Assembly (NCBI RefSeq): GCF_013402875.1 | Contig: NZ_CP058579.1 | Span: forward strand, 186,001-250,000 | DNA length: 64,000 bases | Source of the DNA: Halorarum salinum | GTDB lineage: Archaea; Halobacteriota; Halobacteria; Halobacteriales; Haloferacaceae | Direction: 5' to 3' | In this document: positions 1 through 64,000 of the stretch, piece after piece | Position numbering within the stretch: position 1 is the first letter of the stretch | Layout of the letters: every line of letters starts with the position of its first letter | Notes under the pieces: model-generated | The model's database searches: none | Told to the model about the DNA's origin: nothing | What the model saw: the letters and a program-made list of their open reading frames with translations, nothing else | Made by a program: the position numbers and the translations under genes

Positions 1-137
1 GGGTCGACCGTCCGTCTCGGGAGCACGTTCCGCGGGGGCGACGGGACGGTGCGATCGGAAAAGCAGTCGCGGCCCGGTCGTGCCGAGTTCGTGGCGCGCT
101 CGCCCGTTCCGTCCGGCCGTGGCGCGACCCGACCCGG

Positions 138-914
138 TCAGCTCCCGTCGTCCGAGGAAACGAGTTCGTCCCCGACGAGCCGGGCCGTCGCACGGCGGAG
201 TCGGTGGGACACGGCGGACGTCGAGACGTCCAGTTCGGCCGCCAGTTCCGCCTGGCTGGTCGTCCGCGGAACGTCGAAGTAGCCGAGTCTGTACGCCGTC
301 CGGAGCGTCTCCCGCTGCAGTTCGGTCAGCCCGTTCGTGACGCCGTCGAGGTAGTCGGCCTCGTGGAGGCTGTCGACGCCGAACGAGATCCCGTGCTCCT
401 CACAGAAGGCGCGGAGCGCGATGAGCGAGTCCCGGTCGGGGAACTGGACGTCCGCGCGCCAGCCGTCGTGGATCCCCTCGACCGACAGCGGGCGGGCGCC
501 GAGTTCGAGGCTCGTCGGCGCGAGCAGGACGGCCGACTCCTCGAGGTCGATCCGGTAGATGCTGTGGTCCGGGAACGACCGGACGATCTCGAACGACACG
601 ACGCTCGAGTCAGCCTCGAGCGCGGACCGGACCCGGTCCGTCGAACTCCCCGAGATCGAGGCGGCCAGGCTTCGATCGCCGTTCGCGGAGACCGTGTGGT
701 GGTCGGGTCGGATCGACACGTCGGGAAGCGAGCGGAGCGTCTCCGAGAGCGCGAGCGGCCCGCCGGAGAGTCGCGCCTCGGCGAGGATGACGGGCGTGCC
801 CGCGTCGGACGTGGCATCGCCGTCGCCGTCCCCGTCGGGGGAACCGGCGTGGCGCCACCGTTCGCGCCGCTCGCCCGAAGCGTCCTCGGGAGCGGCAGCG
901 TCCGTCGAATCCAT
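138..914 (-). CDS. Bat-type HTH_10 transcriptional regulator
   Basis: A 258-residue protein with a C-terminal HTH_10 domain of the bacterio-opsin-activator type, from about residue 195 to 250 (LTELQRETLRTAYRLGYFDV, then a helix-turn-helix ending in VSHRLRRATARL). The first 40 residues are acidic and low in complexity. Residues 45-190 resemble the ligand/partner-binding domain that precedes HTH_10 in small haloarchaeal Bat homologues. It probably binds DNA; its signal and targets cannot be read from the sequence. The ATG at 914 is the only convincing start. The gene is followed on the same strand by nothing visible in the window and lies 143 bp downstream of the large Bat-like gene, with its own intergenic space, so it need not be cotranscribed. 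The family call is firm and the role is unknown. Confidence 0.85.
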   Translation of the reverse strand: MDSTDAAAPEDASGERRERWRHAGSPDGDGDGDATSDAGTPVILAEARLSGGPLALSETLRSLPDVSIRPDHHTVSANGDRSLAASISGSSTDRVRSALEADSSVVSFEIVRSFPDHSIYRIDLEESAVLLAPTSLELGARPLSVEGIHDGWRADVQFPDRDSLIALRAFCEEHGISFGVDSLHEADYLDGVTNGLTELQRETLRTAYRLGYFDVPRTTSQAELAAELDVSTSAVSHRLRRATARLVGDELVSSDDGS

Positions 915-1057
915 GTGAACGACTTCCCGACGACGGGGTATGAGAGTTGTACCAATACACGTAGTGAGTGGTAACTATCCGGACTACGCGTGTGGTGAAA
1001 TCGGCGTCGCGGGCGGGACGCGGAACGGCGGGACCGGCCGGGGAGGACGGTGGGTCG

Positions 1058-4000
1058 CTACCTCTCCTCGAGGAGCAACGTGAGCAACTTCCGCTCGGCG
1101 ACCCGGAGGTGGTTGTTGAACGTCGGCTGGGTGATGCCGAGCCGGTCCGCGATCTCCTCGCCCGTGTTCGCGCGCGGCCACTCGAAGTAGCCGTTCAGGT
1201 ACGCGGTGCGGAGCACCTCGAGCTGGCGGTCGGTGAGCAGTTCCTCGAGTTCGGCGCCGAACGTCTGCCTGGAGCGGAGCGGGCGCTCCCGGGAGCGCCG
1301 CGCGAGCAGCTCCGCGCCCGCGTGCTCGGCCCGGAGGCTCTCGACGAACCCGCGCACGTCCGCCGGCTGGGGGAGTTCGACCCGCAGGCGCGTCTCGCCC
1401 CCCGTCGCCGTCAGCTCCCGGATGGCCCCCCCGAAGCCGGTGACGTGGGAGACGATCGTCGGCTCCGCGACCGTGACGACGATGAGGCCGTCGTCCGAGT
1501 CCACGACCGAGGAGGCGTGCTCGACGGCGACGGACTCCTCGAGGTACGTCAGCACCGACTCGAGGGGGACGTCGCTCACGGACAGGTACAGCATCGAGGT
1601 GCCGTCCGAGTGGGGGACCGCCCCCTCGAACGTCACGCGGCCGCCGACGCCGGCGGCGATCCGGCTCGGCAGGTCGTTCGACTCCGGGATCCGGACGTCG
1701 AGTTCGACGACGCTGTCGGAGAGCAACGCCCGCCTGCTCTCCCACGCGTCGAGCCCGTTCGCCGTCGCGGTGGCGACGCCCTCGAACAGTCGGTCGGACG
1801 GCTCGTCGAACGCTCCCGGATCGTCCGCACAGACGGTCAACACTCCGTACAGCGTGTCCCCGTGTCGGAGCGGGAGGCTGAGGACCGACCGGTAGCCGCG
1901 GTCGAGCAGTTCCCGGCGCCACTGCTCGTTCATCCCCCCGTGAGCGACGTTCGGGACGAGCACCCGGTCGCCGGTCCGCGCCGCCCGGATCGCGGGTTCG
2001 GTGCGGTCCTCCCCGAGCACGAGCGAGACGGCGTCGACGTAGCCGCGCTCGGTCCCGGCCCACGCTCGCGGGACGAGCCGCTCGTGGGTCGCGTCGAAGG
2101 TCCCGATCCAGGCGAAGTCGAACCGCCCGTCACCGACGAGCTCCTCACAGACCGCCTGCTGGAACTCCTCCCGCGTTCCCGCCCGTGAGCGTGCGCGACC
2201 GACGCCCAGAAGCGTGTCGAACGCCCGGTCGAGCCGGTCGAGCCGGTCCGCCCGCGACGAGAGCGCCGTCTCGCGCTCGCGGAGGTCGCCCGCGAGCGCG
2301 ACCCGGTCGAACGCCGCCTCCGCCATCGCCGCGAGCAGCGACGTCAGTCGTCGCGTCCGCCCGTCGACCGCCTCCTCCCCGGCCGCGTCGACGAGGAGCA
2401 CCCCGTAGCCGTTCAGGGGGAGGACCACCGACCGCCGGGTCGCTCCCTGGACCGCCCGGTTCGGCTCGACGACCCGCCCGTCGGTGACCGCCGGCTCCCC
2501 CCCGACGAACGCCTCCCAGACCGGCGACCCGTCGGCCGGCCCGACCGGCGGCGGCGTCGCCGCGTCGCCGGCCGCGGGCCGGGACGTCGTGACGGGACGG
2601 AGGACGTTCCCGTCCTCGTCGAACCGATACACCGTGGCCCGCTCCCGGTCGAGCAGGTCGGTCGCCGCCCGGCCGACGCGCTCACAGACCTCGACGTCCG
2701 TCTCCGCGGCCCCCAGTTCGCGGACCGCGTCGGCCAGCGCCGTCAGCGTCCGCTCGTGGCGCTCGCGCTCGGCGACGTCCCGGACCGTGCCGACGACCCC
2801 CGCGAACCCGTCCCGGTCCGGGGTCGTCGCCGCGAACCGGGCGGCCACCGGCGTCCGGCCGCCGTCGGCCCGTTCGACGGTCAGTTCCGTCCGGAGGAAC
2901 CCCCGACCCTCGGTCGTCAGTTCCCGACGGAGCGCGCCCGCGGCGGCACGTGGCCCGTCCGCGATGACGTTCGAGAGGTGCGCGCCGAGGAGTTCCTCGC
3001 GGGAGCGACCCGTCACGGCGACGAACTCGTCGTCGACCGCCACGAACCGCATCTCCCCGTCCAGGACGAAGAACCCGCCCTCCTGGGTGGTCGCGACGAG
3101 TTCGGACAGGCGCCGTCGCCGCTCCCACGCCGTCCGCTCGGTGACGTCCTCGAACCACACTACCGGACCGGCGTTCGAGGCGTATGCGTGGAGTTCGAAC
3201 CGCGCACCCGAGGGCGGGTACGCCGCCTCGAGGCTCGCCGGTTCGTCGGTCCCCGAAACCGCCCGGAACTCCCGGCGGAGCCGCGACTCGAAGCCGGCGG
3301 GGAACGCGTCGAACAGCGACTCCCCGACCAGTTCCCGTTCGTCGCGACCGAGCAGCGCGGCCGCGCGGTCGTTCAGGGCCGTGAACCGCCACTCCGCGTC
3401 GAGTTCGGCGTACCCCAGCGGGGCGCGGTCGACGGCGCGGCGGGAGGCCGACTCGAACCGCTGGCGGGCGAGGGCCGTCGAGAGGGCGGCAGCGACGCCC
3501 CGGACGAACGCGACGTCCTCCGACGGGGGCGGTCCCCCGTCGGTCGTGAGGACCTCCAGGACCCCCCACGGCCCGTCCGACGGTCCGACGGGGACGGCCA
3601 GGCCGCCGTGGACCTCCCGGTCGGGGCGGAGCGTCGGAACGGCCGACCACTCGCCGGTCGCCCGGTCGGGTTCGACGGCCGGTTCGCCGGACGCGAGCGC
3701 GCGGCCGCCGAGGCCGTCGACGCTCGCGGACGCCGTGACCGACCCGTCGGGCTCCTCGGTCCAGCCGACCGCACCCCTGAGTTCGAACGCGTCCTCGCCC
3801 AGTTCCAGCGCCGCGACGTACTCCGTGTCGAGCGCGTCGGCGACGACCCGCGTCGCCCGCCCGCAGGCCGTCGTGACGTCCGGCGCCCCGAGCGCGAACC
3901 CGCCGAATGCGGCGAGCGCGTCCCACCGCGCCCCCCCGTCGTCGGCGGTTCGCGTCCCTTCGGCGTCCCGTCGTCGGTCGTCGTCGGTCGTCGTCCCGCC

Positions 4001-4420
4001 GTCGGCGCGGACGATGGCGCCGCGAACCCGCTGCGGGAGCAGCGAGTCGGCCACTCCACCGTCGCCGAGCGTGACCACGTCGGTCGCGCCGGACGTGAGC
4101 GCCGCCTCGACGGCCCAGTCCGCGTCCGGCGGCACGACGAGCACGAACGGGAGATCCGGGTACTTCTCGCGGACGACCTGCAGGAGCTGGATGCCGTCCG
4201 GGCCCGAGGGCGACTGGGACGCCACGACGCAGTCGAACCCGTCGCCCGCCCCGACCCGATTCAGGGCGTCGGTCTCGTCGCGTTCCGCGACGACGGTCGC
4301 GCCCGCGAGCGCGCGTTCGACCGTCGAGGGGTCGAGCCCCCCGTCGGAGCCGGCGACGAGGAGGACGCGGCTGTCGGCGACGGCGGCGTCCTCGCGGCTG
4401 CCGACCGTTTCCGACGTCAT
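1058..4420 (-). CDS. Large Bat-like sensor-regulator (pseudo-receiver, GAF, PAS, PAS, GAF, GAF, BAT, HTH_10)
   Basis: A 1120-residue soluble multidomain regulator. In order I see a receiver-like domain (about 15-135), a GAF domain (170-320), two PAS domains (325-430, 435-555), two GAF domains (560-700, 735-890), a BAT domain (895-1050) and HTH_10 (1062-1120, ending RVAERKLLTLLLEER). The receiver-like domain has Ser at position 68, where the phospho-accepting Asp would sit, so it should not be phosphorylated in the normal way. No histidine-kinase domain is present: sensing appears to be coupled directly to DNA binding. The ATG at 4420 is preceded by a GGGGGGA purine tract and overlaps the stop of an 11-codon ORF (4417-4452). 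A 17-bp dyad promoter element lies upstream at 4482-4498. The position at the edge of the glycan cluster makes it a candidate cluster regulator, which is inference. Confidence 0.9.
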   Translation of the reverse strand: MTSETVGSREDAAVADSRVLLVAGSDGGLDPSTVERALAGATVVAERDETDALNRVGAGDGFDCVVASQSPSGPDGIQLLQVVREKYPDLPFVLVVPPDADWAVEAALTSGATDVVTLGDGGVADSLLPQRVRGAIVRADGGTTTDDDRRRDAEGTRTADDGGARWDALAAFGGFALGAPDVTTACGRATRVVADALDTEYVAALELGEDAFELRGAVGWTEEPDGSVTASASVDGLGGRALASGEPAVEPDRATGEWSAVPTLRPDREVHGGLAVPVGPSDGPWGVLEVLTTDGGPPPSEDVAFVRGVAAALSTALARQRFESASRRAVDRAPLGYAELDAEWRFTALNDRAAALLGRDERELVGESLFDAFPAGFESRLRREFRAVSGTDEPASLEAAYPPSGARFELHAYASNAGPVVWFEDVTERTAWERRRRLSELVATTQEGGFFVLDGEMRFVAVDDEFVAVTGRSREELLGAHLSNVIADGPRAAAGALRRELTTEGRGFLRTELTVERADGGRTPVAARFAATTPDRDGFAGVVGTVRDVAERERHERTLTALADAVRELGAAETDVEVCERVGRAATDLLDRERATVYRFDEDGNVLRPVTTSRPAAGDAATPPPVGPADGSPVWEAFVGGEPAVTDGRVVEPNRAVQGATRRSVVLPLNGYGVLLVDAAGEEAVDGRTRRLTSLLAAMAEAAFDRVALAGDLRERETALSSRADRLDRLDRAFDTLLGVGRARSRAGTREEFQQAVCEELVGDGRFDFAWIGTFDATHERLVPRAWAGTERGYVDAVSLVLGEDRTEPAIRAARTGDRVLVPNVAHGGMNEQWRRELLDRGYRSVLSLPLRHGDTLYGVLTVCADDPGAFDEPSDRLFEGVATATANGLDAWESRRALLSDSVVELDVRIPESNDLPSRIAAGVGGRVTFEGAVPHSDGTSMLYLSVSDVPLESVLTYLEESVAVEHASSVVDSDDGLIVVTVAEPTIVSHVTGFGGAIRELTATGGETRLRVELPQPADVRGFVESLRAEHAGAELLARRSRERPLRSRQTFGAELEELLTDRQLEVLRTAYLNGYFEWPRANTGEEIADRLGITQPTFNNHLRVAERKLLTLLLEER

Positions 4421-4452
4421 GCGTCCCCCCGATCACGCTCGCGGTCGCACAT
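4417..4452 (-). CDS. 11-codon leader ORF overlapping the Bat-like regulator start
   Basis: ATG at 4452 opens an 11-residue ORF (MCDRERDRGDA) whose TGA (4419-4417) shares bases with the regulator's ATG (4420-4418), giving an ATGA overlap. The ATG lies exactly 29 bp from the near edge of the dyad at 4482-4498, the spacing seen for leaderless genes in this window, so translation of this ORF on the mRNA is plausible. Coupled re-initiation is inferred; nothing shows it directly. Confidence 0.4.
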   Translation of the reverse strand: MCDRERDRGDA

Positions 4453-4481
4453 GTCGCGGGTCGAGGCGGCCACGGCGCTTA

Positions 4482-4498
4482 CTTATACGGCGAATAAG
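4482..4498 (-). promoter_or_regulatory. 17-bp dyad element (site 1), perfect palindrome half-sites
   Basis: On the minus strand the site reads CTTAT-TCGCCGT-ATAAG, a perfect inverted repeat of 5-bp arms around 7 bp. It lies 29 bp upstream of the leader ORF start at 4452. The right arm sits where a haloarchaeal TATA box would be for a leaderless transcript. It is one of about a dozen such elements in the window. Confidence 0.7.
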
Positions 4499-4566
4499 CC
4501 GCCGTCGACCGGGCGGGCGTCGCGGGAGCGTTCGGCCCCGCGGCCCGTCGACGGCCGTTCCGGCGG

Positions 4567-4583
4567 CTTACCGGTGACATAAT
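4567..4583 (+). promoter_or_regulatory. 17-bp dyad element (site 2)
   Basis: Reads CTTAC-CGGTGAC-ATAAT and continues AAAA. It lies 53 bp upstream of the small membrane-protein ATG at 4637. The extended right arm ATAATAAAA is a good TATA box, predicting transcription from about 4606 and a short leader. It forms a divergent pair with site 1, one per transcription unit. Confidence 0.65.
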
Positions 4584-4636
4584 AAAACCCGTACGGGGCG
4601 AGCCACCGGTAGGCGGCGAGAGCCGCACGAAGACCC

Positions 4637-4774
4637 ATGACACGACGCAAACGTCTCGCGCTGATCGGTATCGCACTCGCACTGTTCCTCGTCCTGCGGC
4701 GACGGCGGCGCTCCGGGACGGAGCCGGCCGAGGACGACGAGGAAGGAGAGGCGAAGATCGACGTCACGGTCTGA
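4637..4774 (+). CDS. 45-residue single-pass membrane microprotein
   Basis: The ORF encodes Met-Thr-Arg-Arg-Lys-Arg, then one hydrophobic helix (residues 7-19, LALIGIALALFLV), a run of six basic residues (LRRRRRR-like) and an acidic tail ending KIDVTV. The positive-flanked helix suggests a single membrane span. It ends 3 bp before the ATG of the GT2 gene, so the two are almost certainly cotranscribed. The promoter element is at 4567-4583. I do not recognise the family. It could be a small partner of the glycosyltransferase, or a conserved membrane peptide of unrelated function. Confidence 0.65.
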   Translation: MTRRKRLALIGIALALFLVLRRRRRSGTEPAEDDEEGEAKIDVTV

Positions 4775-4777
4775 CGG

Positions 4778-5776
4778 ATGTACGAGGGGAAGACGGTCGG
4801 CGTCGTCGTTCCGGCCTACAACGAGGAGCAGTTCATCGGGGAGGTCATCGACACCCTCCCGGAGTTCGTCGACCGCGCGTACGTCATCGACGACGCGTCG
4901 ACCGACGACACGTGGGCGGAGATCGAGGACCACGCGGCCGCGGTCAACCAGGCGGTCCCGGAGGACCCGCCGCTGACCGACGGCGGCGTGGAACTCGACC
5001 CGCGGGTCGTCCCCATCCAGCACGAGGAGAACCGGGGCGTCGGCGGCGCCATCAAGACGGGCTACCTGCGGGCGCTCGAGGACGGCGTCGACGTGACGGC
5101 GGTGATGGGCGGGGACGGCCAGACCGAACCGGACATCGTCGAGCGCATCGTCGCGCCGGTGGCCGAGGGGAAGGCCGACTACGCGAAGGGCAACCGCCTC
5201 CTCGACCGCGACCGGGACGACATGCCCATGTTCCGGCAGGTGGGCAACTTCATGCTCACCTTCCTCACGAAGATCGCGAGCGGCTACTGGAAGATGATGG
5301 ACCCGCAGAACGGGTCGACGGCGATCTCCCACGAGGCGCTCGAACGGGTCGGCATCGAGGACATGTACGAGGGGTACGGCTACTGCAACGACCTCCTCAT
5401 CCGGCTGAACACCCGGAACGTGACCGTCGCCGACGTCTCGCGGCGCGCCGTGTACAAGGACGAGACGAGCCACATCGACTACCGGACGTACGTCCCGAAG
5501 GTATCGACGATGCTCCTGCGGGGGTTCCTCCGACGGCTCCGGGTGAAGTACTTCGTGAACGACTTCCACCCGCTCCCGCTGTTCTACTATCTCGGGGCGC
5601 TGGGCGCCGGGAGCGGCGTGCTCGCGCTCGTCGCGAACGCGGTGCGGCGCGGGCGGGAGGACGGCCCCGCGGGGGGCCTCGCCCTGTTTCTCGTCGGCTG
5701 TGTCACGCTGCTTCTGGCGATGGTGTTCGACCTGGAGGAGAACCGGGACCTGGAAGTGCTGCTGTACGACCGGTAA
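4778..5776 (+). CDS. GT2-family glycosyltransferase with C-terminal membrane segments
   Basis: A 332-residue GT-A fold enzyme of the dolichol-phosphate-sugar synthase type. It has the nucleotide-binding start VVPAYNEEQFIGEVI, the DDAS motif near residue 40, the HEENRGVGGAIKTGY segment, the metal site region GGDGQ near residue 110, and MDPQNGSTAIS, typical of polyprenol-phosphate glycosyltransferases. Two hydrophobic helices at about 270-290 and 300-318 should anchor it in the membrane. It would transfer a sugar from a nucleotide sugar to a lipid carrier or a growing lipid-linked glycan on the cytoplasmic face. It is second in an operon with the 45-residue membrane protein (3-bp gap) and ends 199 bp before a convergent gene. 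Donor and acceptor cannot be told from sequence. Confidence 0.9.
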   Translation: MYEGKTVGVVVPAYNEEQFIGEVIDTLPEFVDRAYVIDDASTDDTWAEIEDHAAAVNQAVPEDPPLTDGGVELDPRVVPIQHEENRGVGGAIKTGYLRALEDGVDVTAVMGGDGQTEPDIVERIVAPVAEGKADYAKGNRLLDRDRDDMPMFRQVGNFMLTFLTKIASGYWKMMDPQNGSTAISHEALERVGIEDMYEGYGYCNDLLIRLNTRNVTVADVSRRAVYKDETSHIDYRTYVPKVSTMLLRGFLRRLRVKYFVNDFHPLPLFYYLGALGAGSGVLALVANAVRRGREDGPAGGLALFLVGCVTLLLAMVFDLEENRDLEVLLYDR

Positions 5777-5975
5777 CTCCTCTTTCACGTTCCTCCGGTC
5801 GCGACGACGACGACGTGGACCCGCGAGCATCAGGCGGATGTTTTCGGCAGTACAGGAGCCGTCCGGTGAACTCGCCCGGCGACGTCGTGGGCGAGTGGCC
5901 CGACGGCAGCACGAGAATCGGTCGGTGGCGACGGGGAAACCGGAGACCGAGGACTGCTAGGGGCTCGGGCCGCCG

Positions 5976-6890
5976 CTACCGCTGCCGCCGTGAGACTGCG
6001 ACCCGTCCGGACGCCTCGAACTCCCCGAAGTCGCAGAACTCGTCGATGTTGTACTTCTTCTCGACGAACTGCTCCTCCATGAACCGGCGCGTTCGACCGA
6101 GCGTGGAGTCCTCGAGCGCCGACAGCCGCTCGACGAAGCTCGCGTCCTCCTCGCCCCAGAGGCCGGGGTGGGTGAGCACCTGCATCCGGTCCGGGAACCC
6201 GTCCGCCAGCGGCGGCTCGTCCCGCCATCGCTGGTTGGAGTCGCCCCGGTACGCGACGTCGGTGAAGAACCGCTCCTCGTAGGTGCTCTCGAAGCTCCGG
6301 AACGACCGGCGGAAGATCCACTCGGGCGGGCGGTGGAACGAGACGGCGCTCACGGGGTCGCTCGCGACCTCGGCGAGGATGCGCTGTTCGGCCCGGACCC
6401 GGTCGACGAGATCCTCCTCCGGCGGCTCGTCGTTCCAGTACTGGTGGGTGCTGAAGTGGAGTCCCACGTCGTGGCCCAGCTCCTCCAGCCGCGAGACGAT
6501 CTCGCGGTTCGGCTTGTGCTGGACGTTGTAGAACGGCGAGGTGAGCAGGAAGAAGTACGTCGCCTCGACGCCACGCTCGGCCTCCATCCGGGCGGTCCGC
6601 AGCGCCCTCCGGGGCGACCAGTCCACGTCGTGGCGGAGGACGAGGTCCCCGGACTCCAGCGGCTCGTGGTACCCCCGGAAGCGGTAGCCGTGCGAGCGCA
6701 GGCGGTCGAGGAACTCGCCGTACCAGTCGAACGTGAACGCCACGCCGGACCCGCCCGCGCCGGCGACGGTCGCGTCGGGCGCGCCGTCCCGCCCGGCCGT
6801 GCCGCCGTCGGTTTCGGCGGCGTCCGTCGCGTCGGACGCACCGGCCGCGGAGCCGCGGCCCTCCGACCCGTCCGCGTCGGTCCCCGTCAC
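5976..6890 (-). CDS. Polysaccharide-deacetylase-like protein
   Basis: A 304-residue protein. After an Ala/Gly/Asp-rich first 45 residues it has a NodB-type barrel: LVLRHDVDWSPRRALR carries the His-Asp-Val-Asp metal/catalytic cluster, followed by YFFLLTSPFYN, HDVGLHFSTHQYW and SFHRPPEW, as in glycan deacetylase-like proteins of polysaccharide loci. It likely removes N-acetyl groups from a surface glycan or is a relative that lost activity; I cannot show activity. There is no signal peptide, so action in the cytoplasm is implied. The GTG start at 6890 overlaps the stop of the acyltransferase gene (GTGA), so the two form an operon with translational coupling. Confidence 0.75.
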   Translation of the reverse strand: MTGTDADGSEGRGSAAGASDATDAAETDGGTAGRDGAPDATVAGAGGSGVAFTFDWYGEFLDRLRSHGYRFRGYHEPLESGDLVLRHDVDWSPRRALRTARMEAERGVEATYFFLLTSPFYNVQHKPNREIVSRLEELGHDVGLHFSTHQYWNDEPPEEDLVDRVRAEQRILAEVASDPVSAVSFHRPPEWIFRRSFRSFESTYEERFFTDVAYRGDSNQRWRDEPPLADGFPDRMQVLTHPGLWGEEDASFVERLSALEDSTLGRTRRFMEEQFVEKKYNIDEFCDFGEFEASGRVAVSRRQR

Positions 6891-7813
6891 GCCGAATCAC
6901 CCAGCGGGCGGGCGGGCGACCCGACGACGGTCGTCCCCGCGGGCACGTCCTCCAGCACCGCGGCGTTCATGCCGAGTTCGGCGTCGGCGCCGACGACGAC
7001 GTCCGTCGCGACCGACACCTGCGGGTGCACGGTGGTCCGCGCGCCGACGGTGGCGCCCCCGGCGAACCCGGAGCCGAACGCGACCGTGACGTCCTCGCCG
7101 ACCTCGACCTGGTGGGCGAGGTGGACGTTGCCGCTCAGCTTCGCGCCGCGACGGACGACCGTCTCGTCGAACACCGCCCGGTCGATCGAGCAGTTGGCGC
7201 CGACCGCGACGTCGTCCTCCAGGACGACCTCGCCGTCGTGTACCTGTCGGGAGAGGGAGTCGTCGTCCGTCCGGGCGAACCCGAACCCCGTCTCCCCGAG
7301 GACGGTTCCCGGCCCGATCGAACAGCCGTCGCCGATCGTGACGCAGTCGGCGACGTAGGCGTTCGCGCCGATCCGACAGCGCTCGCCGACCGTCGCGCCC
7401 GGTTCGACGACCGCCGACGGGTGGACCGTCGTCTCGGTCACCCCGTCGACGAAGAACTCGTTCGCGGCCTCGACGAACGCCGGCTTCGGGCGCTCGACGC
7501 GGACGAGCGTCCGCCCCCGGAGCGCCGGGATCGACCGCCCGCACACGACGACGCCCGCGTCGGACGCCCGGACCGCGTCCGGGTCGTCGTACGTGCAGAA
7601 CGCGAGGTCGTTCGGCCCGGCGTCCGCGAGGGAGCCGACGCCGGTCACCGTCGCCCCCGGCCCGGTCACCTCCGCGTCGAGGAACGACGCGAGTTCGCCC
7701 GCGTCGAGTCCGGTTCCCGTCCCGCCGGGGGCCCGGTCGCCGTCGGTGGCCCGACCACCGTCCGCGGGTCTGTCGCCGTCCGCCGGCCGCCTCGTGCGTG
7801 AGTCACCCGTCAT
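6887..7813 (-). CDS. LpxD-like hexapeptide-repeat acyltransferase
   Basis: A 308-residue protein with an N-terminal LpxD-like domain (about 25-115, SLADAGPNDLAFCTYDDP) and a left-handed beta-helix (115-300) of hexapeptide repeats such as VHPSAVVEPGATVGERCRIG and VEVGEDVTVAFGSG. A His in NVHLAHQVEVG matches the catalytic-His region of LpxD/LpxA. Bacterial LpxD acylates UDP-sugar amines for lipid A, which archaea lack, so the substrate here is more likely an amino-sugar nucleotide of the glycan cluster. The start ATG at 7813 overlaps the stop of a four-residue ORF at 7810-7824. The dyad element at 7854-7870 is the promoter. It overlaps the deacetylase-like gene downstream. Confidence 0.85.
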   Translation of the reverse strand: MTGDSRTRRPADGDRPADGGRATDGDRAPGGTGTGLDAGELASFLDAEVTGPGATVTGVGSLADAGPNDLAFCTYDDPDAVRASDAGVVVCGRSIPALRGRTLVRVERPKPAFVEAANEFFVDGVTETTVHPSAVVEPGATVGERCRIGANAYVADCVTIGDGCSIGPGTVLGETGFGFARTDDDSLSRQVHDGEVVLEDDVAVGANCSIDRAVFDETVVRRGAKLSGNVHLAHQVEVGEDVTVAFGSGFAGGATVGARTTVHPQVSVATDVVVGADAELGMNAAVLEDVPAGTTVVGSPARPLGDSA

Positions 7814-7824
7814 GGAATCCCCAT
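7810..7824 (-). CDS. 4-codon leader ORF (MGIP) overlapping the acyltransferase start
   Basis: ATG at 7824 opens Met-Gly-Ile-Pro and a TGA whose first two bases belong to the acyltransferase ATG (ATGA overlap). The ATG is exactly 29 bp from the dyad edge at 7854, identical to genuine leaderless starts at 29810 and 21700. On its own a 4-codon ORF means little; the spacing and the recurrence in front of other operons give it weight. Confidence 0.35.
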   Translation of the reverse strand: MGIP

Positions 7825-7853
7825 CGTCCCACGCTCGGGGCCGCCGGGTCGTT

Positions 7854-7870
7854 CTTATTGGGCCGTTAAG
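7854..7870 (-). promoter_or_regulatory. 17-bp dyad element (site 3)
   Basis: On the minus strand it reads CTTAA-CGGCCCA-ATAAG. The nearest downstream ATG on that strand (7824) is 29 bp away. It lies in the 66-bp gap between the membrane hydrolase gene and the acyltransferase, so the acyltransferase-deacetylase pair has its own promoter. Confidence 0.65.
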
Positions 7871-7879
7871 CGGGCCGGC

Positions 7880-8464
7880 TCAGGCGTCCGACAGGCGGGC
7901 CCGCAGCGCGACGAACAGCGACCGGACGCCCGGCGCCCCGTCGAACACCCACAGCGCCGCCACCGCGAGCAACAGACCGAGGTACGTGAGGAGGAGCGGG
8001 AGGTACTCCGGCTGGACGACCTCGTGGAGGTACCGACCGACGTACAGGGAGAACCGGCCGACGAAGCCGCGGTCGGCGCCGTACGCCTCGAAGGAGACGA
8101 ACGGCCAGAGGAGCCGGTCGAACCCGAGTCCGTCGCCCTTGAGCGCCGGGCTGAGGACGTCGCCGGCGAGGTGGCTCGCGTAGCCGAGCGCGAACGCGAC
8201 CCCGACGGCGGGCCGGTCGCGGCGCAGGCTCGCCGCGGCGACGACCGCGACGACCGGCACGGAGAACACGATCGAGTGGCCGAGCGCGTAGCCCTGCGGG
8301 AAGAGGCCGAGCCCCCACGAGAGCGGCTTGTCGACCAGGTCGGGGAACTGCGTCGCCAGCACGAGCGCGAGCGCCTCGGCGCTTCGCGGCGACCGCTTCC
8401 ACGCGAGGTGGGCCCACGCCGAGTAGAGCACGTAGCCGAACGCCAGGTGCTCCCAGGGCCACAT
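7880..8464 (-). CDS. Membrane-bound metal-dependent hydrolase family protein (YdjM/DUF457-like)
   Basis: A 194-residue polytopic membrane protein with four to five hydrophobic helices. The polar residues typical of the family sit in the membrane frame: His6 in WEHLAFGYVLYS, Asp residues in QFPDLVDKP, His in YALGHSIVF and HLAGD near residue 104-108. These ligands recall the LexA-regulated, metal-dependent hydrolase family, whose substrates are unknown. The start at 8464 lies 3 bp after the stop of the DUF1616 gene, so the two are cotranscribed. Its presence in a glycan cluster hints at a role in envelope lipid or glycan metabolism, but that is a guess. A second, distinct member of the same broad family is at 43153-43650. 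Confidence 0.7.
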   Translation of the reverse strand: MWPWEHLAFGYVLYSAWAHLAWKRSPRSAEALALVLATQFPDLVDKPLSWGLGLFPQGYALGHSIVFSVPVVAVVAAASLRRDRPAVGVAFALGYASHLAGDVLSPALKGDGLGFDRLLWPFVSFEAYGADRGFVGRFSLYVGRYLHEVVQPEYLPLLLTYLGLLLAVAALWVFDGAPGVRSLFVALRARLSDA

Positions 8465-8467
8465 CGG

Positions 8468-9517
8468 CTAGCTGCCTCCGCCGCCGTCGACGGAGACCCA
8501 GAGCTGGACGTGCCGGTAGGCGTTCTCCCGCGTCGGGTCCTGGGGCGCGTCGCCGCGGTAGAGGAGGTACTGCATGCGGAGGCGCTGGCCGGCGAACGGG
8601 GGCTGGGGTCGGTGTTCGATCCGCGCGGTCTCGCCGGGCGCGACCGTCCGGGTCTCGCGCGTGAGCTCCGCCTCCTCGGTCACGGTCGTCCCGTTCGCCG
8701 TCTCCTCGACGCGTTGGAGCTCCGCCACGACGGTGTACGACTGCTCCTCGCCCTCGTGGTTCCCGATCGAGACGTACAGGGGCTCGCCGTCACCGCCCGT
8801 CGTGAACTCGGTGGGGTAGCCGCTGGCGTCGAACTCGCCGTCGTCGGACTGCGTGACCAGGTAGAGCTCGGTGAACCCCTCCTCCTCCGTCGGGTAGACG
8901 TACGCGATGCCGACGCTGCTCACGAGCACGAGGACGCCCGCGACGAGAAAGAGGTTGAGGAGGAGCCCCCGGGCGTTCGTCGCCTCGAACGTCGCCGACC
9001 GCGAGAGGTTCCGGTCGTGGACGGTGAACGGGCTCACCGCCGCCCCGAGCAGGTGCGTGAGCGGCGGGACGCCCATCCGCTCGTCGTCCGGGAGTCGGAT
9101 CCGCCGGACGAACGCCAGCAGCGTGAGCGCGACCGTGAGCGGCGCGAGGACGAGCAGCGTCTGCCGTGCCCCGATGCCGCCGGTCGCGACCGACAGCGCG
9201 AGCACGACGGCCGGGACGATGGCGATGCTCGCGGCCACCGAGAGCCCGACCCGGACGGACGGCGGGAGCCCCTCCTCTATCACCCCGGAGGGGACGACCA
9301 CCCCGTCGTCGCCCGCCCGATTCTCCTTCCGGAGTCGGCGCTCGGGGTAGATCGCGGCGACGAGCGCGTACCCTGGGAGGAACAGCAGTATCGGCGCCAC
9401 TGCGGCTGTTCTGAGGGGCGATCCGCCGGGGCCCACGAGGACGGTCGCGGAGGCGACCGCCGTGAGCACCAGGACGACGAGCAGGTCGGTGGTCCACCTG
9501 CTGGTCCGCGTGTTCAT
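8468..9517 (-). CDS. DUF1616 family membrane protein
   Basis: With the ATG at 9517 this is a 349-residue protein. Four or five hydrophobic helices fill the first half (starting TTDLLVVLVLTAVASATVLV), followed by a transmembrane helix near 195-215 and an extracytoplasmic beta-rich domain (VTQSDDGEFDASGYP onward) with a pattern seen in DUF1616 proteins of haloarchaeal and methanogen surface-glycan loci. Function is unknown. A GTG at 9556 is in frame and lies 32 bp from the dyad at 9589-9605; it could be the real start of a leaderless mRNA and would add 13 residues. The gene is first in an operon with the membrane hydrolase. Confidence 0.8.
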   Translation of the reverse strand: MNTRTSRWTTDLLVVLVLTAVASATVLVGPGGSPLRTAAVAPILLFLPGYALVAAIYPERRLRKENRAGDDGVVVPSGVIEEGLPPSVRVGLSVAASIAIVPAVVLALSVATGGIGARQTLLVLAPLTVALTLLAFVRRIRLPDDERMGVPPLTHLLGAAVSPFTVHDRNLSRSATFEATNARGLLLNLFLVAGVLVLVSSVGIAYVYPTEEEGFTELYLVTQSDDGEFDASGYPTEFTTGGDGEPLYVSIGNHEGEEQSYTVVAELQRVEETANGTTVTEEAELTRETRTVAPGETARIEHRPQPPFAGQRLRMQYLLYRGDAPQDPTRENAYRHVQLWVSVDGGGGS

Positions 9518-9588
9518 CGCGAACGGCTTGCGGACGGAGAGGTAAAAACCCCCCACTCGCTTGTGCACCGAAACTCCCGAATTCGCGG

Positions 9589-9605
9589 CTTATAACCCCT
9601 CTAAG
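9589..9605 (-). promoter_or_regulatory. 17-bp dyad element (site 4)
   Basis: On the minus strand: CTTAG-AGGGGTT-ATAAG. It points at the DUF1616 operon, 32 bp from an in-frame GTG at 9556. It pairs divergently with site 5, which serves the aminotransferase operon. Confidence 0.6.
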
Positions 9606-9653
9606 ACCGAGTCTTCGGATTCGGTCGCGGCGCGAGGCGGCGGGCGACCCGGG

Positions 9654-9670
9654 CTTATCCGCACTATAAT
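9654..9670 (+). promoter_or_regulatory. 17-bp dyad element (site 5)
   Basis: Reads CTTAT-CCGCACT-ATAAT and continues AAA. It is 70 bp upstream of the leader ORF ATG at 9741, exactly the same distance as site 7 to its leader ORF at 12300. This spacing predicts a leader of about 45 nt rather than a leaderless mRNA. Confidence 0.7.
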
Positions 9671-9740
9671 AAACCCCCTCACCGCCCGACGGTCCAATCG
9701 GCACGCGCTATCCGCGTGTGGCGTCCCACCAGGAGATCCC

Positions 9741-9839
9741 ATGATCGAACGAACCACCACGACACAGTCGGAGCAGCACCCCGGCCGGGCCGCCGTCGCC
9801 CCGATCGAATCGACCCCCGAGCGGGCGGTGAGAGAATGA
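9741..9839 (+). CDS. 32-codon leader ORF before the DegT aminotransferase
   Basis: ATG at 9741 is preceded by a good ribosome-binding sequence (AGGAG, 9731-9735 region) and encodes MIERTTTTQSEQHPGRAAVA and on to residue 32, a Thr/Gln/Pro-rich hydrophilic peptide. Its TGA (9837-9839) overlaps the aminotransferase ATG (9836) as ATGA. It resembles no family I know. It is best read as an upstream ORF that passes ribosomes to the aminotransferase. Confidence 0.45.
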   Translation: MIERTTTTQSEQHPGRAAVAPIESTPERAVRE

Positions 9840-10936
9840 CCGGGGAGGCGTCGATCGCCGACCCCGAACTCGGGGACGCGGCGATCGACCGCGTCGTCGA
9901 CGTGCTCGAGTCCGGCCAGCTCGCGGACGGCCCCGAGGTGCGGGCGTTCGAGTCCGAGTTCGCCGACTACTGTGCGGCCGACCACGCGGTCGCGACGTCG
10001 AACGGGACGACGGCGCTCCACGCGGCGCTGGAGGCGGTCGGCGTCGAGCCGGGGAGCCGCGTGATCACGACCCCGTTCTCGTTCGTCGCGACGGCCAACG
10101 CCATCAGACACGCCGGCGGCGTTCCCGTGTTCGCCGACGTCGACCCCGAGACGTACAACCTCGACCCCGACGGCGTCGAGGAGCTCCTCGAGGGCGACGA
10201 GCCGGTGGACGCGATCGTCGCGGTCCACCTCTACGGGCTGCCCGCGCCGATGGACCGCCTCGGCGAACTCGCGGACGCGTACGACGTCCCGCTCGTCGAG
10301 GACGCCGCGCAGGCCCACGGGGCCGAGTTCGACGGGACGCCGGTCGGCGCCATCGGCACCGTCGGCACGTTCTCCTTCTACCCCACGAAGAACATGACCA
10401 CGGGCGAGGGCGGGATGATCACGACCGACGACGAGGAGGTCGCGGAGGCCGCCTCCCGCTTCGTGAACCACGGCCGGGCGGCCGCGGGGTACGAGCACGT
10501 CGAACTCGGCCACAACTTCCGGATGACGAGCATGGCGGCCGCCATCGGCCGCGCGCAGCTCGGGCGGCTCGACGGGTTCGTCGAACGCCGCCGCGAGAAC
10601 GCGCGGATCCTCACGGACGCGCTCGCGGGGAGTCCCTGCGTCACGCCGGCCGAACCGGCGTACGCGAGACACGCCTACCACCAGTACACCGTCCGCTGCG
10701 GGAACCGGGACGGGGTGAAGGAGGCGCTGGCCGAGCGGGGCGTCGGGAGCGCGGTCTACTACCCGACGAACATCCACGACCAGCCCGCCTACGCGGGCGA
10801 CTTCGGCCGGGCGCCGACCGCCGAGCGAATCGCCGACGAGGTGCTCTCGCTGCCGGTCCACCCGAACGTCACCCCGGAAACGGCCGCGCACATCGGCGAC
10901 GTGCTCGCCGACGAGGTGGAGGTGGCCCATGTCTGA
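9836..10936 (+). CDS. DegT/DnrJ/EryC1/StrS-family sugar aminotransferase (WbpE-like)
   Basis: A 366-residue PLP-dependent sugar aminotransferase of normal family length. The PLP Schiff-base lysine is K185 in FYPTKNMTTGEGGMI; NGTTALHAAL near residue 55 and VEDAAQAHGAEF near 155 are family motifs. It would transaminate a keto-sugar nucleotide. The next gene is a Gfo/Idh dehydrogenase (8-bp overlap), and an acetyltransferase and two 6-dehydrogenases follow, so the best guess is amination of UDP-3-keto-GlcNAcA at C3, as WbpE does. The ATG at 9836 was chosen because the homology begins right after it and it overlaps the leader ORF stop. Confidence 0.92.
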   Translation: MTGEASIADPELGDAAIDRVVDVLESGQLADGPEVRAFESEFADYCAADHAVATSNGTTALHAALEAVGVEPGSRVITTPFSFVATANAIRHAGGVPVFADVDPETYNLDPDGVEELLEGDEPVDAIVAVHLYGLPAPMDRLGELADAYDVPLVEDAAQAHGAEFDGTPVGAIGTVGTFSFYPTKNMTTGEGGMITTDDEEVAEAASRFVNHGRAAAGYEHVELGHNFRMTSMAAAIGRAQLGRLDGFVERRRENARILTDALAGSPCVTPAEPAYARHAYHQYTVRCGNRDGVKEALAERGVGSAVYYPTNIHDQPAYAGDFGRAPTAERIADEVLSLPVHPNVTPETAAHIGDVLADEVEVAHV

Positions 10937-11924
10937 GGAGCCGCTGCGCGCAGGCGTGATCGGCGTCGGGAGCATGGGGCAGAACCACGCGCGCGTGTAC
11001 GACGAGATTCGGCCGACGACGCTCGCCGGCGTCTTCGACGTGGACGACGGGCGGGCCGAGACGGTCGCGCGCGAGCACGGGACGGCCGCGATGTCGCTTC
11101 CGGACCTGTTCGAGGCGGTCGACGTCGTCTCTGTCGCGGTCCCCACGGAGTACCACTTCGAGATGGCCCGCGAGGCCATCGAGCACGGCGTCGACGTGCT
11201 CGTCGAGAAGCCGTTCGTCGCCACCCCGGACGAGGGCGAGGAGCTCCTCGCCCTCGCGGAGCGTGCGGGCGTCACCGTGCAGGTGGGCCACATCGAGCGG
11301 TTCAACCCGGCGGTCGTCGCCCTCCGCGAGTTCGTCGACGATCTGGACGTCATCTCGGTCAGCGCCGAGCGGCTCGGCCCGCCCCTCGAGCGCGAGATCG
11401 ACGACAGCGTCGTCATGGATCTGATGATCCACGACGTCGACATCGTGCTCGACCTGGTCGAGGGCGAACTGGCCTCGATCGACGCCGTGGGCACGGAGGA
11501 GGGACGCTACGCGTCGGCGAACCTGGCGTTCGACTCCGGGGTCGTCGGGCACCTCACCGCGAGCCGCGTCACCCAGGAGAAGGTGCGCGGGCTGACCATC
11601 TCGGCCCGGGACTGCCGGGTCAAGGTCGACTACATCGACCAGACGGTCGAGATCCACCGGGCGTCCGCGCCGGAGTACCTCCGCGAGGAGGGCAACGTCC
11701 ACTTCCGCCACGAGAACCTCGTCGAGCGGGTGACCGTCGACCGCCGCGAACCGCTCAAGGAGGAGCTCCGGTCGTTCGCCGACGCCGCGGCGAACGGAAC
11801 CGAGCCCGTGGTGACCGGCGAGGACGGCCTCCGGGTGCTCGAGGCCACCTCGACCATCGACCGGGACGCGACCCGGTCGCGCCTCGAGCGCGCCGGCGTG
11901 CCCGTGAACGCCCGATCCGACTGA
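10929..11924 (+). CDS. Gfo/Idh/MocA NAD-dependent sugar dehydrogenase (WbpB-like)
   Basis: A 331-residue oxidoreductase with a Rossmann start GVIGVGSMGQNHARVYDE (residues 8-25), the conserved VLVEKPFVATPDEGEEL (EKP motif near residue 95) and VGHIERFNPAVVAL, followed by the alpha/beta substrate domain. These dehydrogenases oxidise or reduce sugar nucleotides. In this operon the expected reaction is oxidation of UDP-GlcNAcA at C3 to give the substrate of the aminotransferase, as WbpB and the Methanococcus homologues do. The start overlaps the aminotransferase stop by 8 bp, so the two are tightly coupled. A second, distant paralogue is at 60412-61506. Confidence 0.9.
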   Translation: MSEEPLRAGVIGVGSMGQNHARVYDEIRPTTLAGVFDVDDGRAETVAREHGTAAMSLPDLFEAVDVVSVAVPTEYHFEMAREAIEHGVDVLVEKPFVATPDEGEELLALAERAGVTVQVGHIERFNPAVVALREFVDDLDVISVSAERLGPPLEREIDDSVVMDLMIHDVDIVLDLVEGELASIDAVGTEEGRYASANLAFDSGVVGHLTASRVTQEKVRGLTISARDCRVKVDYIDQTVEIHRASAPEYLREEGNVHFRHENLVERVTVDRREPLKEELRSFADAAANGTEPVVTGEDGLRVLEATSTIDRDATRSRLERAGVPVNARSD

Positions 11925-12189
11925 CGTCGCCGGGGTCGCCACGAGCCGACCGTTCCCGACCGGACCGAACTCGTTCTGCGCGACCGGGAACGTCGTGAGC
12001 GAACCGAACCCGCCAAGACCGACCGTAGACGGCCCCGAGCAGCCCCGAATCGCCCGAGAACCGGACCCGCCGTAGGGACGAGGCCGGGCCGAAGTCCGCA
12101 GGGACTGGACCGGGCTCGAGTCCGCCGCGAACCCGACCGATCCGCCGAGTCCCCGTGGAGTCGGTAGCCGCGAAACGGCCGTATCGAGG

Positions 12190-12206
12190 CTTATCACACC
12201 ACTAAG
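12190..12206 (+). promoter_or_regulatory. 17-bp dyad element (site 6, tandem)
   Basis: Reads CTTAT-CACACCA-CTAAG. It starts exactly 23 bp before site 7 and has no gene of its own on the minus strand, so it probably serves the same operon as a second binding site. Its right arm lacks the AT extension of the TATA-like sites. Confidence 0.6.
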
Positions 12207-12212
12207 CGCGCG

Positions 12213-12229
12213 CTTACCCGAACGATAAT
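12213..12229 (+). promoter_or_regulatory. 17-bp dyad element (site 7)
   Basis: Reads CTTAC-CCGAACG-ATAAT followed by GAAA. It lies 70 bp upstream of the leader ORF ATG at 12300, the same as site 5 to 9741. It is the likely core promoter site of the acetyltransferase/dehydrogenase/glycosyltransferase operon. Confidence 0.7.
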
Positions 12230-12299
12230 GAAAGGGGTGGGGGACGGACGGCCGACAAGCCTCGCGGCCCGACCGGGGGTCACGCGAGGACCCACATCC

Positions 12300-12410
12300 A
12301 TGAACGTACAGACGAACTCAGCCGACTCGCGGGACGCGCACGTCGCCGCCCCGCAGCACGGTCGGACAGGGAGGCCGAACGGACCCCGCCCCGCGGCCCG
12401 GCCATCATGA
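12300..12410 (+). CDS. 36-codon leader ORF before the acetyltransferase operon
   Basis: ATG at 12300 encodes MNVQTNSADSRDAHVAAPQH and on to residue 36, a hydrophilic peptide ending in a Pro/Arg-rich stretch. Its TGA (12408-12410) overlaps the acetyltransferase ATG (12407). A GCGAGGA tract upstream could bind the ribosome. The acetyltransferase ATG itself has no ribosome-binding sequence, so its translation may depend on this ORF. No homology recognised. Confidence 0.45.
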   Translation: MNVQTNSADSRDAHVAAPQHGRTGRPNGPRPAARPS

Positions 12411-12991
12411 CCGGCTACGTCGCCGGAACCGACAGCCAGATCGACGCGGACGCGACCGTCGGCTACCCCGACGAGGGGGACGGCGAGAACACGGTGATCG
12501 GGGCGAACGCGACGGTCCGCGCCGGCACGATCATCTACGACGGCGTGGACATCGGCGACGACTTCACGACGGGTCACAACGCGGTCGTCCGCGAGGACAC
12601 CCGCATGGGGGACGACGTCCTCGTCGGCTCGGAGACGGTCGTCGACGGCCGGTGTACCATCGGCTCGGAGGTGAGCATGCAGACGGGCGTCTACGTCCCG
12701 CCGAAGACGAGGATCCACGACGGCGTCTTCCTCGGGCCACACGCCGTGCTGACGAACGACCCCTACCCGCTCCGGCAGGACGTCGACCTCGAGGGGCCGA
12801 CGATCCACGAGGGCGCCTCCGTCGGGGCGAACGCGACGGTGCTCCCGGGCGTGACCGTCGGCGAGAACGCGTTCGTCGCCGCCGGCGCCGTCGTTACCGA
12901 GGACGTGCCCGCCGACACGCTCGCGGTCGGCGTGCCGGCCGAGCACGAACCGCTCCCCGACGACCTGGAAGGGGGGAACCTCGACCGATGA
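12407..12991 (+). CDS. Hexapeptide-repeat acetyltransferase (WbpD-like)
   Basis: A 194-residue left-handed beta-helix protein made of hexapeptide repeats from residue 5 to 185 (IGANATVRAGTIIYDGVDIG, VGENAFVAAGAVVTEDVP), ending GVPAEHEPLP. Size and pattern match the N-acetyltransferases that acetylate the 3-amino group of UDP-amino-uronic acids. The motif GPHAVLTNDPYP near residue 105-115 (His-Ala-Val-Leu-Thr-Asn-Asp-Pro-Tyr-Pro) closely resembles WbpD-type enzymes. The ATG overlaps the leader ORF stop; the stop overlaps the next gene's ATG (ATGA at 12988). It would act in the cytoplasm on the aminotransferase product. Confidence 0.88.
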   Translation: MTGYVAGTDSQIDADATVGYPDEGDGENTVIGANATVRAGTIIYDGVDIGDDFTTGHNAVVREDTRMGDDVLVGSETVVDGRCTIGSEVSMQTGVYVPPKTRIHDGVFLGPHAVLTNDPYPLRQDVDLEGPTIHEGASVGANATVLPGVTVGENAFVAAGAVVTEDVPADTLAVGVPAEHEPLPDDLEGGNLDR

Positions 12992-14394
12992 GCTCGGACC
13001 TGACGTCGACGGCCGCCGACGGGGCCCCGCACGTCTACGGATCGAGCGACGCGCCGGACGAACTGAACGCGGCCCTCACCGGCGGCGAGGTTCCCGTCGC
13101 CGTCTACGGACTGGGGAAGATGGGGCTCCCCCTCGCCACGGTGTACGCGGAGGTGACCGGGAACGTGACCGGCGTCGACGTCGACCCGGGCGTGGTTCGG
13201 CGCGTGAACCGCGGCGGGAGCCACGTGACCGGCGAACCGGGGCTCGACGACGCCGTCGGCGAGGCGGTGGCCGCGGGCGCGCTGACCGCCACCGGCGACG
13301 GCGAGGCGGCCGCCGAGGCCGCGCGGCTCCACGTCATCATCGTGCCGACCCTGATCGACGAGGGGAACGAACCGGACCTCTCGGTCGTGACGGAGGTGGC
13401 CGGGACGATCGCCGCCGGACTCGAACCCGGCGACATGGTCGTCGCGGAGTCGACGCTCCCGCCCCGGACCTGCCGGGACACCCTCCTCCCGCTGCTCGAG
13501 TCCGAGGGCGGCGTCCCGCGCGAGGAGTTCGGGCTGGCGTTCTGCCCGGAGCGGACCTCCAGCGGGCGGGCGCTCGAGGACATCCGCGGCGCCTACCCGA
13601 AGATCGTCGGCGGCGTCGACGACGAGAGCGGCCGGCTCGCGGAGCTGATCTACGGGAACGTCAACTCCAACGACGTGATCCGGGTCTCGGACGCGACGAC
13701 CGCCGAGGCAGTGAAGGTGTTCGAGGGGGTGTACCGCGACGTGAACATCGGGCTCGCGAACGAGCTCGGGCGCCACGCGGGCGAACTCGACGTCGACGTG
13801 ACGGAGGCCATCGAGGCGGCCAACACACAGCCGTTCTGCGAGATCCACCGGCCCGGCGCCGGCGTCGGCGGTCACTGCATCCCGTACTACCCGCACTTCC
13901 TCATCCAGGAGTTCGACGTCGACTCGCGCCTGATGGAGACCGCGCGGGACGTGAACGAGGCGATGCCCGCCTACACCGCGAACGCGGCGCTGGACGGCCT
14001 CCTGAACGAGGGGGTCGACCCCGCGGACGCGTCGGTGCTCGTGCTCGGACTGACCTACCGGCCCGGCGTGGACGAACTCCGCGCGACGCCCGCGCTCCCG
14101 ATCGTCGAGGAACTCTCCTCGGCCGGGACGGACGTGGACGCCGTCGACCCCGTGACCGACGACGGCGAACCGTTCGAGCGCGCCGGCGCGGCGGTCCGCG
14201 ACCTGGACGACGTCGGCGACGGGACGTACGACGCCGTCGTGCTGGTCACCGACCAGCCCGCCTTCGAGTCGCTCGACGTGCCCGCGCTCGGCCCCGAGGA
14301 CCGCGACCTGGTCGTCGTCGACGGCCGGCAGGCGCTGACGGAACTGCGTGGCCGCGACGGCGTCGCCTACCGGGGGGTGGGCGTCAATGTCTGA
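12988..14394 (+). CDS. Nucleotide-sugar 6-dehydrogenase (UDP-ManNAc dehydrogenase type)
   Basis: A 468-residue UDP-sugar dehydrogenase. The NAD site is VYGLGKMGLPLATVYAEVTG (near 38-57); TLPPRTCRDTLLPLL and FCPERTSSGRALEDI follow; the catalytic Cys is C297 in GVGGHCIPYYPHFLIQEF. The central and C-terminal domains are complete (LGLTYRPGVDELRATPAL). It oxidises C6 of a UDP-N-acetylhexosamine to the uronic acid in two NAD-dependent steps. Compared with the second dehydrogenase that follows, the Cys loop is IPYYP rather than IPVDP, placing it nearer the archaeal UDP-ManNAc (WecC-type) group. The ATG at 12988 overlaps the acetyltransferase stop. Confidence 0.9.
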   Translation: MSSDLTSTAADGAPHVYGSSDAPDELNAALTGGEVPVAVYGLGKMGLPLATVYAEVTGNVTGVDVDPGVVRRVNRGGSHVTGEPGLDDAVGEAVAAGALTATGDGEAAAEAARLHVIIVPTLIDEGNEPDLSVVTEVAGTIAAGLEPGDMVVAESTLPPRTCRDTLLPLLESEGGVPREEFGLAFCPERTSSGRALEDIRGAYPKIVGGVDDESGRLAELIYGNVNSNDVIRVSDATTAEAVKVFEGVYRDVNIGLANELGRHAGELDVDVTEAIEAANTQPFCEIHRPGAGVGGHCIPYYPHFLIQEFDVDSRLMETARDVNEAMPAYTANAALDGLLNEGVDPADASVLVLGLTYRPGVDELRATPALPIVEELSSAGTDVDAVDPVTDDGEPFERAGAAVRDLDDVGDGTYDAVVLVTDQPAFESLDVPALGPEDRDLVVVDGRQALTELRGRDGVAYRGVGVNV

Positions 14395-15712
14395 GAGCCT
14401 CACGTCCGAGGCCCTGCGACCCGCCGTCGAGTCCGCGACCGTCTGTGTCGTCGGACTCGGCTACGTCGGCCTCCCCCTGAGCCTCGGGTTCGACGAGGAG
14501 GGGCTGGACGTCGTCGGCTTCGACGTCGACCGCGACAAGGTGGAGACGCTCGCGTCGGGCGAGGACGTCACCGGCGACCACGGCGACGAGGCGGTCGAGT
14601 CGAGCGGGATCGAGTTCACGGCCAACCCGGCCCACGTCTCCCAGGCCGACTACGTCGTCGTCACCGTGCCGACCCCGGTCGACGACACCAAGAACCCGAA
14701 CCTGGACTTCGTCGAGGCGGCGGGGCGGACGATCGGCGAGTACGTGTCCGAGGGCACGACGGTCGTGCTCGAGTCGACCGTCTACCCCGGCGTGACCCGC
14801 GAGGTGCTCGGGGAGACGATCGAGGAGACGTCCGGGCTGGAGATGGGCGAGGGGTTCAACCTCGGCTACTCCCCCGAGCGGCTCTCGCCGGGCGTGGAGG
14901 GTCGCGGCCTGCGCGACGTCGTGAAGATCGTCAGCGGCGACACCGAGGCGACGCTCGCCGAGGTGGCGGCGCTGTACGAACTCGTCGTCGACGCCGGCGT
15001 CTACCGCGCCCCCTCGATCGAGACGGCCGAGGCCGCGAAGGTGATCGAGAACGTCCAGCGCGACGTCAACATCGCGCTGGTGAACGAACTCGCCATCGTC
15101 TGTGACCACCTCGGGCTGGAGAGCGAGGAGGTGCTCGACGCGGCCGGGTCGAAGTGGAACTTCCACGACTACCGGCCCGGGCTGGTCGGCGGCCACTGCA
15201 TCCCCGTCGACCCGCTCTACCTCGCGCACGGCTCCCAGCGGGCCGGCTACTCGCCGGACCTCATCCTGACGGGCCGCGAGGTCAACGAGTACATGCCCAA
15301 ACACGCCGCGGAGCTGGCGCTTCGTGCGCTCAACGACAGCGGCCGGGTGCTGAAGGACAGCCGGCTGCTCGTCCTCGGGCTCGCATACAAGCCGAACGTC
15401 GGCGACATCAGGACCTCCGAGGTCGACGGCGTCGTCCGGGAGCTCGCCACCTACGGCGTCGACGTCGCCGGCCACGATCCGCACGCGGACGACGACGCGA
15501 TGGCCGAGTCGTTCGGCATCGAGATCCAGCCGGAGCGGCGCTTCGAGGGGTTCGACGGGATCGTGGTCGCGACCGCCCACGACGAGTTCGACGACCTCGA
15601 CCTCGACGCCGTCGCCGCGGAACTGAACGACGAGCCGGTGCTCGTGGACGTCGCCGGGCAGTTCGACGGCGACGCGGCCGCGAAACACGGGTTCCACTAT
15701 GAGTGTCTCTGA
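14387..15712 (+). CDS. Nucleotide-sugar 6-dehydrogenase (WbpA/TviB-like)
   Basis: A 441-residue UDP-sugar dehydrogenase. CVVGLGYVGLPLSLGFDEEG (residues 20-39) binds NAD; TVYPGVTREVL and YSPERLSPG follow; the catalytic Cys is C271 in GLVGGHCIPVDPLYL, preceded by KWNFHDYRPG, a signature shared with WbpA/TviB UDP-GlcNAc dehydrogenases. GLAYKPNVGDIRTSEV is the C-terminal domain motif. The expected reaction is UDP-GlcNAc to UDP-GlcNAcA, the first step of the diacetamido-uronate route whose later enzymes sit just upstream. The ATG at 14387 overlaps the preceding gene by 8 bp. Assigning the substrate rests on the motif and context. Confidence 0.9.
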   Translation: MSESLTSEALRPAVESATVCVVGLGYVGLPLSLGFDEEGLDVVGFDVDRDKVETLASGEDVTGDHGDEAVESSGIEFTANPAHVSQADYVVVTVPTPVDDTKNPNLDFVEAAGRTIGEYVSEGTTVVLESTVYPGVTREVLGETIEETSGLEMGEGFNLGYSPERLSPGVEGRGLRDVVKIVSGDTEATLAEVAALYELVVDAGVYRAPSIETAEAAKVIENVQRDVNIALVNELAIVCDHLGLESEEVLDAAGSKWNFHDYRPGLVGGHCIPVDPLYLAHGSQRAGYSPDLILTGREVNEYMPKHAAELALRALNDSGRVLKDSRLLVLGLAYKPNVGDIRTSEVDGVVRELATYGVDVAGHDPHADDDAMAESFGIEIQPERRFEGFDGIVVATAHDEFDDLDLDAVAAELNDEPVLVDVAGQFDGDAAAKHGFHYECL

Positions 15713-16826
15713 CGTGAACGCCTCCCGCTCGGACGCCCACGGGGGAGCGAGTTCAGTCGCGGCCGGGGGGAGCCGGCAGCTGGACGTGCTCGTCAGCGTC
15801 CAGCACCCCGCTCATGTCCACTTCTACAGGCACGCGATCGCGGAACTCCGCGAGCGCGGCCACGACGTCCACGTCTTCGCCGTGGACAAGGACGTCACGG
15901 TCGACCTGCTGGAGGCCCACGGCGTGGACCACACCGTCCTCGCCGAGCGATCGCCCGGCGGGTCGGTCCCCCGCGCGCAGGCGACCTACGAGTACCGGCT
16001 CTGGCGGGCCGCCCGCCGGATCGAGCCGGACGTGGCGACGGGGATCGGCGGCGTCGCCGCCTCGCACGTCGCGACGCTCGTCGGCGCCCGGGGCGTCGTC
16101 TTCACCGACACCGAGCACGCGACGCTCTCCAATCGGCTGGCGTTCCCGTTCGCCGACCGCATCTGCACGCCGACCTGCTACCGGGACCGGATCGGCCCGA
16201 AGCAGTACGCCTACCCCGGCTACCACGAACTCGCGTACCTCCACCCGGATCGGTTCACGCCCGACCCCGACGCGCTGGCCGACCTCGACGTGGACCCCGA
16301 CGACACGTTCGTCGTCTTCCGGCTGGTGCGCTGGGACGCGATGCACAACGCCGGCGGCGACGGCTTCGAGGACGCGGCCGGCGGGGTCGAGGGGCTCCGG
16401 AACGCGATCGAGCGCCTGGAGGCGACCGGCGCGGACGTGCTCATCACCTCCGAGAAGTCGCTCCCGCCCGCGCTGGAGGAGTACCGCGCGACGGTCGCGA
16501 CCCACCGGATGCACGACCTGCTGGCCCACGCGGACCTCTTCCTCGGCGAGAGCGGGACGATGACCGCCGAGAGCGCGGTGCTCGGGACGCCGTCCATCTA
16601 CGTCCACGAGAACGACACCGGGCTGACCGACGACCTGGCGGAGTACGGGCTGGTGTACCCCTTCCACGGGCCGGACCGGCACGAGGCCGGCCTCGAGAAG
16701 GCGGTCGCCGTTCTCGAGGGGCGCGAGGACGCCGACTGGGGGGCTCGCCGCGAGCGCCTCCTCGCGGACCGCCGGGACACGACCGACGTGATCGTCGAGC
16801 GGCTGCTCCACGAGGGGACGAGGTGA
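15699..16826 (+). CDS. DUF354 family GT-B-fold protein
   Basis: A 375-residue protein. After 25 variable residues it has the DUF354 start DVLVSVQHPAHVHFYRHAIA, then the middle TGIGGVAASHVATLVGARGV and the C-terminal nucleotide-sugar region FLGESGTMTAESAVLGTPSI. DUF354 belongs to the GT-B superfamily that also includes UDP-GlcNAc 2-epimerases and glycosyltransferases; no member has a role I can name with confidence. In this operon (14-bp overlap with the 6-dehydrogenase gene, 4-bp overlap with the GT4 gene) it could be a glycosyltransferase or stand in for the missing 2-epimerase. Both are inference. Confidence 0.85.
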   Translation: MSVSDVNASRSDAHGGASSVAAGGSRQLDVLVSVQHPAHVHFYRHAIAELRERGHDVHVFAVDKDVTVDLLEAHGVDHTVLAERSPGGSVPRAQATYEYRLWRAARRIEPDVATGIGGVAASHVATLVGARGVVFTDTEHATLSNRLAFPFADRICTPTCYRDRIGPKQYAYPGYHELAYLHPDRFTPDPDALADLDVDPDDTFVVFRLVRWDAMHNAGGDGFEDAAGGVEGLRNAIERLEATGADVLITSEKSLPPALEEYRATVATHRMHDLLAHADLFLGESGTMTAESAVLGTPSIYVHENDTGLTDDLAEYGLVYPFHGPDRHEAGLEKAVAVLEGREDADWGARRERLLADRRDTTDVIVERLLHEGTR

Positions 16827-17776
16827 GCCGGATGCGCGTCCTCCAGCTCGTGACGACGGAGTCGCCGTTCTTCGAGAAGCAGGTCGAGGCGCTCGAACGG
16901 CAGGGCGTCTCCTGTACCACCGTCTCGCTCCCGCGCCGGACGGGCGACGGCCGCTCCGTCCGGGCGTACGGCGACCTCTACCGGCGCCTGCTCTCCGAGG
17001 TGGCGGGCGGGTTCGACGTCGTCCACGCCAACTACGGGCTCGTCGGGCCGCTCGCGCTGGCACAGCCGCGCCGGCCCGTCGTCCTCACCCTCTGGGGGTC
17101 GGAGATCATGGGCGCGGCCGGCTGGCTCGACGCCGTGAGCGCGTGGACGGCCCGCCGGAGCGACGCGGTCATCGCCCCCTCGGCCGCCGTCTCGGAACGG
17201 CTCGACTGCGAGCACCACGTCGTCCCCTTCGGCGTCGACACCGACCTGTTCCGCCCGATCCCGCGGGACGACGCGCGCGAACTGCTCGGCTGGGACCGGG
17301 ACGCGGACGTCGTCCTCTTCCCGTACCCGCCCTCCCGGACGATCAAGAACCACCCGCTCGCGGAGGCGGTCGTGGACCGGCTCCCGACCGACGCCGAGTT
17401 GAAGACGATGGACGGGGTCCCGTACGGGAAGGTCCCGCTGTACATGAACGCCAGCGACGCAGTGCTCGTGACCTCCCGCCGCGAGAGCGGGCCGATGGTC
17501 GTCAAGGAGGCGGCCGCCTGCGAGGTCCCCGTCGTGTCGACGGACGTCGGGTTCGTCGCCGACGTGCTCGACGGCGTCGAGGGCTCGTCGGTCTGCTCGT
17601 CGCGCGAGGAACTGGTCGACGGGCTGGCCGCCGCCCTCGAGTCCGACGGGCCCGCGAACGGCCGCGCCGGACCCGACGTGCCGGACGTGCTGGGGCTCGA
17701 CCGGATGGGGGAGCGCCTCGTGGACGTCTACCGGAGCGCCGCCGGCCGACGGGGGGTGACCGATGTTCGAGCGTGA
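16823..17776 (+). CDS. GT4-like glycosyltransferase
   Basis: A 317-residue GT-B glycosyltransferase, short for the family. The N-terminal half runs from MRVLQLVTTESPFFEKQVEA to the acceptor-side segment LTLWGSEIMGAA; the C-terminal half has PPSRTIKNHPLAEAV, YMNASDAVLVTSRRESGPMV and KEAAACEVPVVSTDVGFV, the E-x7-E donor site of GT4. It would add a sugar to the lipid-linked glycan in the cytoplasm. GTG at 16823 overlaps the DUF354 stop; ATG at 16832 is a possible alternative start three residues in. The 3' end overlaps the next gene by 14 bp. Confidence 0.88.
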   Translation: MSRMRVLQLVTTESPFFEKQVEALERQGVSCTTVSLPRRTGDGRSVRAYGDLYRRLLSEVAGGFDVVHANYGLVGPLALAQPRRPVVLTLWGSEIMGAAGWLDAVSAWTARRSDAVIAPSAAVSERLDCEHHVVPFGVDTDLFRPIPRDDARELLGWDRDADVVLFPYPPSRTIKNHPLAEAVVDRLPTDAELKTMDGVPYGKVPLYMNASDAVLVTSRRESGPMVVKEAAACEVPVVSTDVGFVADVLDGVEGSSVCSSREELVDGLAAALESDGPANGRAGPDVPDVLGLDRMGERLVDVYRSAAGRRGVTDVRA

Positions 17777-19730
17777 TCGCGGCCTGGCCGAACGGATCCG
17801 CCGCGTCCGCATCGACGTGGCGGCCGCGGGGCTCGGACTGCTCCTCGCCGTACTGCTGTTCCCGCTCCGGTTCCTCTCCTCGCAGATCTACATCGTCACC
17901 CTCCCGATCGTCCTGGGCGTCGCCTGCGTCCTCTATCTCCTCGCGGTGCGCGGGAACCGGTCCGAGTCCGGGCTCCCCCGCCTCGGCGCCTGGTTCGCCC
18001 GCGTCGGGCCGGGTCTCGTCCTGTTCGCGCTCGGCGGGATGGTGCTCGTCGCGGCGGTCGCGGGCGAGCGGAGCCGCACGTTCTACGACCTCGGGGGGAT
18101 CGTGGGGACCCTGCTGCTCGCGCAGGTGCTACTCCTGCGCGACCGGGACCTCCACCCGGGCGCCGTCCTCGCGCAGGTCGTCGCGTTCGGGACGGTGCTC
18201 CGGTTCGCCGCGCTCTACACCGCGCCCGGGTTCATCGGCGTCGACGTCTGGTCGCACGTCACCTACGTCGAGGCGATCGTCCAGCAGGGGTCGCTCGCCC
18301 CCGTCTCGGACAGCAAGTACTACGCCTCGCCGTTCTACCACCTGCTGACGGCGATCGCGGTCGACTTCTACGACCTCTCGATCCGGAACGCGCTCTATCT
18401 CACGCTCGGGGTCGCGATGCCGGTCTCCACGCTACTGGTGTACGGGACCGCACGGCTCCTCGTTCCGGCGCGGTGGGCCGCCTTCGCCGCGGGGAGTTAC
18501 GTGATGGCCGACCACGCCATCCGATGGGGCATCCACATCATCCCGACGAGCATGGGGCTCGTGTTCTTCCTCGGCCTGCTGTTCGTGCTCGTCCGGATCC
18601 TCCAGTCCGACCACGCGGCCCGCGACTTCCTGCTGCTCGTGTTCTTCAGCGTCGCGATCATCCTGACCCACCAGATCTCCTCGTTCATCATGCTGGTGCT
18701 CGTCGGGGCGGGCCTGCTCGGCCAGCTGCTCCTCCACTTCGACTTCGTCAGCGAGCCGCGGGTCCGGAGTCCGTTCGCGACCTCGGGGCCGAACCCGGTC
18801 AACCTCTTCGGCCTCCTGGTGTTCGACATGGGGCTCATCACGTTCATGTGGTCGCTGACGCCCTACCAGGGTGAGACGTTCCTCGAGACGGTGCTCAGCT
18901 ACCTCTACGTCACGCTGGTCGATTCCGCGGGGTTCCTCAGCGGCGTGAGCAGCAGCGGCGGCGGCGGGGCCGCGGCGGGCGGGGAGGCCCCCGGTTCCCA
19001 GTTCCTCGCCACGCTCTCGACGTACGTGGACACGGTCGGGTTCCTGCTGCTGCTCGGCGCGACCGTCGTGGGGACGCTCGCGGTCCTGCGCCGGCGCCGC
19101 GCCAGCCACGCGACGACGACGCTGTGGATCGCGGTCGTCGTCATGCTCGTGTTCGTCCTCGGGCTTCCCCTGTTCGGCATCGAGAACTTCGTGCCCGGAC
19201 GGTGGAAGGCGTTCCTCTACGCCCCGATGGCGGTCCTCGGCGCCGTCGGCCTCCGCTATCTCGCCCGGAGCGTCCCGCGCGGGGTCGCCGTTCCGCTGTT
19301 GCTGGCGTTCGTGCTGGTCTTCCCCGGCGTGATGATCATGTCCAGCCCCGGGACCCCCGACAGCCCGGTGTTCACGAGCCAGCACGAGCGCCTCTCCTAC
19401 ACCGACACCGAACTGACCGCGCTCGAGACCATCGGGGGCATGACCGACGATCAGCAGCACATCGCGGGCGAGCACGTCAGGACGGACCACCCCTACCAGA
19501 CGGTGTTCACCCGGTCGGAGGCCGCCCACGCGGATCCGATACGCCTCGAGAACGGGCGCGCCGCGGGGCAGGGTCCCACCGTCTACCGCGAGTACCAGTC
19601 CGACGGGGGGTCGTTCTTCCGCATCGGCGAGGGAGCGGGGATCCGTAACCCGCCGCGGGACGCCATCTGCCCGGGGAGCAGTTCGCACGTCTACGCGAAC
19701 GGCGACGTGCGCATGTGTCTCCCTAGCTAA
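17763..19730 (+). CDS. Large polytopic membrane protein, GT-C-like
   Basis: A 655-residue membrane protein with about 13-14 hydrophobic helices. An early loop carries FIGVDVWSHVTYVEAIVQ with an acidic residue at the point where GT-C glycosyltransferases and oligosaccharyltransferases keep their catalytic Asp, and WGIHIIPTSMGLVFFLGLLF follows. It lacks the WWDYG motif of AglB, so it is not the N-glycan oligosaccharyltransferase. A Gly/Ser-rich external loop (about 395-415, SSSGGGGAAAGGEA) and a C-terminal soluble part of about 130 residues with two Cys are visible. It probably uses a polyprenyl-phosphate sugar outside the cell. It is last in the operon; 231 bp of intergenic DNA follow. Confidence 0.7.
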   Translation: MFERDRGLAERIRRVRIDVAAAGLGLLLAVLLFPLRFLSSQIYIVTLPIVLGVACVLYLLAVRGNRSESGLPRLGAWFARVGPGLVLFALGGMVLVAAVAGERSRTFYDLGGIVGTLLLAQVLLLRDRDLHPGAVLAQVVAFGTVLRFAALYTAPGFIGVDVWSHVTYVEAIVQQGSLAPVSDSKYYASPFYHLLTAIAVDFYDLSIRNALYLTLGVAMPVSTLLVYGTARLLVPARWAAFAAGSYVMADHAIRWGIHIIPTSMGLVFFLGLLFVLVRILQSDHAARDFLLLVFFSVAIILTHQISSFIMLVLVGAGLLGQLLLHFDFVSEPRVRSPFATSGPNPVNLFGLLVFDMGLITFMWSLTPYQGETFLETVLSYLYVTLVDSAGFLSGVSSSGGGGAAAGGEAPGSQFLATLSTYVDTVGFLLLLGATVVGTLAVLRRRRASHATTTLWIAVVVMLVFVLGLPLFGIENFVPGRWKAFLYAPMAVLGAVGLRYLARSVPRGVAVPLLLAFVLVFPGVMIMSSPGTPDSPVFTSQHERLSYTDTELTALETIGGMTDDQQHIAGEHVRTDHPYQTVFTRSEAAHADPIRLENGRAAGQGPTVYREYQSDGGSFFRIGEGAGIRNPPRDAICPGSSSHVYANGDVRMCLPS

Positions 19731-19748
19731 CCGGTGTGCTGTCCCGAC

Positions 19749-19766
19749 CGAAAAGGTCCACAAAGG
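19749..19766 (+). repeat. Direct repeat upstream of the winged-helix gene, copy 1
   Basis: The 18-bp word CGAAAAGGTCCACAAAGG recurs 139 bp later with two changes. Both copies lie in the 231-bp gap before the winged-helix gene at 19962, so they are candidate regulator-binding sites. Confidence 0.45.
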
Positions 19767-19854
19767 ATCGCAAACGTCCGGGATGGAGGTGCGGTATGGG
19801 AACGCGTGTGACGGAGCGAACCGGCCGGAAACCGGAGGTAGCGCCCCCGGTAAG

Positions 19855-19909
19855 CCGACCTTTGCCCAGTTAAGCGGAACGAAGGCGCGAAAAGGTTCGC
19901 AAAGGTCGG
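19855..19909. promoter_or_regulatory. 11-bp inverted repeat and second direct-repeat copy before the winged-helix gene
   Basis: CCGACCTTTGC (19855-19865) is repeated in inverted orientation as GCAAAGGTCGG (19899-19909), a perfect 11-bp match with 33 bp between arms. The right arm overlaps the second direct-repeat copy CGAAAAGGTTCGCAAAGG (19888-19905). It lies just upstream of the TATA-like ATTTTATTA at 19922-19930. The layout suggests autoregulation by the winged-helix protein. Confidence 0.5.
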
Positions 19910-19921
19910 GAGTAGTTTCCC

Positions 19922-19930
19922 ATTTTATTA
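19922..19930 (+). promoter_or_regulatory. TATA box of the winged-helix gene
   Basis: ATTTTATTA sits 31 bp before the ATG at 19962, the usual distance for a nearly leaderless haloarchaeal transcript. It lacks the CTTAT arm 12 bp upstream that marks the dyad promoters. Confidence 0.5.
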
Positions 19931-19961
19931 CCCTCACACCTGTCTGGACGAGTCGCAGAAC

Positions 19962-20552
19962 ATGACCATCGCTGCAAGCACGACGACCAACCACGACCTG
20001 GACGTCGTGGAGTCAGAAGACCGGGACGAGGGGAGGCTCACGGAGGACCAGATCTTTCACGTGCTCCAGAACCAGCGGCGACGGTGGGTTCTGAAGTACC
20101 TCGAGGGGCGCGAGGGGAAGGTCCGGATGGGGGACATCGCGGAGCAGGTGTCCGCGTGGGAGCACGACACGACCGTGCAGGCGCTCACGTCCAAGGAGCG
20201 CCAGCGCGTGTACATCCCGCTCTACCAGAACCACCTGCCCAAGCTCGACGAGGAGGGCATCATCGACTACAACCAGAGCCGGGGGATCGTCGAGCGGACG
20301 CCGCGGGCCGACCAGCTCGACGCGTACCTCGACCCCTTCGAGGGCGACTCCGGGGAGGAGACGGCGTCGTTCCCGTGGGAGCTCCCCTACCTCGGCGTCG
20401 CCGGCGCGGGGGCGGCGATCGTCGTGGGGAAGAGCCTCGGCCTCCCGCTGTTGGCGATGCTGTCGGGCTCGCTCGTCGGCGTGCTCATCCTCCTGCTGTT
20501 CACCGTTACGACGGTGATCCACGTCGCGAGCGAGCGCATGCTCGACCAGTAA
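19962..20552 (+). CDS. Membrane-anchored winged-helix protein (haloarchaeal DUF7344-like)
   Basis: A 196-residue protein. Residues 25-125 form a helix-rich winged-helix-like domain (EDQIFHVLQNQRRRWVLKYL, then GDIAEQVSAWEHD and LPKLDEEGIIDYNQS, the recognition region and wing). Two hydrophobic helices at 142-160 and 163-185 would anchor it to the membrane. This arrangement (HTH-like domain plus two C-terminal helices) is common in haloarchaea as predicted regulators of unknown target. It is alone in its transcription unit, between the glycan operon and a convergent lipoprotein gene. It is a good candidate to sense envelope state and control the cluster, but nothing in the sequence proves it. 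Confidence 0.75.
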   Translation: MTIAASTTTNHDLDVVESEDRDEGRLTEDQIFHVLQNQRRRWVLKYLEGREGKVRMGDIAEQVSAWEHDTTVQALTSKERQRVYIPLYQNHLPKLDEEGIIDYNQSRGIVERTPRADQLDAYLDPFEGDSGEETASFPWELPYLGVAGAGAAIVVGKSLGLPLLAMLSGSLVGVLILLLFTVTTVIHVASERMLDQ

Positions 20553-20854
20553 CCCTGCCGCCGTAATTCGCCACCGTCCACGAACGGACGACGCGTCCCA
20601 CAGGTCGACGACGGGCACCCACTCGGACTCGTGCTGACGGCGACGCCCCGGCTCCCGGCCGACGGCTGGTCACCCGTCGGCCGGGACGCATCGTCGAGCG
20701 GGGCGGCACCGCCGTTCGTCGGTCCGACGCTCGCGGAAGAACCCGACCCGCCACGGGGTCGGCGCTACGGTCGACGTTTTCGAGGGCGGCCGATCGACCC
20801 TCCCTCCTACAGTCGTTCGACGCTGGACGACGGTCCCTCCGACGCGACCTCAGC
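20553..20854. other. Convergent intergenic region
   Basis: About 300 bp between the winged-helix gene and the end of the DsbA-like gene, which read toward each other. I see no gene, promoter or repeat in it. Confidence 0.5.
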
Positions 20855-21700
20855 TCAGAGTCCGGTAGCCTGCTCCAGCTGTGAGAGGGTCTCCTCGAAG
20901 TCGACCGTGGGGGCCGTGACGCGGTCGTCGGTCACGATGCGGGGAACGGTGCTGATTCCCGCGTCGTCGGCGGCCCCGGTCGTCTCCCGAACCGTGTTGG
21001 AGAAGGCGTCCGAGTCGGCCACGTCCCCGATCTGACCGGGCTGGTTCACCCCGCTCTCCTCGGCGAACCGACGGAGCAGCGACGGCTGTCCCCACTCGTA
21101 CCGCTCCTGCGGCTGGTTGGTGAAGACGTACGCGAAGTACGACCAGTACGACTCGCGGTCGACGTCCCAGACCGCCAGCCCGGCCCGCGCGGAGCGGGGG
21201 GCGTCGGCCCCGAGGAACGGTTCCCCGCTCAGGTACGCCAGCGCCCGAAACTCGACCTGGAGGTCCCCGGACCTGACGAAGTCGTCGACGACCTGAGGGA
21301 GCTGGTTCAGGACGAACTCCTGGGTGTACGGACACTTCCAGTTGCCGAACACGGTCGCGACCGCGTCGGCGTCGGCCTCGCCCATGCGCGCGTATCGTGT
21401 GTTCTCGTCCGGCAGGGGAACGTTCGACAGCGAGACGTCGGGATCGTCGATGGTGACCGACTCGGTGGACCACGAGTCCCCTCCCGAGTCGTCGGGCGAC
21501 CCGTCATCCGGCGTCGACACGTCGTCGGCCGTCGTTTCGGAACCCGACGCGGCTTCCGTGGGGACGTCCGTCCCGTCCCCGCCGGACGGCCCGCCGCCGT
21601 CCGCGAACTGTTCGGTGACGCTCGCACACCCCGCCAGAGACAGGGTGGCCGCCGCGCCCGTGAGCCTGAGCAGTCGCCTGCGTGAGGAGTCACTCGGCAT
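20855..21700 (-). CDS. Tat lipoprotein with DsbA-like thioredoxin fold, single active-site Cys
   Basis: A 281-residue secreted lipoprotein. The N-terminus has Arg7-Arg8-Arg9, a hydrophobic stretch and a lipobox ending at Cys25 (SLAGC), fitting Tat export and lipid anchoring. A Thr/Ser/Asp linker follows to about residue 95. The DsbA/thioredoxin-like domain begins near 110: VFGNWKCPYTQEF has Cys123 but Thr at the place of the second Cys (CPYT), then YLSGEPFLGADAPRSARAGL and the cis-Pro segment STVPRIV. With one Cys it cannot form the usual disulfide; it may act as a monothiol isomerase/reductase partner, or only as a scaffold. Start codon ATG 21700 is 29 bp from dyad site 8. Confidence 0.82.
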   Translation of the reverse strand: MPSDSSRRRLLRLTGAAATLSLAGCASVTEQFADGGGPSGGDGTDVPTEAASGSETTADDVSTPDDGSPDDSGGDSWSTESVTIDDPDVSLSNVPLPDENTRYARMGEADADAVATVFGNWKCPYTQEFVLNQLPQVVDDFVRSGDLQVEFRALAYLSGEPFLGADAPRSARAGLAVWDVDRESYWSYFAYVFTNQPQERYEWGQPSLLRRFAEESGVNQPGQIGDVADSDAFSNTVRETTGAADDAGISTVPRIVTDDRVTAPTVDFEETLSQLEQATGL

Positions 21701-21729
21701 CGACTGTAGTGGGAACCCCCCGGACCGTT

Positions 21730-21746
21730 ATTACCGGGTTGATAAA
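21730..21746 (-). promoter_or_regulatory. 17-bp dyad element (site 8)
   Basis: On the minus strand: TTTAT-CAACCCG-GTAAT followed by AAC. It is 29 bp upstream of the DsbA-like lipoprotein ATG, so a leaderless mRNA is expected. Confidence 0.6.
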
Positions 21747-22110
21747 CGCTCTCGCGCCGTTGCGGAGCCCCGCATCTCCCCTCGAAACAGTCCCGATACG
21801 CGGGAGCGCCGCTTCCACGGGGAGGATTAGCGGATCGATGGCGGGACGGTCGACCCCGCCACAACGGAGCCCTCGCGTGCACCAAGCGGTGTTCCGTCGT
21901 CCGGGCGAACGCTCCCCGCCGCCCGGGCGACGACGGGCCATCCCTCCGAGCGACGGCCCCGCGTCGGAGGCCGGAACCCGGAGTCAGTGCGGCGGTCGGT
22001 CCGGGCGGAACGACGGCTTAGCCAACCTATAGTAATGGACCGACGGGGGGAACGTGGAAGCGAATCCGCCGACACCCGGCGATTCGACGTCCGGAGAACG
22101 ATCAAAAATC
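21747..22110. other. Divergent intergenic region before glmS
   Basis: Between the two dyad elements (sites 8 and 9) lie about 270 bp with no convincing gene on either strand. From 22034 to 22110 is the presumed untranslated leader of the glmS operon; it contains no clear stem-loop of ribozyme or riboswitch size. Confidence 0.5.
22017..22033 (+). promoter_or_regulatory. 17-bp dyad element (site 9)
   Basis: Reads CTTAG-CCAACCT-ATAGT followed by AA. It is the only promoter-like element upstream of glmS, 77 bp before the leader ORF ATG at 22111. Both arms deviate by one base from the best sites. Confidence 0.5.
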
Positions 22111-22266
22111 ATGATAGCAGACATCGCCCGTAACGGGTACGACACCGAACCGGAGCGGACAGCAGTCGGCCGTCCGATCGGAGGAACGACGGAGGTCACC
22201 GGGAGCCGCCGCGGCCGACCCGCGCTCCCGCTCTCGACGACGCGTCGCGGCGTGGAGGGGACGTGA
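22111..22266 (+). CDS. 51-codon leader ORF before glmS
   Basis: ATG at 22111 encodes MIADIARNGYDTEPERTAVG and on to residue 51, ending in a Ser/Thr/Arg-rich stretch. Its TGA ends at 22266 and the glmS ATG starts at 22268, a one-base gap. The glmS ribosome-binding tract GGAGGGG (22254-22260) lies inside this ORF. It matches no family I know; its position is like the other leader ORFs of the cluster. Confidence 0.45.
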   Translation: MIADIARNGYDTEPERTAVGRPIGGTTEVTGSRRGRPALPLSTTRRGVEGT

Positions 22267-22267
22267 G

Positions 22268-24085
22268 ATGTGCGGAATCATCGCCCGGATCGGCGCCGAC
22301 GACGCCTTCCCCCGGGTGCTCACGGGGCTGGAGAACCTCGAGTACCGGGGCTACGACTCCGCCGGGGTCGCGCTCCAGAACGGGTCGGGGCTGTCCGTGT
22401 TCAAGTGCTCCGGCAAGGTCGAGGACCTGAAGGACCGCGTCGACGGCGCCAAGCTCGGCGGGAACATCGGCATCGGCCACACCCGCTGGAGCACCCACGG
22501 GCCCCCGTCCGATTCGAACGCGCACCCGCACACGAACGAGGACGGTGACGTCGCCGTCGTCCACAACGGGATCATCGAGAACCACCAGATCCTCCGCGAA
22601 CGCCTCGAAAACCGTGGCGTTCGGTTCGAGAGCGACACGGACACCGAGGTGATCCCCCACCTCATCGACGCCCACTACGACGAGAACACCGACCCGCGGG
22701 ACGCCTTCGTCGCCACCCTCCGCGACCTGGAGGGGAGCTACGCCGTCGCCGCGGTGTTCGACGACGAGGACGCGGTGTTCGCCGCCCGGCGCGGGTCGCC
22801 GCTCGTGCTCGGCCTCGGCGAGAGCCAGTACTTCCTCGCGAGCGACGTGCCCGCGTTCCTGGAGTACACCGACAGGGTCGTCTACTTCGAGGACGGCGAC
22901 GTCGTCACCGTCCGGCCGAACGGGGCGCAGGTCACGACGATGGACGGCGAACACGTCGAACGCGAGATCGAGACGGTCGACTGGGACCCCGAGGAGACGG
23001 GGAAGGGCGGCTACGAACACTACATGCTGAAGGAGATCGAGTCACAGCCGACCTCGCTCACGAACACGATCAAGGGCCGGGTGTCGCCCGAGAGCGGGAG
23101 CGTCGACCTCGACGCCCTCACGCCGGAGACGATCTCGGAGTTCCGTGAGGTGCAGTTCGTCGCCTGCGGCACGTCCTACCACGCGGCGCTGTACGGGTCC
23201 ACGCTGTTGAACGAGGCCGGCGTCCGGGCGCGCGCCTACCGTGCGAGCGAGTACCAGATGGGGTCGGACCCGGTGACCGACGAGACGCTCGTCGTCGCCG
23301 TGACCCAGAGCGGCGAGACCGCCGACACACTGGGCGCCATGCGCCGTGCGTCCCGGGGCGGCGCCACGGTGCTGGCCGTGACGAACGTAATGGGCTCCTC
23401 GGCGGCCCGCGCGGCCGACGAGACGGTGTACATCCACGCCGGCCCGGAGATCGGCGTGGCCGCGACCAAGACGTTCTCCTCACAGACGGTCACGCTGGGG
23501 CTGCTCGCCCACCGCCTCTCCGAGCACATGGGCGGGGAGGACCGCGGAGAGCCCCTCGACCTCGCGCTCGACGCGCTCGCCGACCTCCCGGACGACCTCG
23601 GACGGATGCTCGACGGCTCCGACGCCGAGCGGATCACGAACCGCTATCTCGGGAGCGACGCGTACTTCTTCATCGGCCGGGGGCTCGGCTACCCGGTGGC
23701 GAAGGAGTCCGCGCTCAAGTTCAAGGAGATCACCTACGAGCACGCCGAGGGGTTCGCGTCCGGGGAGCTGAAACACGGGCCGCTCGCCCTGGTGACCCCC
23801 AGGACGCCGGTGTTCGCCGTGTTCACCGGCGAGCACGACGAGAAGACCCTCAAGAACGCGAAGGAGGCCCAGACCCGCGGGGCCGACGTCGTCGCCGTCG
23901 CGGAGGAGGGCCACCCCGCCGTCGACGCGACCGACGCGCACCTTCCCATCCCCGACACGGCCCCGCAGTGGGCCGGGCTGCTGGCGAACGTACAGCTCCA
24001 GCTGGTGTCGTACCACGCCGCGAACGAACTCGGCCGATCGATCGACAAACCGCGGAACCTCGCGAAGAGCGTCACGGTCGAATGA
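22268..24085 (+). CDS. glmS: Glutamine-fructose-6-phosphate aminotransferase (isomerizing)
   Basis: A 605-residue complete GlmS. Cys2 is the glutaminase nucleophile (MCGIIARIG), ENLEYRGYDSAGVAL and HTRWSTHGPPS belong to the glutaminase domain; two SIS domains follow (about 285-425 and 455-590, with VTQSGETADTLGAM and SALKFKEITYEHAEGF), ending KPRNLAKSVTVE as in other GlmS. It makes glucosamine-6-phosphate from fructose-6-phosphate and glutamine, the entry to UDP-GlcNAc. GlmM and a GlmU-like enzyme are encoded 4-9 kb downstream. The start has a strong GGAGGGG ribosome-binding tract 7 bp upstream. The next gene follows after 28 bp in the same direction. Confidence 0.97.
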   Translation: MCGIIARIGADDAFPRVLTGLENLEYRGYDSAGVALQNGSGLSVFKCSGKVEDLKDRVDGAKLGGNIGIGHTRWSTHGPPSDSNAHPHTNEDGDVAVVHNGIIENHQILRERLENRGVRFESDTDTEVIPHLIDAHYDENTDPRDAFVATLRDLEGSYAVAAVFDDEDAVFAARRGSPLVLGLGESQYFLASDVPAFLEYTDRVVYFEDGDVVTVRPNGAQVTTMDGEHVEREIETVDWDPEETGKGGYEHYMLKEIESQPTSLTNTIKGRVSPESGSVDLDALTPETISEFREVQFVACGTSYHAALYGSTLLNEAGVRARAYRASEYQMGSDPVTDETLVVAVTQSGETADTLGAMRRASRGGATVLAVTNVMGSSAARAADETVYIHAGPEIGVAATKTFSSQTVTLGLLAHRLSEHMGGEDRGEPLDLALDALADLPDDLGRMLDGSDAERITNRYLGSDAYFFIGRGLGYPVAKESALKFKEITYEHAEGFASGELKHGPLALVTPRTPVFAVFTGEHDEKTLKNAKEAQTRGADVVAVAEEGHPAVDATDAHLPIPDTAPQWAGLLANVQLQLVSYHAANELGRSIDKPRNLAKSVTVE

Positions 24086-24113
24086 ATCGATCCGGGGAGG
24101 CCACGGACACACG

Positions 24114-25796
24114 ATGAAGAAGGAACTGTTCGGCGTCTTCGGGGATCGCTCCGAGTTCTGCCGGCACAGGTCGGAGACGGAGTTCGACCGCGTCCTCGAG
24201 GGCGACGTGGCGACCGTGGGGATCCGGGACGTCGGTCTCGGCATCCCCGGTCGATCCACCGCCTACGCCGGCGAGGAGGGGACCTGCGTCCTCTGGGGGG
24301 AGATCTACACCCCGAAGGACGCGGGAATCGACCCCGCCGAGTGGCTTCTCCGCCGGTACGGGGAGGTCGGGACTGACGCGCTGTCCGAGCTCAACGGCTC
24401 GTACCTCGCGTTCCTCGACCGCGACGGCGAGGCGTTCGTCGCCACCGACCAGGCCCGGACCTGGGAGTGTTACTTCACGGACGCGCCGGGGAGCCGCGTC
24501 TTCGGGACCGACGCCGCGGCGGTGGCCGACACGATCCAGTCGCCGGAGACGGCCGACCGGCCGCTGCTCGAGTTCCTCTACCTGGGGATCGTCCTCGGAA
24601 ACCGGACCACGCTCGAGCGCCTCCACCGGGTACCCTTCGACGGCTGCCTCCACTCCGACTCCACGGCGGAGCTCGAACGGTTCGTGTACGAGCCGACGGA
24701 GTTCGACTACGTGGGGGAGCTGGCCGAGCGGCTCGAACGGGCGCTCGCCCGCCGGGCCAGACACCCCGGCCGAAAGGGGCTCCTGCTCAGCGGCGGCTAC
24801 GACTCCCGGACCATCCTGGCGGGGATGCCGACGCTCGACGCCACGTTCACCGTCGGCTCCTCGAGCGACGCGGAGACGGCGGTCGCGAGGAAGGTGTCCG
24901 AACAGTACGGCGTCCCCCACCACCTGCTGAGCGTCGACGACCGCTACCTCAACCGGGGGGACGACGCCATCAGGTACGGCAACGGCATCAAGGAGTCCAT
25001 CCACATCCACCACGCGGCCTACGACACCCAGATCGACGTGGACACCATCTACCACGGCCTGCTCTGGGACACGTTCTTCCGCGGGCACTTCCTGCCCACG
25101 GACCGCGTGAACGTGCTGGGGTACGAACTGCCGTGGAACCGGCTCGACCCCGACCCGAACGTCGCCGAGACGCTCGTCGGGGAGAAGTTCGGGTTCATCC
25201 CGACCGAGCGTGACCTCGTCCCCGACGCCGACTTCGCCGGCGACGGCGAGGCGCTGGTGAAGGACGCCATCGACGAACAGCTGGAGGGGCAGTCGAACCG
25301 GTACGACTCCGTCTACAACGCCATCGACCTCGTGGGGATCGGGAACCAGCCGACGATGCCGTTCCGCTACCACCTCGCGGACAACTACCTCGAGTCGTTC
25401 ATCGTGGCCGACCGGGAGCTCATCGACTGGCACCTCAAGACGCCGCCGGAGCACCGGAACTCCCGGACGCTGCTCGAGGCGATCAGGCGGATCGACGGGG
25501 ACGTCCTCGAGCACCGCCCGCCGGACCGGCCGTTCGACTCGATACAGCTGAACTCGGTGCAGAACTTCCTCCGGAAGAAGCTCCCGTTCGTCTCCGGGTT
25601 CACAGGCTCCTGGCCCGACCGGTCGCGCCACTACGACCGGAACCACTACGATCAGCGACTGTTCCCCAACCGCCCGGAGCTCCACGACCTTCCCCCGCGG
25701 TTGAAGCTCAGGATCAACGACATCACGGCGTGGCTGGAGGAGACGGCCGACGGGAACGCCATCCTCTCGGCCGACTACGTCCGTCCGCCGGCGTAA
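24114..25796 (+). CDS. Asparagine-synthase-like protein without the glutaminase Cys
   Basis: A 560-residue protein of the AsnB type. The synthetase half keeps the ATP-pyrophosphatase loop LLLSGGYDSRTILAG (SGGYDS near residues 225-230) and a helical C-terminal region. The N-terminal half is shaped like a class II glutaminase domain but starts MKKELFGVFG, so there is no Cys2 nucleophile. It cannot hydrolyse glutamine in the usual way and may use free ammonia, or amidate or ligate another substrate. It is cotranscribed with glmS (28-bp gap). Similar proteins occur in polysaccharide and capsule clusters, where they may amidate uronic acids; that role here is inference. Confidence 0.8.
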   Translation: MKKELFGVFGDRSEFCRHRSETEFDRVLEGDVATVGIRDVGLGIPGRSTAYAGEEGTCVLWGEIYTPKDAGIDPAEWLLRRYGEVGTDALSELNGSYLAFLDRDGEAFVATDQARTWECYFTDAPGSRVFGTDAAAVADTIQSPETADRPLLEFLYLGIVLGNRTTLERLHRVPFDGCLHSDSTAELERFVYEPTEFDYVGELAERLERALARRARHPGRKGLLLSGGYDSRTILAGMPTLDATFTVGSSSDAETAVARKVSEQYGVPHHLLSVDDRYLNRGDDAIRYGNGIKESIHIHHAAYDTQIDVDTIYHGLLWDTFFRGHFLPTDRVNVLGYELPWNRLDPDPNVAETLVGEKFGFIPTERDLVPDADFAGDGEALVKDAIDEQLEGQSNRYDSVYNAIDLVGIGNQPTMPFRYHLADNYLESFIVADRELIDWHLKTPPEHRNSRTLLEAIRRIDGDVLEHRPPDRPFDSIQLNSVQNFLRKKLPFVSGFTGSWPDRSRHYDRNHYDQRLFPNRPELHDLPPRLKLRINDITAWLEETADGNAILSADYVRPPA

Positions 25797-26231
25797 GGTC
25801 CCGTCCGTCCGTTCCCGTTCCCGGGTCCGACGACGGGCGGGTGTCGGCAGCGACCGTTCGCCGACGTCGACCGTTTCTCTCGAGTGACTGTCCCGTGTAG
25901 CGACCGTTCCGGGAGTGCGGCCGCCCGGCAAGGAGAACCCATCCGCGGAACGACCGGGACGGAAGGACGACCGGTCCAGGGGAGCGACCCGGCGGCGGGG
26001 ACGGCGGGTCGGCGGTCGGTCGACGAGACGGCGGTCCGGCGGAAGCGGTCGCTCCCGAGGACCGACCGGGAGGCGGGCGACGCTACGGGAGCAGCGGGTC
26101 AGCGAGAGGTGAGGAAGGCTACCTTCACCGTATGGATCACTCGTCTCCGGAAACGGGTCGACCGGTTCCGGGCACGTCGCGAGCCGAGGTGGGCGGGACG
26201 AGCGGTCGGCCCGAACCAGGGTGCCGACTTC
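25797..26231. other. Convergent intergenic region
   Basis: About 435 bp between the asparagine-synthase-like gene and the flippase gene, which converge. No gene, repeat or strong promoter is visible. Confidence 0.5.
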
Positions 26232-28526
26232 TCAGAACGAGAGGACGTCGACCAGGTCGGAGAGCACGGGGAGGTCGACGCGCAGTAACGGGTCCGACGT
26301 GGACATGGTTTCCGACGACGTCGTCTCGGTCGAATCCGACGTGGCCGTCCCGTTGGTCGACTCCCCGGTCGGGGTGGGAGTCGCCGTTTCGGCGGGCGTC
26401 GCCGTTTCGGTGGACGTCTCCGTCGAGGTGGGCGTCGACGAGTCCGTGGGAGTGGCCGTCGACGTCGGCGTCTCCGTCGGCGACTCGGTCGGGGAGGCCG
26501 TCGGCGACTCCGTGGGAGTGGTCGTCGGCGTCTCGGTCGAACCGGGAGCGTCCGTGGGCGTCTCCGTCGGAGCGTCCGTGGGCGTCTCCGTCGGGTCGGG
26601 GCCGGACGGTTCGTCCGTCTCCGTGGGGGTGTCCGGCGGGTCGGGATCGGACGGTTCGTCCGTCGCCGTCGGCGTGTCCGTCGGGTCCGGCGGCGGGTCG
26701 TCCGGGGGATCGGACGTCCCGGTCGGCGTGTCCGTCGGGTCGTCGGTCGGGGTCGACGACGGACCGTCCGTCGAGTCGTCCCCCGGCGTCGCGGGCGACT
26801 CCGTCGGCGGCGTCCCCTCCGGCCCGGGCGTCGGCGTCGCGGCGCTCCCGCCGTCCGACGGGAGGTCGGGGAGCCCGACGCCGCCGTCGTCGGACGGGAG
26901 ACCCGGAAGCCCGATGCCGCCGGCCGCCAGGACGAGTCCGCCGACGAAGAGCACCGAACCGAGGACGAGCAGCGCCCCCTGGACGGTGTCGACGAGTCCG
27001 GCCTCGGACCGCAGCCAGTCGAGCCGGATCCGGGCGTCGGTCGCCCACCCGCCGATCGGGTCGGGGAACGCCTCGAGGAGGTCGAACAGTTCGGCGCCGC
27101 CGAGGGCCCCGGTCAGCAGCGCGACCGGGAGGTAGATCAGGAGCCCCGTCGGCGGAACGACGACGAGCGAGAGGACGTCGTTCCCGATGGCCGTGGAGAC
27201 GTAGTAGATGGGGCCGACCGACAGCAGGATGGTGACCAGCGTCCGCAGGAGGCGGGCGTCCGTGAGCGGGTCGTACCCGAGGCGGCGCGCGGCCCAGGTG
27301 TGGAGGAAGAACATCGAGCCGTAACTGATGCTCGTCGCGACCGCGGCGCCGTTCATCCCGAACTCCCGGATGAGCACGAAGTTGAGCACGACGTTCAGCC
27401 CGGCGGCGGCGCCCGTCGCGAGGATGAGCACCCCGAGGTCGCCCTTCCCCTGCCCGATCGCGAGCAGCGGGCGCGCGATCGCGAACCCGAGCGCGCCGGG
27501 CAACAGCAGGAGCAGCGGCGTCCGACTCGCCATGTACTCGTCCGGGTAGATAATCGGGATCGCCGCCGAGGAGAGCACTGCAAGCCCGATGGCCAGCAGC
27601 GCGGTGAACAGCAGCGTGTACCGCGTCACTCGCGTCGAGATGGAACTCACGCGCTCCTTGTTCTCGTTCGCCCAGAGGTTCGAGGTCGAGTGCATCAGCA
27701 CCATCTGTATCGAGATGGGGACGAACCAGAGGAACTCCGCGAGCGTGAGCGCGATCTTGTAGAACTTGGTCTGCTCCTGGCCGGCCATCGTACGGAGCAT
27801 CATGACGTCGACGTGGAACAGCGAGGTGAGCAGCAGGATGAGCAGGATGCTGAGCCCGTTGAACGTCAGCATCTCCCGTCGCGGGAACTCGTAGGAGGGG
27901 ACGGTGAACACCGACAGCAGCGACACCTGCCGGCCCACGAGGAAGAACCCGACGAGCGCGACGGTCGAACTCGCGACGATGTGGCCGACGAGCACGCCGA
28001 CGACGCCGTAGTCGAGGTACGCGAGCGTCAGCGCGCACGCGAGGAACAGCGCCTTCCCCAGGATGCGGAGCGGCTCGGAGTGCGACTCCATCCCGAACCC
28101 CATCAGCGTCCGCCGGGTGTACTCCCGGAACTGGGAGGCGACGACCAGCACCGCCAGCACGTAGAAGTACGTCTCGAACCGCGCGCCCGCCACGAACGGG
28201 GAGACGAGCCCGAACCTGGCGGCGCCGGCGAGGACGAGCGCCCCCAGCGCCGCGAGCAGGGCGGCGATCCGGAAGTAGAACCCGACGACGTGCGAGGCCC
28301 ACTTCGCGTCGTCGCGCTCCTCGGCGAGGAACTTCCTGACGCCGTCGGTGACCCCGGAGCTGACGAATATCATGAAGATGGCGAACACCGACATGAGGAA
28401 CGCGTAGTCGCCGTAGTCGTCGCCGAGCAGGCGCGTCAGCACCGGCGAGGAGGCGATGCCGAGCAGGAGCAACACCACCTTCGTGCTGACGAACGAGAGG
28501 AAGCCGCTCGTGATGCTTCGGTTCAT
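26232..28526 (-). CDS. Polysaccharide flippase (Wzx/MATE type) with a long Thr/Pro/Ser-rich tail
   Basis: A 764-residue protein. Residues 1-480 form a polysaccharide-biosynthesis flippase with about 12-14 membrane helices (start MNRSITSGFLSFVSTKVVLL, then SPVLTRLLGDDYGDYAFLMS). A hydrophobic helix around 520-545 (LLVLGSVLFVGGLVLAAGG) follows, and then a tail of about 220 residues made of Thr/Pro/Ser/Glu/Asp in loose repeats (TPT, TETPT, TPTESPT), ending in a hydrophobic DLPVLSDLVDVLSF. The core moves lipid-linked glycans across the membrane. A mucin-like stalk on a flippase is unusual; the tail is likely outside the cell and may be O-glycosylated. It follows the GlmU-like gene with a 102-bp gap. 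Confidence 0.85.
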   Translation of the reverse strand: MNRSITSGFLSFVSTKVVLLLLGIASSPVLTRLLGDDYGDYAFLMSVFAIFMIFVSSGVTDGVRKFLAEERDDAKWASHVVGFYFRIAALLAALGALVLAGAARFGLVSPFVAGARFETYFYVLAVLVVASQFREYTRRTLMGFGMESHSEPLRILGKALFLACALTLAYLDYGVVGVLVGHIVASSTVALVGFFLVGRQVSLLSVFTVPSYEFPRREMLTFNGLSILLILLLTSLFHVDVMMLRTMAGQEQTKFYKIALTLAEFLWFVPISIQMVLMHSTSNLWANENKERVSSISTRVTRYTLLFTALLAIGLAVLSSAAIPIIYPDEYMASRTPLLLLLPGALGFAIARPLLAIGQGKGDLGVLILATGAAAGLNVVLNFVLIREFGMNGAAVATSISYGSMFFLHTWAARRLGYDPLTDARLLRTLVTILLSVGPIYYVSTAIGNDVLSLVVVPPTGLLIYLPVALLTGALGGAELFDLLEAFPDPIGGWATDARIRLDWLRSEAGLVDTVQGALLVLGSVLFVGGLVLAAGGIGLPGLPSDDGGVGLPDLPSDGGSAATPTPGPEGTPPTESPATPGDDSTDGPSSTPTDDPTDTPTGTSDPPDDPPPDPTDTPTATDEPSDPDPPDTPTETDEPSGPDPTETPTDAPTETPTDAPGSTETPTTTPTESPTASPTESPTETPTSTATPTDSSTPTSTETSTETATPAETATPTPTGESTNGTATSDSTETTSSETMSTSDPLLRVDLPVLSDLVDVLSF
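26290..26860 (-). repeat. Low-complexity coding repeat (Thr/Pro-rich tail)
   Basis: The DNA for the flippase tail is a degenerate run of short units (for example GACTCCGTCGGCGTCTCCGT and close variants) encoding TPTE/TPTD/ESPT. The units vary, so it is an amino-acid repeat rather than a recent DNA expansion. Slippage here could change tail length between strains. Confidence 0.7.
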
Positions 28527-28628
28527 CGGTCGGGCGACCCCGTTCGTCCCCCCCGCTCTCGGTCGGCCGCGTTCCCGCGTTTCCCGCCCCGTCCGCCCGT
28601 CGGCATCGTGCGAGTCCGGTCCCCCACG

Positions 28629-29810
28629 TTATCTGTCACGGTCCACACGTTCCCCGGGAAGGGTCGTCGCGCCGGCCGAGAGCGTCACTCCCGGATCGAG
28701 ACTGGTGTTGATGCCCGTGCTCGCCCCGGGGCCGAGGACGGCGCCGAACTTCCGGCGGCCGGTCGAGACCCGCTCGCCCTTCACCGTCAGTTCGACCGGG
28801 CGGTCGTCGTGCCGGAGGTTCGCCACGTTCGTGCCGGCGCCGACGTTGACGTCCCGCCCGAGCACGCTGTCGCCCACGTACGAGAGGTGGTTCACGTTCG
28901 CGCCCGCCATGAGCACGCTGTTTTTCACCTCGACCGCGTGGCCGACCGAGACGTCCTTCCCGACGAGCGTCGCCCCGCGGACGTAGGCGTTCGGCCCGAC
29001 GCTCGCGCCCGAACGGATCAGCGCGGGCCCCTCGATCACGACGCCGTCGTCGACCCGCGCGCCGGGTTCGACCACGACGTCGCCGTGGAGCGTCGCGTCC
29101 TCGCTCACCGTCCCCTCGACGCGCCGTTCGAGGTCGCCCAGCTGCCACTCGTTCGCCTCGAGCAGTTCCCACGGGCGCCCGACGTCGAGCCAGCCGTCCA
29201 GTTCCACCGGCGTCACGTCCACGGAGTCGATGCTGCGCGCGAGGACGTCCGTCAACTCGCGCTCGTCCCGCTCGCTCGGCGGCACGTCGAGCCAGTCGGT
29301 CGCGGCCGCCGGGAAGACGTACGCGCCGGCGTTCACCAGGGTGCTCGGGGGGTCGGCGGGCTTCTCGACGATGTTCGACACCGACCCGCCGTCGGTGGCC
29401 AGCACGCCGTACGAGGTGGGGTCCTCCCGGTGGACCGTGGCGACGCTCGGGCCGGCCTCGAACAGCGTCCGGACGCCGGCGGGGTCACAGAGGTTGTCGC
29501 CGTTGAGCACCGCGAACTCGCCGTCGAGGTGGGGGGCGGCCGCGCGGACGGCGTCGGCGGTGCCGTCCTGTTCCTCCTGGACGGCGTAGCGCACCGGGAC
29601 GCCCTCGTACGTGGAGCGGAAGTAGTCCCTGACCAGGTCCGCCTCGTAGCCGACGACGAGGACGAGTTCGTCCGCGCCGGCCGCGACGGCCGCGTCGGCG
29701 ACGTGCGCGACGAGCGGCCGGTCGGCGACCGGGAGCATCGGCTTGGGAAGCGATTCGGTCAGCGGTCGCATCCGCGTCCCGCGGCCCGCGGCCAGAACGA
29801 CTGCTTGCAT
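28629..29810 (-). CDS. glmU: Bifunctional sugar-1-phosphate nucleotidylyltransferase/acetyltransferase (GlmU-like)
   Basis: A 393-residue enzyme. An N-terminal nucleotidyltransferase domain (1-225) has LAAGRGTRMRPLTESLPKPM (residues 7-26), YAVQEEQDGTADAVRAA, the LNGDN metal site and VEKP; a C-terminal left-handed beta-helix (235-385) has repeats such as VVVEPGARVDDGVVIEGPA and NANHLSYVGDSVLGRDVNVG. This is the archaeal GlmU arrangement. It would acetylate glucosamine-1-phosphate and activate it with UTP. Its promoter is dyad site 10, 29 bp upstream of the ATG. GlmM is encoded just upstream on the same strand, with its own dyad promoter. UDP-glucose or dTDP-sugar pyrophosphorylase activity is the main alternative. 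Confidence 0.88.
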   Translation of the reverse strand: MQAVVLAAGRGTRMRPLTESLPKPMLPVADRPLVAHVADAAVAAGADELVLVVGYEADLVRDYFRSTYEGVPVRYAVQEEQDGTADAVRAAAPHLDGEFAVLNGDNLCDPAGVRTLFEAGPSVATVHREDPTSYGVLATDGGSVSNIVEKPADPPSTLVNAGAYVFPAAATDWLDVPPSERDERELTDVLARSIDSVDVTPVELDGWLDVGRPWELLEANEWQLGDLERRVEGTVSEDATLHGDVVVEPGARVDDGVVIEGPALIRSGASVGPNAYVRGATLVGKDVSVGHAVEVKNSVLMAGANVNHLSYVGDSVLGRDVNVGAGTNVANLRHDDRPVELTVKGERVSTGRRKFGAVLGPGASTGINTSLDPGVTLSAGATTLPGERVDRDR

Positions 29811-29839
29811 TGGAAGCGGCTACCCGCCCCGAGGGGTTT

Positions 29840-29856
29840 ATTATTGAGCCGATAAG
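29840..29856 (-). promoter_or_regulatory. 17-bp dyad element (site 10)
   Basis: On the minus strand: CTTAT-CGGCTCA-ATAAT followed by AAA. The ATG of the GlmU-like gene is exactly 29 bp away, so the mRNA should be leaderless. It is among the best matches to the consensus. Confidence 0.75.
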
Positions 29857-29911
29857 GTCCGTTCGTCGCCTCCGCCGGGGGCTTCGGTCGACCGGCGCCC
29901 GTCGAGTCGGC

Positions 29912-31285
29912 CTAGTCGTCGGACCGGTCCCCGACCGCGGCCGCCTCCGGTTCGGGGCCGCTCGACTCCCCGGCCCGAGCGTCCGCGACGAGTTCCGACG
30001 CGGCCTCGAACAGTTCGTCGGCACGCCCGGCGTCCTCGGCTTCCGCGGTGACGCGGACGAGCGGCTGGGTGCCGCTCGCGCGGACGAGGAACCAGCCGTC
30101 GTCGACGTCCACGCGGACCCCGTCGCTCACGTCGACCGTGTCGTACGTCGCCACCGCCTCGCGGTGCACCCGGCGCACGACCTCCGACTTGGCCTCCGCC
30201 TCGCGGCTCTCGCGGCGGGTCACGTAGCCGCCGATGCCGTCGAGTTGCGCCCCCAGCGGGCCGTGGTCGCGGACGAGTTCCGCGAGGCGGCAGGCGGCCA
30301 GCGGCCCGTCGGGACAGCGCGTCTCCCCCGGCCAGATCCAGGCGCCCGAGGGCTCGCCCCCGAAGGCGACGTCGTCGTCGGCGACGCGCTCGGCCACGTA
30401 CGTGTCGCCGACCTTCGTCCTGACCACCGACGCGCCCACGTCGGCGAGCGCGTCGTCGACCGCGAGGCTCGTGTTGAGCGGCGCGGCGACGCGTTCGCCC
30501 GCACCGGCGCACGCGCGGCCGAACAGCGCGAGCAGCAGGTCGCCGGGGACGAACTCCCCCTCCCCGGTCACGGCCATCGTCCGGTCGGCGTCGCCGTCGT
30601 GGGCGACCCCGAAGTGGGCGTCCGTGTGCTCGACGAGCCGGCAGAGCTTCGTGCAGGTCTCGGCGGTCGGCTCGCTCGGGCGCCCGGGGAACGAGCCGTC
30701 CGGTTCGGCGTGGAGCGTCGTCACCGAGCAGCCGAGTTCGTCGAGCGCCGTCGCGGTCAGGCGGCCGGCGCCGTTGCCGACGTCGACGACCGCGTGGAGG
30801 CCGTCGAGCGACCCGGTCGCCTCCCGGAGCGCGGCGACGTGGCGCCCGGTCCCGCCCTCCCACTCGCTCTCGGACCCGACCTCCCCGGCGGACGCGAGCG
30901 CGTACGCCCCCTGGTGGACCCGGCGGGCGATCTCGTCGCGCTGCTGGCCGTCGAAGGCCCGTCCCGACGGCGTCCACAGTTTCAGGCCGTTGTCCGCGGG
31001 CGGGTTGTGCGAGGCGGTCACGGCGACGCCGGCGTCGGCGTCCAGCCACCCGACGCTCCGCGCGACCGTCGGCGTGGCGGCCGTGCCGAGGCGGACGACG
31101 TCGGCGCCACACTCCCGGACGCCCGCGGAGAGCGCGTCCGCGAGCATCGTCCCGCTCTCGCGGGTGTCCCGTCCGACGACGACCCGATCGTACCCCTCGG
31201 AGGCCAGCGCCCGGCCGACCGAGAGCGCGACGTCCGCCGTCACTTCCTCGCCGACCTCGCCGCGGATGCCGCTCGTTCCGAACAT
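29912..31285 (-). CDS. glmM: Phosphoglucosamine mutase
   Basis: A 457-residue phosphohexomutase of the GlmM type. It begins MFGTSGIRGEVGEEVTADVA; the active-site Ser is S92 in VTASHNPPADNGLKL; the metal-binding loop is HDGDADRTMAV near residue 230; the sugar loop is GGEPSGAWIWPG near 315; the phosphate loop RASGTQPLVRVTAE near 405. It converts glucosamine-6-phosphate to glucosamine-1-phosphate between GlmS and GlmU. The start at 31285 is set by the MFGTSGIRG motif and by dyad site 11 located 28 bp upstream; a longer in-frame extension exists but has no homology. The last 30 residues are acidic. Confidence 0.93.
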   Translation of the reverse strand: MFGTSGIRGEVGEEVTADVALSVGRALASEGYDRVVVGRDTRESGTMLADALSAGVRECGADVVRLGTAATPTVARSVGWLDADAGVAVTASHNPPADNGLKLWTPSGRAFDGQQRDEIARRVHQGAYALASAGEVGSESEWEGGTGRHVAALREATGSLDGLHAVVDVGNGAGRLTATALDELGCSVTTLHAEPDGSFPGRPSEPTAETCTKLCRLVEHTDAHFGVAHDGDADRTMAVTGEGEFVPGDLLLALFGRACAGAGERVAAPLNTSLAVDDALADVGASVVRTKVGDTYVAERVADDDVAFGGEPSGAWIWPGETRCPDGPLAACRLAELVRDHGPLGAQLDGIGGYVTRRESREAEAKSEVVRRVHREAVATYDTVDVSDGVRVDVDDGWFLVRASGTQPLVRVTAEAEDAGRADELFEAASELVADARAGESSGPEPEAAAVGDRSDD

Positions 31286-31313
31286 GCTCCCCCAACCGGA
31301 GGGGGGCGGCCTT

Positions 31314-31330
31314 ACTATACGGGCGATAAA
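31314..31330 (-). promoter_or_regulatory. 17-bp dyad element (site 11)
   Basis: On the minus strand: TTTAT-CGCCCGT-ATAGT followed by AAGG. The glmM ATG is 28 bp away. It is divergent to site 12, which lies 200 bp away. Confidence 0.65.
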
Positions 31331-31530
31331 CCGTTTCGGCCGCCGAAACGGTCCGAAAGCGCGGGTCGCCGGGGGCCCAGTGATCGGCCTCGTCGAGCCG
31401 TGGCGGGGACGTGAGGCGCCCTCACCGGCGGCCCCGTTCGGGGGGCCGGTGCCCCGGGCCGGCCGGCCGGCCCGGCGGCTCGCACGCACGCACGAATCAC
31501 CCACTATTGGTCCGTCGTCCCGACCCGTCG

Positions 31531-31547
31531 CTTATTCGCAGTATAAT
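31531..31547 (+). promoter_or_regulatory. 17-bp dyad element (site 12)
   Basis: Reads CTTAT-TCGCAGT-ATAAT followed by AAA. It is 31 bp before the ATG of the rhodanese lipoprotein. Its spacer resembles that of site 1 (TCGCCGT on the minus strand). Confidence 0.75.
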
Positions 31548-31578
31548 AAACAGCCGGTGGAGGGTACACCGAGACGGA

Positions 31579-32568
31579 ATGAAGGACGAAAGTTCGACTC
31601 GCAGACGGTTCATCCACGCGGCGGGTGCGAGCGCGGTGTTCGCCCTCGCGGGGTGTTCCAGCGACGGTAACGGTTCGGGGAGCACCGAGGACGGCGGGAC
31701 GCCCACCGAGGGGACCGGATCCCCGACCGCCACCGGCACCGAGGACGGCGAGTACGTCGGCCCGCGCAACGGCGACGACCTGCCGGAGGACCCGAACCCG
31801 AAGGACGGCTACCCGCCCGAGTTCGAGTCCGTCCCGGAGGAGCGGAACGTCGACACGGACAGCTTCGAGACGCTTGAGCGCGGCGGCCAGACGATCAAAC
31901 TGGTCCCCACGGACGTCGCCTACTACTGGTACGTCCGCGGCGAGGCCCGGTTCGTCGACACGCGCAGCGAGAGCGAGTTCGAGGTCTCGCACGTGTTCGG
32001 CTCGGTCCTGAGCCCGGCCGGCGACGGCATCGACCTGCCGGACGACCCCGTGCTCGAGTGGCCCGAGGGGGACCGCATCGTCACCTACTGTGCGTGCCCG
32101 CACCACCTGTCGTCGCTCCGCGCGGCCTCGCTGCTGAACCGGGGGTACCAGGAGGTGTACGCGCTGGACGAGGGGTTCGACGCCTGGCGCGAGAACGACT
32201 ACCCGCTCGCCGGCGAGGACATCGGCCGCGTCCCGCCCGTGCGCGTCATCAACGGGAAGGTCCCGCAGCGACACGAAGGGGAGTTCGCGTGGGCCTACCA
32301 CGAGGGCTCGGACCAGCGGGAGGCGACCCCCATCCAGGCCGACGGGAGCTACGAGCTCCGGACGAAGTTCGTCGACGTGAACGCGGACGCCACCGTACGG
32401 GTCGAGACCCCGGCGTACAACGTGACGGGGACGTTCGAGGAACTGACCGCGGGGACCATCTCCAGGGACGGGACCGTCCCCTCCGGCGACGGCTCCTCGG
32501 GGAACGGGACGGCGAACGGGACGTCGACGGACGACGGCGGGTTCGACGTTCGACCGTTCCTCCGCTGA
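31579..32568 (+). CDS. Tat lipoprotein with a rhodanese-like domain
   Basis: A 329-residue secreted protein. Arg8-Arg9-Arg10 and a hydrophobic run lead to the lipobox Cys26 (FALAGC). A Gly/Ser/Thr-rich linker follows to about residue 60. The rhodanese domain spans about 100-220: FVDTRSESEFEVSHVFGSV contains the conserved DTR, and TYCACPHHLSS holds the candidate active-site Cys171 (Cys173 is also nearby). About 100 residues of unknown fold follow, ending PFLR. It probably carries out sulfur transfer or redox work at the outer face of the membrane. The ATG at 31579 was chosen because it starts the Tat signal and sits 31 bp from dyad site 12. Confidence 0.85.
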   Translation: MKDESSTRRRFIHAAGASAVFALAGCSSDGNGSGSTEDGGTPTEGTGSPTATGTEDGEYVGPRNGDDLPEDPNPKDGYPPEFESVPEERNVDTDSFETLERGGQTIKLVPTDVAYYWYVRGEARFVDTRSESEFEVSHVFGSVLSPAGDGIDLPDDPVLEWPEGDRIVTYCACPHHLSSLRAASLLNRGYQEVYALDEGFDAWRENDYPLAGEDIGRVPPVRVINGKVPQRHEGEFAWAYHEGSDQREATPIQADGSYELRTKFVDVNADATVRVETPAYNVTGTFEELTAGTISRDGTVPSGDGSSGNGTANGTSTDDGGFDVRPFLR

Positions 32569-32577
32569 GCCCGCCTC

Positions 32578-32979
32578 ATGTCGAGCCGAGGGGGGTCCGA
32601 CGCCGCCGACCTGCGACGACTCGTCGAGGAGTGCGAGGCATTCACCAGGTGCGAGAGCTGCGGGACCCACGTGGTGAACCTCGACAGCCACCGGTGCCCG
32701 TCGGCGGGCACGCGGGAGACGAACCGCGAGACGCGACGCGAGCGCGCCGAGCGGGACGAGCGGGACGACGACGACCGCGTCGGCATCTTCCCGCGCTCGA
32801 ACGGCAACTCGTACGCCTACCACGAGCTGCGCGACGGGGAGGTGTGCTGTGGCAGCGGGAACTACACGAAGGCCGACAGGCTGGAGGTCGTCAGGCGCCG
32901 GGAGGCGAAGGCCCGCGGCCGCTGCCCGTGCGGGAACTGCGAGCGACTGCAGCAACTCAGGACCGACGGAGGGGACTGA
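32578..32979 (+). CDS. Small Cys-rich haloarchaeal protein
   Basis: A 133-residue very charged protein. It has two Cys groups likely to bind zinc: CEAFTRCESCGTHVVNLDSH RC near residue 18-40 and, after an Arg/Glu/Asp stretch, VCCGSGNYTKADR and RCPCGNC near 110-120. No catalytic motif is seen. It starts 9 bp after the lipoprotein gene stop and is likely cotranscribed. Function unknown; a zinc-ribbon-type binding protein is the best description. Confidence 0.7.
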   Translation: MSSRGGSDAADLRRLVEECEAFTRCESCGTHVVNLDSHRCPSAGTRETNRETRRERAERDERDDDDRVGIFPRSNGNSYAYHELRDGEVCCGSGNYTKADRLEVVRRREAKARGRCPCGNCERLQQLRTDGGD

Positions 32980-33967
32980 CGGACCGCCCGTCGCCCGGCC
33001 GGGCGGCGCGTGCCGCTTAGAACCGCGTTAAACCCGCGCCGTCCGCGGGTACCCGTCGCGGTCCGACCCCGGCACACCCGAGCGAGGCGGCACGGCGCGG
33101 AGGGCCGCACTACGTGTATTGCATCCCCCGGTGGCGTGACCGACGGCCACGACGGACGTAGTGATGGTCGGGTCGAATCCCCTCCGTCGACCGCGAAGCC
33201 GGGCCCGCTCGACGACGCGGCGGCTACACACGTCGTGTTCGGGAGTCGCTTCGGCCGGAGCGGGGAGGGCGTCCCGCCCCCGCCGGACGGCCGACGCCGG
33301 ATGATCGTACGATTACATATGTAGCGTTGTAAGAACACCTCGCGGACACCTGCCGCCGTCCGACCCCGGAGCGGCCTCCGACGGGGAACGGACCGGCCAC
33401 GGAGTCCGCCCTCCGGCGGGCCGCGATCCGGCGACGAACGACCCTTTCCGGGTCACGTAATCCGACCGGTCGATCCCCGAAGATGTAATCAGCACTACGG
33501 TACCGGTCGAGGTTCCCCTGTCCGTGGTTCCGGTCCAGTTCGAGGCGGTTCCCGGTTCGAGACTCACGCGTCGGGTAAACGGACGGTCGGGGGCTGCGGC
33601 GAGCCGGCGGTCACACGGCTCGACAGGGGAACGAACGCTCGGCTCGGCCGATCTAGCCTTCGAAAACGGGCCAGCCGGATCCGTGGGCGGCCGGCGTTCG
33701 GGGGCGACACGCCGCCACCGAGCGGTTCGAATTCGAGACCCGATCGACCGCCGACGGTCGCTCCCGGACGTCTCCCCCGGAGCCGGTTCCACGAAGACGA
33801 ACCGACTGGTTCGTCCGATCCTGTCCGGTTCGGATACAGTGTTCAGAGCCGTCATTTCGACGGTTCCGGGGCGCGCGTCGAGCCGGCCGTTCGTGGACGT
33901 CGACGCTGGCGGTCCGTCCGACGGGCGTTCGGACCGGAAGGGGATGGACCCGACTCGATCGGGCGAC
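32980..33967. other. Long convergent intergenic region
   Basis: About 990 bp between converging genes. No ORF has recognisable homology or a plausible start. It holds an orphan dyad-like match (33016-33032) and AT-rich words at 33305-33335 (ATTACATATGTAG). The region is long for a haloarchaeal gap, so a degraded gene or an RNA gene could hide here, but I cannot see one. Confidence 0.5.
33016..33032 (+). promoter_or_regulatory. Orphan dyad-like element (site 13)
   Basis: Reads CTTAG-AACCGCG-TTAAA, a weak match with the right spacing. No gene starts nearby on either strand. It may be chance or may drive an untranslated RNA. Confidence 0.25.
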
Positions 33968-34234
33968 TCAGAACGTCGTCTCGCCGACGACCTCGACCAG
34001 TTCGGCCGTCCCCTCGTGTTCGTTCCCGTCGAACTCCGTCACCCTGAGTCGCACCCGCTTGTCCACCGCCGTCCGGGGCGCGTCCGGGACGCGGAGGATC
34101 GTGTCGCCGACGCGGGCAACGGGGGTGTCGCCGTCCGTCCCGGTGATCATCGCCGTGAGTTCCTGACCCACCTCGAAGGAGGGGTTGGCGCTCCGGAACT
34201 GCCAGCCCTTCAGGTACTTCCCGAAGAGGCTCAT
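33968..34234 (-). CDS. Small TRAM/OB-like protein
   Basis: An 88-residue protein: MSLFGKYLKGWQFRSANPSF followed by a beta-rich segment (FEVGQELTAMITGTDGDTPV ARVGDTILRV, then VDKRVRLRVTEFDGNEHEGT). The pattern (G-x-V/I-x-A-x-I, then GD-x-I-x-V-P, then V-x-L-x-V) resembles a TRAM or OB barrel. It may bind RNA or act as a small accessory domain. Its ATG overlaps the stop of the NhaC gene (ATGA on the minus strand), so it is the second gene of that operon. Confidence 0.65.
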   Translation of the reverse strand: MSLFGKYLKGWQFRSANPSFEVGQELTAMITGTDGDTPVARVGDTILRVPDAPRTAVDKRVRLRVTEFDGNEHEGTAELVEVVGETTF

Positions 34235-35808
34235 ACGCGGGCCACCTCCTCGGTCTCGCGGTCGCTGATGTACTCGCGCCCGAAGCCGGTCCAGGCCGCG
34301 AGCAGGAACACCCCGACCAGGAACCAGCCGTGGAAGACGAACGGCCAGACGTCGACCGGGTTGACGACCATCGACTGGGTGAACCAGTCGTACTGGTTCG
34401 GCAGCGTTCGGATGACCGCATAGCCCACGAGCACCCCGCCGGACCACGGGAAGATGTAGCCAAGCGCCGAGGTGTTGGCGTCGAGGATGTTCGCGCGGCG
34501 GTAGCCGTTGATGTTGAACCGCTCGCCGATGCGCGCGATGTAGGGCGCGATGGCGATCTCGGCCGCGGTGTTGATGGTGATCATCGCGTTGACCATCGCC
34601 GTGCCGAGCACCATCGTGGTCTCGGCGCGCCGGACGTTGGTCGCCACGCGCTCGAGCAGCCAGTTCTGGAGCGCCTCGAAGCCGCCGCCGCGGATCATCA
34701 CCTGGGCGGCCGCGACGATGAGCAGCACCAGCACGATGAGCGGGAAGAACCCCTCGGCGCCCGAGTAGATGCTGCCGCCGACGCTCGTCTCCGCGCTGTC
34801 GACGAGTTCGACGAACGGCAGAACCGAGAGCGACTGGGCGATCCCGAGATCCCGGGGCGCGTTGAACACGACCATGTCGCTGACCGGCGCGAGCCCCAGC
34901 ACGACGTTCAACAGGAACGCCACGATGAGCCCCCACGAGATGGCCTCGATGATGTGCCGGCCCATCACGGCGGTCGCGATGACGATCCCCATCGAGAGCA
35001 GGTGGACCAGCCCGATCGGCTGGGCCTGCGCGATGATCTGTTCCGCGTCGACGCCGGTGATGTTCACGCCCGACATCGCGCCCGCGGCGAACACGTACGT
35101 GACCACCGCGAAGAGCGCCGCGACGATCGCGTACTTGAACCGGGAGGCGACGACGCCGCCGATGTCCGAGTCCTGGGTGACGGCGCTCACGATGGTCGTG
35201 TCGCTCACCGGCGCGAGGTTGTCGCCGAACACCGCGCCCGACAGGATGGCGCCGAACATGAGCACCGGGTTCGCGCCCAGCAGGAGGCCGGCGGGGAACA
35301 CGAGCGTCGAGAACGCGACGGTCGTCCCGTAGCCGGTCCCGATGCCGGTCGCGAGCAACCCGGCGAGCAGGAACGTGATCGCCGGGAACAGCGTCGCCCC
35401 GACGTCGGCCGCGTTCGCGGCCCACACGAGGCCGTCGACGAAGCCGCCCGCCTGGATGGTGCTGGCGAACATGCCCGCCCAGAGCCAGGCCACGACCGCG
35501 GTCGCGGCCACGCGCTGGGTCATCCCCTCGAAGATGGTGTTGGCGTACGCCCGCCAGTTACCCTTCACGAACAGCATCCCGAGGATGAGCCCGATCAGCA
35601 TCCCCGCGACGAGACCGGTCTCGTCCCCGATGCGGAGCAGTCCGCTCTGGACGATCGCCCAGACGATGAAGAAGGCGATGGGGAACCCGCTGACCAGCCG
35701 CCCCCCGTGGAACTCGATCCGCGGGCCCGTGCGGGCCTCCTCCGCCTCCGCCAGTTCCTCCCGTACCGTTTCGTCGTATCCGTCGGTGTCGTTCGGTGGT
35801 GGCGTCAT
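34231..35808 (-). CDS. nhaC: NhaC-family Na+/H+ antiporter
   Basis: A 525-residue polytopic membrane protein with about 12 helices. Family features are MLIGLILGMLFVKGNW, the pore segments GTGYGTTVAFSTLVFPAGLL and FGDNLAPVSDTTIVSAVTQD, and the late segment TTMVLGTAMVNAMITINTAAE. It exports Na+ in exchange for protons. An ATG at 35838 is in frame, but the strong TATA-like TTATATATAA at 35847-35858 predicts transcription from about 35825, so the ATG at 35808 is the likelier start. The promoter has no CTTAT arm and so is not a dyad promoter. A small TRAM-like gene follows, overlapping. Confidence 0.9.
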   Translation of the reverse strand: MTPPPNDTDGYDETVREELAEAEEARTGPRIEFHGGRLVSGFPIAFFIVWAIVQSGLLRIGDETGLVAGMLIGLILGMLFVKGNWRAYANTIFEGMTQRVAATAVVAWLWAGMFASTIQAGGFVDGLVWAANAADVGATLFPAITFLLAGLLATGIGTGYGTTVAFSTLVFPAGLLLGANPVLMFGAILSGAVFGDNLAPVSDTTIVSAVTQDSDIGGVVASRFKYAIVAALFAVVTYVFAAGAMSGVNITGVDAEQIIAQAQPIGLVHLLSMGIVIATAVMGRHIIEAISWGLIVAFLLNVVLGLAPVSDMVVFNAPRDLGIAQSLSVLPFVELVDSAETSVGGSIYSGAEGFFPLIVLVLLIVAAAQVMIRGGGFEALQNWLLERVATNVRRAETTMVLGTAMVNAMITINTAAEIAIAPYIARIGERFNINGYRRANILDANTSALGYIFPWSGGVLVGYAVIRTLPNQYDWFTQSMVVNPVDVWPFVFHGWFLVGVFLLAAWTGFGREYISDRETEEVARV

Positions 35809-35846
35809 TCGTTCACCCGTGGTATGAATTGACACCATGCGGGGCC

Positions 35847-35858
35847 ATTATATATAAG
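35847..35858 (-). promoter_or_regulatory. TATA box of the nhaC operon
   Basis: TTATATATAA on the minus strand, about 40 bp upstream of the preferred nhaC start at 35808. It is the most AT-rich word for several hundred bp and fits the haloarchaeal TATA consensus. Confidence 0.6.
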
Positions 35859-36103
35859 TACGTGCCCCGGTCCGGGGGCCGGGCGCGCCCGATCGGGCGA
35901 ACGCGTCGACGCCGACGGCGTGGGGTGCGATCACCGACGGCGACGGAGTTCGCGGTCGAGTCCCGGGCGAAGCGGGTCGAGTTCCGGGCCGAGCAGGTCG
36001 ATCCGCTCCCGGAGTTCGACGACGGTCGCGAGGGCGGGATGGCCGACGGCTTCGTCCGCCGGCCGGCTCCGGACCGCTTGAATGCCCCGGCGACTCGCAC
36101 CGA

Positions 36104-36895
36104 TCACTCGACGTAGCCGAGCCCCCGAAGGCGCCGTTCGACCGCGTCGTTCCCGGCGACGGCGTCCTCGCTCCCGCGTCCTCGGCTGTACCGGCGCGTC
36201 GGCCGCCGGGGAGTCGGCCGCAACGAGTTCCGAGAGGACGCGCCCGTCGGCGGCCGCGGGAACCGGCTCACCACGGAGGTGAAGCACGGTCGGCACCACG
36301 TCGACGACCGTCGCATCGCTCGGCCCGCATCCGGCCCCGATGTCCGGCCCGTGTGCGAGCAGGATTCCCTCACTTCGGTGACCGGCGGCCTTCGTCTCGG
36401 CGTCGGTGAACACGTCGTCGGTCAGCGGCGTCTGCACCTCGTCGCCGTCGAACGCTTCCAGAACGGCCGCGCCGGTCTCGGGGTCCTCGACGTTCGAGAG
36501 GAGCCCCGCGAGTTCACGTTTCAGTCCGGGCACGTCCGTCGGCTCGACGGTCCCGTCGTCGAACCGCTTCCGGTCGTTCACGTAGAGGCAGCCGTCACCG
36601 TGGACGAAGGCCGCCGTCTCCCCGTACTCCACGTCGTAGAGCGCTTGCTTCCCGGGGACTTGGAGCGCCGCCATGTCGACGAATGGCTGGGGGACCGCCC
36701 GTGCTTGTCGGGCCACGTTCCGGTGGTGATCGACGGCCACGCGAGCGGCGTCGACGCCGGCGTCGTGCTCCCGATCGGGCCCGCGGAACCCTCCTCGAAC
36801 AGCCGTTCGAACGAGGGGAGGCCGCCGAACCCGATCCAGCGTTCGAGCAGCGGCCAGGGAACCCCGTCCAGCCCGAGGACGACTGCCCCCTCCAT
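36104..36895 (-). pseudogene. Broken type I phosphodiesterase/alkaline-phosphatase-superfamily gene
   Basis: Three segments in three frames align in order with one family. The first (36895 down to about 36690) gives MEGAVVLGLDGVPWPLLERW, with the metal Asp, and TPLAWPSITTGTWPDKHGR, the nucleophile region. The second (about 36690 to 36190) gives YGETAAFVHGDGCLYVNDRK and PTVLHLRGEPVPAAADGRVL. The third (about 36190 to 36104) ends VERRLRGLGYVE, the normal family C-terminus. At least two frameshifts and a missing middle section (around 150-200 residues, judged by usual family length) make it a pseudogene. A -ATT/ATAG-type AT-rich promoter region lies upstream. Sequencing error could explain the frameshifts but not the missing middle. 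Confidence 0.75.
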
Positions 36896-37211
36896 CCGGC
36901 TCGCGGTCGGCGTCATCGACCACATCCCCGCATCTTTTTACTTCTACTTGTCATTTTTCGCTCACCACGATTCCGCCTATAATCGCCCAGCACATCGTTA
37001 TTCTCCCGATCGTCTCGTGAATGACTCCGATAATTATCCCCATGTAGATATGTTTTCGTTCGGGTCAGTACGCCTTCGGAGCGCTATCGAGCGCGACCCG
37101 GAGGCGGGGGAACTGCGGGCTCGTCGGCGCTCGGGTCGGCGACCGTTCACCGCGGGTCACGACCGTCGCCCGGCGACGGATCCCCACCGCGGTCCCGTTC
37201 GGAGCGTGTCG
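36896..37211. other. AT-rich intergenic region with a GATAATTATC palindrome
   Basis: About 315 bp between phoU and the broken phosphodiesterase gene. Positions 36925-37060 are strikingly AT-rich for this genome (runs such as CTTTTTACTTCTACTTGTCA) and include the perfect 10-bp palindrome GATAATTATC at 37029-37038. Both flanking genes read leftward, so it could be the promoter of the broken gene plus a relic of inserted DNA. Confidence 0.5.
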
Positions 37212-38213
37212 TCACGGGAACTCGTCGCGCCGAATCGCCGCACGCAGCGCGAGCTCCGCGACGTCGCCGCCGTGTTCGGCCGTCCGCCGGAGGTGTTCGA
37301 CGGCGCGAGCCAGCCCGTACTCCGCGTCCGGGTCCTCGAACAGCCGCCGGTCGAGCGCCGCGGCGCGGGCGCGAACCCGGTCGCGGGCGTCCAGCGCGCG
37401 ACGAGCGGCGGCCGGGGGCGCGTCACCCGTGACGGCGTCAACCCCGTCCGCGACGATCCCCCGCGCGGTCCGGGCGAGAAGGCGGACGTCGGGGACGGCG
37501 TCGTCCGGGACCGCCCCCGCGACGTCCTCGGCCGCCCCAGCGACGCGTTCCGCGCGGTCGGCGACCCGCTCCAGTTCGCGCGCCGCGAGCCACAGTTCGA
37601 AAAGTTCCGGCCGGGTCAACCCGAGGGCGTCACACTCGTCGAGCTTGGAGAGCCCCCGGCCGAAGTGCCGGTCGATCAGCCCGAACAGGCGGTCGGCATC
37701 GTCGTCCCGGTCGGGGACGCCGCCGGCCGCGGTCCCGTCGATCAGGGCCCCGGTCGCCTCGCGGTGCATCGCCAGCGCGACGAGCCGGAGCTGGCGGAGC
37801 GACTGGACGATCGACACCTCGTCCGCGTCGAGCAGCGTCCGGACCGTCGCCCGGCCGTCCACCCCCTCCTCGACGGTGACGCCGACGAGCGACCGCGTCA
37901 CCCCGCGCAGGACCCGTCGCTGGCCGTCGGTGACCTCCCCGTCGGCGACGAGCCGGAGCTCCTCGACCCCCGCCGCGTAGGCGGCCCGCACGGTCCGTTC
38001 GAGGCGCGTCGGCTCGGCGTCGCCGATCCCGACGGTCGCCCGCTCGAGCGCGCCCGCGGGCGGGTCGCGGGCCTCGATCCGGAGCACGCCGTCGATGGTC
38101 GTGTCCACGTTGACGACCGTTCCGGCCGCGACGTCCTGCGCGGTCGCCCACTCCTTGGGGAGCGAGACGGTGAAGGTCCCGCTGCCGACCGTCTGGACCT
38201 TTCTCGTCTCCAT
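37212..38213 (-). CDS. AbrB-PhoU fusion, phosphate uptake regulator
   Basis: A 333-residue protein. The first 50 residues are an AbrB/SpoVT swapped-hairpin DNA-binding domain (METRKVQTVGSGTFTVSLPK); two PhoU-like helical bundles follow, roughly 115-215 and 225-330 (SIVQSLRQLRLVALAMHREA; EYGLARAVEHLRRTAEHGGD). Archaeal AbrB-PhoU proteins are thought to link phosphate transport to gene control. It is last in the pst operon, 82 bp after pstB, so regulation of or by the transporter is likely. The start is the ATG at 38213 that begins the AbrB domain. Confidence 0.88.
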   Translation of the reverse strand: METRKVQTVGSGTFTVSLPKEWATAQDVAAGTVVNVDTTIDGVLRIEARDPPAGALERATVGIGDAEPTRLERTVRAAYAAGVEELRLVADGEVTDGQRRVLRGVTRSLVGVTVEEGVDGRATVRTLLDADEVSIVQSLRQLRLVALAMHREATGALIDGTAAGGVPDRDDDADRLFGLIDRHFGRGLSKLDECDALGLTRPELFELWLAARELERVADRAERVAGAAEDVAGAVPDDAVPDVRLLARTARGIVADGVDAVTGDAPPAAARRALDARDRVRARAAALDRRLFEDPDAEYGLARAVEHLRRTAEHGGDVAELALRAAIRRDEFP

Positions 38214-38295
38214 CGTCAGTCGGCGGGCGTCGGGGTCGTCCCGACCGCGTCCCGGACGTCGGTGTGACTCGCGCGTGTACCGATGCCGCGTCCGG

Positions 38296-39186
38296 TCATC
38301 CGAACTTGCCGGTGATGTAGTCCTCGACGCGGTCGGACTCGGGGTTCCCGAACACGGTCGCGGTGTCGCCGAACTCGACGAGTTCCCCGCCGGTGAGAAA
38401 CACCGCCGTCTCGTCCGAGATGCGCGCCGCCTGCTGCATGTTGTGCGTGACGACGACGACCGTGTACTCCTCGGCCAGGTCCGCGATGAGGTCCTCGACC
38501 TTCGAGGTCGCCACAGGGTCCAGCGCGCTCGCCGGTTCGTCCATCAACAGCACGTCCGGGTCCGGTGCGATGGCGCGGGCGATACAGAGCCGCTGTTGCT
38601 GGCCGCCCGAGAGCTCCAGTCCCGACTCGTCGAGGCGGTGGCTCACCTCGTCCCAGAGCGCCGAGCGCCGCAGGGCGCGCTCGACGCGTTCGTCCAGGTC
38701 GTCGGTTCGACCCTGGACGCGAAGCCCGTAGGCGACGTTGTCGTAGATGCTCTTGGGGAACGGGTTGGGTTGCTGGAACACCATCCCGATGCGCCGCCGC
38801 AGCGCCACCGGGTCGACGTCGTCGTCGTACACGTCCTTCCCCTCGAACAGGAGTTCCCCCTCGACGCGACAGGAGTCGACGCGGTCGTTCATCCGGTTGA
38901 TACACCGCAGAAACGTCGACTTCCCGCAGCCCGACGGGCCGATGATCGCCGTCACCCGCCGCTCGGGGACGTCGACGTCGACCGGCCGGAGCGCCACCTC
39001 GTCGCCGTAAGAGACGGTGAGGCCGCGCGCGGCGATCGCGGTCCGGGACGCCCCGGACCCGGGTCCCTCCCCGGGGTCCGGGACCTCGATGGACGCCCCG
39101 ATCGGTTCGTCGTCGCCGGTCCCGACCGGCCCGGCGGTCGGGCCGGCCGTCCGTTCCTCCGCGAGGTTCGATGTGTTCTCGGACAT
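38296..39186 (-). CDS. pstB: Phosphate ABC transporter ATP-binding protein
   Basis: A 296-residue ABC ATPase. After a Gly/Pro/Glu-rich first 45 residues come Walker [10 protein letters not shown] (about residue 83), the Q-loop FQQPNPFP, the signature [14 protein letters not shown], Walker [11 protein letters not shown] and the H-loop [11 protein letters not shown], all close to PstB. It powers phosphate import through PstC and PstA. The start ATG at 39186 is 2 bp before the pstA stop, so the genes are coupled. Confidence 0.96.
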
Positions 39187-39188
39187 GG

Positions 39189-40811
39189 TTATCGACTCCG
39201 CTGGTACCTGTTCCGGACGAGGATCGCGGTCCCGTTCATCACGAGCAGCACGACGAGCAGCGTCACCACGCCGGCCGCCAGCACGCCGAACCGGAACTCG
39301 GGCTTGATCTCGGAGGACCACGCGAAGAGCTGGCGCGGCATCGCGCTGAACTTCGCGAAGAATCCGGACGGCGCGAGCCGGACGCTCGAGGCGGCGCCGA
39401 TCATCAGGAGCGGAGCCGTCTCCCCGATCGCCCGCCCGAGCGCGAGGATCGTTCCGGTGAGGATCCCCGGGAGCGCCTCCGGGAGCACGACGTTCCGGGT
39501 CGTCTGCCACTTCGTCGCCCCCATCCCGTAGGAGGCCGCCCGCCTCGACTCGGGTACCGCGCGGATCGCCTCCTGCGCGGAGATGACGACGATGGGGAGC
39601 ACGAGCAGCCCCACCGTGAGCCCGCCGACGACGACGATGCCCGACTCCAGGCCGACCCCCCGGATGAACAACGCGAGCCCGAGCAGGCCGTACACCACGG
39701 AGGGGACGCCCGCGAGGTTTCCGATGTTGATCTCGACGAGGTCGACGAACCGCCCGGCCCGGCCGGACGCCGGCGCGTACTCCTCGAGGTAGATCGCCGC
39801 CCCCACCCCCACGGGGAATGCGGAGACGACGATGACGACGAGCATCAGCACGGAGCCGACCAGGGGCGGATAGATGCCCGCGTCGGCGGGGGTCCGCGAG
39901 GTGGGGCTCGTGAGGAAGCCCCAGTCGAGCCACGGCTCCGGCCCAGCGAACCCGAGCGACCGGACGACGACCGCCCCGAGGGCGGCGCCCCCCACGACGA
40001 CGACGGGGAAGGCGAGCCCGGAGAGCCCCTCCCCCCGCCGGAGGACCCCCTCCAGGTAGGCGCCGGTCGGGAGCAGGGTCGCCGTCGCAAGCAGAACCCA
40101 GTTCCCCGCCGTCAGGCCGACGATGGGAGAGAGCACCGCACCGATCGACGCGACGAGAACCGAGGCGAGGAGCGTCTCCTCGACGCCGCGGCCGTCGTCG
40201 CGTCGCCGGGCGACGACCCGGCCGAACGCGAGCGCCGCGGGAGCAGTCACCGACGCGACGAGCAGCATCCAGCCGACCGGCACGACCGGGAGCGACCGCA
40301 TCACCGCCGTCGCGCCGACGACGCCTGCGGCCGGTCCGACGCCGAGAACGGCCAGCCGTTCGAGGGCGGCCCCGGGGCGGAGGCGCCGGTGGGCGAGGAC
40401 CGCGCCGGCGCCGACGGAGAGGCCCGCGAGCGCCGCGAACCACTCGGCCGGGGTGACCACCTCGACGAACAGGACGGCGAGCCACCCGCCGACCAGCAGG
40501 CCGACGACGGGGACGCCGAGGGTCGCGTACGCGACCTCCCCCGCGGCGGGGTCGCGGTCGTAGTAGTACCAGGCGAGCGCGAGCGACGGCGCGATCGTCG
40601 TGGAGAGGAAGACGGCGTGCCAGCGGGGGTCGGCGCTCAGCGGCCGGAGCGCGTCGTTGAACACGTACGCCAGCAGGAACGCGACCGCCGCGAGGCCGAA
40701 CACGGTCGCGCCGAGCGTGACGCCCTCGAACAGCCGACCGCGGAGGCGGCTCACCGACTCCGTCGCGGGGGCCGAGTCGTGGCGACCGCCCCGGGAGCGC
40801 TCGGTCGCCAT
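39189..40811 (-). CDS. pstA: Phosphate ABC transporter permease, long form
   Basis: A 540-residue permease, far longer than the 280-300 residues usual for bacterial PstA. The C-terminal 290 residues are the true permease, with [20 protein letters not shown], the EAA-loop segment [20 protein letters not shown] and about six helices. The N-terminal 250 residues add about eight helices with no ABC motif; this long form is common in haloarchaea. With PstC it forms the phosphate channel. It starts 71 bp after the pstC stop. Confidence 0.93.
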
Positions 40812-40881
40812 CAGCGGCTCCCCCCGTCGGCGGGGCGCGTCCGGGGATCGGTCGCCGGAACCGGGGCACCCGGGAGGCCGG

Positions 40882-41817
40882 TCATCGGTACTCCTCGCGA
40901 TACCGCGCCGAGATCAGGTTGCTGAGGTAGTTCATGAGGAACGTGATGGCGAACAGCGTCAGGCCGAGCGCGAACATGCTCCTGTACGTCGGCGAGGCCG
41001 CGGAGACGTCGCTGGTCACCGCCTGCACCATCGCGGAGGTCATGGTCTGTCCCGACTCCGAGAGGCTCGAGAGCGGGTCGGTGAGGTCGAACAGCCGCGG
41101 CCGAAGCCCCATCGCCATGACGACGATCATCGTCTCGCCGATGGCCCGCGAGAGCGCGAGGATGAACGAGGCGAAGATGCCCGACACCGCCGCCGGGACG
41201 ACCACGCCGGTCGACACCTCGTACTTCGTCGCGCCCAGCGCGTAGCCGGCCTGCCGCAGGGCGTCCGGCACCGCGCTCATCGCGTCCTCGCTGAGGCTCG
41301 ACACCATCGGGATGATCATGATGCCGACCATGATCGCCGCGCTCGCCACGTTGAACGTGCCCAGGTCGAACCCGAGCGTCCGGAGGAACGGGGTCAGGTA
41401 GACGAGCGCGAGGTAGCCGTACACGACCGTCGGGATGCCCGCGAGGATCTCCAGCCCCGGCTTGAGCACCGATCGGGCCCGTCGGCTCGCGTACTCGCTC
41501 AGGTAGACCGCCGCCGCGACGCCGACCGGGATGGCGACGACGGCCGCGCCGGCCGTCACGAGCAGCGTTCCGGTCACCAGCGGCAACACGCCGAACTGGC
41601 CGCGGTCGGTGATCCACGTGGTCCCGGTGAAGAACGACACCGGGTCGACCATGCCGAAGAACGCGACGGCGTCGACCGTGAGCGCGAGGACGATGCCCAG
41701 GGTGACGACCACCGTCAGCGAGGCACAGAGGAACAACACCCAGCGGTAGAGCCGTTCACGCGCCGCACGGCGCTGCTGGCCGCCGGACAGTTGCAGGCGG
41801 TTCGTTTCGTTGCTCAT
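40882..41817 (-). CDS. pstC: Phosphate ABC transporter permease
   Basis: A 311-residue permease with six helices and the segment IPVGVAAAVYLSEYASRRAR, followed by the EAA loop ALRQAGYALGATKYEVSTGV. Length and sequence match PstC. It pairs with PstA in the membrane. It lies 48 bp downstream of pstS and upstream of pstA on the same strand. Confidence 0.95.
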   Translation of the reverse strand: MSNETNRLQLSGGQQRRAARERLYRWVLFLCASLTVVVTLGIVLALTVDAVAFFGMVDPVSFFTGTTWITDRGQFGVLPLVTGTLLVTAGAAVVAIPVGVAAAVYLSEYASRRARSVLKPGLEILAGIPTVVYGYLALVYLTPFLRTLGFDLGTFNVASAAIMVGIMIIPMVSSLSEDAMSAVPDALRQAGYALGATKYEVSTGVVVPAAVSGIFASFILALSRAIGETMIVVMAMGLRPRLFDLTDPLSSLSESGQTMTSAMVQAVTSDVSAASPTYRSMFALGLTLFAITFLMNYLSNLISARYREEYR

Positions 41818-41865
41818 GAATGGACGATGTAACCGTGGGAATATCCCTGCAACAGGCAGACCCGG

Positions 41866-42921
41866 TTAGTTACCCGCGACGTCCTCGAGCGTGGCGAGGT
41901 TCTCGTCGCGCATGTCGACGCTGGAGGGGACGTAGCCTATCTCCTGGACCATGTCAGTCTCGGCGTTCTCGAGGTAGAAGCTGAGGAACTCGTAGACCTG
42001 TTCCTCGTTCCGGATCGACGATTCGCTACCGTAGATGAACAGCGGCCGGGCCATCGGATACGAGCCGTCCTTGGCGGCCGCGAGGCTCGGTGCGCCGGGT
42101 TCGTCGCCTTCCTCCGCCGCGACGCTTACGGCCTTGACGGCGTCGGAGTTCTCGTTGTAGTAGGCGTACCCGAAGTAGCCCATCGCGTACTCGGAGTCCT
42201 GGATCCCCTGGACGATCAGGTTGTCTTCCTCGGTGGGTTCGTGCTGGGCGGTGTGGTTGTGGTCCTCGCCGATGACGTTCTCGTTGAACCAGTCGTAGGT
42301 GCCCGATGTGGACGCGGGGCCGTACAGTTCGAACGGTTCGTCGGGCCACTCGTCGCGGACGTCCGACCACAGTTCCGCGCCGTCTTCGCGCCAGATCTGG
42401 GACATCTCGTCGAAGGTCATGCTGTCGACCCAGTCGGCGTCGTTGTTGACGGCCATCGTGAGCGCGTCGCTGGCGATGTGGAACTCGACCGGTTCGACGC
42501 CGTTGCCCTGACAGTGTTCGACTTCCTCGTCCTTGATCGGGCGCGACGCGCCGTTGATGTCGGCGTCACCGGGACAGAAGTGGTTCTCGAAGCCGCCGCC
42601 GCTCCCCGTCGAGTCGACCGTGACGTTCACGTCGGGGTGTTCCTCCATGAACTGCTCGGCCATCGCGTCCGTCACCGGGAAGACCGTGCTGCTCCCCGAA
42701 TTGACGACCTCGCCCGAGAGGTCATCGCCGCCGTTTCCGCCTCCGTTGCCGCCGCCGTTTCCGCCTCCGTTGCCGCCGCCGTTTCCGCCTCCGTTGCCGC
42801 CGCCGCTTCCGCCGCTCCCCTCGGTACAGCCGGCGAGCGCCGTGACGCCGATCGTCCCGGAAGCGAGCAGGAATTTCCGCCGCGATGCCAGGTCGGACGT
42901 GGCCGCTTGGTCCTCGACCAT
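41866..42921 (-). CDS. pstS: Phosphate-binding lipoprotein of the PstSCAB transporter
   Basis: A 351-residue secreted binding protein. A Tat-type start has Arg14-Arg15-Lys16, a hydrophobic segment and a lipobox Cys32 (VTALAGC). A flexible Gly/Asn linker (GGNGGGN repeats, about residues 37-68) precedes the binding domain, which has SGSSTVFPVTDAMAEQF and GSGGGFENHFCPGDADI-like phosphate-contact segments. It captures phosphate outside the cell and hands it to PstC/PstA. The gene is first in the operon; its promoter TATA lies at 42954-42963 and lacks the dyad element. Confidence 0.95.
   Translation of the reverse strand: MVEDQAATSDLASRRKFLLASGTIGVTALAGCTEGSGGSGGGNGGGNGGGNGGGNGGGNGGGNGGDDLSGEVVNSGSSTVFPVTDAMAEQFMEEHPDVNVTVDSTGSGGGFENHFCPGDADINGASRPIKDEEVEHCQGNGVEPVEFHIASDALTMAVNNDADWVDSMTFDEMSQIWREDGAELWSDVRDEWPDEPFELYGPASTSGTYDWFNENVIGEDHNHTAQHEPTEEDNLIVQGIQDSEYAMGYFGYAYYNENSDAVKAVSVAAEEGDEPGAPSLAAAKDGSYPMARPLFIYGSESSIRNEEQVYEFLSFYLENAETDMVQEIGYVPSSVDMRDENLATLEDVAGN
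42728..42815 (-). repeat. 24-bp coding tandem repeat in pstS
   Basis: About three and a half copies of a 24-bp unit (the start of one copy is CCGCCGTTTCCGCCTCCGTT on the plus strand) encode the GGNGGGN linker of PstS. The copies are nearly identical, so slippage-driven variation in linker length is likely. Confidence 0.7.
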
Positions 42922-42953
42922 CGGGTGAACGGGCGGTAGCTAATGGTAAACTC

Positions 42954-42963
42954 GTTTATAATA
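42954..42963 (-). promoter_or_regulatory. TATA box of the pst operon
   Basis: TTATAAAC on the minus strand, within CACTATTATAAACGAG, about 33-42 bp upstream of the pstS ATG. No dyad arm is found 12 bp upstream. This is the standard haloarchaeal form and serves as an internal contrast to the glycan promoters. Confidence 0.55.
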
Positions 42964-43152
42964 GTGGTACTCCCCCCTCCGTGAGAGACGTGTCCGTTCC
43001 CCCGCCGACCCGACCCCACGTGATGGCTATATAGGCCACCGAAAGCGACGAGGTGGTGACCGCCTCCTCGCGCCGGTGGTCGGCCGCCCCGGATACCGCC
43101 TCCTCGCCGGCGGGAGACGGGCTGGGTGCGGACGGAGGGCTCGGCCGAGCAC

Positions 43153-43650
43153 CTACACCGGCAGCGACCCGAGCGCCGCCGCGAGCGTCGGACCCTCCAG
43201 CAGCGCCTCGCGGCCGACCTCCACGAGCGCCGCGACGACGGCCAGTTCGAACGCGGTGACCAGCAGCGTGACGACGTCGGCCCACTTGCTCGTCACCGGG
43301 ACGCCGACGGGGATGTCGTACAGCTTCGGGTACGGGTAGAACACGGCCATCCCGCGGACGTTGCCCAGCAGGTCGAGCGCGTAGTGGGTGGCGATGCCGA
43401 GCCAGACGTACTGCAGGTTCCCGGTGAAGTGCGGGAACGCGACGAACAGCACGAGCACCGGGAGGTTGTGGAGCGTCTTCCGGTGGGTGCCGAACTCGGT
43501 GTCGATGTCGGGGACCAGCGCGCCGAGGACGACGGGCACGCCGACCACGAACGCGCTCCGGGCCCCGGCGAGCGAGATCGTGGGTTCGAGCAGGAACCCG
43601 GTGCCGAAGCCCAGCAGGACCGCGTTGACGATGTGTCCTCGCTTGTTCAT
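43153..43650 (-). CDS. Membrane-bound metal-dependent hydrolase family protein (second copy)
   Basis: A 165-residue protein from the ATG at 43650, with about four hydrophobic helices and the polar residues typical of the YdjM/DUF457 family: His5 in MNKRGHIVNAV, GALVPDIDTEFGTHRKTLHN (several Asp and His) and HYALDLLGN. The in-frame GTG-led extension upstream adds nine residues with no homology. It shares the fold class but not close sequence with the gene at 7880-8464. Substrate unknown. Confidence 0.75.
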   Translation of the reverse strand: MNKRGHIVNAVLLGFGTGFLLEPTISLAGARSAFVVGVPVVLGALVPDIDTEFGTHRKTLHNLPVLVLFVAFPHFTGNLQYVWLGIATHYALDLLGNVRGMAVFYPYPKLYDIPVGVPVTSKWADVVTLLVTAFELAVVAALVEVGREALLEGPTLAAALGSLPV

Positions 43651-43891
43651 TACGGTGGAAGTGGCTGGGGGAACCACGGGGAGGAGTCTTCCGACTCGTC
43701 GTCTTCCGTGCGTCTGACGCGGGGGACGGGGGAGTCCGGTGACGATCGGCGGGAGCGAGCCTCGTCGCGGGGGACCCGTCTCGCTCGGCCCGATCTCGAA
43801 CCGCGGGCGAAACGACAGTTTAACCGGTTGGGGGAGTTAGATGGTAACAAGGACCGCGGATCGACAGCGACGGATCCGGCGGTCCACACCC

Positions 43892-44416
43892 ATGAGCGAC
43901 GACGACGCGAACGAACGGAACGACTCGGAAACGGAGGAACCCGAAGCCCCATCGCGCGGATTCCGTCTGGAGGCCGGACTGCGCCCGTTATCGGGTCTAC
44001 TCGGTGGCCTGATCGGGGTGGACGTGAGCGAATCGCCGCCTCCGGCGGAGGACCCGGTAGACCGGGCCACCGTCGACGAGAGCGAAAGCGACACGCAGCG
44101 AGGGGACGTCGATCGGCGGCGAAGCGGGAACGGTCCACGGCGTAGACGAACGAGGCGGGTCCGGAAGGCCGGTTCGGACGGGTGCCTGTTCGACGCCCGC
44201 TTCGACGACGACGAGTTCGTCGTCACCGCCGACGTTCCGGGAACGAGCAAGGACGACCTCTCCATCGGCATCGACCCGAAGACGAACGACCTCGTGATCG
44301 GCAAGAACGGGACCGTCCTCGAGCGCGTCTCCCTCCCCTGGCAGTCGCCGGAAGCCACCAGAGTCTGGTTCAACAACGGCGTCCTCGAGGTCCGCGTGCG
44401 ACCGGCTGACCCCTGA
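43892..44416 (+). CDS. Hsp20/GvpH-like small heat-shock protein
   Basis: A 174-residue protein. The N-terminus is acidic and low-complexity (residues 1-90), containing PLSGLLGGLIGVDVSE, which resembles haloarchaeal GvpH. The C-terminal 80 residues form an alpha-crystallin-like beta sandwich: FDARFDDDEFVVTADVPGTS, then LVIGKNGTVLERVSLPW and NGVLEVRVRPADP. It probably acts as a chaperone. No other gas-vesicle genes are nearby, so a general rather than gas-vesicle role is likelier. Confidence 0.8.
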   Translation: MSDDDANERNDSETEEPEAPSRGFRLEAGLRPLSGLLGGLIGVDVSESPPPAEDPVDRATVDESESDTQRGDVDRRRSGNGPRRRRTRRVRKAGSDGCLFDARFDDDEFVVTADVPGTSKDDLSIGIDPKTNDLVIGKNGTVLERVSLPWQSPEATRVWFNNGVLEVRVRPADP

Positions 44417-44511
44417 CCGGCGCGTCGGGGGCGCGGCGGCGGCAGTCCCCGAACCGCGCCGTTCCAACGGGGAGACATATGTACCCCCCGTCCCAACCCA
44501 TCGCAACTCGC

Positions 44512-45861
44512 ATGGACGACACGAGCGACGCCCGGCGGCCGCGCGCTCGAGGGACGGGCAGGCGACGGTTCCTCCGGCGCGCGGGCGTCGGCGCGGCAGT
44601 CGGCCTCGCCGGCTGTACCGCCCTCCTGAAGCGCCCGACCGGGTACGACCGGTCCCAGGCGGACTTCGACCCTCCGACCCTTCCGTACGACGAGACGTAT
44701 CCCGACGACGACGGCGTGACGACGTTCCGCCGTGGCCTCCGTCGGCTCGGCTACTACCCCGACGCGGTCGTCCCCGACTCGGTGACGGTGAACTGGCGGC
44801 TCCCGGTCAACTACGACGACCACACGGCGGCCAAGGCGAGCCCCCGCCCGACGCCCGACGGCGGGACCGTCCTGATTCCGGCCGACACGGGTCGCGTCCA
44901 CGCGGTGACTCCGGCGGGCGAGCACCGCTGGACGGCCGAGACGGGCGCGACCTCGATGGGCATCCACGCCACGCCGACGGTCGTCGACGACGTCGCGTAC
45001 GTCGGCGGCTACGACGGCGACCTCTACGCGTTCGACGTGGGGACGGGCGAGCAGGTGTGGCGCACGGGCCGGTGGGCGCTCGACGGCTCGATCGCCATCG
45101 GGTCGAGCCCCGCCTACTGGGACGGCGTGCTCTACGTCGTCGCGGAGTACAGCAACCCGGCCGCCGGGACGATGTGGGCGATCGACGCCGAGACCGGCGA
45201 GCCGATGTGGAGCGACGACCGCCCCCTGGGCATGCCCCACCCGTCGACGGCGATCGACCCGGTCTCCGAGCGGCTGGTCACCGGGTCGAACGACGGGGTC
45301 GTCTACTGCTGGGAGTTCCCCTCGATGGAATTCGCCTGGGAGTTCCAGACCGGCCACCACGTCAAGGGGACGACGCCGCTGTACGACGGGAGCGCGTTCG
45401 TCGGCTCCTGGGACGGCAACCTCTACCGGCTCGCCCTCGAGGACGGGACCGAGGAGTGGCGCTTCGAGACCGACGACGTGATCATGTCGAACCCCGGGAT
45501 CGACCCCGACGCCGGCGTCGTCTACGTCGGGGGCGACGACCACTACGTGCACGCGCTCGCGGCCGACACCGGCGAGGAGCTGTGGGCACGCGACGTCGGC
45601 GGCCACGTCATCGGCTCGCTGACGGTCACCGCCGGGTCGGTCCTGGTCGGCTCGTACGACTCGCACCTGTACGCGCTGGACAAGGAGTCGGGCGCGGTTC
45701 GCTGGCGCGTCGCGAACAACGGGCACGTCACCAGCGAGGCGGTCCCGCACGACGGGCGGATCTTCTACGCGGAACGGGCGGTGCTCTCGGGGGGGCGCGG
45801 CGGCGACGAACCGGCCGTCGAGACGCCCGGCCACGCCCACTGTCTCGTCCCCGACGAGTGA
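44512..45861 (+). CDS. Tat lipoprotein with PQQ-type beta-propeller
   Basis: A 449-residue secreted protein. Residues 17-19 (Arg-Arg-Arg), a hydrophobic stretch and the lipobox Cys35 (GLAGC) form the signal. The rest is a PQQ-like propeller of about seven blades, with repeats such as GGYDGDLYAFDVGTGEQVWR and GSYDSHLYALDKESGAVRWR. It likely binds a partner or a redox cofactor outside the membrane; the catalytic residues of PQQ dehydrogenases are not obvious. An upstream in-frame ATG at 44479 is possible but adds only a non-homologous 11 residues. Confidence 0.85.
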   Translation: MDDTSDARRPRARGTGRRRFLRRAGVGAAVGLAGCTALLKRPTGYDRSQADFDPPTLPYDETYPDDDGVTTFRRGLRRLGYYPDAVVPDSVTVNWRLPVNYDDHTAAKASPRPTPDGGTVLIPADTGRVHAVTPAGEHRWTAETGATSMGIHATPTVVDDVAYVGGYDGDLYAFDVGTGEQVWRTGRWALDGSIAIGSSPAYWDGVLYVVAEYSNPAAGTMWAIDAETGEPMWSDDRPLGMPHPSTAIDPVSERLVTGSNDGVVYCWEFPSMEFAWEFQTGHHVKGTTPLYDGSAFVGSWDGNLYRLALEDGTEEWRFETDDVIMSNPGIDPDAGVVYVGGDDHYVHALAADTGEELWARDVGGHVIGSLTVTAGSVLVGSYDSHLYALDKESGAVRWRVANNGHVTSEAVPHDGRIFYAERAVLSGGRGGDEPAVETPGHAHCLVPDE

Positions 45862-45879
45862 GTGCCCCGGCGGTTCCCC

Positions 45880-45981
45880 TCAGTCCATTTCGGCTTCGTG
45901 TTCCTCCCGGTTGTGCTCGTGAAGGTCCTCCTCGTCGTCGAACGTCGCGCCGCACAGGTCACACTCGTACTCGTCCGCCAT
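45880..45981 (-). CDS. 33-residue C2H2 zinc-finger protein
   Basis: MADEYECDLCGATFDDEEDL then HEHNREEHEAEMD. Cys7 and Cys10 with His21/His28-type spacing form one classic C2H2 finger. Haloarchaea encode many such tiny single-finger proteins. It converges with the propeller gene, 18 bp from its end. The in-frame extension upstream lacks similarity, so the short form is preferred. Confidence 0.75.
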   Translation of the reverse strand: MADEYECDLCGATFDDEEDLHEHNREEHEAEMD

Positions 45982-46178
45982 ACGACCACACACGGTCGTG
46001 CCGTCGGTAAGGTCATCGTCCGGTCGGTGTCCGGACGGCGTCCGGGTGGTTACGGCTTGGTCCCGTCCCCCCCTTCCACCACCGGGGTACGCTCCCTTCG
46101 GGTTCGCGTTTCCGCCACTTTGTTCACGTTTCCCCTGCCGGGCCCGCATTCATCGTCCACGGCCTGGTAGGCGGTGGC

Positions 46179-47660
46179 ATGGAGGAGTTCGACTTCCTGG
46201 TCGTGGGCTCGGGGTCCGGACTCGACGTGGCGAACGTGGCGGCCGAGCGCGGACGGTCCGTCGCCGTCGTCGAGAAGGGGCCCCTCGGCGGCACCTGCCT
46301 CAACCGGGGCTGCATCCCCTCGAAGATGCTGCTGTACCACGCCGACGTCCTCGAGACGGTCGAGCGCGCCGGCGAGTTCGGCGTCGACGCCGAGGTCAGG
46401 GGCGTCTCGTTCGAGGAGATCGTCCGCGAGGTGAACGACGAGGTCCACGAGGACGCCGAGTCGATCCGGCGCGGGCTCGAGTCCTCCGAGCGGCACAGGC
46501 TGTACGCGGGCGAGGGGCGCTTCGTCGACGAGCGCACGCTCGAGATCGCGGGCGGCGAGGACGACGGCGCCCGCATCCGGGCGGAGACGGTGCTCGTCGC
46601 GGCCGGAACTCGCCCCGCCGTCCCGGCCATCGACGGCCTCGAGGACGTCGACTACCTCACGAGCACCGAGGCGCTCCGGTTGACGGAGCCGCCGGACCGC
46701 CTCCTGATCGTCGGCGGCGGCTACGTCGCCGCGGAGCTCGCCCACTTCTTCGGCACGTTCGGGAGCGAGGTGACGATCGTGGGACGCAGGCCGGCCCTGC
46801 TGCCCGACGCCGACGAGGAGGTCGCCCGGGCGTTCACCGACCGGTACGCGGAGCGGTTCGACGTGCACACGGGCTACGAGGCGACCGCCGCGTCCGAGTC
46901 CGGCGGGACCGTGACAGTCGAGGCGCGGCCGTTCACCTACGGCAACGACGGCGAGGGAGGCGGGCAGAACGCGACCGCGGACGGCGAGGCCGATCCCATC
47001 GCCGTCTCGGGCGACGAACTGCTGCTGGCCGCCGGGCGCGTGCCGAACACGGACGTGCTGAACGTCGCGGCCGCCGGCGTCGAGACCGACGAGCGCGGGT
47101 TCGTCGAGACCGACGAGTACCTCCGGACGACCGCCGAGGGGGTCTGGGCGCTCGGCGACGTCGTCGGCGAGTACCTGCTGAAACACAGCGCCAACCACGA
47201 GGCCCGCGCCGTCGCGCGGAACGTATTCGGGGACCGGATGCAGCCGGTCGACTACGCCGCGATGCCGTTCGCCGTCTTCGCCTCCCCCGAGGTCGCGGGC
47301 GTGGGCGTGACCGAGGGGGAACTCCGCGCGGCGGACCGCGAGTACGGTGTCTCCACGTACCGCTACGAGGACACCGCCCGCGGGAACGCGATGAAGGCCG
47401 AGGGGTTCGTGAAGCCCCTGGTCGACCCCGAGGGGTCGATCCTCGGCTGTCACATCGTCGGCCCGGACGCCTCGGCGCTGATCCAGGAGGTCGTCGTGGC
47501 GATGAAGGCCGGGTCCGGGACCGTCCGGGACCTCAGGGAGTCGGTCCACATCCACCCGGCGCTCCCCGAGGTCGTCCAGCGAGCGTTCGCCGGCGGGTTC
47601 CACCGGGGTGGCGAGCACGGGCACGACCACGAGCACGGGCACGACCACGAGCACCGGTAA
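46179..47660 (+). CDS. Pyridine nucleotide-disulfide oxidoreductase (dihydrolipoamide dehydrogenase-like) with His-rich tail
   Basis: A 493-residue FAD enzyme. FAD binding is at the start (DFLVVGSGSGLDVANVAAER), the redox pair is Cys40/Cys45 in GGTCLNRGCIPSKML, a second Rossmann segment is LLIVGGGYVAAELAHFFG, FAD contact is LGDVVGEYLLKHSANHE, and the C-terminal dimerisation domain contains HIHPALPEVVQRAF with the catalytic His-Pro. It belongs with dihydrolipoamide dehydrogenases and mercuric/mycothione reductases; substrate unsure. The last 16 residues (HGHDHEHGHDHEHR) are a metal-binding-type tail. The ATG at 46179 begins the FAD motif. Confidence 0.9.
   Translation: MEEFDFLVVGSGSGLDVANVAAERGRSVAVVEKGPLGGTCLNRGCIPSKMLLYHADVLETVERAGEFGVDAEVRGVSFEEIVREVNDEVHEDAESIRRGLESSERHRLYAGEGRFVDERTLEIAGGEDDGARIRAETVLVAAGTRPAVPAIDGLEDVDYLTSTEALRLTEPPDRLLIVGGGYVAAELAHFFGTFGSEVTIVGRRPALLPDADEEVARAFTDRYAERFDVHTGYEATAASESGGTVTVEARPFTYGNDGEGGGQNATADGEADPIAVSGDELLLAAGRVPNTDVLNVAAAGVETDERGFVETDEYLRTTAEGVWALGDVVGEYLLKHSANHEARAVARNVFGDRMQPVDYAAMPFAVFASPEVAGVGVTEGELRAADREYGVSTYRYEDTARGNAMKAEGFVKPLVDPEGSILGCHIVGPDASALIQEVVVAMKAGSGTVRDLRESVHIHPALPEVVQRAFAGGFHRGGEHGHDHEHGHDHEHR
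47613..47648 (+). repeat. 18-bp tandem repeat encoding the His-rich tail
   Basis: GAGCACGGGCACGACCAC occurs twice in a row at 47613-47630 and 47631-47648, exact copies, then a partial third. It creates the HGHDHE repeats of the oxidoreductase tail and looks like recent slippage. Confidence 0.8.
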
Positions 47661-47712
47661 CCGTCGGACCGTCGCCGGCCGCTCGCCCGGGGCCTCGCCC
47701 GAACCGCGGGGC

Positions 47713-49179
47713 TCAGACGGACGTCCGCGCGCCGAGGAATCCGGAGAGATCCCGGAGCGTCCGCACCGACCCGGCGCGGAACTGCTCGCTCGCGAGCGCG
47801 AACAGGCCGAAGTGGACGGCCGTACCGACCGCGAGCACGGGGCCGAGCGTCGAGACGGGCGTCACGTCGAGCGCGTGGCTGGCGGCCCAGACGAGCGCGC
47901 CGGCGGCCGCCGCCGCCCCGAACTGGAGGTGGAACGTCTCGGGGAGGACGACCCGGCCGAACGCGTACCGGGCGGCGACCTCCGAGCCGACGACGCCCGC
48001 CAGTTCGAGCGCGACCAGCGCGAGGACGACCCCCTCGACGCCGCCGGCCGCCGCGCCGAGGACGACCGCGGGCACCCCGGCGACGAGCGTCGCGGCGGTC
48101 AGGTAGAACACGTACCGCGGCCGGTCGACGCCGTGGATCGCCGCCGCGATCGGCGTCTTCACTCCCGAGAGCACGTGGATCGAGGCCACGCCGAGCAGCA
48201 CCAGCCCCGCCGTCGCGTACTCGGGGCCGGCCGCCACGAGCAGGAGTTCCGACGCGACCGGCGCCATCAGGAACACCGCCGGGATGGCGACGCTCGGGGT
48301 GTAGTCGATCGCCAGCCTGACGTAGTCGAGTACGTCCTCGTCGGCCGTGTCCATCGCGCTGATCTTCACAAGCAGCGGGTCGTTGATGCAGGTCGCGAGG
48401 TACGAGCCGACCATCGCGACGCGCTTTGCCGTCTCGTAGGTGGCGACCGCAGACCCGCCGAGGACGACCCCCATCAGCAGCGTGGGCGCCTGCTCCCAGA
48501 GGTGGCTCGCGATGCCGGTCGGGAAGCTCCACTTGCCGAACTCGGCCCCGCTGGCCAGCGACTCGCGGGACGGGAGCCGCGGGACGAGCCCGACGAGCAC
48601 GTAGATGCAAAGCGCCGCGGAGAGATGGATGCCGGCGCCCAGCAGGAGCACCGACCGGGGGGAGGCCGCCCCGAACCAGACGAGGGCGAGCACGCCCCCG
48701 AGGAACGCCGTCTCGCGGAGCGACTGGGCCACCATCGACGCGCCGGGGCTGCCGGCGGCGTCGTAGAGTCGGGTCGACATCGCCGACTGGGTGAGCACGG
48801 CCGTGTAGACGCCGAACGCGAGCACGGTCGGCCCCGTGAGCGGCGTCCGGGCCACGAGGGTCGGCGCGGCGAGGAGCAACGCGCCCGCGAACGCGATGAG
48901 GTACAGCGCCGTCCCGGCCTGCGCGAGGCCGAAGAACTCCGCGCTCGAGGAGTCGACCTCGCTCGCCCGCTTGCGCATGATCTCGCTGAGCTCCCGGGAG
49001 GGGATGATCGCGATGAACGACGCCGAGATCGCGTAGAAGTACGCGCCCAGCCCCGTCGAGCCCAGCGCCCGGGTGAGGAGCGCGAGGGTCGCCAGGTGGA
49101 CGGCGACGAGGACGACGTTCGAGGCCGCGGAGATCAACGATTCGCGCCTGATGCTCAGGTTCGCCGTAGCGGCTGCCAT
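47713..49179 (-). CDS. Polysaccharide flippase (Wzx/MATE type)
   Basis: A 488-residue protein with about 14 membrane helices, starting MAAATANLSIRRESLISAAS; family segments include LLTRALGSTGLGAYFYAISA, ELSEIMRKRASE and TYETAKRVAMVGSYLATCIN. It should flip a lipid-linked glycan unit across the membrane. It is divergent from the glycosyltransferase gene at 49728 and downstream of a degenerate dyad-like element 29 bp from its ATG. Two other flippase loci lie at 26232-28526 (intact) and 51190-52225 (broken). Confidence 0.9.
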   Translation of the reverse strand: MAAATANLSIRRESLISAASNVVLVAVHLATLALLTRALGSTGLGAYFYAISASFIAIIPSRELSEIMRKRASEVDSSSAEFFGLAQAGTALYLIAFAGALLLAAPTLVARTPLTGPTVLAFGVYTAVLTQSAMSTRLYDAAGSPGASMVAQSLRETAFLGGVLALVWFGAASPRSVLLLGAGIHLSAALCIYVLVGLVPRLPSRESLASGAEFGKWSFPTGIASHLWEQAPTLLMGVVLGGSAVATYETAKRVAMVGSYLATCINDPLLVKISAMDTADEDVLDYVRLAIDYTPSVAIPAVFLMAPVASELLLVAAGPEYATAGLVLLGVASIHVLSGVKTPIAAAIHGVDRPRYVFYLTAATLVAGVPAVVLGAAAGGVEGVVLALVALELAGVVGSEVAARYAFGRVVLPETFHLQFGAAAAAGALVWAASHALDVTPVSTLGPVLAVGTAVHFGLFALASEQFRAGSVRTLRDLSGFLGARTSV

Positions 49180-49565
49180 CGAGTAGCGCAGCCTTACCCG
49201 ATCTCGTTCTTAAGCCTACTGTTAGAACATGTACTCTACCATTCCGCAAGAACGAACCGATCCGGATTACCCGGGAAGTATCCTGTAACGAGTGTCGTTA
49301 CCAGTCGTTCGTGTTTAACATACGCCTATGACACTGTTTTTATGCTAGACGGCGTGGGACGATGGAGGCGAACCGCCGACGGGGAGCGACCCGGGAGGCG
49401 GCCCGGTCGGCGCGCGGCGGTTCCACGTCGCCGCGCGCGACCGTCGAGGCGGAGTCCGGTCGAGTCCGAGTCCGCATCCGAGGCCCGGTAAGCCGACCGT
49501 ACGGCCCCGCTCGTGGGTAGGGCTCTCGTAACTAACGCCGTCCGGACCGTCGGAAGGGGGAACGA
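49180..49565. other. Divergent intergenic region before the second glycan cluster
   Basis: About 385 bp. It contains an AT-richer block (49200-49345), including TTTTTATGC near 49335, and a Cys-free stretch with no gene. A degenerate dyad match sits at 49209-49225. The sequence AACTAACG at 49531-49537 is the closest TATA-like word to the leader ORF at 49566. No stem-loop of note is seen. Confidence 0.5.
49209..49225 (-). promoter_or_regulatory. Degenerate dyad-like element (site 14)
   Basis: On the minus strand: CTAAC-AGTAGGC-TTAAG. The flippase ATG at 49179 is 29 bp away, as for the good sites, but the left arm matches poorly. I list it because of the spacing; on sequence alone it is weak. 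Confidence 0.35.
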
Positions 49566-49721
49566 ATGACCGACCGTACGACGGGCCACCGCGAGGGGCC
49601 GGCGGCCGGCGGAGGCCGGGGACCGACCGGCGTGGCGCCCGCGGGGCGTTCCGACGGCACCGACCCGCCGACGGGTCGGGTGGCCGGACCCGAGGCGTCC
49701 TGGAACGAGGAGGGTGACTGA
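49566..49721 (+). CDS. 51-codon leader ORF before the glycosyltransferase gene
   Basis: ATG at 49566 encodes MTDRTTGHREGPAAGGGRGP and on to residue 51, a Gly/Pro/Arg-rich peptide without homology, ending GD. It stops 6 bp before the glycosyltransferase ATG at 49728. TATA-like TAACTAAC (49529-49536) is 29 bp upstream of its ATG. A ribosome-binding GGGGG tract precedes it. Treat as an upstream ORF of doubtful coding value. Confidence 0.4.
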   Translation: MTDRTTGHREGPAAGGGRGPTGVAPAGRSDGTDPPTGRVAGPEASWNEEGD

Positions 49722-49727
49722 TCGACG

Positions 49728-51149
49728 ATGCGCGTGCTGGTCGTCCCGGAGTTCTACCGGCCGGACGACGCGAGCGCCAACGGGACGGTGAGCGACGCGG
49801 TCGCCTGGATCCGCGAGTGGCTCGACCGCGACCCGAGGATGCACGTCTACGTGCTCGCCCCGCCGCGCGAGTCGGCGGGGTACGAGCCGGCGGATCTCCT
49901 CGGGGACCGCGGGCGCGTGACGCTCGTCGAGGCCGAGCCGCCCCTCTCGGACCTCGACCGTCGGGAGCCGTGCACCGAGACCGGCTACTCGGCCGCCCAG
50001 CTCCGGGCGATCCGGCGGCGCGTCTTCGACGTCGACGCCTACGTCGACGTGGTCGTCGACCAGCTCCGGACCGGCCGGACGACGCTGTACAAGTGGCTCC
50101 TCGACCACTCGGACCAGTGGGCCGCCGCGGTCCGCCCGTTCGACGTCGTGGCGAACGTCCACGACCTCCAGCTCCCGTTCAAACACCGCTACTGCTCGTA
50201 CCGCAACGGCTTCCAGTTCCGGATGGAGGCGGCCGCCGCGGCGTTCGCCGACGGCGTCTGGTTCACCGCGGGCGTCGACGCGGACGGGTTCCGCGAGCGC
50301 GCGACGTTCCTCGCGGACGACGTGGTCGAGTCGGCGGCGGGGGACGCCGTCGTCGCCGGCAGTCCGATCAGGTTCGACCGGTTCGACGAGCGCTACGCCG
50401 ACGAGCCGCGGTGGTTCCACCTCGCCGGGTCGTTCTGGGCGAAGAAGAACGCCGACCGGCTGTTCGCCGTCGCGGAGACGCTCCGCGAGCGGTTCGGCGT
50501 CCGGACGCTCCTGACCAGCATGGACCCCATCCCCGACCGCTATCGGGAACGCGACTGGGTCGAGGCCCACGGGGAGGCCTCCAGGGGAACCTACGAGCGG
50601 GCCCTCGACAGGGGGGACGTCGCCGTCTGCGCGAGCGAGTACGAGACGATGGCCCGGACCCCGTTCGAGCAGGCCGCCTCGGGACAGGTGCTCGTCGTCC
50701 GGGACGCCCCCTGGGTCGCCGAGTGCGTGCCCGACGACCACCCGTTCGCGGGGTCGCTCGACGAACTCCCGGACCTCGCGGCCCGGGCCGTCGAGGGCTG
50801 GTCTGCCGCGGTCGAGGCGAACCGCCGGCTCGTCGACCACGCCCGTCGAGTCCGGGGCGCCGACGCCTGCGGCCGGCGGACCCACCGGGACCTGCGGCGA
50901 CGCGTCGAGGGGAAGACCGAACGGTACGGCCGGGGGAAGCGCCCGGCGGTCGTCGCGCGGGCGGCCCGGGACTGCGGGGACCGGTTCCCCCTCGACGACG
51001 TGCTCGATCGGACCGCCGCGTACACGGGCGACGGCCGGCCGCTCCCGGAGCGGGAGTCGTACGCGTTCGTCGACCTCGTGTACACGCTGCGGGCGCTCGG
51101 GTTCGAGGACGAGGGGAACCCTGGGACGCCGACCTTCCGGCGGCGGTGA
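49728..51149 (+). CDS. GT-B glycosyltransferase-like protein
   Basis: A 473-residue protein of GT-B shape. The N-terminal part begins VLVVPEFYRPDDASANGTVS; the middle has RWFHLAGSFWAKKNADRLF and the C-terminal part RTPFEQAASGQVLVVRDAPW, FAGSLDELPDLAARAVEGW, which match the donor-binding half of GT4-like enzymes. It is the first real gene after the leader ORF and would add a sugar to the second-cluster glycan. Its closest neighbours on the same strand resume after a broken flippase. I do not recognise a subfamily. Confidence 0.75.
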   Translation: MRVLVVPEFYRPDDASANGTVSDAVAWIREWLDRDPRMHVYVLAPPRESAGYEPADLLGDRGRVTLVEAEPPLSDLDRREPCTETGYSAAQLRAIRRRVFDVDAYVDVVVDQLRTGRTTLYKWLLDHSDQWAAAVRPFDVVANVHDLQLPFKHRYCSYRNGFQFRMEAAAAAFADGVWFTAGVDADGFRERATFLADDVVESAAGDAVVAGSPIRFDRFDERYADEPRWFHLAGSFWAKKNADRLFAVAETLRERFGVRTLLTSMDPIPDRYRERDWVEAHGEASRGTYERALDRGDVAVCASEYETMARTPFEQAASGQVLVVRDAPWVAECVPDDHPFAGSLDELPDLAARAVEGWSAAVEANRRLVDHARRVRGADACGRRTHRDLRRRVEGKTERYGRGKRPAVVARAARDCGDRFPLDDVLDRTAAYTGDGRPLPERESYAFVDLVYTLRALGFEDEGNPGTPTFRRR

Positions 51150-51189
51150 TCGGTCGGGCTCGCGGCCCCGGCCGCGCCGTTGCCGGCCG

Positions 51190-52225
51190 CCCACCGGGTC
51201 GTTCGGCCGCCGATCGTTCCGGTAGCCACGGCGCTGCGGACGGCGAGGCCGGCGTCGACGATGGACCGGCGAGCGGTCGGGTCCCGGGCCAGGAACAGCG
51301 CCAGATGCGTTGCGACCCCGAGCGTGCCGGCGAGGACCACCTGGTGGGTCGTCGGGGTCCGCAGGAGGGACGTGAGCCCGGCCACGACGACCGCCATGGC
51401 CCCCGCGCTTCCCAACTGGGCGCGGAGCGGCCCCGGAAGGACGGGAACGGCCGCGCCGTTCCGTCGGAGCGTCCGATGGAGGAGCCGAAGCGGAGCGTCT
51501 CCGCGACGACCGCCGCGACGAGCGACTCGCCGAGGAGGACGACGAGGACGAACGTGGGGATCGCGATGACGCTCGTGTACGAGGTGGTCGCCCTGACCGC
51601 CTCGGCGACCGAGCGGTCGCGGCTGGCGAGGTTGCTGGTCCGGCTGATGAGCCCGTCCATCACCACGCCGGAGATGAGCGTCGCGAGGCCGGTGAGCGAG
51701 AGCGCGACCTCGTAGTAGCCGACGGCCGTCGTGAGGCCGAGCCCGCCCAGGAGGAACACGTCGAACCGGGTGTACGCCTTCCCGACGACGTTCGACGGGA
51801 CGTTGAACTATCGCGTAGTCCCAGACGTACGTAGCAGTATCCCGCACGGGAACGGACGGTCCGATCCCCAGGAAGTACAGGATGACCGGGAGACAGAGGG
51901 CCGTGGCGACGACGTAGCCGACGGTCATCCCCGCCACCCCGAACCCGAGCGTGACGAGGCCGAACTGGAGGCCGGTCTTGGCGACCTCGCGGCCGAGGTC
52001 GATCCAGTTCGTGACTCCGAACTTTCCCCTCCCGGCGAGCAGGAACTGAAGCGGGAGGAACAGCGAGATGGCGGCGAACAGGACGACCGCCATGTGGGCC
52101 GCACCCCCGACTCCCGTGTACGCCACGAGCTGCTCGCGCCCGAGAACGGCGAGGACGGCTGCGACGAGAGCGCTCCCCACGGACGCGCTTGCGACGGCCG
52201 GCCGGATGGTGAAACGGGAGGCGGG
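51190..52225 (-). pseudogene. Broken polysaccharide flippase gene
   Basis: Flippase-type segments occur in order on the minus strand but in several frames: FTIRPAVASASVGSALVAAV and KFGVTNWIDLGREVAKTGLQ (52215-51830), then, after a one-base shift near 51815, FLLGGLGLTTAVGYYEVALS and RDRSVAEAVRATTSYTSVIA (to about 51480), then a jump to LRAQLGSAGAMAVVVAGLTS (about 51430-51190). The first roughly 70 residues are missing, the middle is shortened and no proper stop is reached. It appears to be a deleted copy of a gene like that at 47713. The 100-residue gene at 52240 lies just upstream on the other strand. Confidence 0.75.
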
Positions 52226-52239
52226 CGAACCGCGCCACG

Positions 52240-52542
52240 ATGCCCGGCGAAGAACCCGCCGAGAGCGAGCGGACGACCGATCACGACGAGATCCGCGACT
52301 GGGTCGAGGAGCGCGACGGCCGCCCGGCCCGCGTCGAGGGGACCGACGACGACGGCGACGGCCTCCTGCGCGTCGACTTCGGGGACGGGGACGACGACCT
52401 CGAACCGGTCTCCTGGGACGAGTTCTTCGAGGCGTTCGAGGAGAACGACCTCGCGATGGTCTCCCAGGACGAGACGACCGAGGGGGAGGGGAGCCGCTTC
52501 TCGAAGCTCGCCTCCCGCGGGGAAGGGAACGAGGGAGAGTGA
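52240..52542 (+). CDS. Small acidic haloarchaeal protein of unknown function
   Basis: A 100-residue protein (MPGEEPAESERTTDHDEIRD, then GDGLLRVDFGDGDDDLEPVS WDEFFEAFEENDL). About a third of residues are Asp or Glu. It has no recognised domain; the central GDGLLRVDFGDGDDDLEPVS could be a small beta hairpin. It is followed 35 bp later by the GT2 gene, so cotranscription is possible. It may be a small surface-associated or regulatory acidic protein. Confidence 0.6.
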   Translation: MPGEEPAESERTTDHDEIRDWVEERDGRPARVEGTDDDGDGLLRVDFGDGDDDLEPVSWDEFFEAFEENDLAMVSQDETTEGEGSRFSKLASRGEGNEGE

Positions 52543-52577
52543 CCCGGCCCGGTGCGCGAATCGGCCCGCCGTCGCCC

Positions 52578-53534
52578 ATGACCGGCGGTGCCGGCGGAGC
52601 CGACGAGCCCACCGTCAGCGTGGTGCTCCCGACGTACGACCGCGCGGCGACGCTCCCCGGGGCGATCGAGAGCGTCCTCGCCCAGACGCACCGGCCGGTC
52701 GAACTCGTCGTGGTCGACGGCGGGTCGACGGACGACACCGACGAGGTGCTCGAGGCGGTCGACGACGAGCGCCTGCGGGTCCTGCGGCGCGAGTCGCCGG
52801 CGGGGCCGAGCGCCGCCCGCAACGCGGGCGTCCGGGCGACCGACGGCGAGTTCGTGGCGTTCGTCGACGCCGACGACCGCTGGCGCCCGCGAAAGCTCGA
52901 GCGGCAGTTCGCGGCGATGGAGCGGGCGGACGCGCCCGTCTCGCTGACCGGCCTCGAGAAGTCGGCGGGCGAGCCGCGGACCCGCGGCGGCGCGGAGGGC
53001 GACGTCCACGGGGCGGTCAGGCGGCTGGAGGTTCCGACGTACACGTCGACGCTCCTCGCGTCGCGGGACGCGCTCGCCGACGTCGGCGGGTTCGACGAGT
53101 CGCTCGGCTGCTTCGAGGACTGGGAGCTGTGCCTGCGGCTCTCGCGGGAGTACGGGTTCACCTTCGTTGACGACCCGCTGGTGGAGAAAGGGACGAACGG
53201 GGACAACGTCTCGGCGGACCCCGACCGGCTCGCCGCGGCCTTCCACGCGCTCGATCGGCGGTACGACCTCGCCCGAAGCGCCAGGGTCCGACTCCTCGCC
53301 GACGTGGGCGTCACCTACTTCGAGGCCGGGCGGTTCGCCGAGGGGCGCCCGTACGCGGCCCGGTCGCTCGCGCTCGACGTCCGCCGCCCGAAGGTTGCCG
53401 TCGCGCTCGTGCTCTCGCTCACGGGGTCGCCGACGGCGTTCGATTCCGCGATGGAACGGGTCTACGGCGCGGAGCGCCTGCTCCACGCGGCCGGCTTGCG
53501 CCTCCGCCGGCAGTTGCAGGCAACAGGGAGGTGA
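52578..53534 (+). CDS. GT2-family glycosyltransferase
   Basis: A 318-residue GT-A enzyme. VSVVLPTYDRAATLPGAIES, VVDGGSTDDT near residue 43, AARNAGVRATDGEFVAFVDA and the DADD metal site (VDADDRWRP near 95) are family motifs; FEDWELCLRLSREYGF is the later segment. It would transfer a sugar onto the lipid-linked oligosaccharide. The ATG at 52578 begins the catalytic domain after a short tail; an in-frame extension further upstream has no homology. The stop at 53534 overlaps the GTG of the next gene. Confidence 0.92.
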   Translation: MTGGAGGADEPTVSVVLPTYDRAATLPGAIESVLAQTHRPVELVVVDGGSTDDTDEVLEAVDDERLRVLRRESPAGPSAARNAGVRATDGEFVAFVDADDRWRPRKLERQFAAMERADAPVSLTGLEKSAGEPRTRGGAEGDVHGAVRRLEVPTYTSTLLASRDALADVGGFDESLGCFEDWELCLRLSREYGFTFVDDPLVEKGTNGDNVSADPDRLAAAFHALDRRYDLARSARVRLLADVGVTYFEAGRFAEGRPYAARSLALDVRRPKVAVALVLSLTGSPTAFDSAMERVYGAERLLHAAGLRLRRQLQATGR

Positions 53535-55042
53535 CGGCAGCGGTGCCAGGGTGGCGCATGGCGGAGCGACCGAACGTCCTGCTGATCGTCGTCGACGCCT
53601 GTCGCGCCGACCACGTCGCGCCGTACGGCGAGCGTGCGGAGACGCCCGCGGTGGCCTCGCTCGCGGCGGAGGGGACAGTCTATCGCAGAGCGATCAGCCC
53701 CGCCCCGTGGACGCTCCCGAGCGTGACGAGCCTCCTGACCGGCCGGTACCCGCACGAACACGGCGCCACCTCGCGCGGGTTCGCGACCGACGCGCCGACG
53801 CTGGTCGACGACCTCTCGGCCGCGGGCTACCGGTGCATTCACGTCTCGCCGACGACCTGGATCGGCGACTGGCTCCCGCAGGGGCGCGGCTTCGACGGGG
53901 TCGAGGAGTTCACCGGGCCCACGCACCGCCGGTTCGACGGCGGCGCCGACGTGCGCGACCTCTCCGAGGGGGTCGCCCGAGGTCCGGAGTGGTACGCGAC
54001 CGTCGTCCGCCGCGCGCTGGCCTCTGATTCCCCCCTCCGCAGCCTCGGAAACGCCGCCGCGTACAAGCTCTCGGAGGCGACCGGCGACGCGTGGCTCGAC
54101 GACGTGCGGGCCAGCGAGACGGCCGCCCGGACAGTGGACGAACTCCTCGGCGAACTGGCCGACGGGGACGCCCCGTTCTTCGCGTACGTCCATCTCATGG
54201 ACCCGCACCTCCCGTGGTACGTGCCGACGGAGTTCGAGTCGGACGTTCGCCCGCCGGGACGTGACTCCCGGGAGGAAGAGCGGCGGTACGTGGACGAACT
54301 GGTGGACGACCTCTGGGCCGTCCGCGTCGGCGAGCGGACGCTGTCGGCCGACGAGCGAGGGTTCCTGCGGGCGCGCTACGCCGACGCCGTCGAGTACGCC
54401 GACCGCGCCGTCGGGCGGATGCTCGAGAGCCTCGCGGGGCATGGCCTCGGGGATGACACGCTCGTCGCGTTCACCGCCGACCACGGCGAGCACCTTGGGG
54501 AACGCGTGGGCGGCCGGACGATGCTCGACCACCAGCAGTCCGTCCGCCTCCCCGTTTTGCGGGTCCCCCTCGTGGTCCGCCTTCCCGGTCGATTCGCCGC
54601 CACGGAGAGCGACGAACTCGTCCAGCCCCACTATCTGGCCCCGACCGTCCGGGAACTGGCCGGCCTCGAGGGCTACCCCTCGCGGTCGCTCCTCGTAGGG
54701 GACGACGAGCGCCGGTCGACGGCGCTCGCCGAGTACGACGGGGTCGTCGCGTCCCACCCTCCCGCCGGTTACCGGACCGACGAGTGCTTCCGGCGGCGGG
54801 TTGCCGCCGTCGAGGGGGAGTGGAAGCTCGACGTCGTGGGCGACCACCGCCGGGCAGCGCGGATCGACTGGGAAGCCGACGAGACGCACGAGGTCGACCC
54901 CGAGGCGGTGCCGGACGACGTCCGCGAGTCGCTGGAGGCCGCGCTGTCCGCCGCGACCGACCGCGACCGCCCGGGCGCCGGCGGCAGGCGCGAGGTCCCC
55001 GAGGGCGTCGGGCGTCGACTCGCGGACCTCGGCTACCGCTGA
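53531..55042 (+). CDS. Alkaline-phosphatase-superfamily protein (sulfatase-like)
   Basis: A 503-residue protein from GTG 53531, or 494 from ATG 53558. The N-terminus has the metal-binding NVLLIVVDACRADHVAPYG. The nucleophile segment is SPAPWTLPSVTSLLTGRYPH, with Thr where sulfatases have the Cys (Ser) that becomes formylglycine, so it is not a classic sulfatase. The second metal site FTADHGEHLGE is present near 300. It likely cleaves or transfers phosphate or phospho-ethanolamine groups on a glycan or lipid. The GTG at 53531 overlaps the GT2 stop as GTGA; the ATG is the safer start. Confidence 0.82.
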   Translation: MTAAVPGWRMAERPNVLLIVVDACRADHVAPYGERAETPAVASLAAEGTVYRRAISPAPWTLPSVTSLLTGRYPHEHGATSRGFATDAPTLVDDLSAAGYRCIHVSPTTWIGDWLPQGRGFDGVEEFTGPTHRRFDGGADVRDLSEGVARGPEWYATVVRRALASDSPLRSLGNAAAYKLSEATGDAWLDDVRASETAARTVDELLGELADGDAPFFAYVHLMDPHLPWYVPTEFESDVRPPGRDSREEERRYVDELVDDLWAVRVGERTLSADERGFLRARYADAVEYADRAVGRMLESLAGHGLGDDTLVAFTADHGEHLGERVGGRTMLDHQQSVRLPVLRVPLVVRLPGRFAATESDELVQPHYLAPTVRELAGLEGYPSRSLLVGDDERRSTALAEYDGVVASHPPAGYRTDECFRRRVAAVEGEWKLDVVGDHRRAARIDWEADETHEVDPEAVPDDVRESLEAALSAATDRDRPGAGGRREVPEGVGRRLADLGYR

Positions 55043-56394
55043 TGCGTATCTGTCTCCTCTCGGACGGCTACCCGCCCCGGGACCGCGGCGGCGCCCAGAA
55101 GATCGCCGCGCAGGTCGCCGAGGGGTACGCGGAACGCGGCCACGAGGTCGACGTGATCACGACGGTCACCGACAGAGGGGACGTCGGCCACGACGTCCGC
55201 GGCGGCGTCACCGTTCGTCGGCTCTACACGCCCCGTCCGAACGCGCTGTTGCCGTACCTGACGGTCAACAACCCGCTCGTCTCGTCCGCGTGCGGGCGGG
55301 CGCTCGACCGCGCCGACCCCGACGTCGTCCACGCACACAACGTCCACTGGCTCTCGAACGCGAGCCTGCGGGCCGCGGCCGTTCATGCCCCGGTGGTGAA
55401 GACGTACCACGACGCGGGGACGTTCGCGTACGGCGAGTTCACGGCGCCCGTCGAGGGGGCGCCCGTCGGCGGGTCGCCCCTGGCGGCGGCGTACCGGGCA
55501 TCCCCCCTGCGGCAGGCCCGCGATCAGGGGGTCCGGTACTTCCCGCTTCGCAACCAACTCAACCGCCGGACGCTCGAGCGGTGCGTGGACGTCGGCGTCG
55601 CGGTGAGCGACGCGCTGGGCGAGGCACTCCGGGCGAACGGAATGCCCTGTCGAATCACCATCCACAACGGCGTCGAGGTGCCTGGAGGGTCGGCGGCCGA
55701 CGGCGGCGCTGTCGACAACGGAAGCGCAGTGGCCGTGAGCGGGGGCCCCGACGACTCGGCCGCGGGGGCGGAAACGGAGGACGGACCGACGACGGACGCG
55801 GAAGCGGACTCCGAGTCGGGGGCGGCGCTTCGCGACAGGCACGGACTCGGGAGCGATCCGTACGTCCTGTTCGGCGGGCGGACCGGACCCACGAAGGGCG
55901 CTCGACAGCTCGCCGCAGCGTTCGCTCACGTCCGCGATGCGCTGGACGGGGACCCCCGGCTACTCGTGACGGGGGAGTCGGCGTACGTGGACCGGATGCG
56001 TGAGATCGCGGCTTCCCACGGGGACCGGATCGTGTCGACCGGCTGGATGCCGCGTGAGCGCCTCCAGGCTGCCATCGGCGCGGCGACGGTCGTCGCGACG
56101 CCCTCGGTTCACCTGGATCCGTTTCCGACGGTCAACCTCGAGGCGTTCGCCGCCGGGACGCCCGTGGTCACGACGCGGTTCGGCGGCGCGGACGAGCTCG
56201 TGGCCGACGGCGTCGACGGGGTCGTCGTCGACCCCCGGGACGTGGACGCGCTCGCGGACGGGCTCGCGTCGCTGCTCGCGGACCGCCGGCGGGCCGCCCG
56301 GTACGGGGCCGCCGGACGGCGGAAGGTGCGCCGCCGGTTCACGGTCGACCGTCAGGTCGAGTCCTACCTCGACGTGCTGGCGTCGGTGACCTGA
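55042..56394 (+). CDS. GT4-family glycosyltransferase
   Basis: A 450-residue enzyme. It starts MRICLLSDGYPPRDRGGAQK and has VVHAHNVHWLSNASLRAAAV, then an acidic low-complexity insert (about 215-265), then the donor-site half with FGGRTGPTKGARQLAAAFAH and SVHLDPFPTVNLEAFAAGTP, including the E-x7-E pattern. It adds a nucleotide-activated sugar to the glycan. The ATG at 55042 uses the A of the phosphatase-like TGA (TGATG), so the two are translated together. Confidence 0.92.
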   Translation: MRICLLSDGYPPRDRGGAQKIAAQVAEGYAERGHEVDVITTVTDRGDVGHDVRGGVTVRRLYTPRPNALLPYLTVNNPLVSSACGRALDRADPDVVHAHNVHWLSNASLRAAAVHAPVVKTYHDAGTFAYGEFTAPVEGAPVGGSPLAAAYRASPLRQARDQGVRYFPLRNQLNRRTLERCVDVGVAVSDALGEALRANGMPCRITIHNGVEVPGGSAADGGAVDNGSAVAVSGGPDDSAAGAETEDGPTTDAEADSESGAALRDRHGLGSDPYVLFGGRTGPTKGARQLAAAFAHVRDALDGDPRLLVTGESAYVDRMREIAASHGDRIVSTGWMPRERLQAAIGAATVVATPSVHLDPFPTVNLEAFAAGTPVVTTRFGGADELVADGVDGVVVDPRDVDALADGLASLLADRRRAARYGAAGRRKVRRRFTVDRQVESYLDVLASVT

Positions 56395-56571
56395 CCTCGA
56401 ACGGCGGCGCACCGCCCACGAGAGCTCCGAAATCGGGGGAAACCGTCGTAGACCTGCCTTTGCAGGCCGAGCGTAATCACCGTCGGCGGGGAAACGGTGA
56501 CGCGTGTATCGGAGAACGGGTTCCGCCCCGGCCCGCTGCGGGCCGAACACCTCGACGGGATTCGAAGGACC

Positions 56572-56646
56572 ATGACTCACGTAGCTCACGCCGACGGCCG
56601 CACCGTCCCTCGACCGCGTTGCGCGCCCCGACGGGGTGCCGGATGA
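56572..56646 (+). CDS. 24-codon leader ORF overlapping the inositol-phosphate synthase start
   Basis: ATG at 56572 encodes MTHVAHADGRTVPRPRCAPR and four more residues; its TGA (56644-56646) overlaps the synthase ATG at 56643 as ATGA. No homology. A GAAGGA tract lies just upstream. It fits the upstream-ORF pattern of the glycan genes, without a dyad promoter. Confidence 0.4.
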   Translation: MTHVAHADGRTVPRPRCAPRRGAG

Positions 56647-57869
56647 GCGGAACCGGCGTCTGGTTCGTCGGCGCGCGCGGCAACATCGCGACGACGGCAA
56701 TGGTCGGCGCCCGGGCCGTCGCCCGCGGCGCCGTCTCGACGACCGGACTCGTCACTGAACGGGAGCCGTGTACGCGGCTGGACCTCCCCGAGATGGGGTC
56801 CTTGGCGTTCGGCGGACACGACATCAGGGACGGGAACGTCGTCTCAAGCGCCCGCGAACTGGCGGAGCGCAACCGCGTCCCGGACCGCGAGACGCTGGCC
56901 TCCGTCGAGGTCGACCTCGAGGGCGTGGACGAGCACGTTCGACCGGGCACGGCGCTCAACTGCGGCGCCGCGACCGACCTGGCCGACGGCGACCCGCTGG
57001 AGGTCGGCCGCACGGTCGAGGAAGTGGTCGAGTGGCTACGCGATGACCTCCGGACGTTCCGTCGCGACCGGGACCTCGACCGCGTGGTCGTCGTGAACGT
57101 CGCCTCCACCGAGCCGACGCTCGCCGACGGGGACCGGTACGGCTCGCGGGCGGCGCTCGAGGGGGCCATCGAGGACGACGACCGCGAACTGCCCGCCAGC
57201 GTCCTCTACGCGTACGCGGCCCTCTCGGAGGGGTGCCCGTTCGCGAACTTCACGCCGGCCGTGGGGAGCGCCGTCGGCGGCCTGCGCGAACTGGCCGAAG
57301 AGGAGGGGCTCCCCCACATGGGCAACGACGGGAAGACCGGCGAGTCGCTCCTGAAGACCGCACTGGGGCCGATGTTCGCGGCCCGCAACCTGCACGTGCG
57401 GTCCTGGGAGGGGCACAACATCCTCGGGAACACGGACGGGGAGGTGCTCGAGGACGACCGGAACAAGGGGGGGAAGATCCGGAGCAAGGGCGACCTGCTC
57501 GAGAGCATCCTCCCGGACATCGAGCACAACAGGGTCCGCATCGACCACACGCCCTCGCTCAACGACTGGAAGACCGCGTGGGACTACGTCCACTTCGAGG
57601 GCTTCCTCGACACGGGGATGACGATGCAGTTCACCTGGCAGGGGTCCGACTCCGCGCTGGCTGCGCCGCTGGTGCTGGACCTCGTCAGGCTCCTTACCCA
57701 CGCGGCCGACCGCGACGAGTCGGGGCTCCAGCCCCACCTGGCGTCCTTCTTCAAGGCGCCCGTCGGCGTCGACGAACACGACCTCTCCCGGCAGTTCGAC
57801 GTGCTCCACGAGTACGTGGACCGGCACGCGACCCTGCAACCCGAGGAGGCGACGACGCCGACCGACTGA
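56643..57869 (+). CDS. ino1: Inositol-1-phosphate synthase
   Basis: A 408-residue NAD-dependent synthase. It starts MSGTGVWFVGARGNIATTAM and carries the fingerprint HMGNDGKTGESLLKTALGPM, SWEGHNILGNTDGEVL and LEDDRNKGGKIRSKGDLLES, followed by VHFEGFLDTGMTMQFTWQGS. It makes inositol-1-phosphate from glucose-6-phosphate. In archaea the product can feed inositol phospholipids or, in some species, compatible solutes. Sitting among glycosyltransferases it suggests inositol in the glycan or its lipid anchor. The start is fixed by the NAD motif; a longer in-frame reading has no homology. It touches the next gene by TGATG. Confidence 0.93.
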   Translation: MSGTGVWFVGARGNIATTAMVGARAVARGAVSTTGLVTEREPCTRLDLPEMGSLAFGGHDIRDGNVVSSARELAERNRVPDRETLASVEVDLEGVDEHVRPGTALNCGAATDLADGDPLEVGRTVEEVVEWLRDDLRTFRRDRDLDRVVVVNVASTEPTLADGDRYGSRAALEGAIEDDDRELPASVLYAYAALSEGCPFANFTPAVGSAVGGLRELAEEEGLPHMGNDGKTGESLLKTALGPMFAARNLHVRSWEGHNILGNTDGEVLEDDRNKGGKIRSKGDLLESILPDIEHNRVRIDHTPSLNDWKTAWDYVHFEGFLDTGMTMQFTWQGSDSALAAPLVLDLVRLLTHAADRDESGLQPHLASFFKAPVGVDEHDLSRQFDVLHEYVDRHATLQPEEATTPTD

Positions 57870-59164
57870 TGCGCGTCCTGCAAGCGGCCCACGCCCTCCC
57901 GCCGGACACGTACGGTGGGGTCGAACTGTACACGGTCGGCCTCTCGGAGGCGCTCGCGGCGCGCGGGCACGACGTCGCCGTCGCCGCCCCGGGCGGGGGC
58001 GCCGACCTCGACGTGACGACGTTCGACCTGCCGACCCCCGACCCGCCCGACGTCCAGGCCGACCGCGGCCTGCCGACCGGCCCCGTGAACCCCGCGGTCG
58101 ACGGCCGGTTCGACGACCTGCTCGCGTCGTTCGACCCGGACGTCGTCCACCTCCAGCACTTCAAGGGCCTCTCCGCGGCGATCCCCGCGCTCTGTGCCGA
58201 GCGGGGCGTCGCCTGCGTCGCGACGCTGCACGACTTCTGGACCATCTGCCACCGGGAACAGCTCCACCGCCCGGACGGGAGCCGCTGCTCGGGTCCCGAA
58301 TCCGTGGAGAAGTGCACCGACTGCTACCTCGCCGCCGAGAGCGACGAGTCCGCCATCGCGGACGGCGGGGCGGGGAGCGCGGGGGAGCCGCGACTCGGGG
58401 CGGACGCCGACGGTGGTAGGACGGGGGAAACGGGCGCGACGAGACGCGAGCAGTACGCGACCGTCGTCACGGCACGGACGGCGCTGCTCCGGACGGCGCT
58501 GGGGGCGACCGACGTGCTGGTGTCGCCGTCGTCGTTCCTCCGGGATCGGTTCGTCGCTCACGGAACGCCGCCCGGGGACGTCGTCCAGTTGCGCAACGGG
58601 ATCCGCGTCGATCGGTTCGTGGATACGGGCTTCGAGGGGGCGCCCGTTCGGTTCGGATACGCGGGGCGGATCACCCCGGAGAAGGGCGTCCACCTGCTCG
58701 TCGAGGCGTTCGACGAACTGGACGGCGACGCGACGCTGGACGTGTTCGGTCGATTCGCGTCCGGGGAGGACCCGTACCACGCCGACCTGGCCGAGGCGGC
58801 CGGCGAGCGGGTCCGGTTCAGGGGGTTCTACGACGATCCCGCGGCGCCCTACCGCGCGATGGACGTCCTCGTCCTCCCGTCGATCTGGTACGAGAACAGC
58901 CCGCTCGTCATCCAGGAGGCCCGCGCGGCGGGCCTCCCCGTCGTCACCGCCGACGTGGGCGGGATGGCCGAACTCGTGACCGACGGCGTCGACGGGCTGA
59001 CGTTCCCGGTCGGCGACGCGGCCGCGCTCGCGGGCGCCCTCTCAGGGCTGGTCGACGACGCGACCGCCGTCGAACGGCTTCGGGCCGGCGTCGAGCCGCC
59101 GACGCGACTCGACGAGCACGCGGCCGCGGTGGAGGCGCTGTACGCCGACTGCGCTTCCGCATGA
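57869..59164 (+). CDS. GT4-family glycosyltransferase
   Basis: A 431-residue enzyme. It starts MRVLQAAHALPPDTYGGVEL, has VVHLQHFKGLSAAIPALC, a Cys-containing insert (LHRPDGSRCSGPESVEKC) typical of a GT4 subgroup, an acidic low-complexity stretch (about 165-195) and the donor-half motifs GYAGRITPEKGVHLLVEA and IWYENSPLVIQEARAAGLPV. It extends a glycan, acceptor unknown. ATG at 57869 overlaps the synthase stop. Confidence 0.92.
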   Translation: MRVLQAAHALPPDTYGGVELYTVGLSEALAARGHDVAVAAPGGGADLDVTTFDLPTPDPPDVQADRGLPTGPVNPAVDGRFDDLLASFDPDVVHLQHFKGLSAAIPALCAERGVACVATLHDFWTICHREQLHRPDGSRCSGPESVEKCTDCYLAAESDESAIADGGAGSAGEPRLGADADGGRTGETGATRREQYATVVTARTALLRTALGATDVLVSPSSFLRDRFVAHGTPPGDVVQLRNGIRVDRFVDTGFEGAPVRFGYAGRITPEKGVHLLVEAFDELDGDATLDVFGRFASGEDPYHADLAEAAGERVRFRGFYDDPAAPYRAMDVLVLPSIWYENSPLVIQEARAAGLPVVTADVGGMAELVTDGVDGLTFPVGDAAALAGALSGLVDDATAVERLRAGVEPPTRLDEHAAAVEALYADCASA

Positions 59165-60345
59165 GTCGGGTCCTGCTATTCGCCCGGGAACTCCCGCACC
59201 CGCCGAACGCCGGCGATCGTATCGTCACCTTCGGGTTCGTCCGCGCGCTGGCCGAGCGCGGCCACGAGGTGCACGTGCTCGCGTACAGCCGGGAGGGGGA
59301 CGACGGCGACGCCGCGGCGCTCCGCGAGGAGTGTGCGTCCGTCCGACGCGTCCCCCGGCCCGACCGAGGGCTCCCGGCGCCGCTGTGGAAGGCGACCCAG
59401 CACTTCCGCGGGCGCTCGCACGTGATGGCGACGTTCGATTCGGCGGCGTTCAGGGCGGCGGCGGCCGACCGCGTGCGCGACCTGAACCCGGACGCGGTGC
59501 TCGCACAGCACCCCTACATGGGGCAGGTCTTCCGCGACGACGCGGTGGCGTCGGCCATCGAGTCGGCCGGCGCTCGGCGGGTAACGAACGCCCACGTCGT
59601 CGAGTATCTCGCCCACGAGCGGCGCCGCGAGTACGCCGAGGGCCTCCGGACGCACGTCGCCCTGACGTTCGAAATCCCCCGCCTCCGGGGAGCTGAACGG
59701 GCCGTCTACGAGGCGTCTGACCGGACGCTCGTGCTCGGAGAGACGGACCGCCGCGAACTCGGGTCCAGCGTCCACGGCCTGGTCACGACCCAGCGGGTGG
59801 CCCTCGACCCCGACCGCTACGACCCCGCCGCGGCCGACGACGAGGTTCCCGGCCGACTGCTGTTCTTCGGCTCCTACGACTGGTTCCCGAACGCGGACGC
59901 GATCACGCACATCTGCGAGGAGGCGTTCCCGGCGGTCCGGCGGGCGCACCCGGACGCCGAGCTCCTGGTCGCCGGTCGCGACGCACCGCCCGCCGTGCGG
60001 GCGCTCGGCGAGCGGCCGAGCGTCGAGTTCGTCGGCGAGGTGGATGACCTCGGTGCGCTGGTCCGGACGGCGAGCGCCATCGTCGCGCCGATACGGGTCC
60101 GCGGCGGCGTCCGGATCAAGGTGCTGGAGTCGATGGCCTGGGAGGTGCCCGTCGTCACGACGCCCGCCGGGGTCGAGGGGATCGAGGCGACGCCCGGCGA
60201 GGACCTGCTCGTCGCCGACGGTGCGGACGCGCTGGCCGACGCAACGGTCGGCGTCCTTGAGGACCGGGAACGCAGGCGCGCGATGGCGCGCAACGCCCGC
60301 GAGACCGTTCGGAAGCGGTACTCCGTGGGGGCGGTCGCCGCGTAG
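59161..60345 (+). CDS. GT4-family glycosyltransferase
   Basis: A 394-residue enzyme. It starts MSRVLLFARELPHPPNAGDR; donor-half motifs are LLFFGSYDWFPNADAITHIC and VAPIRVRGGVRIKVLESMAW with the ESMAWEVPVV acid pair. The sequence is typical of capsule-type glycosyltransferases. The ATG overlaps the previous stop by four bases (ATGA), so the inositol-phosphate synthase and the two GT4 genes form one coupled unit. It ends 66 bp before a convergent gene. Confidence 0.92.
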   Translation: MSRVLLFARELPHPPNAGDRIVTFGFVRALAERGHEVHVLAYSREGDDGDAAALREECASVRRVPRPDRGLPAPLWKATQHFRGRSHVMATFDSAAFRAAAADRVRDLNPDAVLAQHPYMGQVFRDDAVASAIESAGARRVTNAHVVEYLAHERRREYAEGLRTHVALTFEIPRLRGAERAVYEASDRTLVLGETDRRELGSSVHGLVTTQRVALDPDRYDPAAADDEVPGRLLFFGSYDWFPNADAITHICEEAFPAVRRAHPDAELLVAGRDAPPAVRALGERPSVEFVGEVDDLGALVRTASAIVAPIRVRGGVRIKVLESMAWEVPVVTTPAGVEGIEATPGEDLLVADGADALADATVGVLEDRERRRAMARNARETVRKRYSVGAVAA

Positions 60346-60411
60346 CTGGAATCGAACCTCGGCCTCTGAGGGCGGCATCGGTCGCGGCCGATACGCCGGT
60401 TCGTCCCGTCC

Positions 60412-61506
60412 TCAGTCCGATCGTGACTCGCGGGCCGCCTCCCGCACCCGCTCCACGAGTGTCAGCGTCCAGTAGCTCTCCTCGGGGTCGCAGGGCGGCC
60501 GACGGCCCGCCTCGAGCGCCCTCGACGCCCGGTCGAGGAGGTAGTAGTGGCCGTCGGGGCTCCCGCGGAGGTGGACGTCGAACTCGTCCTCGACGTACTC
60601 CTTCCCGTACTTCCGGAGGTTCCGGGCGAGCCCCTCGACCGCGTTGCGGGAGACCGCGAGGTTGCGGCGGAACCGCTCCTCTGGGAAGTGGTACGGACCC
60701 GCCTCGGCGTCGCGCTCGTCGACGGTCATCGAGGGGAAGTCGACCGTCAGCGAGCCGTCGGCGCCGAGGACGCGGACGGCCGTCCCCCGCGAGGAGTCGC
60801 TGAGCTGGGTGACCGAACAGAGCGTCCCGCCCTCGCCGACGTACTGGAGCTGAACCCCGTCGTAGGCGACGTCACGGTCGTACTCGCCGACCAGGCGCGT
60901 GCGGACGTCGACGCTCGACTCGTCCCGCGGGTACCCCCCGAGCGCGAGCGTGAGGTACAGCGGATGGGGCATCCCCTCCTCCAGCGAGCCGCCGGGGAGG
61001 TCGAACACCCAGTCGCCGCGATACGTCTCGTCGGGCGGGCCCTCCCCGGCCACGGTCGTCTGGACAGCCCGGACCGGCCCGACGTCCCCGTCCGCGATTC
61101 GGCGTCGCACCTCCCGCACCACGGGGTAGTAGAGCCAGTTGTGGACGACCGAGACCGGCACGTCCCGATCGTCGGCGAGATCGGTCAACTCCTCCAGTTC
61201 ATCCCGCGTGGTCGTCGCCGGCTTCTGTACGAGCAGCGGGACGCCGGCCTCAAGGACCCGCCGACCCAATTCGAGGTGCGTCCCGACCGGCGTGGCAACG
61301 TGCACCCAGTCGAGCGACTCCTCCGACAGCATCGTCCCCACGTCGGCGTAGGAGCGCGCGCCAAACTCGGCGGCGGCCTCCTCGGCGCGGTCGGCGTCGA
61401 CGTCGCAGACGGCACGCAGTTCGGTCCGCGGGTTGCGTGACAGCGCCGGGAAGTGGTTGTTCGAAGCCACGACGCCCGCGCCGACGACCGCGGTCCGGAG
61501 GGTCAT
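60412..61506 (-). CDS. Gfo/Idh/MocA family oxidoreductase
   Basis: A 364-residue dehydrogenase with AVVGAGVVASNNHFPALSRN (NAD site), LVQKPATTTRDELEELTDLA (the EKP-like QKP near 95) and VHNWLYYPVVREVRRRI. It probably oxidises or reduces a sugar or inositol; relation to the WbpB-like enzyme at 10929 is distant. Inositol dehydrogenase is one possibility given the nearby inositol-1-phosphate synthase. The ATG at 61506 begins the fold; a TTTTTGAAA element (61540-61527) gives a plausible TATA 21-34 bp upstream. It converges with the GT4 gene, and shares a strand with the next gene. Confidence 0.88.
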   Translation of the reverse strand: MTLRTAVVGAGVVASNNHFPALSRNPRTELRAVCDVDADRAEEAAAEFGARSYADVGTMLSEESLDWVHVATPVGTHLELGRRVLEAGVPLLVQKPATTTRDELEELTDLADDRDVPVSVVHNWLYYPVVREVRRRIADGDVGPVRAVQTTVAGEGPPDETYRGDWVFDLPGGSLEEGMPHPLYLTLALGGYPRDESSVDVRTRLVGEYDRDVAYDGVQLQYVGEGGTLCSVTQLSDSSRGTAVRVLGADGSLTVDFPSMTVDERDAEAGPYHFPEERFRRNLAVSRNAVEGLARNLRKYGKEYVEDEFDVHLRGSPDGHYYLLDRASRALEAGRRPPCDPEESYWTLTLVERVREAARESRSD

Positions 61507-61564
61507 GCGTGTCGCCGGTGGGCACACGTTTCAAAAACGGTTCCCCGCGCAAACGACGGGTCGT

Positions 61565-62734
61565 TCAGGGGGTCCCCCGGCGGAACGACAGGTCACCTGT
61601 CGATCCGGCCGCGACGGCGCGGCGCACCTCGCGGTGGAACCGGTCGCGCCCGAACCGGCGCTCGACGCGCCCGGGGTCCGTCAGGAGTTCCCGTTGGAGG
61701 CTCGGGTCCGAGAGTACGCAGTCGATCCGCTCGACGGCCTCGTCGACGGTGTCGTAGGTGAGTTCGTCCCGTCCGTCCACGACGTCGCGCTGGCCGCCGT
61801 CGTTCGGGACGAACGGGAGCGCACCGCCCGCAACGAACTCGGCGACGACCATCCCGAAGTGCTCGTAGCGCTTCCCGTGGAGGCCGTACCGGTGGGTGCA
61901 GACGAGGTCGACGAGGCGCTCGCGGGACACTTCCCCCTCGAGGCTCACGTGCGGCCGCTCGGCCGCCATGTCGGCGAGACGCTCGCGGTAGTCGCGGTCG
62001 TAGGCGGGGCCGACGAGGTGGAGGTGGACGTCGTGGCCGCGCTCCCTGACCCGGTCGACGATGCGGACGCCGTCCTCGACGTTCTTGTACGGCGCGAGGC
62101 GGCCGACCGTCAGGAAGCCCCCCTCCCGCTCGTCCCACGGCCGGGGGTCGAACCCCCGCGTGTCAACCGGCGGGTGGACGACCGACGGGCGCACCCCGTA
62201 GGCGTCCTGGACGACGTCGGCCATCCACGACGAGTTGGTGAGCAGGCGACTGTCCCGTATCCGCTCGGCGTCGTAGCCGCCGAGCAGGTACGAGAGGCGG
62301 TCGTACGCGTGGTCGAGGAAGCCGTCCTCCCCGACCCGCTTCGAGACGACCAGCCGCGCGAACCGCGGGGTGTGGACGTACTGGACGAGCGGACCGGGGA
62401 CGCTCAGTTCGTTGTCGGTGGCGACGACGGCGTCGAACTCGTCGGCGTGCGCGGCGACGAACCGGTTGAGCAGCGCGTTTCGCAGGTTGAACAGCGTGAG
62501 TCCGGTCGCCCCCTCGACCGCGTCGAGGAGCCGTCGCCGTCGGTCGGCCGTGCGAACCTCGACGCCGGTCACGTCGCTCCGGAAGTAGCCGTTCAAGGTC
62601 TCCAGGTCCGGTTCGACCAGCGTCAGGAGCGTGACGTCGTGGTCGTCCTGGAGCGCCTCGAGCACGTTCATGGCGACCGCCTCGCCGCCGCCCTTCGCCA
62701 TCAGATCGACGTGTGCGACTGCGACGTAATGCAT
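61565..62734 (-). CDS. GT4-family glycosyltransferase
   Basis: A 389-residue enzyme. It starts MHYVAVAHVDLMAKGGGEAV; the donor half has LTVGRLAPYKNVEDGVRIVD and the E-containing FGMVVAEFVAGGALPFVPND. It is upstream (on the minus strand) of the Gfo/Idh gene with a 58-bp gap and is likely cotranscribed. The acceptor is unknown. Confidence 0.9.
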   Translation of the reverse strand: MHYVAVAHVDLMAKGGGEAVAMNVLEALQDDHDVTLLTLVEPDLETLNGYFRSDVTGVEVRTADRRRRLLDAVEGATGLTLFNLRNALLNRFVAAHADEFDAVVATDNELSVPGPLVQYVHTPRFARLVVSKRVGEDGFLDHAYDRLSYLLGGYDAERIRDSRLLTNSSWMADVVQDAYGVRPSVVHPPVDTRGFDPRPWDEREGGFLTVGRLAPYKNVEDGVRIVDRVRERGHDVHLHLVGPAYDRDYRERLADMAAERPHVSLEGEVSRERLVDLVCTHRYGLHGKRYEHFGMVVAEFVAGGALPFVPNDGGQRDVVDGRDELTYDTVDEAVERIDCVLSDPSLQRELLTDPGRVERRFGRDRFHREVRRAVAAGSTGDLSFRRGTP

Positions 62735-63086
62735 GGTCGTACCGGGTTCGTGAATCCGCGGCCGGTCGGCTTCCGTCGTGGGGACGGCGGGGACGCCGAC
62801 CGACGGGGGAACGAACCGACGGCCGCTCGTCCGTTAATGAAGGCGCTTGCGAGGGCCGGTCACTTCGCGAGGCATCGCCGACGTCGCCGCCGGCCGGACG
62901 ACCGGCCGGTGCGGCGGGCCACCCCGTCCCGGATGCGTCCGTCGGCGGCGTCGGAAACGTCCCCTCCCCGGCCGACCGCCGGGTCGATCCGCCGCCATCC
63001 CGGGCGGGAGTCGGTTGCAAGCGCTCGCATGCACCAGCCTTTGGGCGGCCGAGGGGAACCTACTCGGTCGGGGCCACTCACGGCAC
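62735..63086. other. Divergent intergenic region
   Basis: About 350 bp between the two glycosyltransferase genes. I see no convincing ORF and no dyad element. CCGTTAATGAAGG near 62830 is the most AT-rich word. Promoters for both flanking genes should lie here but are not clear. Confidence 0.5.
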
Positions 63087-64000
63087 ATGCACCTCCTCAC
63101 CGCGACCCACGACCTCTACCCGGACCCCGGCAGCGGCGGGACCGGCCGGTACGTGTACGAGACCGCCCGCCGCCTCGTCGACCGGGGCCACCGCGTCTCC
63201 GTCCTCACCCGGCGGCGGGGTGACGTCCCCGAACGGGAGCGGATAGACGGCGTCGACGTCCGCCGATACGACGTCGACGTCGCCGGCGAGTCGGCGCCGT
63301 CGATAGCCGCACAGCTTCCGCGCGCCCGCCGGACCGTCGCCGGGTTTCTCGAGGAACTCGGCGCGACCGGTCGCGGGGACGCCGACGTGGACCTCCTGAG
63401 CTTCCAGGGGCCGCTCACGTCGCTCCTCGCACACCGCGCCGCCGCGCCCGACCTTCCCCGCGTCTACACCTTCCACAGCCCATGGTCCACCGAGTACCGC
63501 ATCCGGGCGCGCCACGAGGCGAACCACGGGACGGCACGGCGCCGCATCAACGCCCTGCTCCGCCGCCGCGTCGAGTCGCGGGTGCTCGCCGCGAGCGACG
63601 GGGTGGTGACGCTCAGCGAGTACATGGCCGACCGACTCGCGGCCGTCCACGGCGACGGCATCGACCCGTCGGTCGTCCCCGGCGGCGTCGACGTCGACCG
63701 GTACGCCCCCGACGCGGGCTCGTTCCGGCCCGTCTCCGACGACGAGGGCGTCTCGTTTCTCACGGTCCGGCGGCTCTCGCCGCGGATGGGACACGCGACG
63801 CTGCTGGAGGCGTTCGCGTCCGTCGCGGAACGGCACCCCGACGCGAGGCTGTACGTCGCGGGCGACGGCCCGTTGCGGGACGAACTTCGGAGGAGAGCCG
63901 GACGGCTCGGCGTCGCCGACCGGACGACGTTCCTCGGCTACGTCCCCGACGCGGACCTGCCGGCCGCCCACGCCAGCGCGGACGTGTTCGTCCTGCCGAC
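63087..64000 (+). CDS. GT4-family glycosyltransferase, partial at the window end
   Basis: Starts MHLLTATHDLYPDPGSGGTG and reads open to the last base (about 304 residues visible). It has VYTFHSPWSTEYRIRARHEA in the acceptor half and FLTVRRLSPRMGHATLLEAF, LYVAGDGPLRDELRRRAGRL in the donor half; the usual lysine-containing motif is present as RRLSPRMG. The C-terminal part is outside the window. It continues the second glycan cluster. The ATG at 63087 begins the family motif. Confidence 0.9.
   Translation, partial: MHLLTATHDLYPDPGSGGTGRYVYETARRLVDRGHRVSVLTRRRGDVPERERIDGVDVRRYDVDVAGESAPSIAAQLPRARRTVAGFLEELGATGRGDADVDLLSFQGPLTSLLAHRAAAPDLPRVYTFHSPWSTEYRIRARHEANHGTARRRINALLRRRVESRVLAASDGVVTLSEYMADRLAAVHGDGIDPSVVPGGVDVDRYAPDAGSFRPVSDDEGVSFLTVRRLSPRMGHATLLEAFASVAERHPDARLYVAGDGPLRDELRRRAGRLGVADRTTFLGYVPDADLPAAHASADVFVLP

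Follow-up and report, generated by a model that had tools for sequence, protein, structure and literature searches.

A conserved pair of dyads 23 bp apart as a candidate tandem operator for a winged-helix regulator of haloarchaeal polysaccharide genes

The acetyltransferase/UDP-sugar dehydrogenase operon described here is preceded by two dyads spaced 23 bp start to start. From sequence comparison, we give a probability of about one in two to the reading that they form a tandem operator for a dedicated regulator of the winged-helix type that binds as two cooperating dimers (most likely the DUF7344 protein encoded at 19962..20552, +), and that the outcome of binding is activation. An earlier note on the window (the whole stretch of 64,000 nucleotides that was analysed) had pointed to tandem dyads ahead of this operon, and both were confirmed, at 12190-12206 and 12213-12229. 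The distal dyad, site 6, is of the form GCTTA-N9-TAAGC (12189..12207, no strand assigned): GCTTATCACACCACTAAGC is a perfect inverted repeat at 12189-12207, its core CTTA-N9-TAAG (CTTATCACACCACTAAG, 12190-12206) is a perfect 17-base palindrome, and the exact extended form is found once in the window (0 expected). The proximal dyad, site 7 (CTTA-N9-TAAT, 12213..12229, +), reads CTTACCCGAACGATAAT, has one mismatch to CTTA-N9-TAAG and overlaps the promoter, containing a TATA-like element, ATAATGA (12225..12231, +), recognised from the logo of 27 oriented sites. At 10.5 bp per turn, 23 bp corresponds to 2.19 turns, so the description of this spacing as close to two turns holds, but the two sites share a face of the helix only roughly, site 7 being turned about 70 degrees off that of site 6. 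Site 6 indeed has no gene of its own, as the earlier note said: no minus-strand gene lies upstream of it, the oxidoreductase gene found there (10929-11924) being on the plus strand, and a role as divergent promoter of a missing gene was rejected for lack of such a gene. Chance pairing was likewise rejected on the expected counts, on the offset test in relatives described below and on genome-wide spacing, sites 6 and 7 being the only exact pair 17-40 bp apart in the whole genome.

We looked for site 6 in close relatives and for the same spacing at orthologous operons. The congener G001 retains both dyads with the 23-bp spacing. A degenerate but recognisable dyad lies at exactly -23 before the orthologous operon in Halorarius litoreus (L067:9789/9812), Halegenticoccus tardaugens (L068) and G129 (L156), and G133 and G114 have such a dyad, again at exactly -23, before a small-TM-ORF/UDP-sugar dehydrogenase operon, which makes five lineages besides the congener. 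Beyond Halorarius and Halegenticoccus two further families are represented, and the 23-bp pair thus spans several archaeal families. The spacing is not universal: no pair stands before the acetyltransferase operon in G021, G337, G308 or G065, and in G019 it measures 21 bp rather than 23. When 28 offsets were tried at 10 operon heads, with G000 and G001 excluded and up to two mismatches accepted, five of the ten heads passed at -23 and a single one of the 270 cells elsewhere did (G019 at -21). Exactly-23-bp close pairs occur six times in 29 island stretches, in every case before the operon discussed here. A relaxed search gave further matches for this operon in G190 and G172, and for glmS in G243, G145, G055, G153, G208, G158, G169 and G173; the wide pair search, with its tolerance of two mismatches, was dominated by chance (a reversed control scored as high or higher), and its matches were followed only in polysaccharide islands and are preselected for 23 bp. 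At unselected glmS heads the distal dyad lies at 22 bp (G133 and G114) or 24 bp (G065). A conserved and helically phased spacing, the mark of a tandem operator, is therefore present at 22-24 bp, and at the level of sequence these comparisons show the geometry, the conservation and the near restriction of the pair to one kind of operon. Six related genomes of genus g28 (L101-L106) also have in common an exact pair of CTTA-N9-TAA dyads 23 bp apart, and three of the six are among the genomes that have no core sites.

The anatomy of the motif bears on what the dyads may be. When 27 sites are oriented by the downstream gene, their logo reads CTTA-N8-ATAATAA, with a TATA-like box on the right and, at a fixed distance of exactly 8 bp upstream, the CTTA left half. 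CGAAA, the BRE consensus of the haloarchaeal core promoter (Haloferax volcanii dRNA-seq, PMC4983044), was not seen between CTTA and ATAATAA in the 27 sites, where the spacer is A-poor. The gap of 9 is specific both in the window (11 sites at a tolerance of one mismatch, against 0-1 at gaps of 7, 8, 10 and 11) and in the islands of relatives (94 exact sites, against 0-3 at the same other gaps). Across 11 site pairs of G000 and its congener G001, the half-sites share 98% of their bases, the spacers 70% and the left flanks 48%. Many sites have an ATG 27-29 nt beyond their box-side end, as for leaderless genes; the acetyltransferase operon, which has a leader, does not show this distance. Such an oriented, promoter-like motif at its usual distance from a start codon is what one would see if a TFB/TBP paralogue recognised the sites as nothing but a specialised core promoter, site 6 then being a second and weaker promoter of the acetyltransferase operon. 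We consider this very improbable, however, as the motif clusters in polysaccharide islands and the distal dyads, in the lineages that have the pair before this operon, lack the ATAATAA extension but retain the two half-sites in register. Site 6 itself deviates from the oriented core motif, with C at position 13 and CG at positions 18-19. Because the TATA extension of the proximal dyad is consistently missing from it, the distal dyad is probably not merely a core promoter. The argument of the earlier note that the dyad is more than a core promoter thus survives for the distal copy, and is weakened by the proximal one, which includes the TATA-like box; judged by the motif, "core promoter" tells half the story for the sites other than the distal dyad.

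The merging of half-site and box also bears on the sign of regulation. The same tandem operator and the same kind of regulator could serve repression, with dimers on CTTA-N9-TAAK competing with TBP for the half that is the TATA box and the distal dyad tightening the block at the precursor operon. Nearly every single site has its right half-site within the TATA-like box, and an operator that borrowed its right half from the box would produce an identical fixed register. On the other hand, no BRE is kept, although one would be expected of a promoter with strong activity when unoccupied, and the second dyad lies upstream and not over the start. As a complete account we hold repression to be possible, at odds well short of even. 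On the sign taken alone, we lean to activation, since no BRE is seen and the second dyad lies upstream; repression by covering the TATA half is nearly as likely, and the way in which the proximal dyad overlaps the box would fit repression at least as easily.

The sites are numerous and clustered. CTTA-N9-TAAG occurs, with at most one mismatch, 11 times in the window against 0.73 expected, and the 4.26 Mb genome contains about 21 distinct CTTA-N9-TAA[G/T] sites, 14 of them within one 48 kb polysaccharide island (contig 1, 169-218 kb; Pfam annotation). This clustering is mirrored in G001, and across the order CTTA-N8-ATAATAA sites gather in polysaccharide islands, a distribution that reveals, as far as sequence can, a regulon. 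The motif scan and the comparison with G001 placed single dyads on the minus strand before a PAS/GAF-HTH_10 gene (1058-4420; dyad 4482..4498), gene 6887-7813 (7854..7870) and a DUF1616 gene (8468-9568; 9589..9605), and single dyads that are also core sites on the plus strand before a GT2 gene (4567..4583) and a DegT aminotransferase gene (9654..9670). Core sites likewise precede a nucleotidyltransferase gene (28629-29810; 29840..29856, -), a rhodanese-domain gene (31531..31547, +) and, as CTTA-N8-ATAGTAA, glmS (22017..22033, +), which in the window has no distal dyad. Two core-like sites on the minus strand recur in G001: TTTA-N8-GGTAATAA before a thioredoxin-like gene (21730..21746), which falls outside the pattern count of the earlier note, and TTTA-N8-ATAGTAA at the phosphohexomutase gene (31314..31330). 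The latter, together with the conserved ATGTTCGGAACGAG (window 31285-31330, -), suggests that this gene may start near 31285, downstream of its listed start at 31504. Elsewhere, back-to-back sites 23 bp apart were observed at L078:15050-15095 (-), and also in G001, the distal one being the apparent core promoter of a divergent gene; at L154:7062-7143 an array of CTTA/TTAA half-sites with a period of about 11 bp lies between a transferase-like and an HTH_10 gene.

The candidate regulator matches the Pfam family PF24035 at 6.7e-30, its 103.7 bits lying far above the gathering score of 27.8, and it is therefore a member. The AlphaFold model predicts a winged helix with confidence and, after it, two helices that we take as membrane helices; its solved structural neighbours are YodB, RosR, HlyU and MarR-type regulators. 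Searches with the protein gave no sequence match in the PDB (best E 0.99) and no NCBIfam model. A DUF7344 gene is found in or beside nearly all the site-bearing islands examined, in several cases adjoining the UDP-sugar dehydrogenase gene. In a tree, 17 of 18 DUF7344 proteins from site-bearing islands cluster (two changes; none of 500 shuffles was as low), apart from the proteins of acetyltransferase islands without sites, and the branch that holds all 17 is weakly supported. Most of these site-linked proteins share EHDTT...RQRVYI...NQSRG in the DNA-binding domain, including the wing. In the window's family a close homologue (E <= 1e-40) is present in all 14 genomes that have at least two sites and in one of the 79 others (Fisher 1e-15), and in family f7 sites and homologue also co-occur (p 9e-16, cut-off 1e-43); the tables were transcribed by hand, and the genomes are related, so that both p-values overstate independence. 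A non-regulatory island gene co-occurs with the sites to a similar degree, DUF7344 homologues are also present in acetyltransferase islands without sites, the examined stretch of Halorarius has only a divergent one, and the eight haloarchaeal genomes counted hold 19-59 DUF7344 matches each. On tree and co-occurrence, the protein at 19962-20552 is the best candidate for the regulator of the dyads. An HTH_10 (Bat-like) regulator could bind them instead, for example the PAS/GAF protein 1058-4420 or the product of 138-914. Both are encoded in the island of the window, and HTH_10 genes are present in several other islands; site 4482 precedes gene 1058-4420, and the G021 homologue of 138-914 carries a core site in its promoter. 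The linkage is nevertheless less consistent, no HTH_10 gene being found in the examined stretches of the site-bearing genomes G114, G337 and G065, and we think this substitution improbable. As a separate observation, in genomes across the order PAS/GAF-HTH_10 genes often directly precede a short DUF7344 gene (G000:C1:1511308/1511739, G129:C2:79938/80610).

Downstream of the tandem dyads, a short leader ORF of 36 amino acids read from the sequence (12300..12410, +) overlaps by its stop the start of the hexapeptide acetyltransferase gene (12407..12991, +; Pfam Hexapep 3.5e-26), the first main gene of the operon, followed by two UDP-sugar dehydrogenase genes (12988..14394 and 14348..15712, +; Pfam UDPG_MGDP_dh, the second also TIGR03026). 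In eight relatives the leader ORF encodes a small protein with a single TM segment, which has been lost in G000 and G001. A hairpin in the predicted 5' UTR (stem CCTCGCG/CGCGAGG, 12260..12289, +) is no more stable than shuffles in the window (z -0.6); it has a counterpart at the equivalent place in all ten heads folded, with z from -0.04 to -3.9, and was rejected as the main signal on these uneven statistics.

Returning to the tandem operator, we infer that two DUF7344 dimers would occupy the two dyads, about two helical turns apart, and aid each other's binding, one dyad being enough at most other promoters of the island. As the TATA-like box is kept and the A-poor spacer has no BRE, TBP/TFB probably engage these BRE-less promoters with the help of the bound regulator, and the extra distal dyad would raise occupancy at a sugar-precursor operon. 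The membrane helices may tie the regulator to the cell surface; if so, a single protein could perhaps carry a membrane signal straight to a promoter. More broadly, we tentatively propose, at a little under even odds, that a membrane-anchored DUF7344 group reads TATA-merged CTTA-N9-TAAK dyads in an order-wide polysaccharide regulon, with tandem operators of 22-24 bp mainly at sugar-precursor operons. One group of DUF7344 would thereby gain a candidate DNA target, a regulon in cell-surface polysaccharide synthesis and a conserved operator, all open to testing in a tractable haloarchaeon, and the sites suggest a kind of promoter whose TATA box also serves as one half of the sequence that a regulator binds.

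Neither tandem operators nor winged-helix regulators are new as such. In bacteria, cooperative dimers bind tandem operators made of two palindromes that precede a single operon at a distance of about two turns from each other; here, by contrast, the TATA box of an archaeal promoter falls within the proximal palindrome. Haloarchaea have upstream activating sequences, as in Bat/bop and GvpE/gvp, in which the activator site lies directly upstream of BRE/TATA; those sequences differ from ours, and the site there is separate from the TATA box with which it is merged here. In a literature search that was thin on subscription journals, no paper was found to name the DUF7344 family, and no description was found of the motif, its merging with TATA, the order-wide polysaccharide regulon or the link to DUF7344. 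The sites resemble the haloarchaeal BRE/TATA core promoter (PMC4983044) in having an AT-rich TATA-like box at leaderless-gene distance, but they lack its CGAAA BRE, carry an extra CTTA 8 bp upstream and lie mainly in polysaccharide islands. As for the protein, the DUF7344 model is alike in fold to RosR (6qfd; Z 9.5, rmsd 3.3 over 89) and to YodB of the YodB/HxlR kind (5hs9; Z 9.5, rmsd 3.5 over 87), whereas it differs from RosR, YodB/HxlR and MarR-type regulators in giving no sequence match in the PDB, in its Pfam status as a family of unknown function and in its two C-terminal membrane helices.
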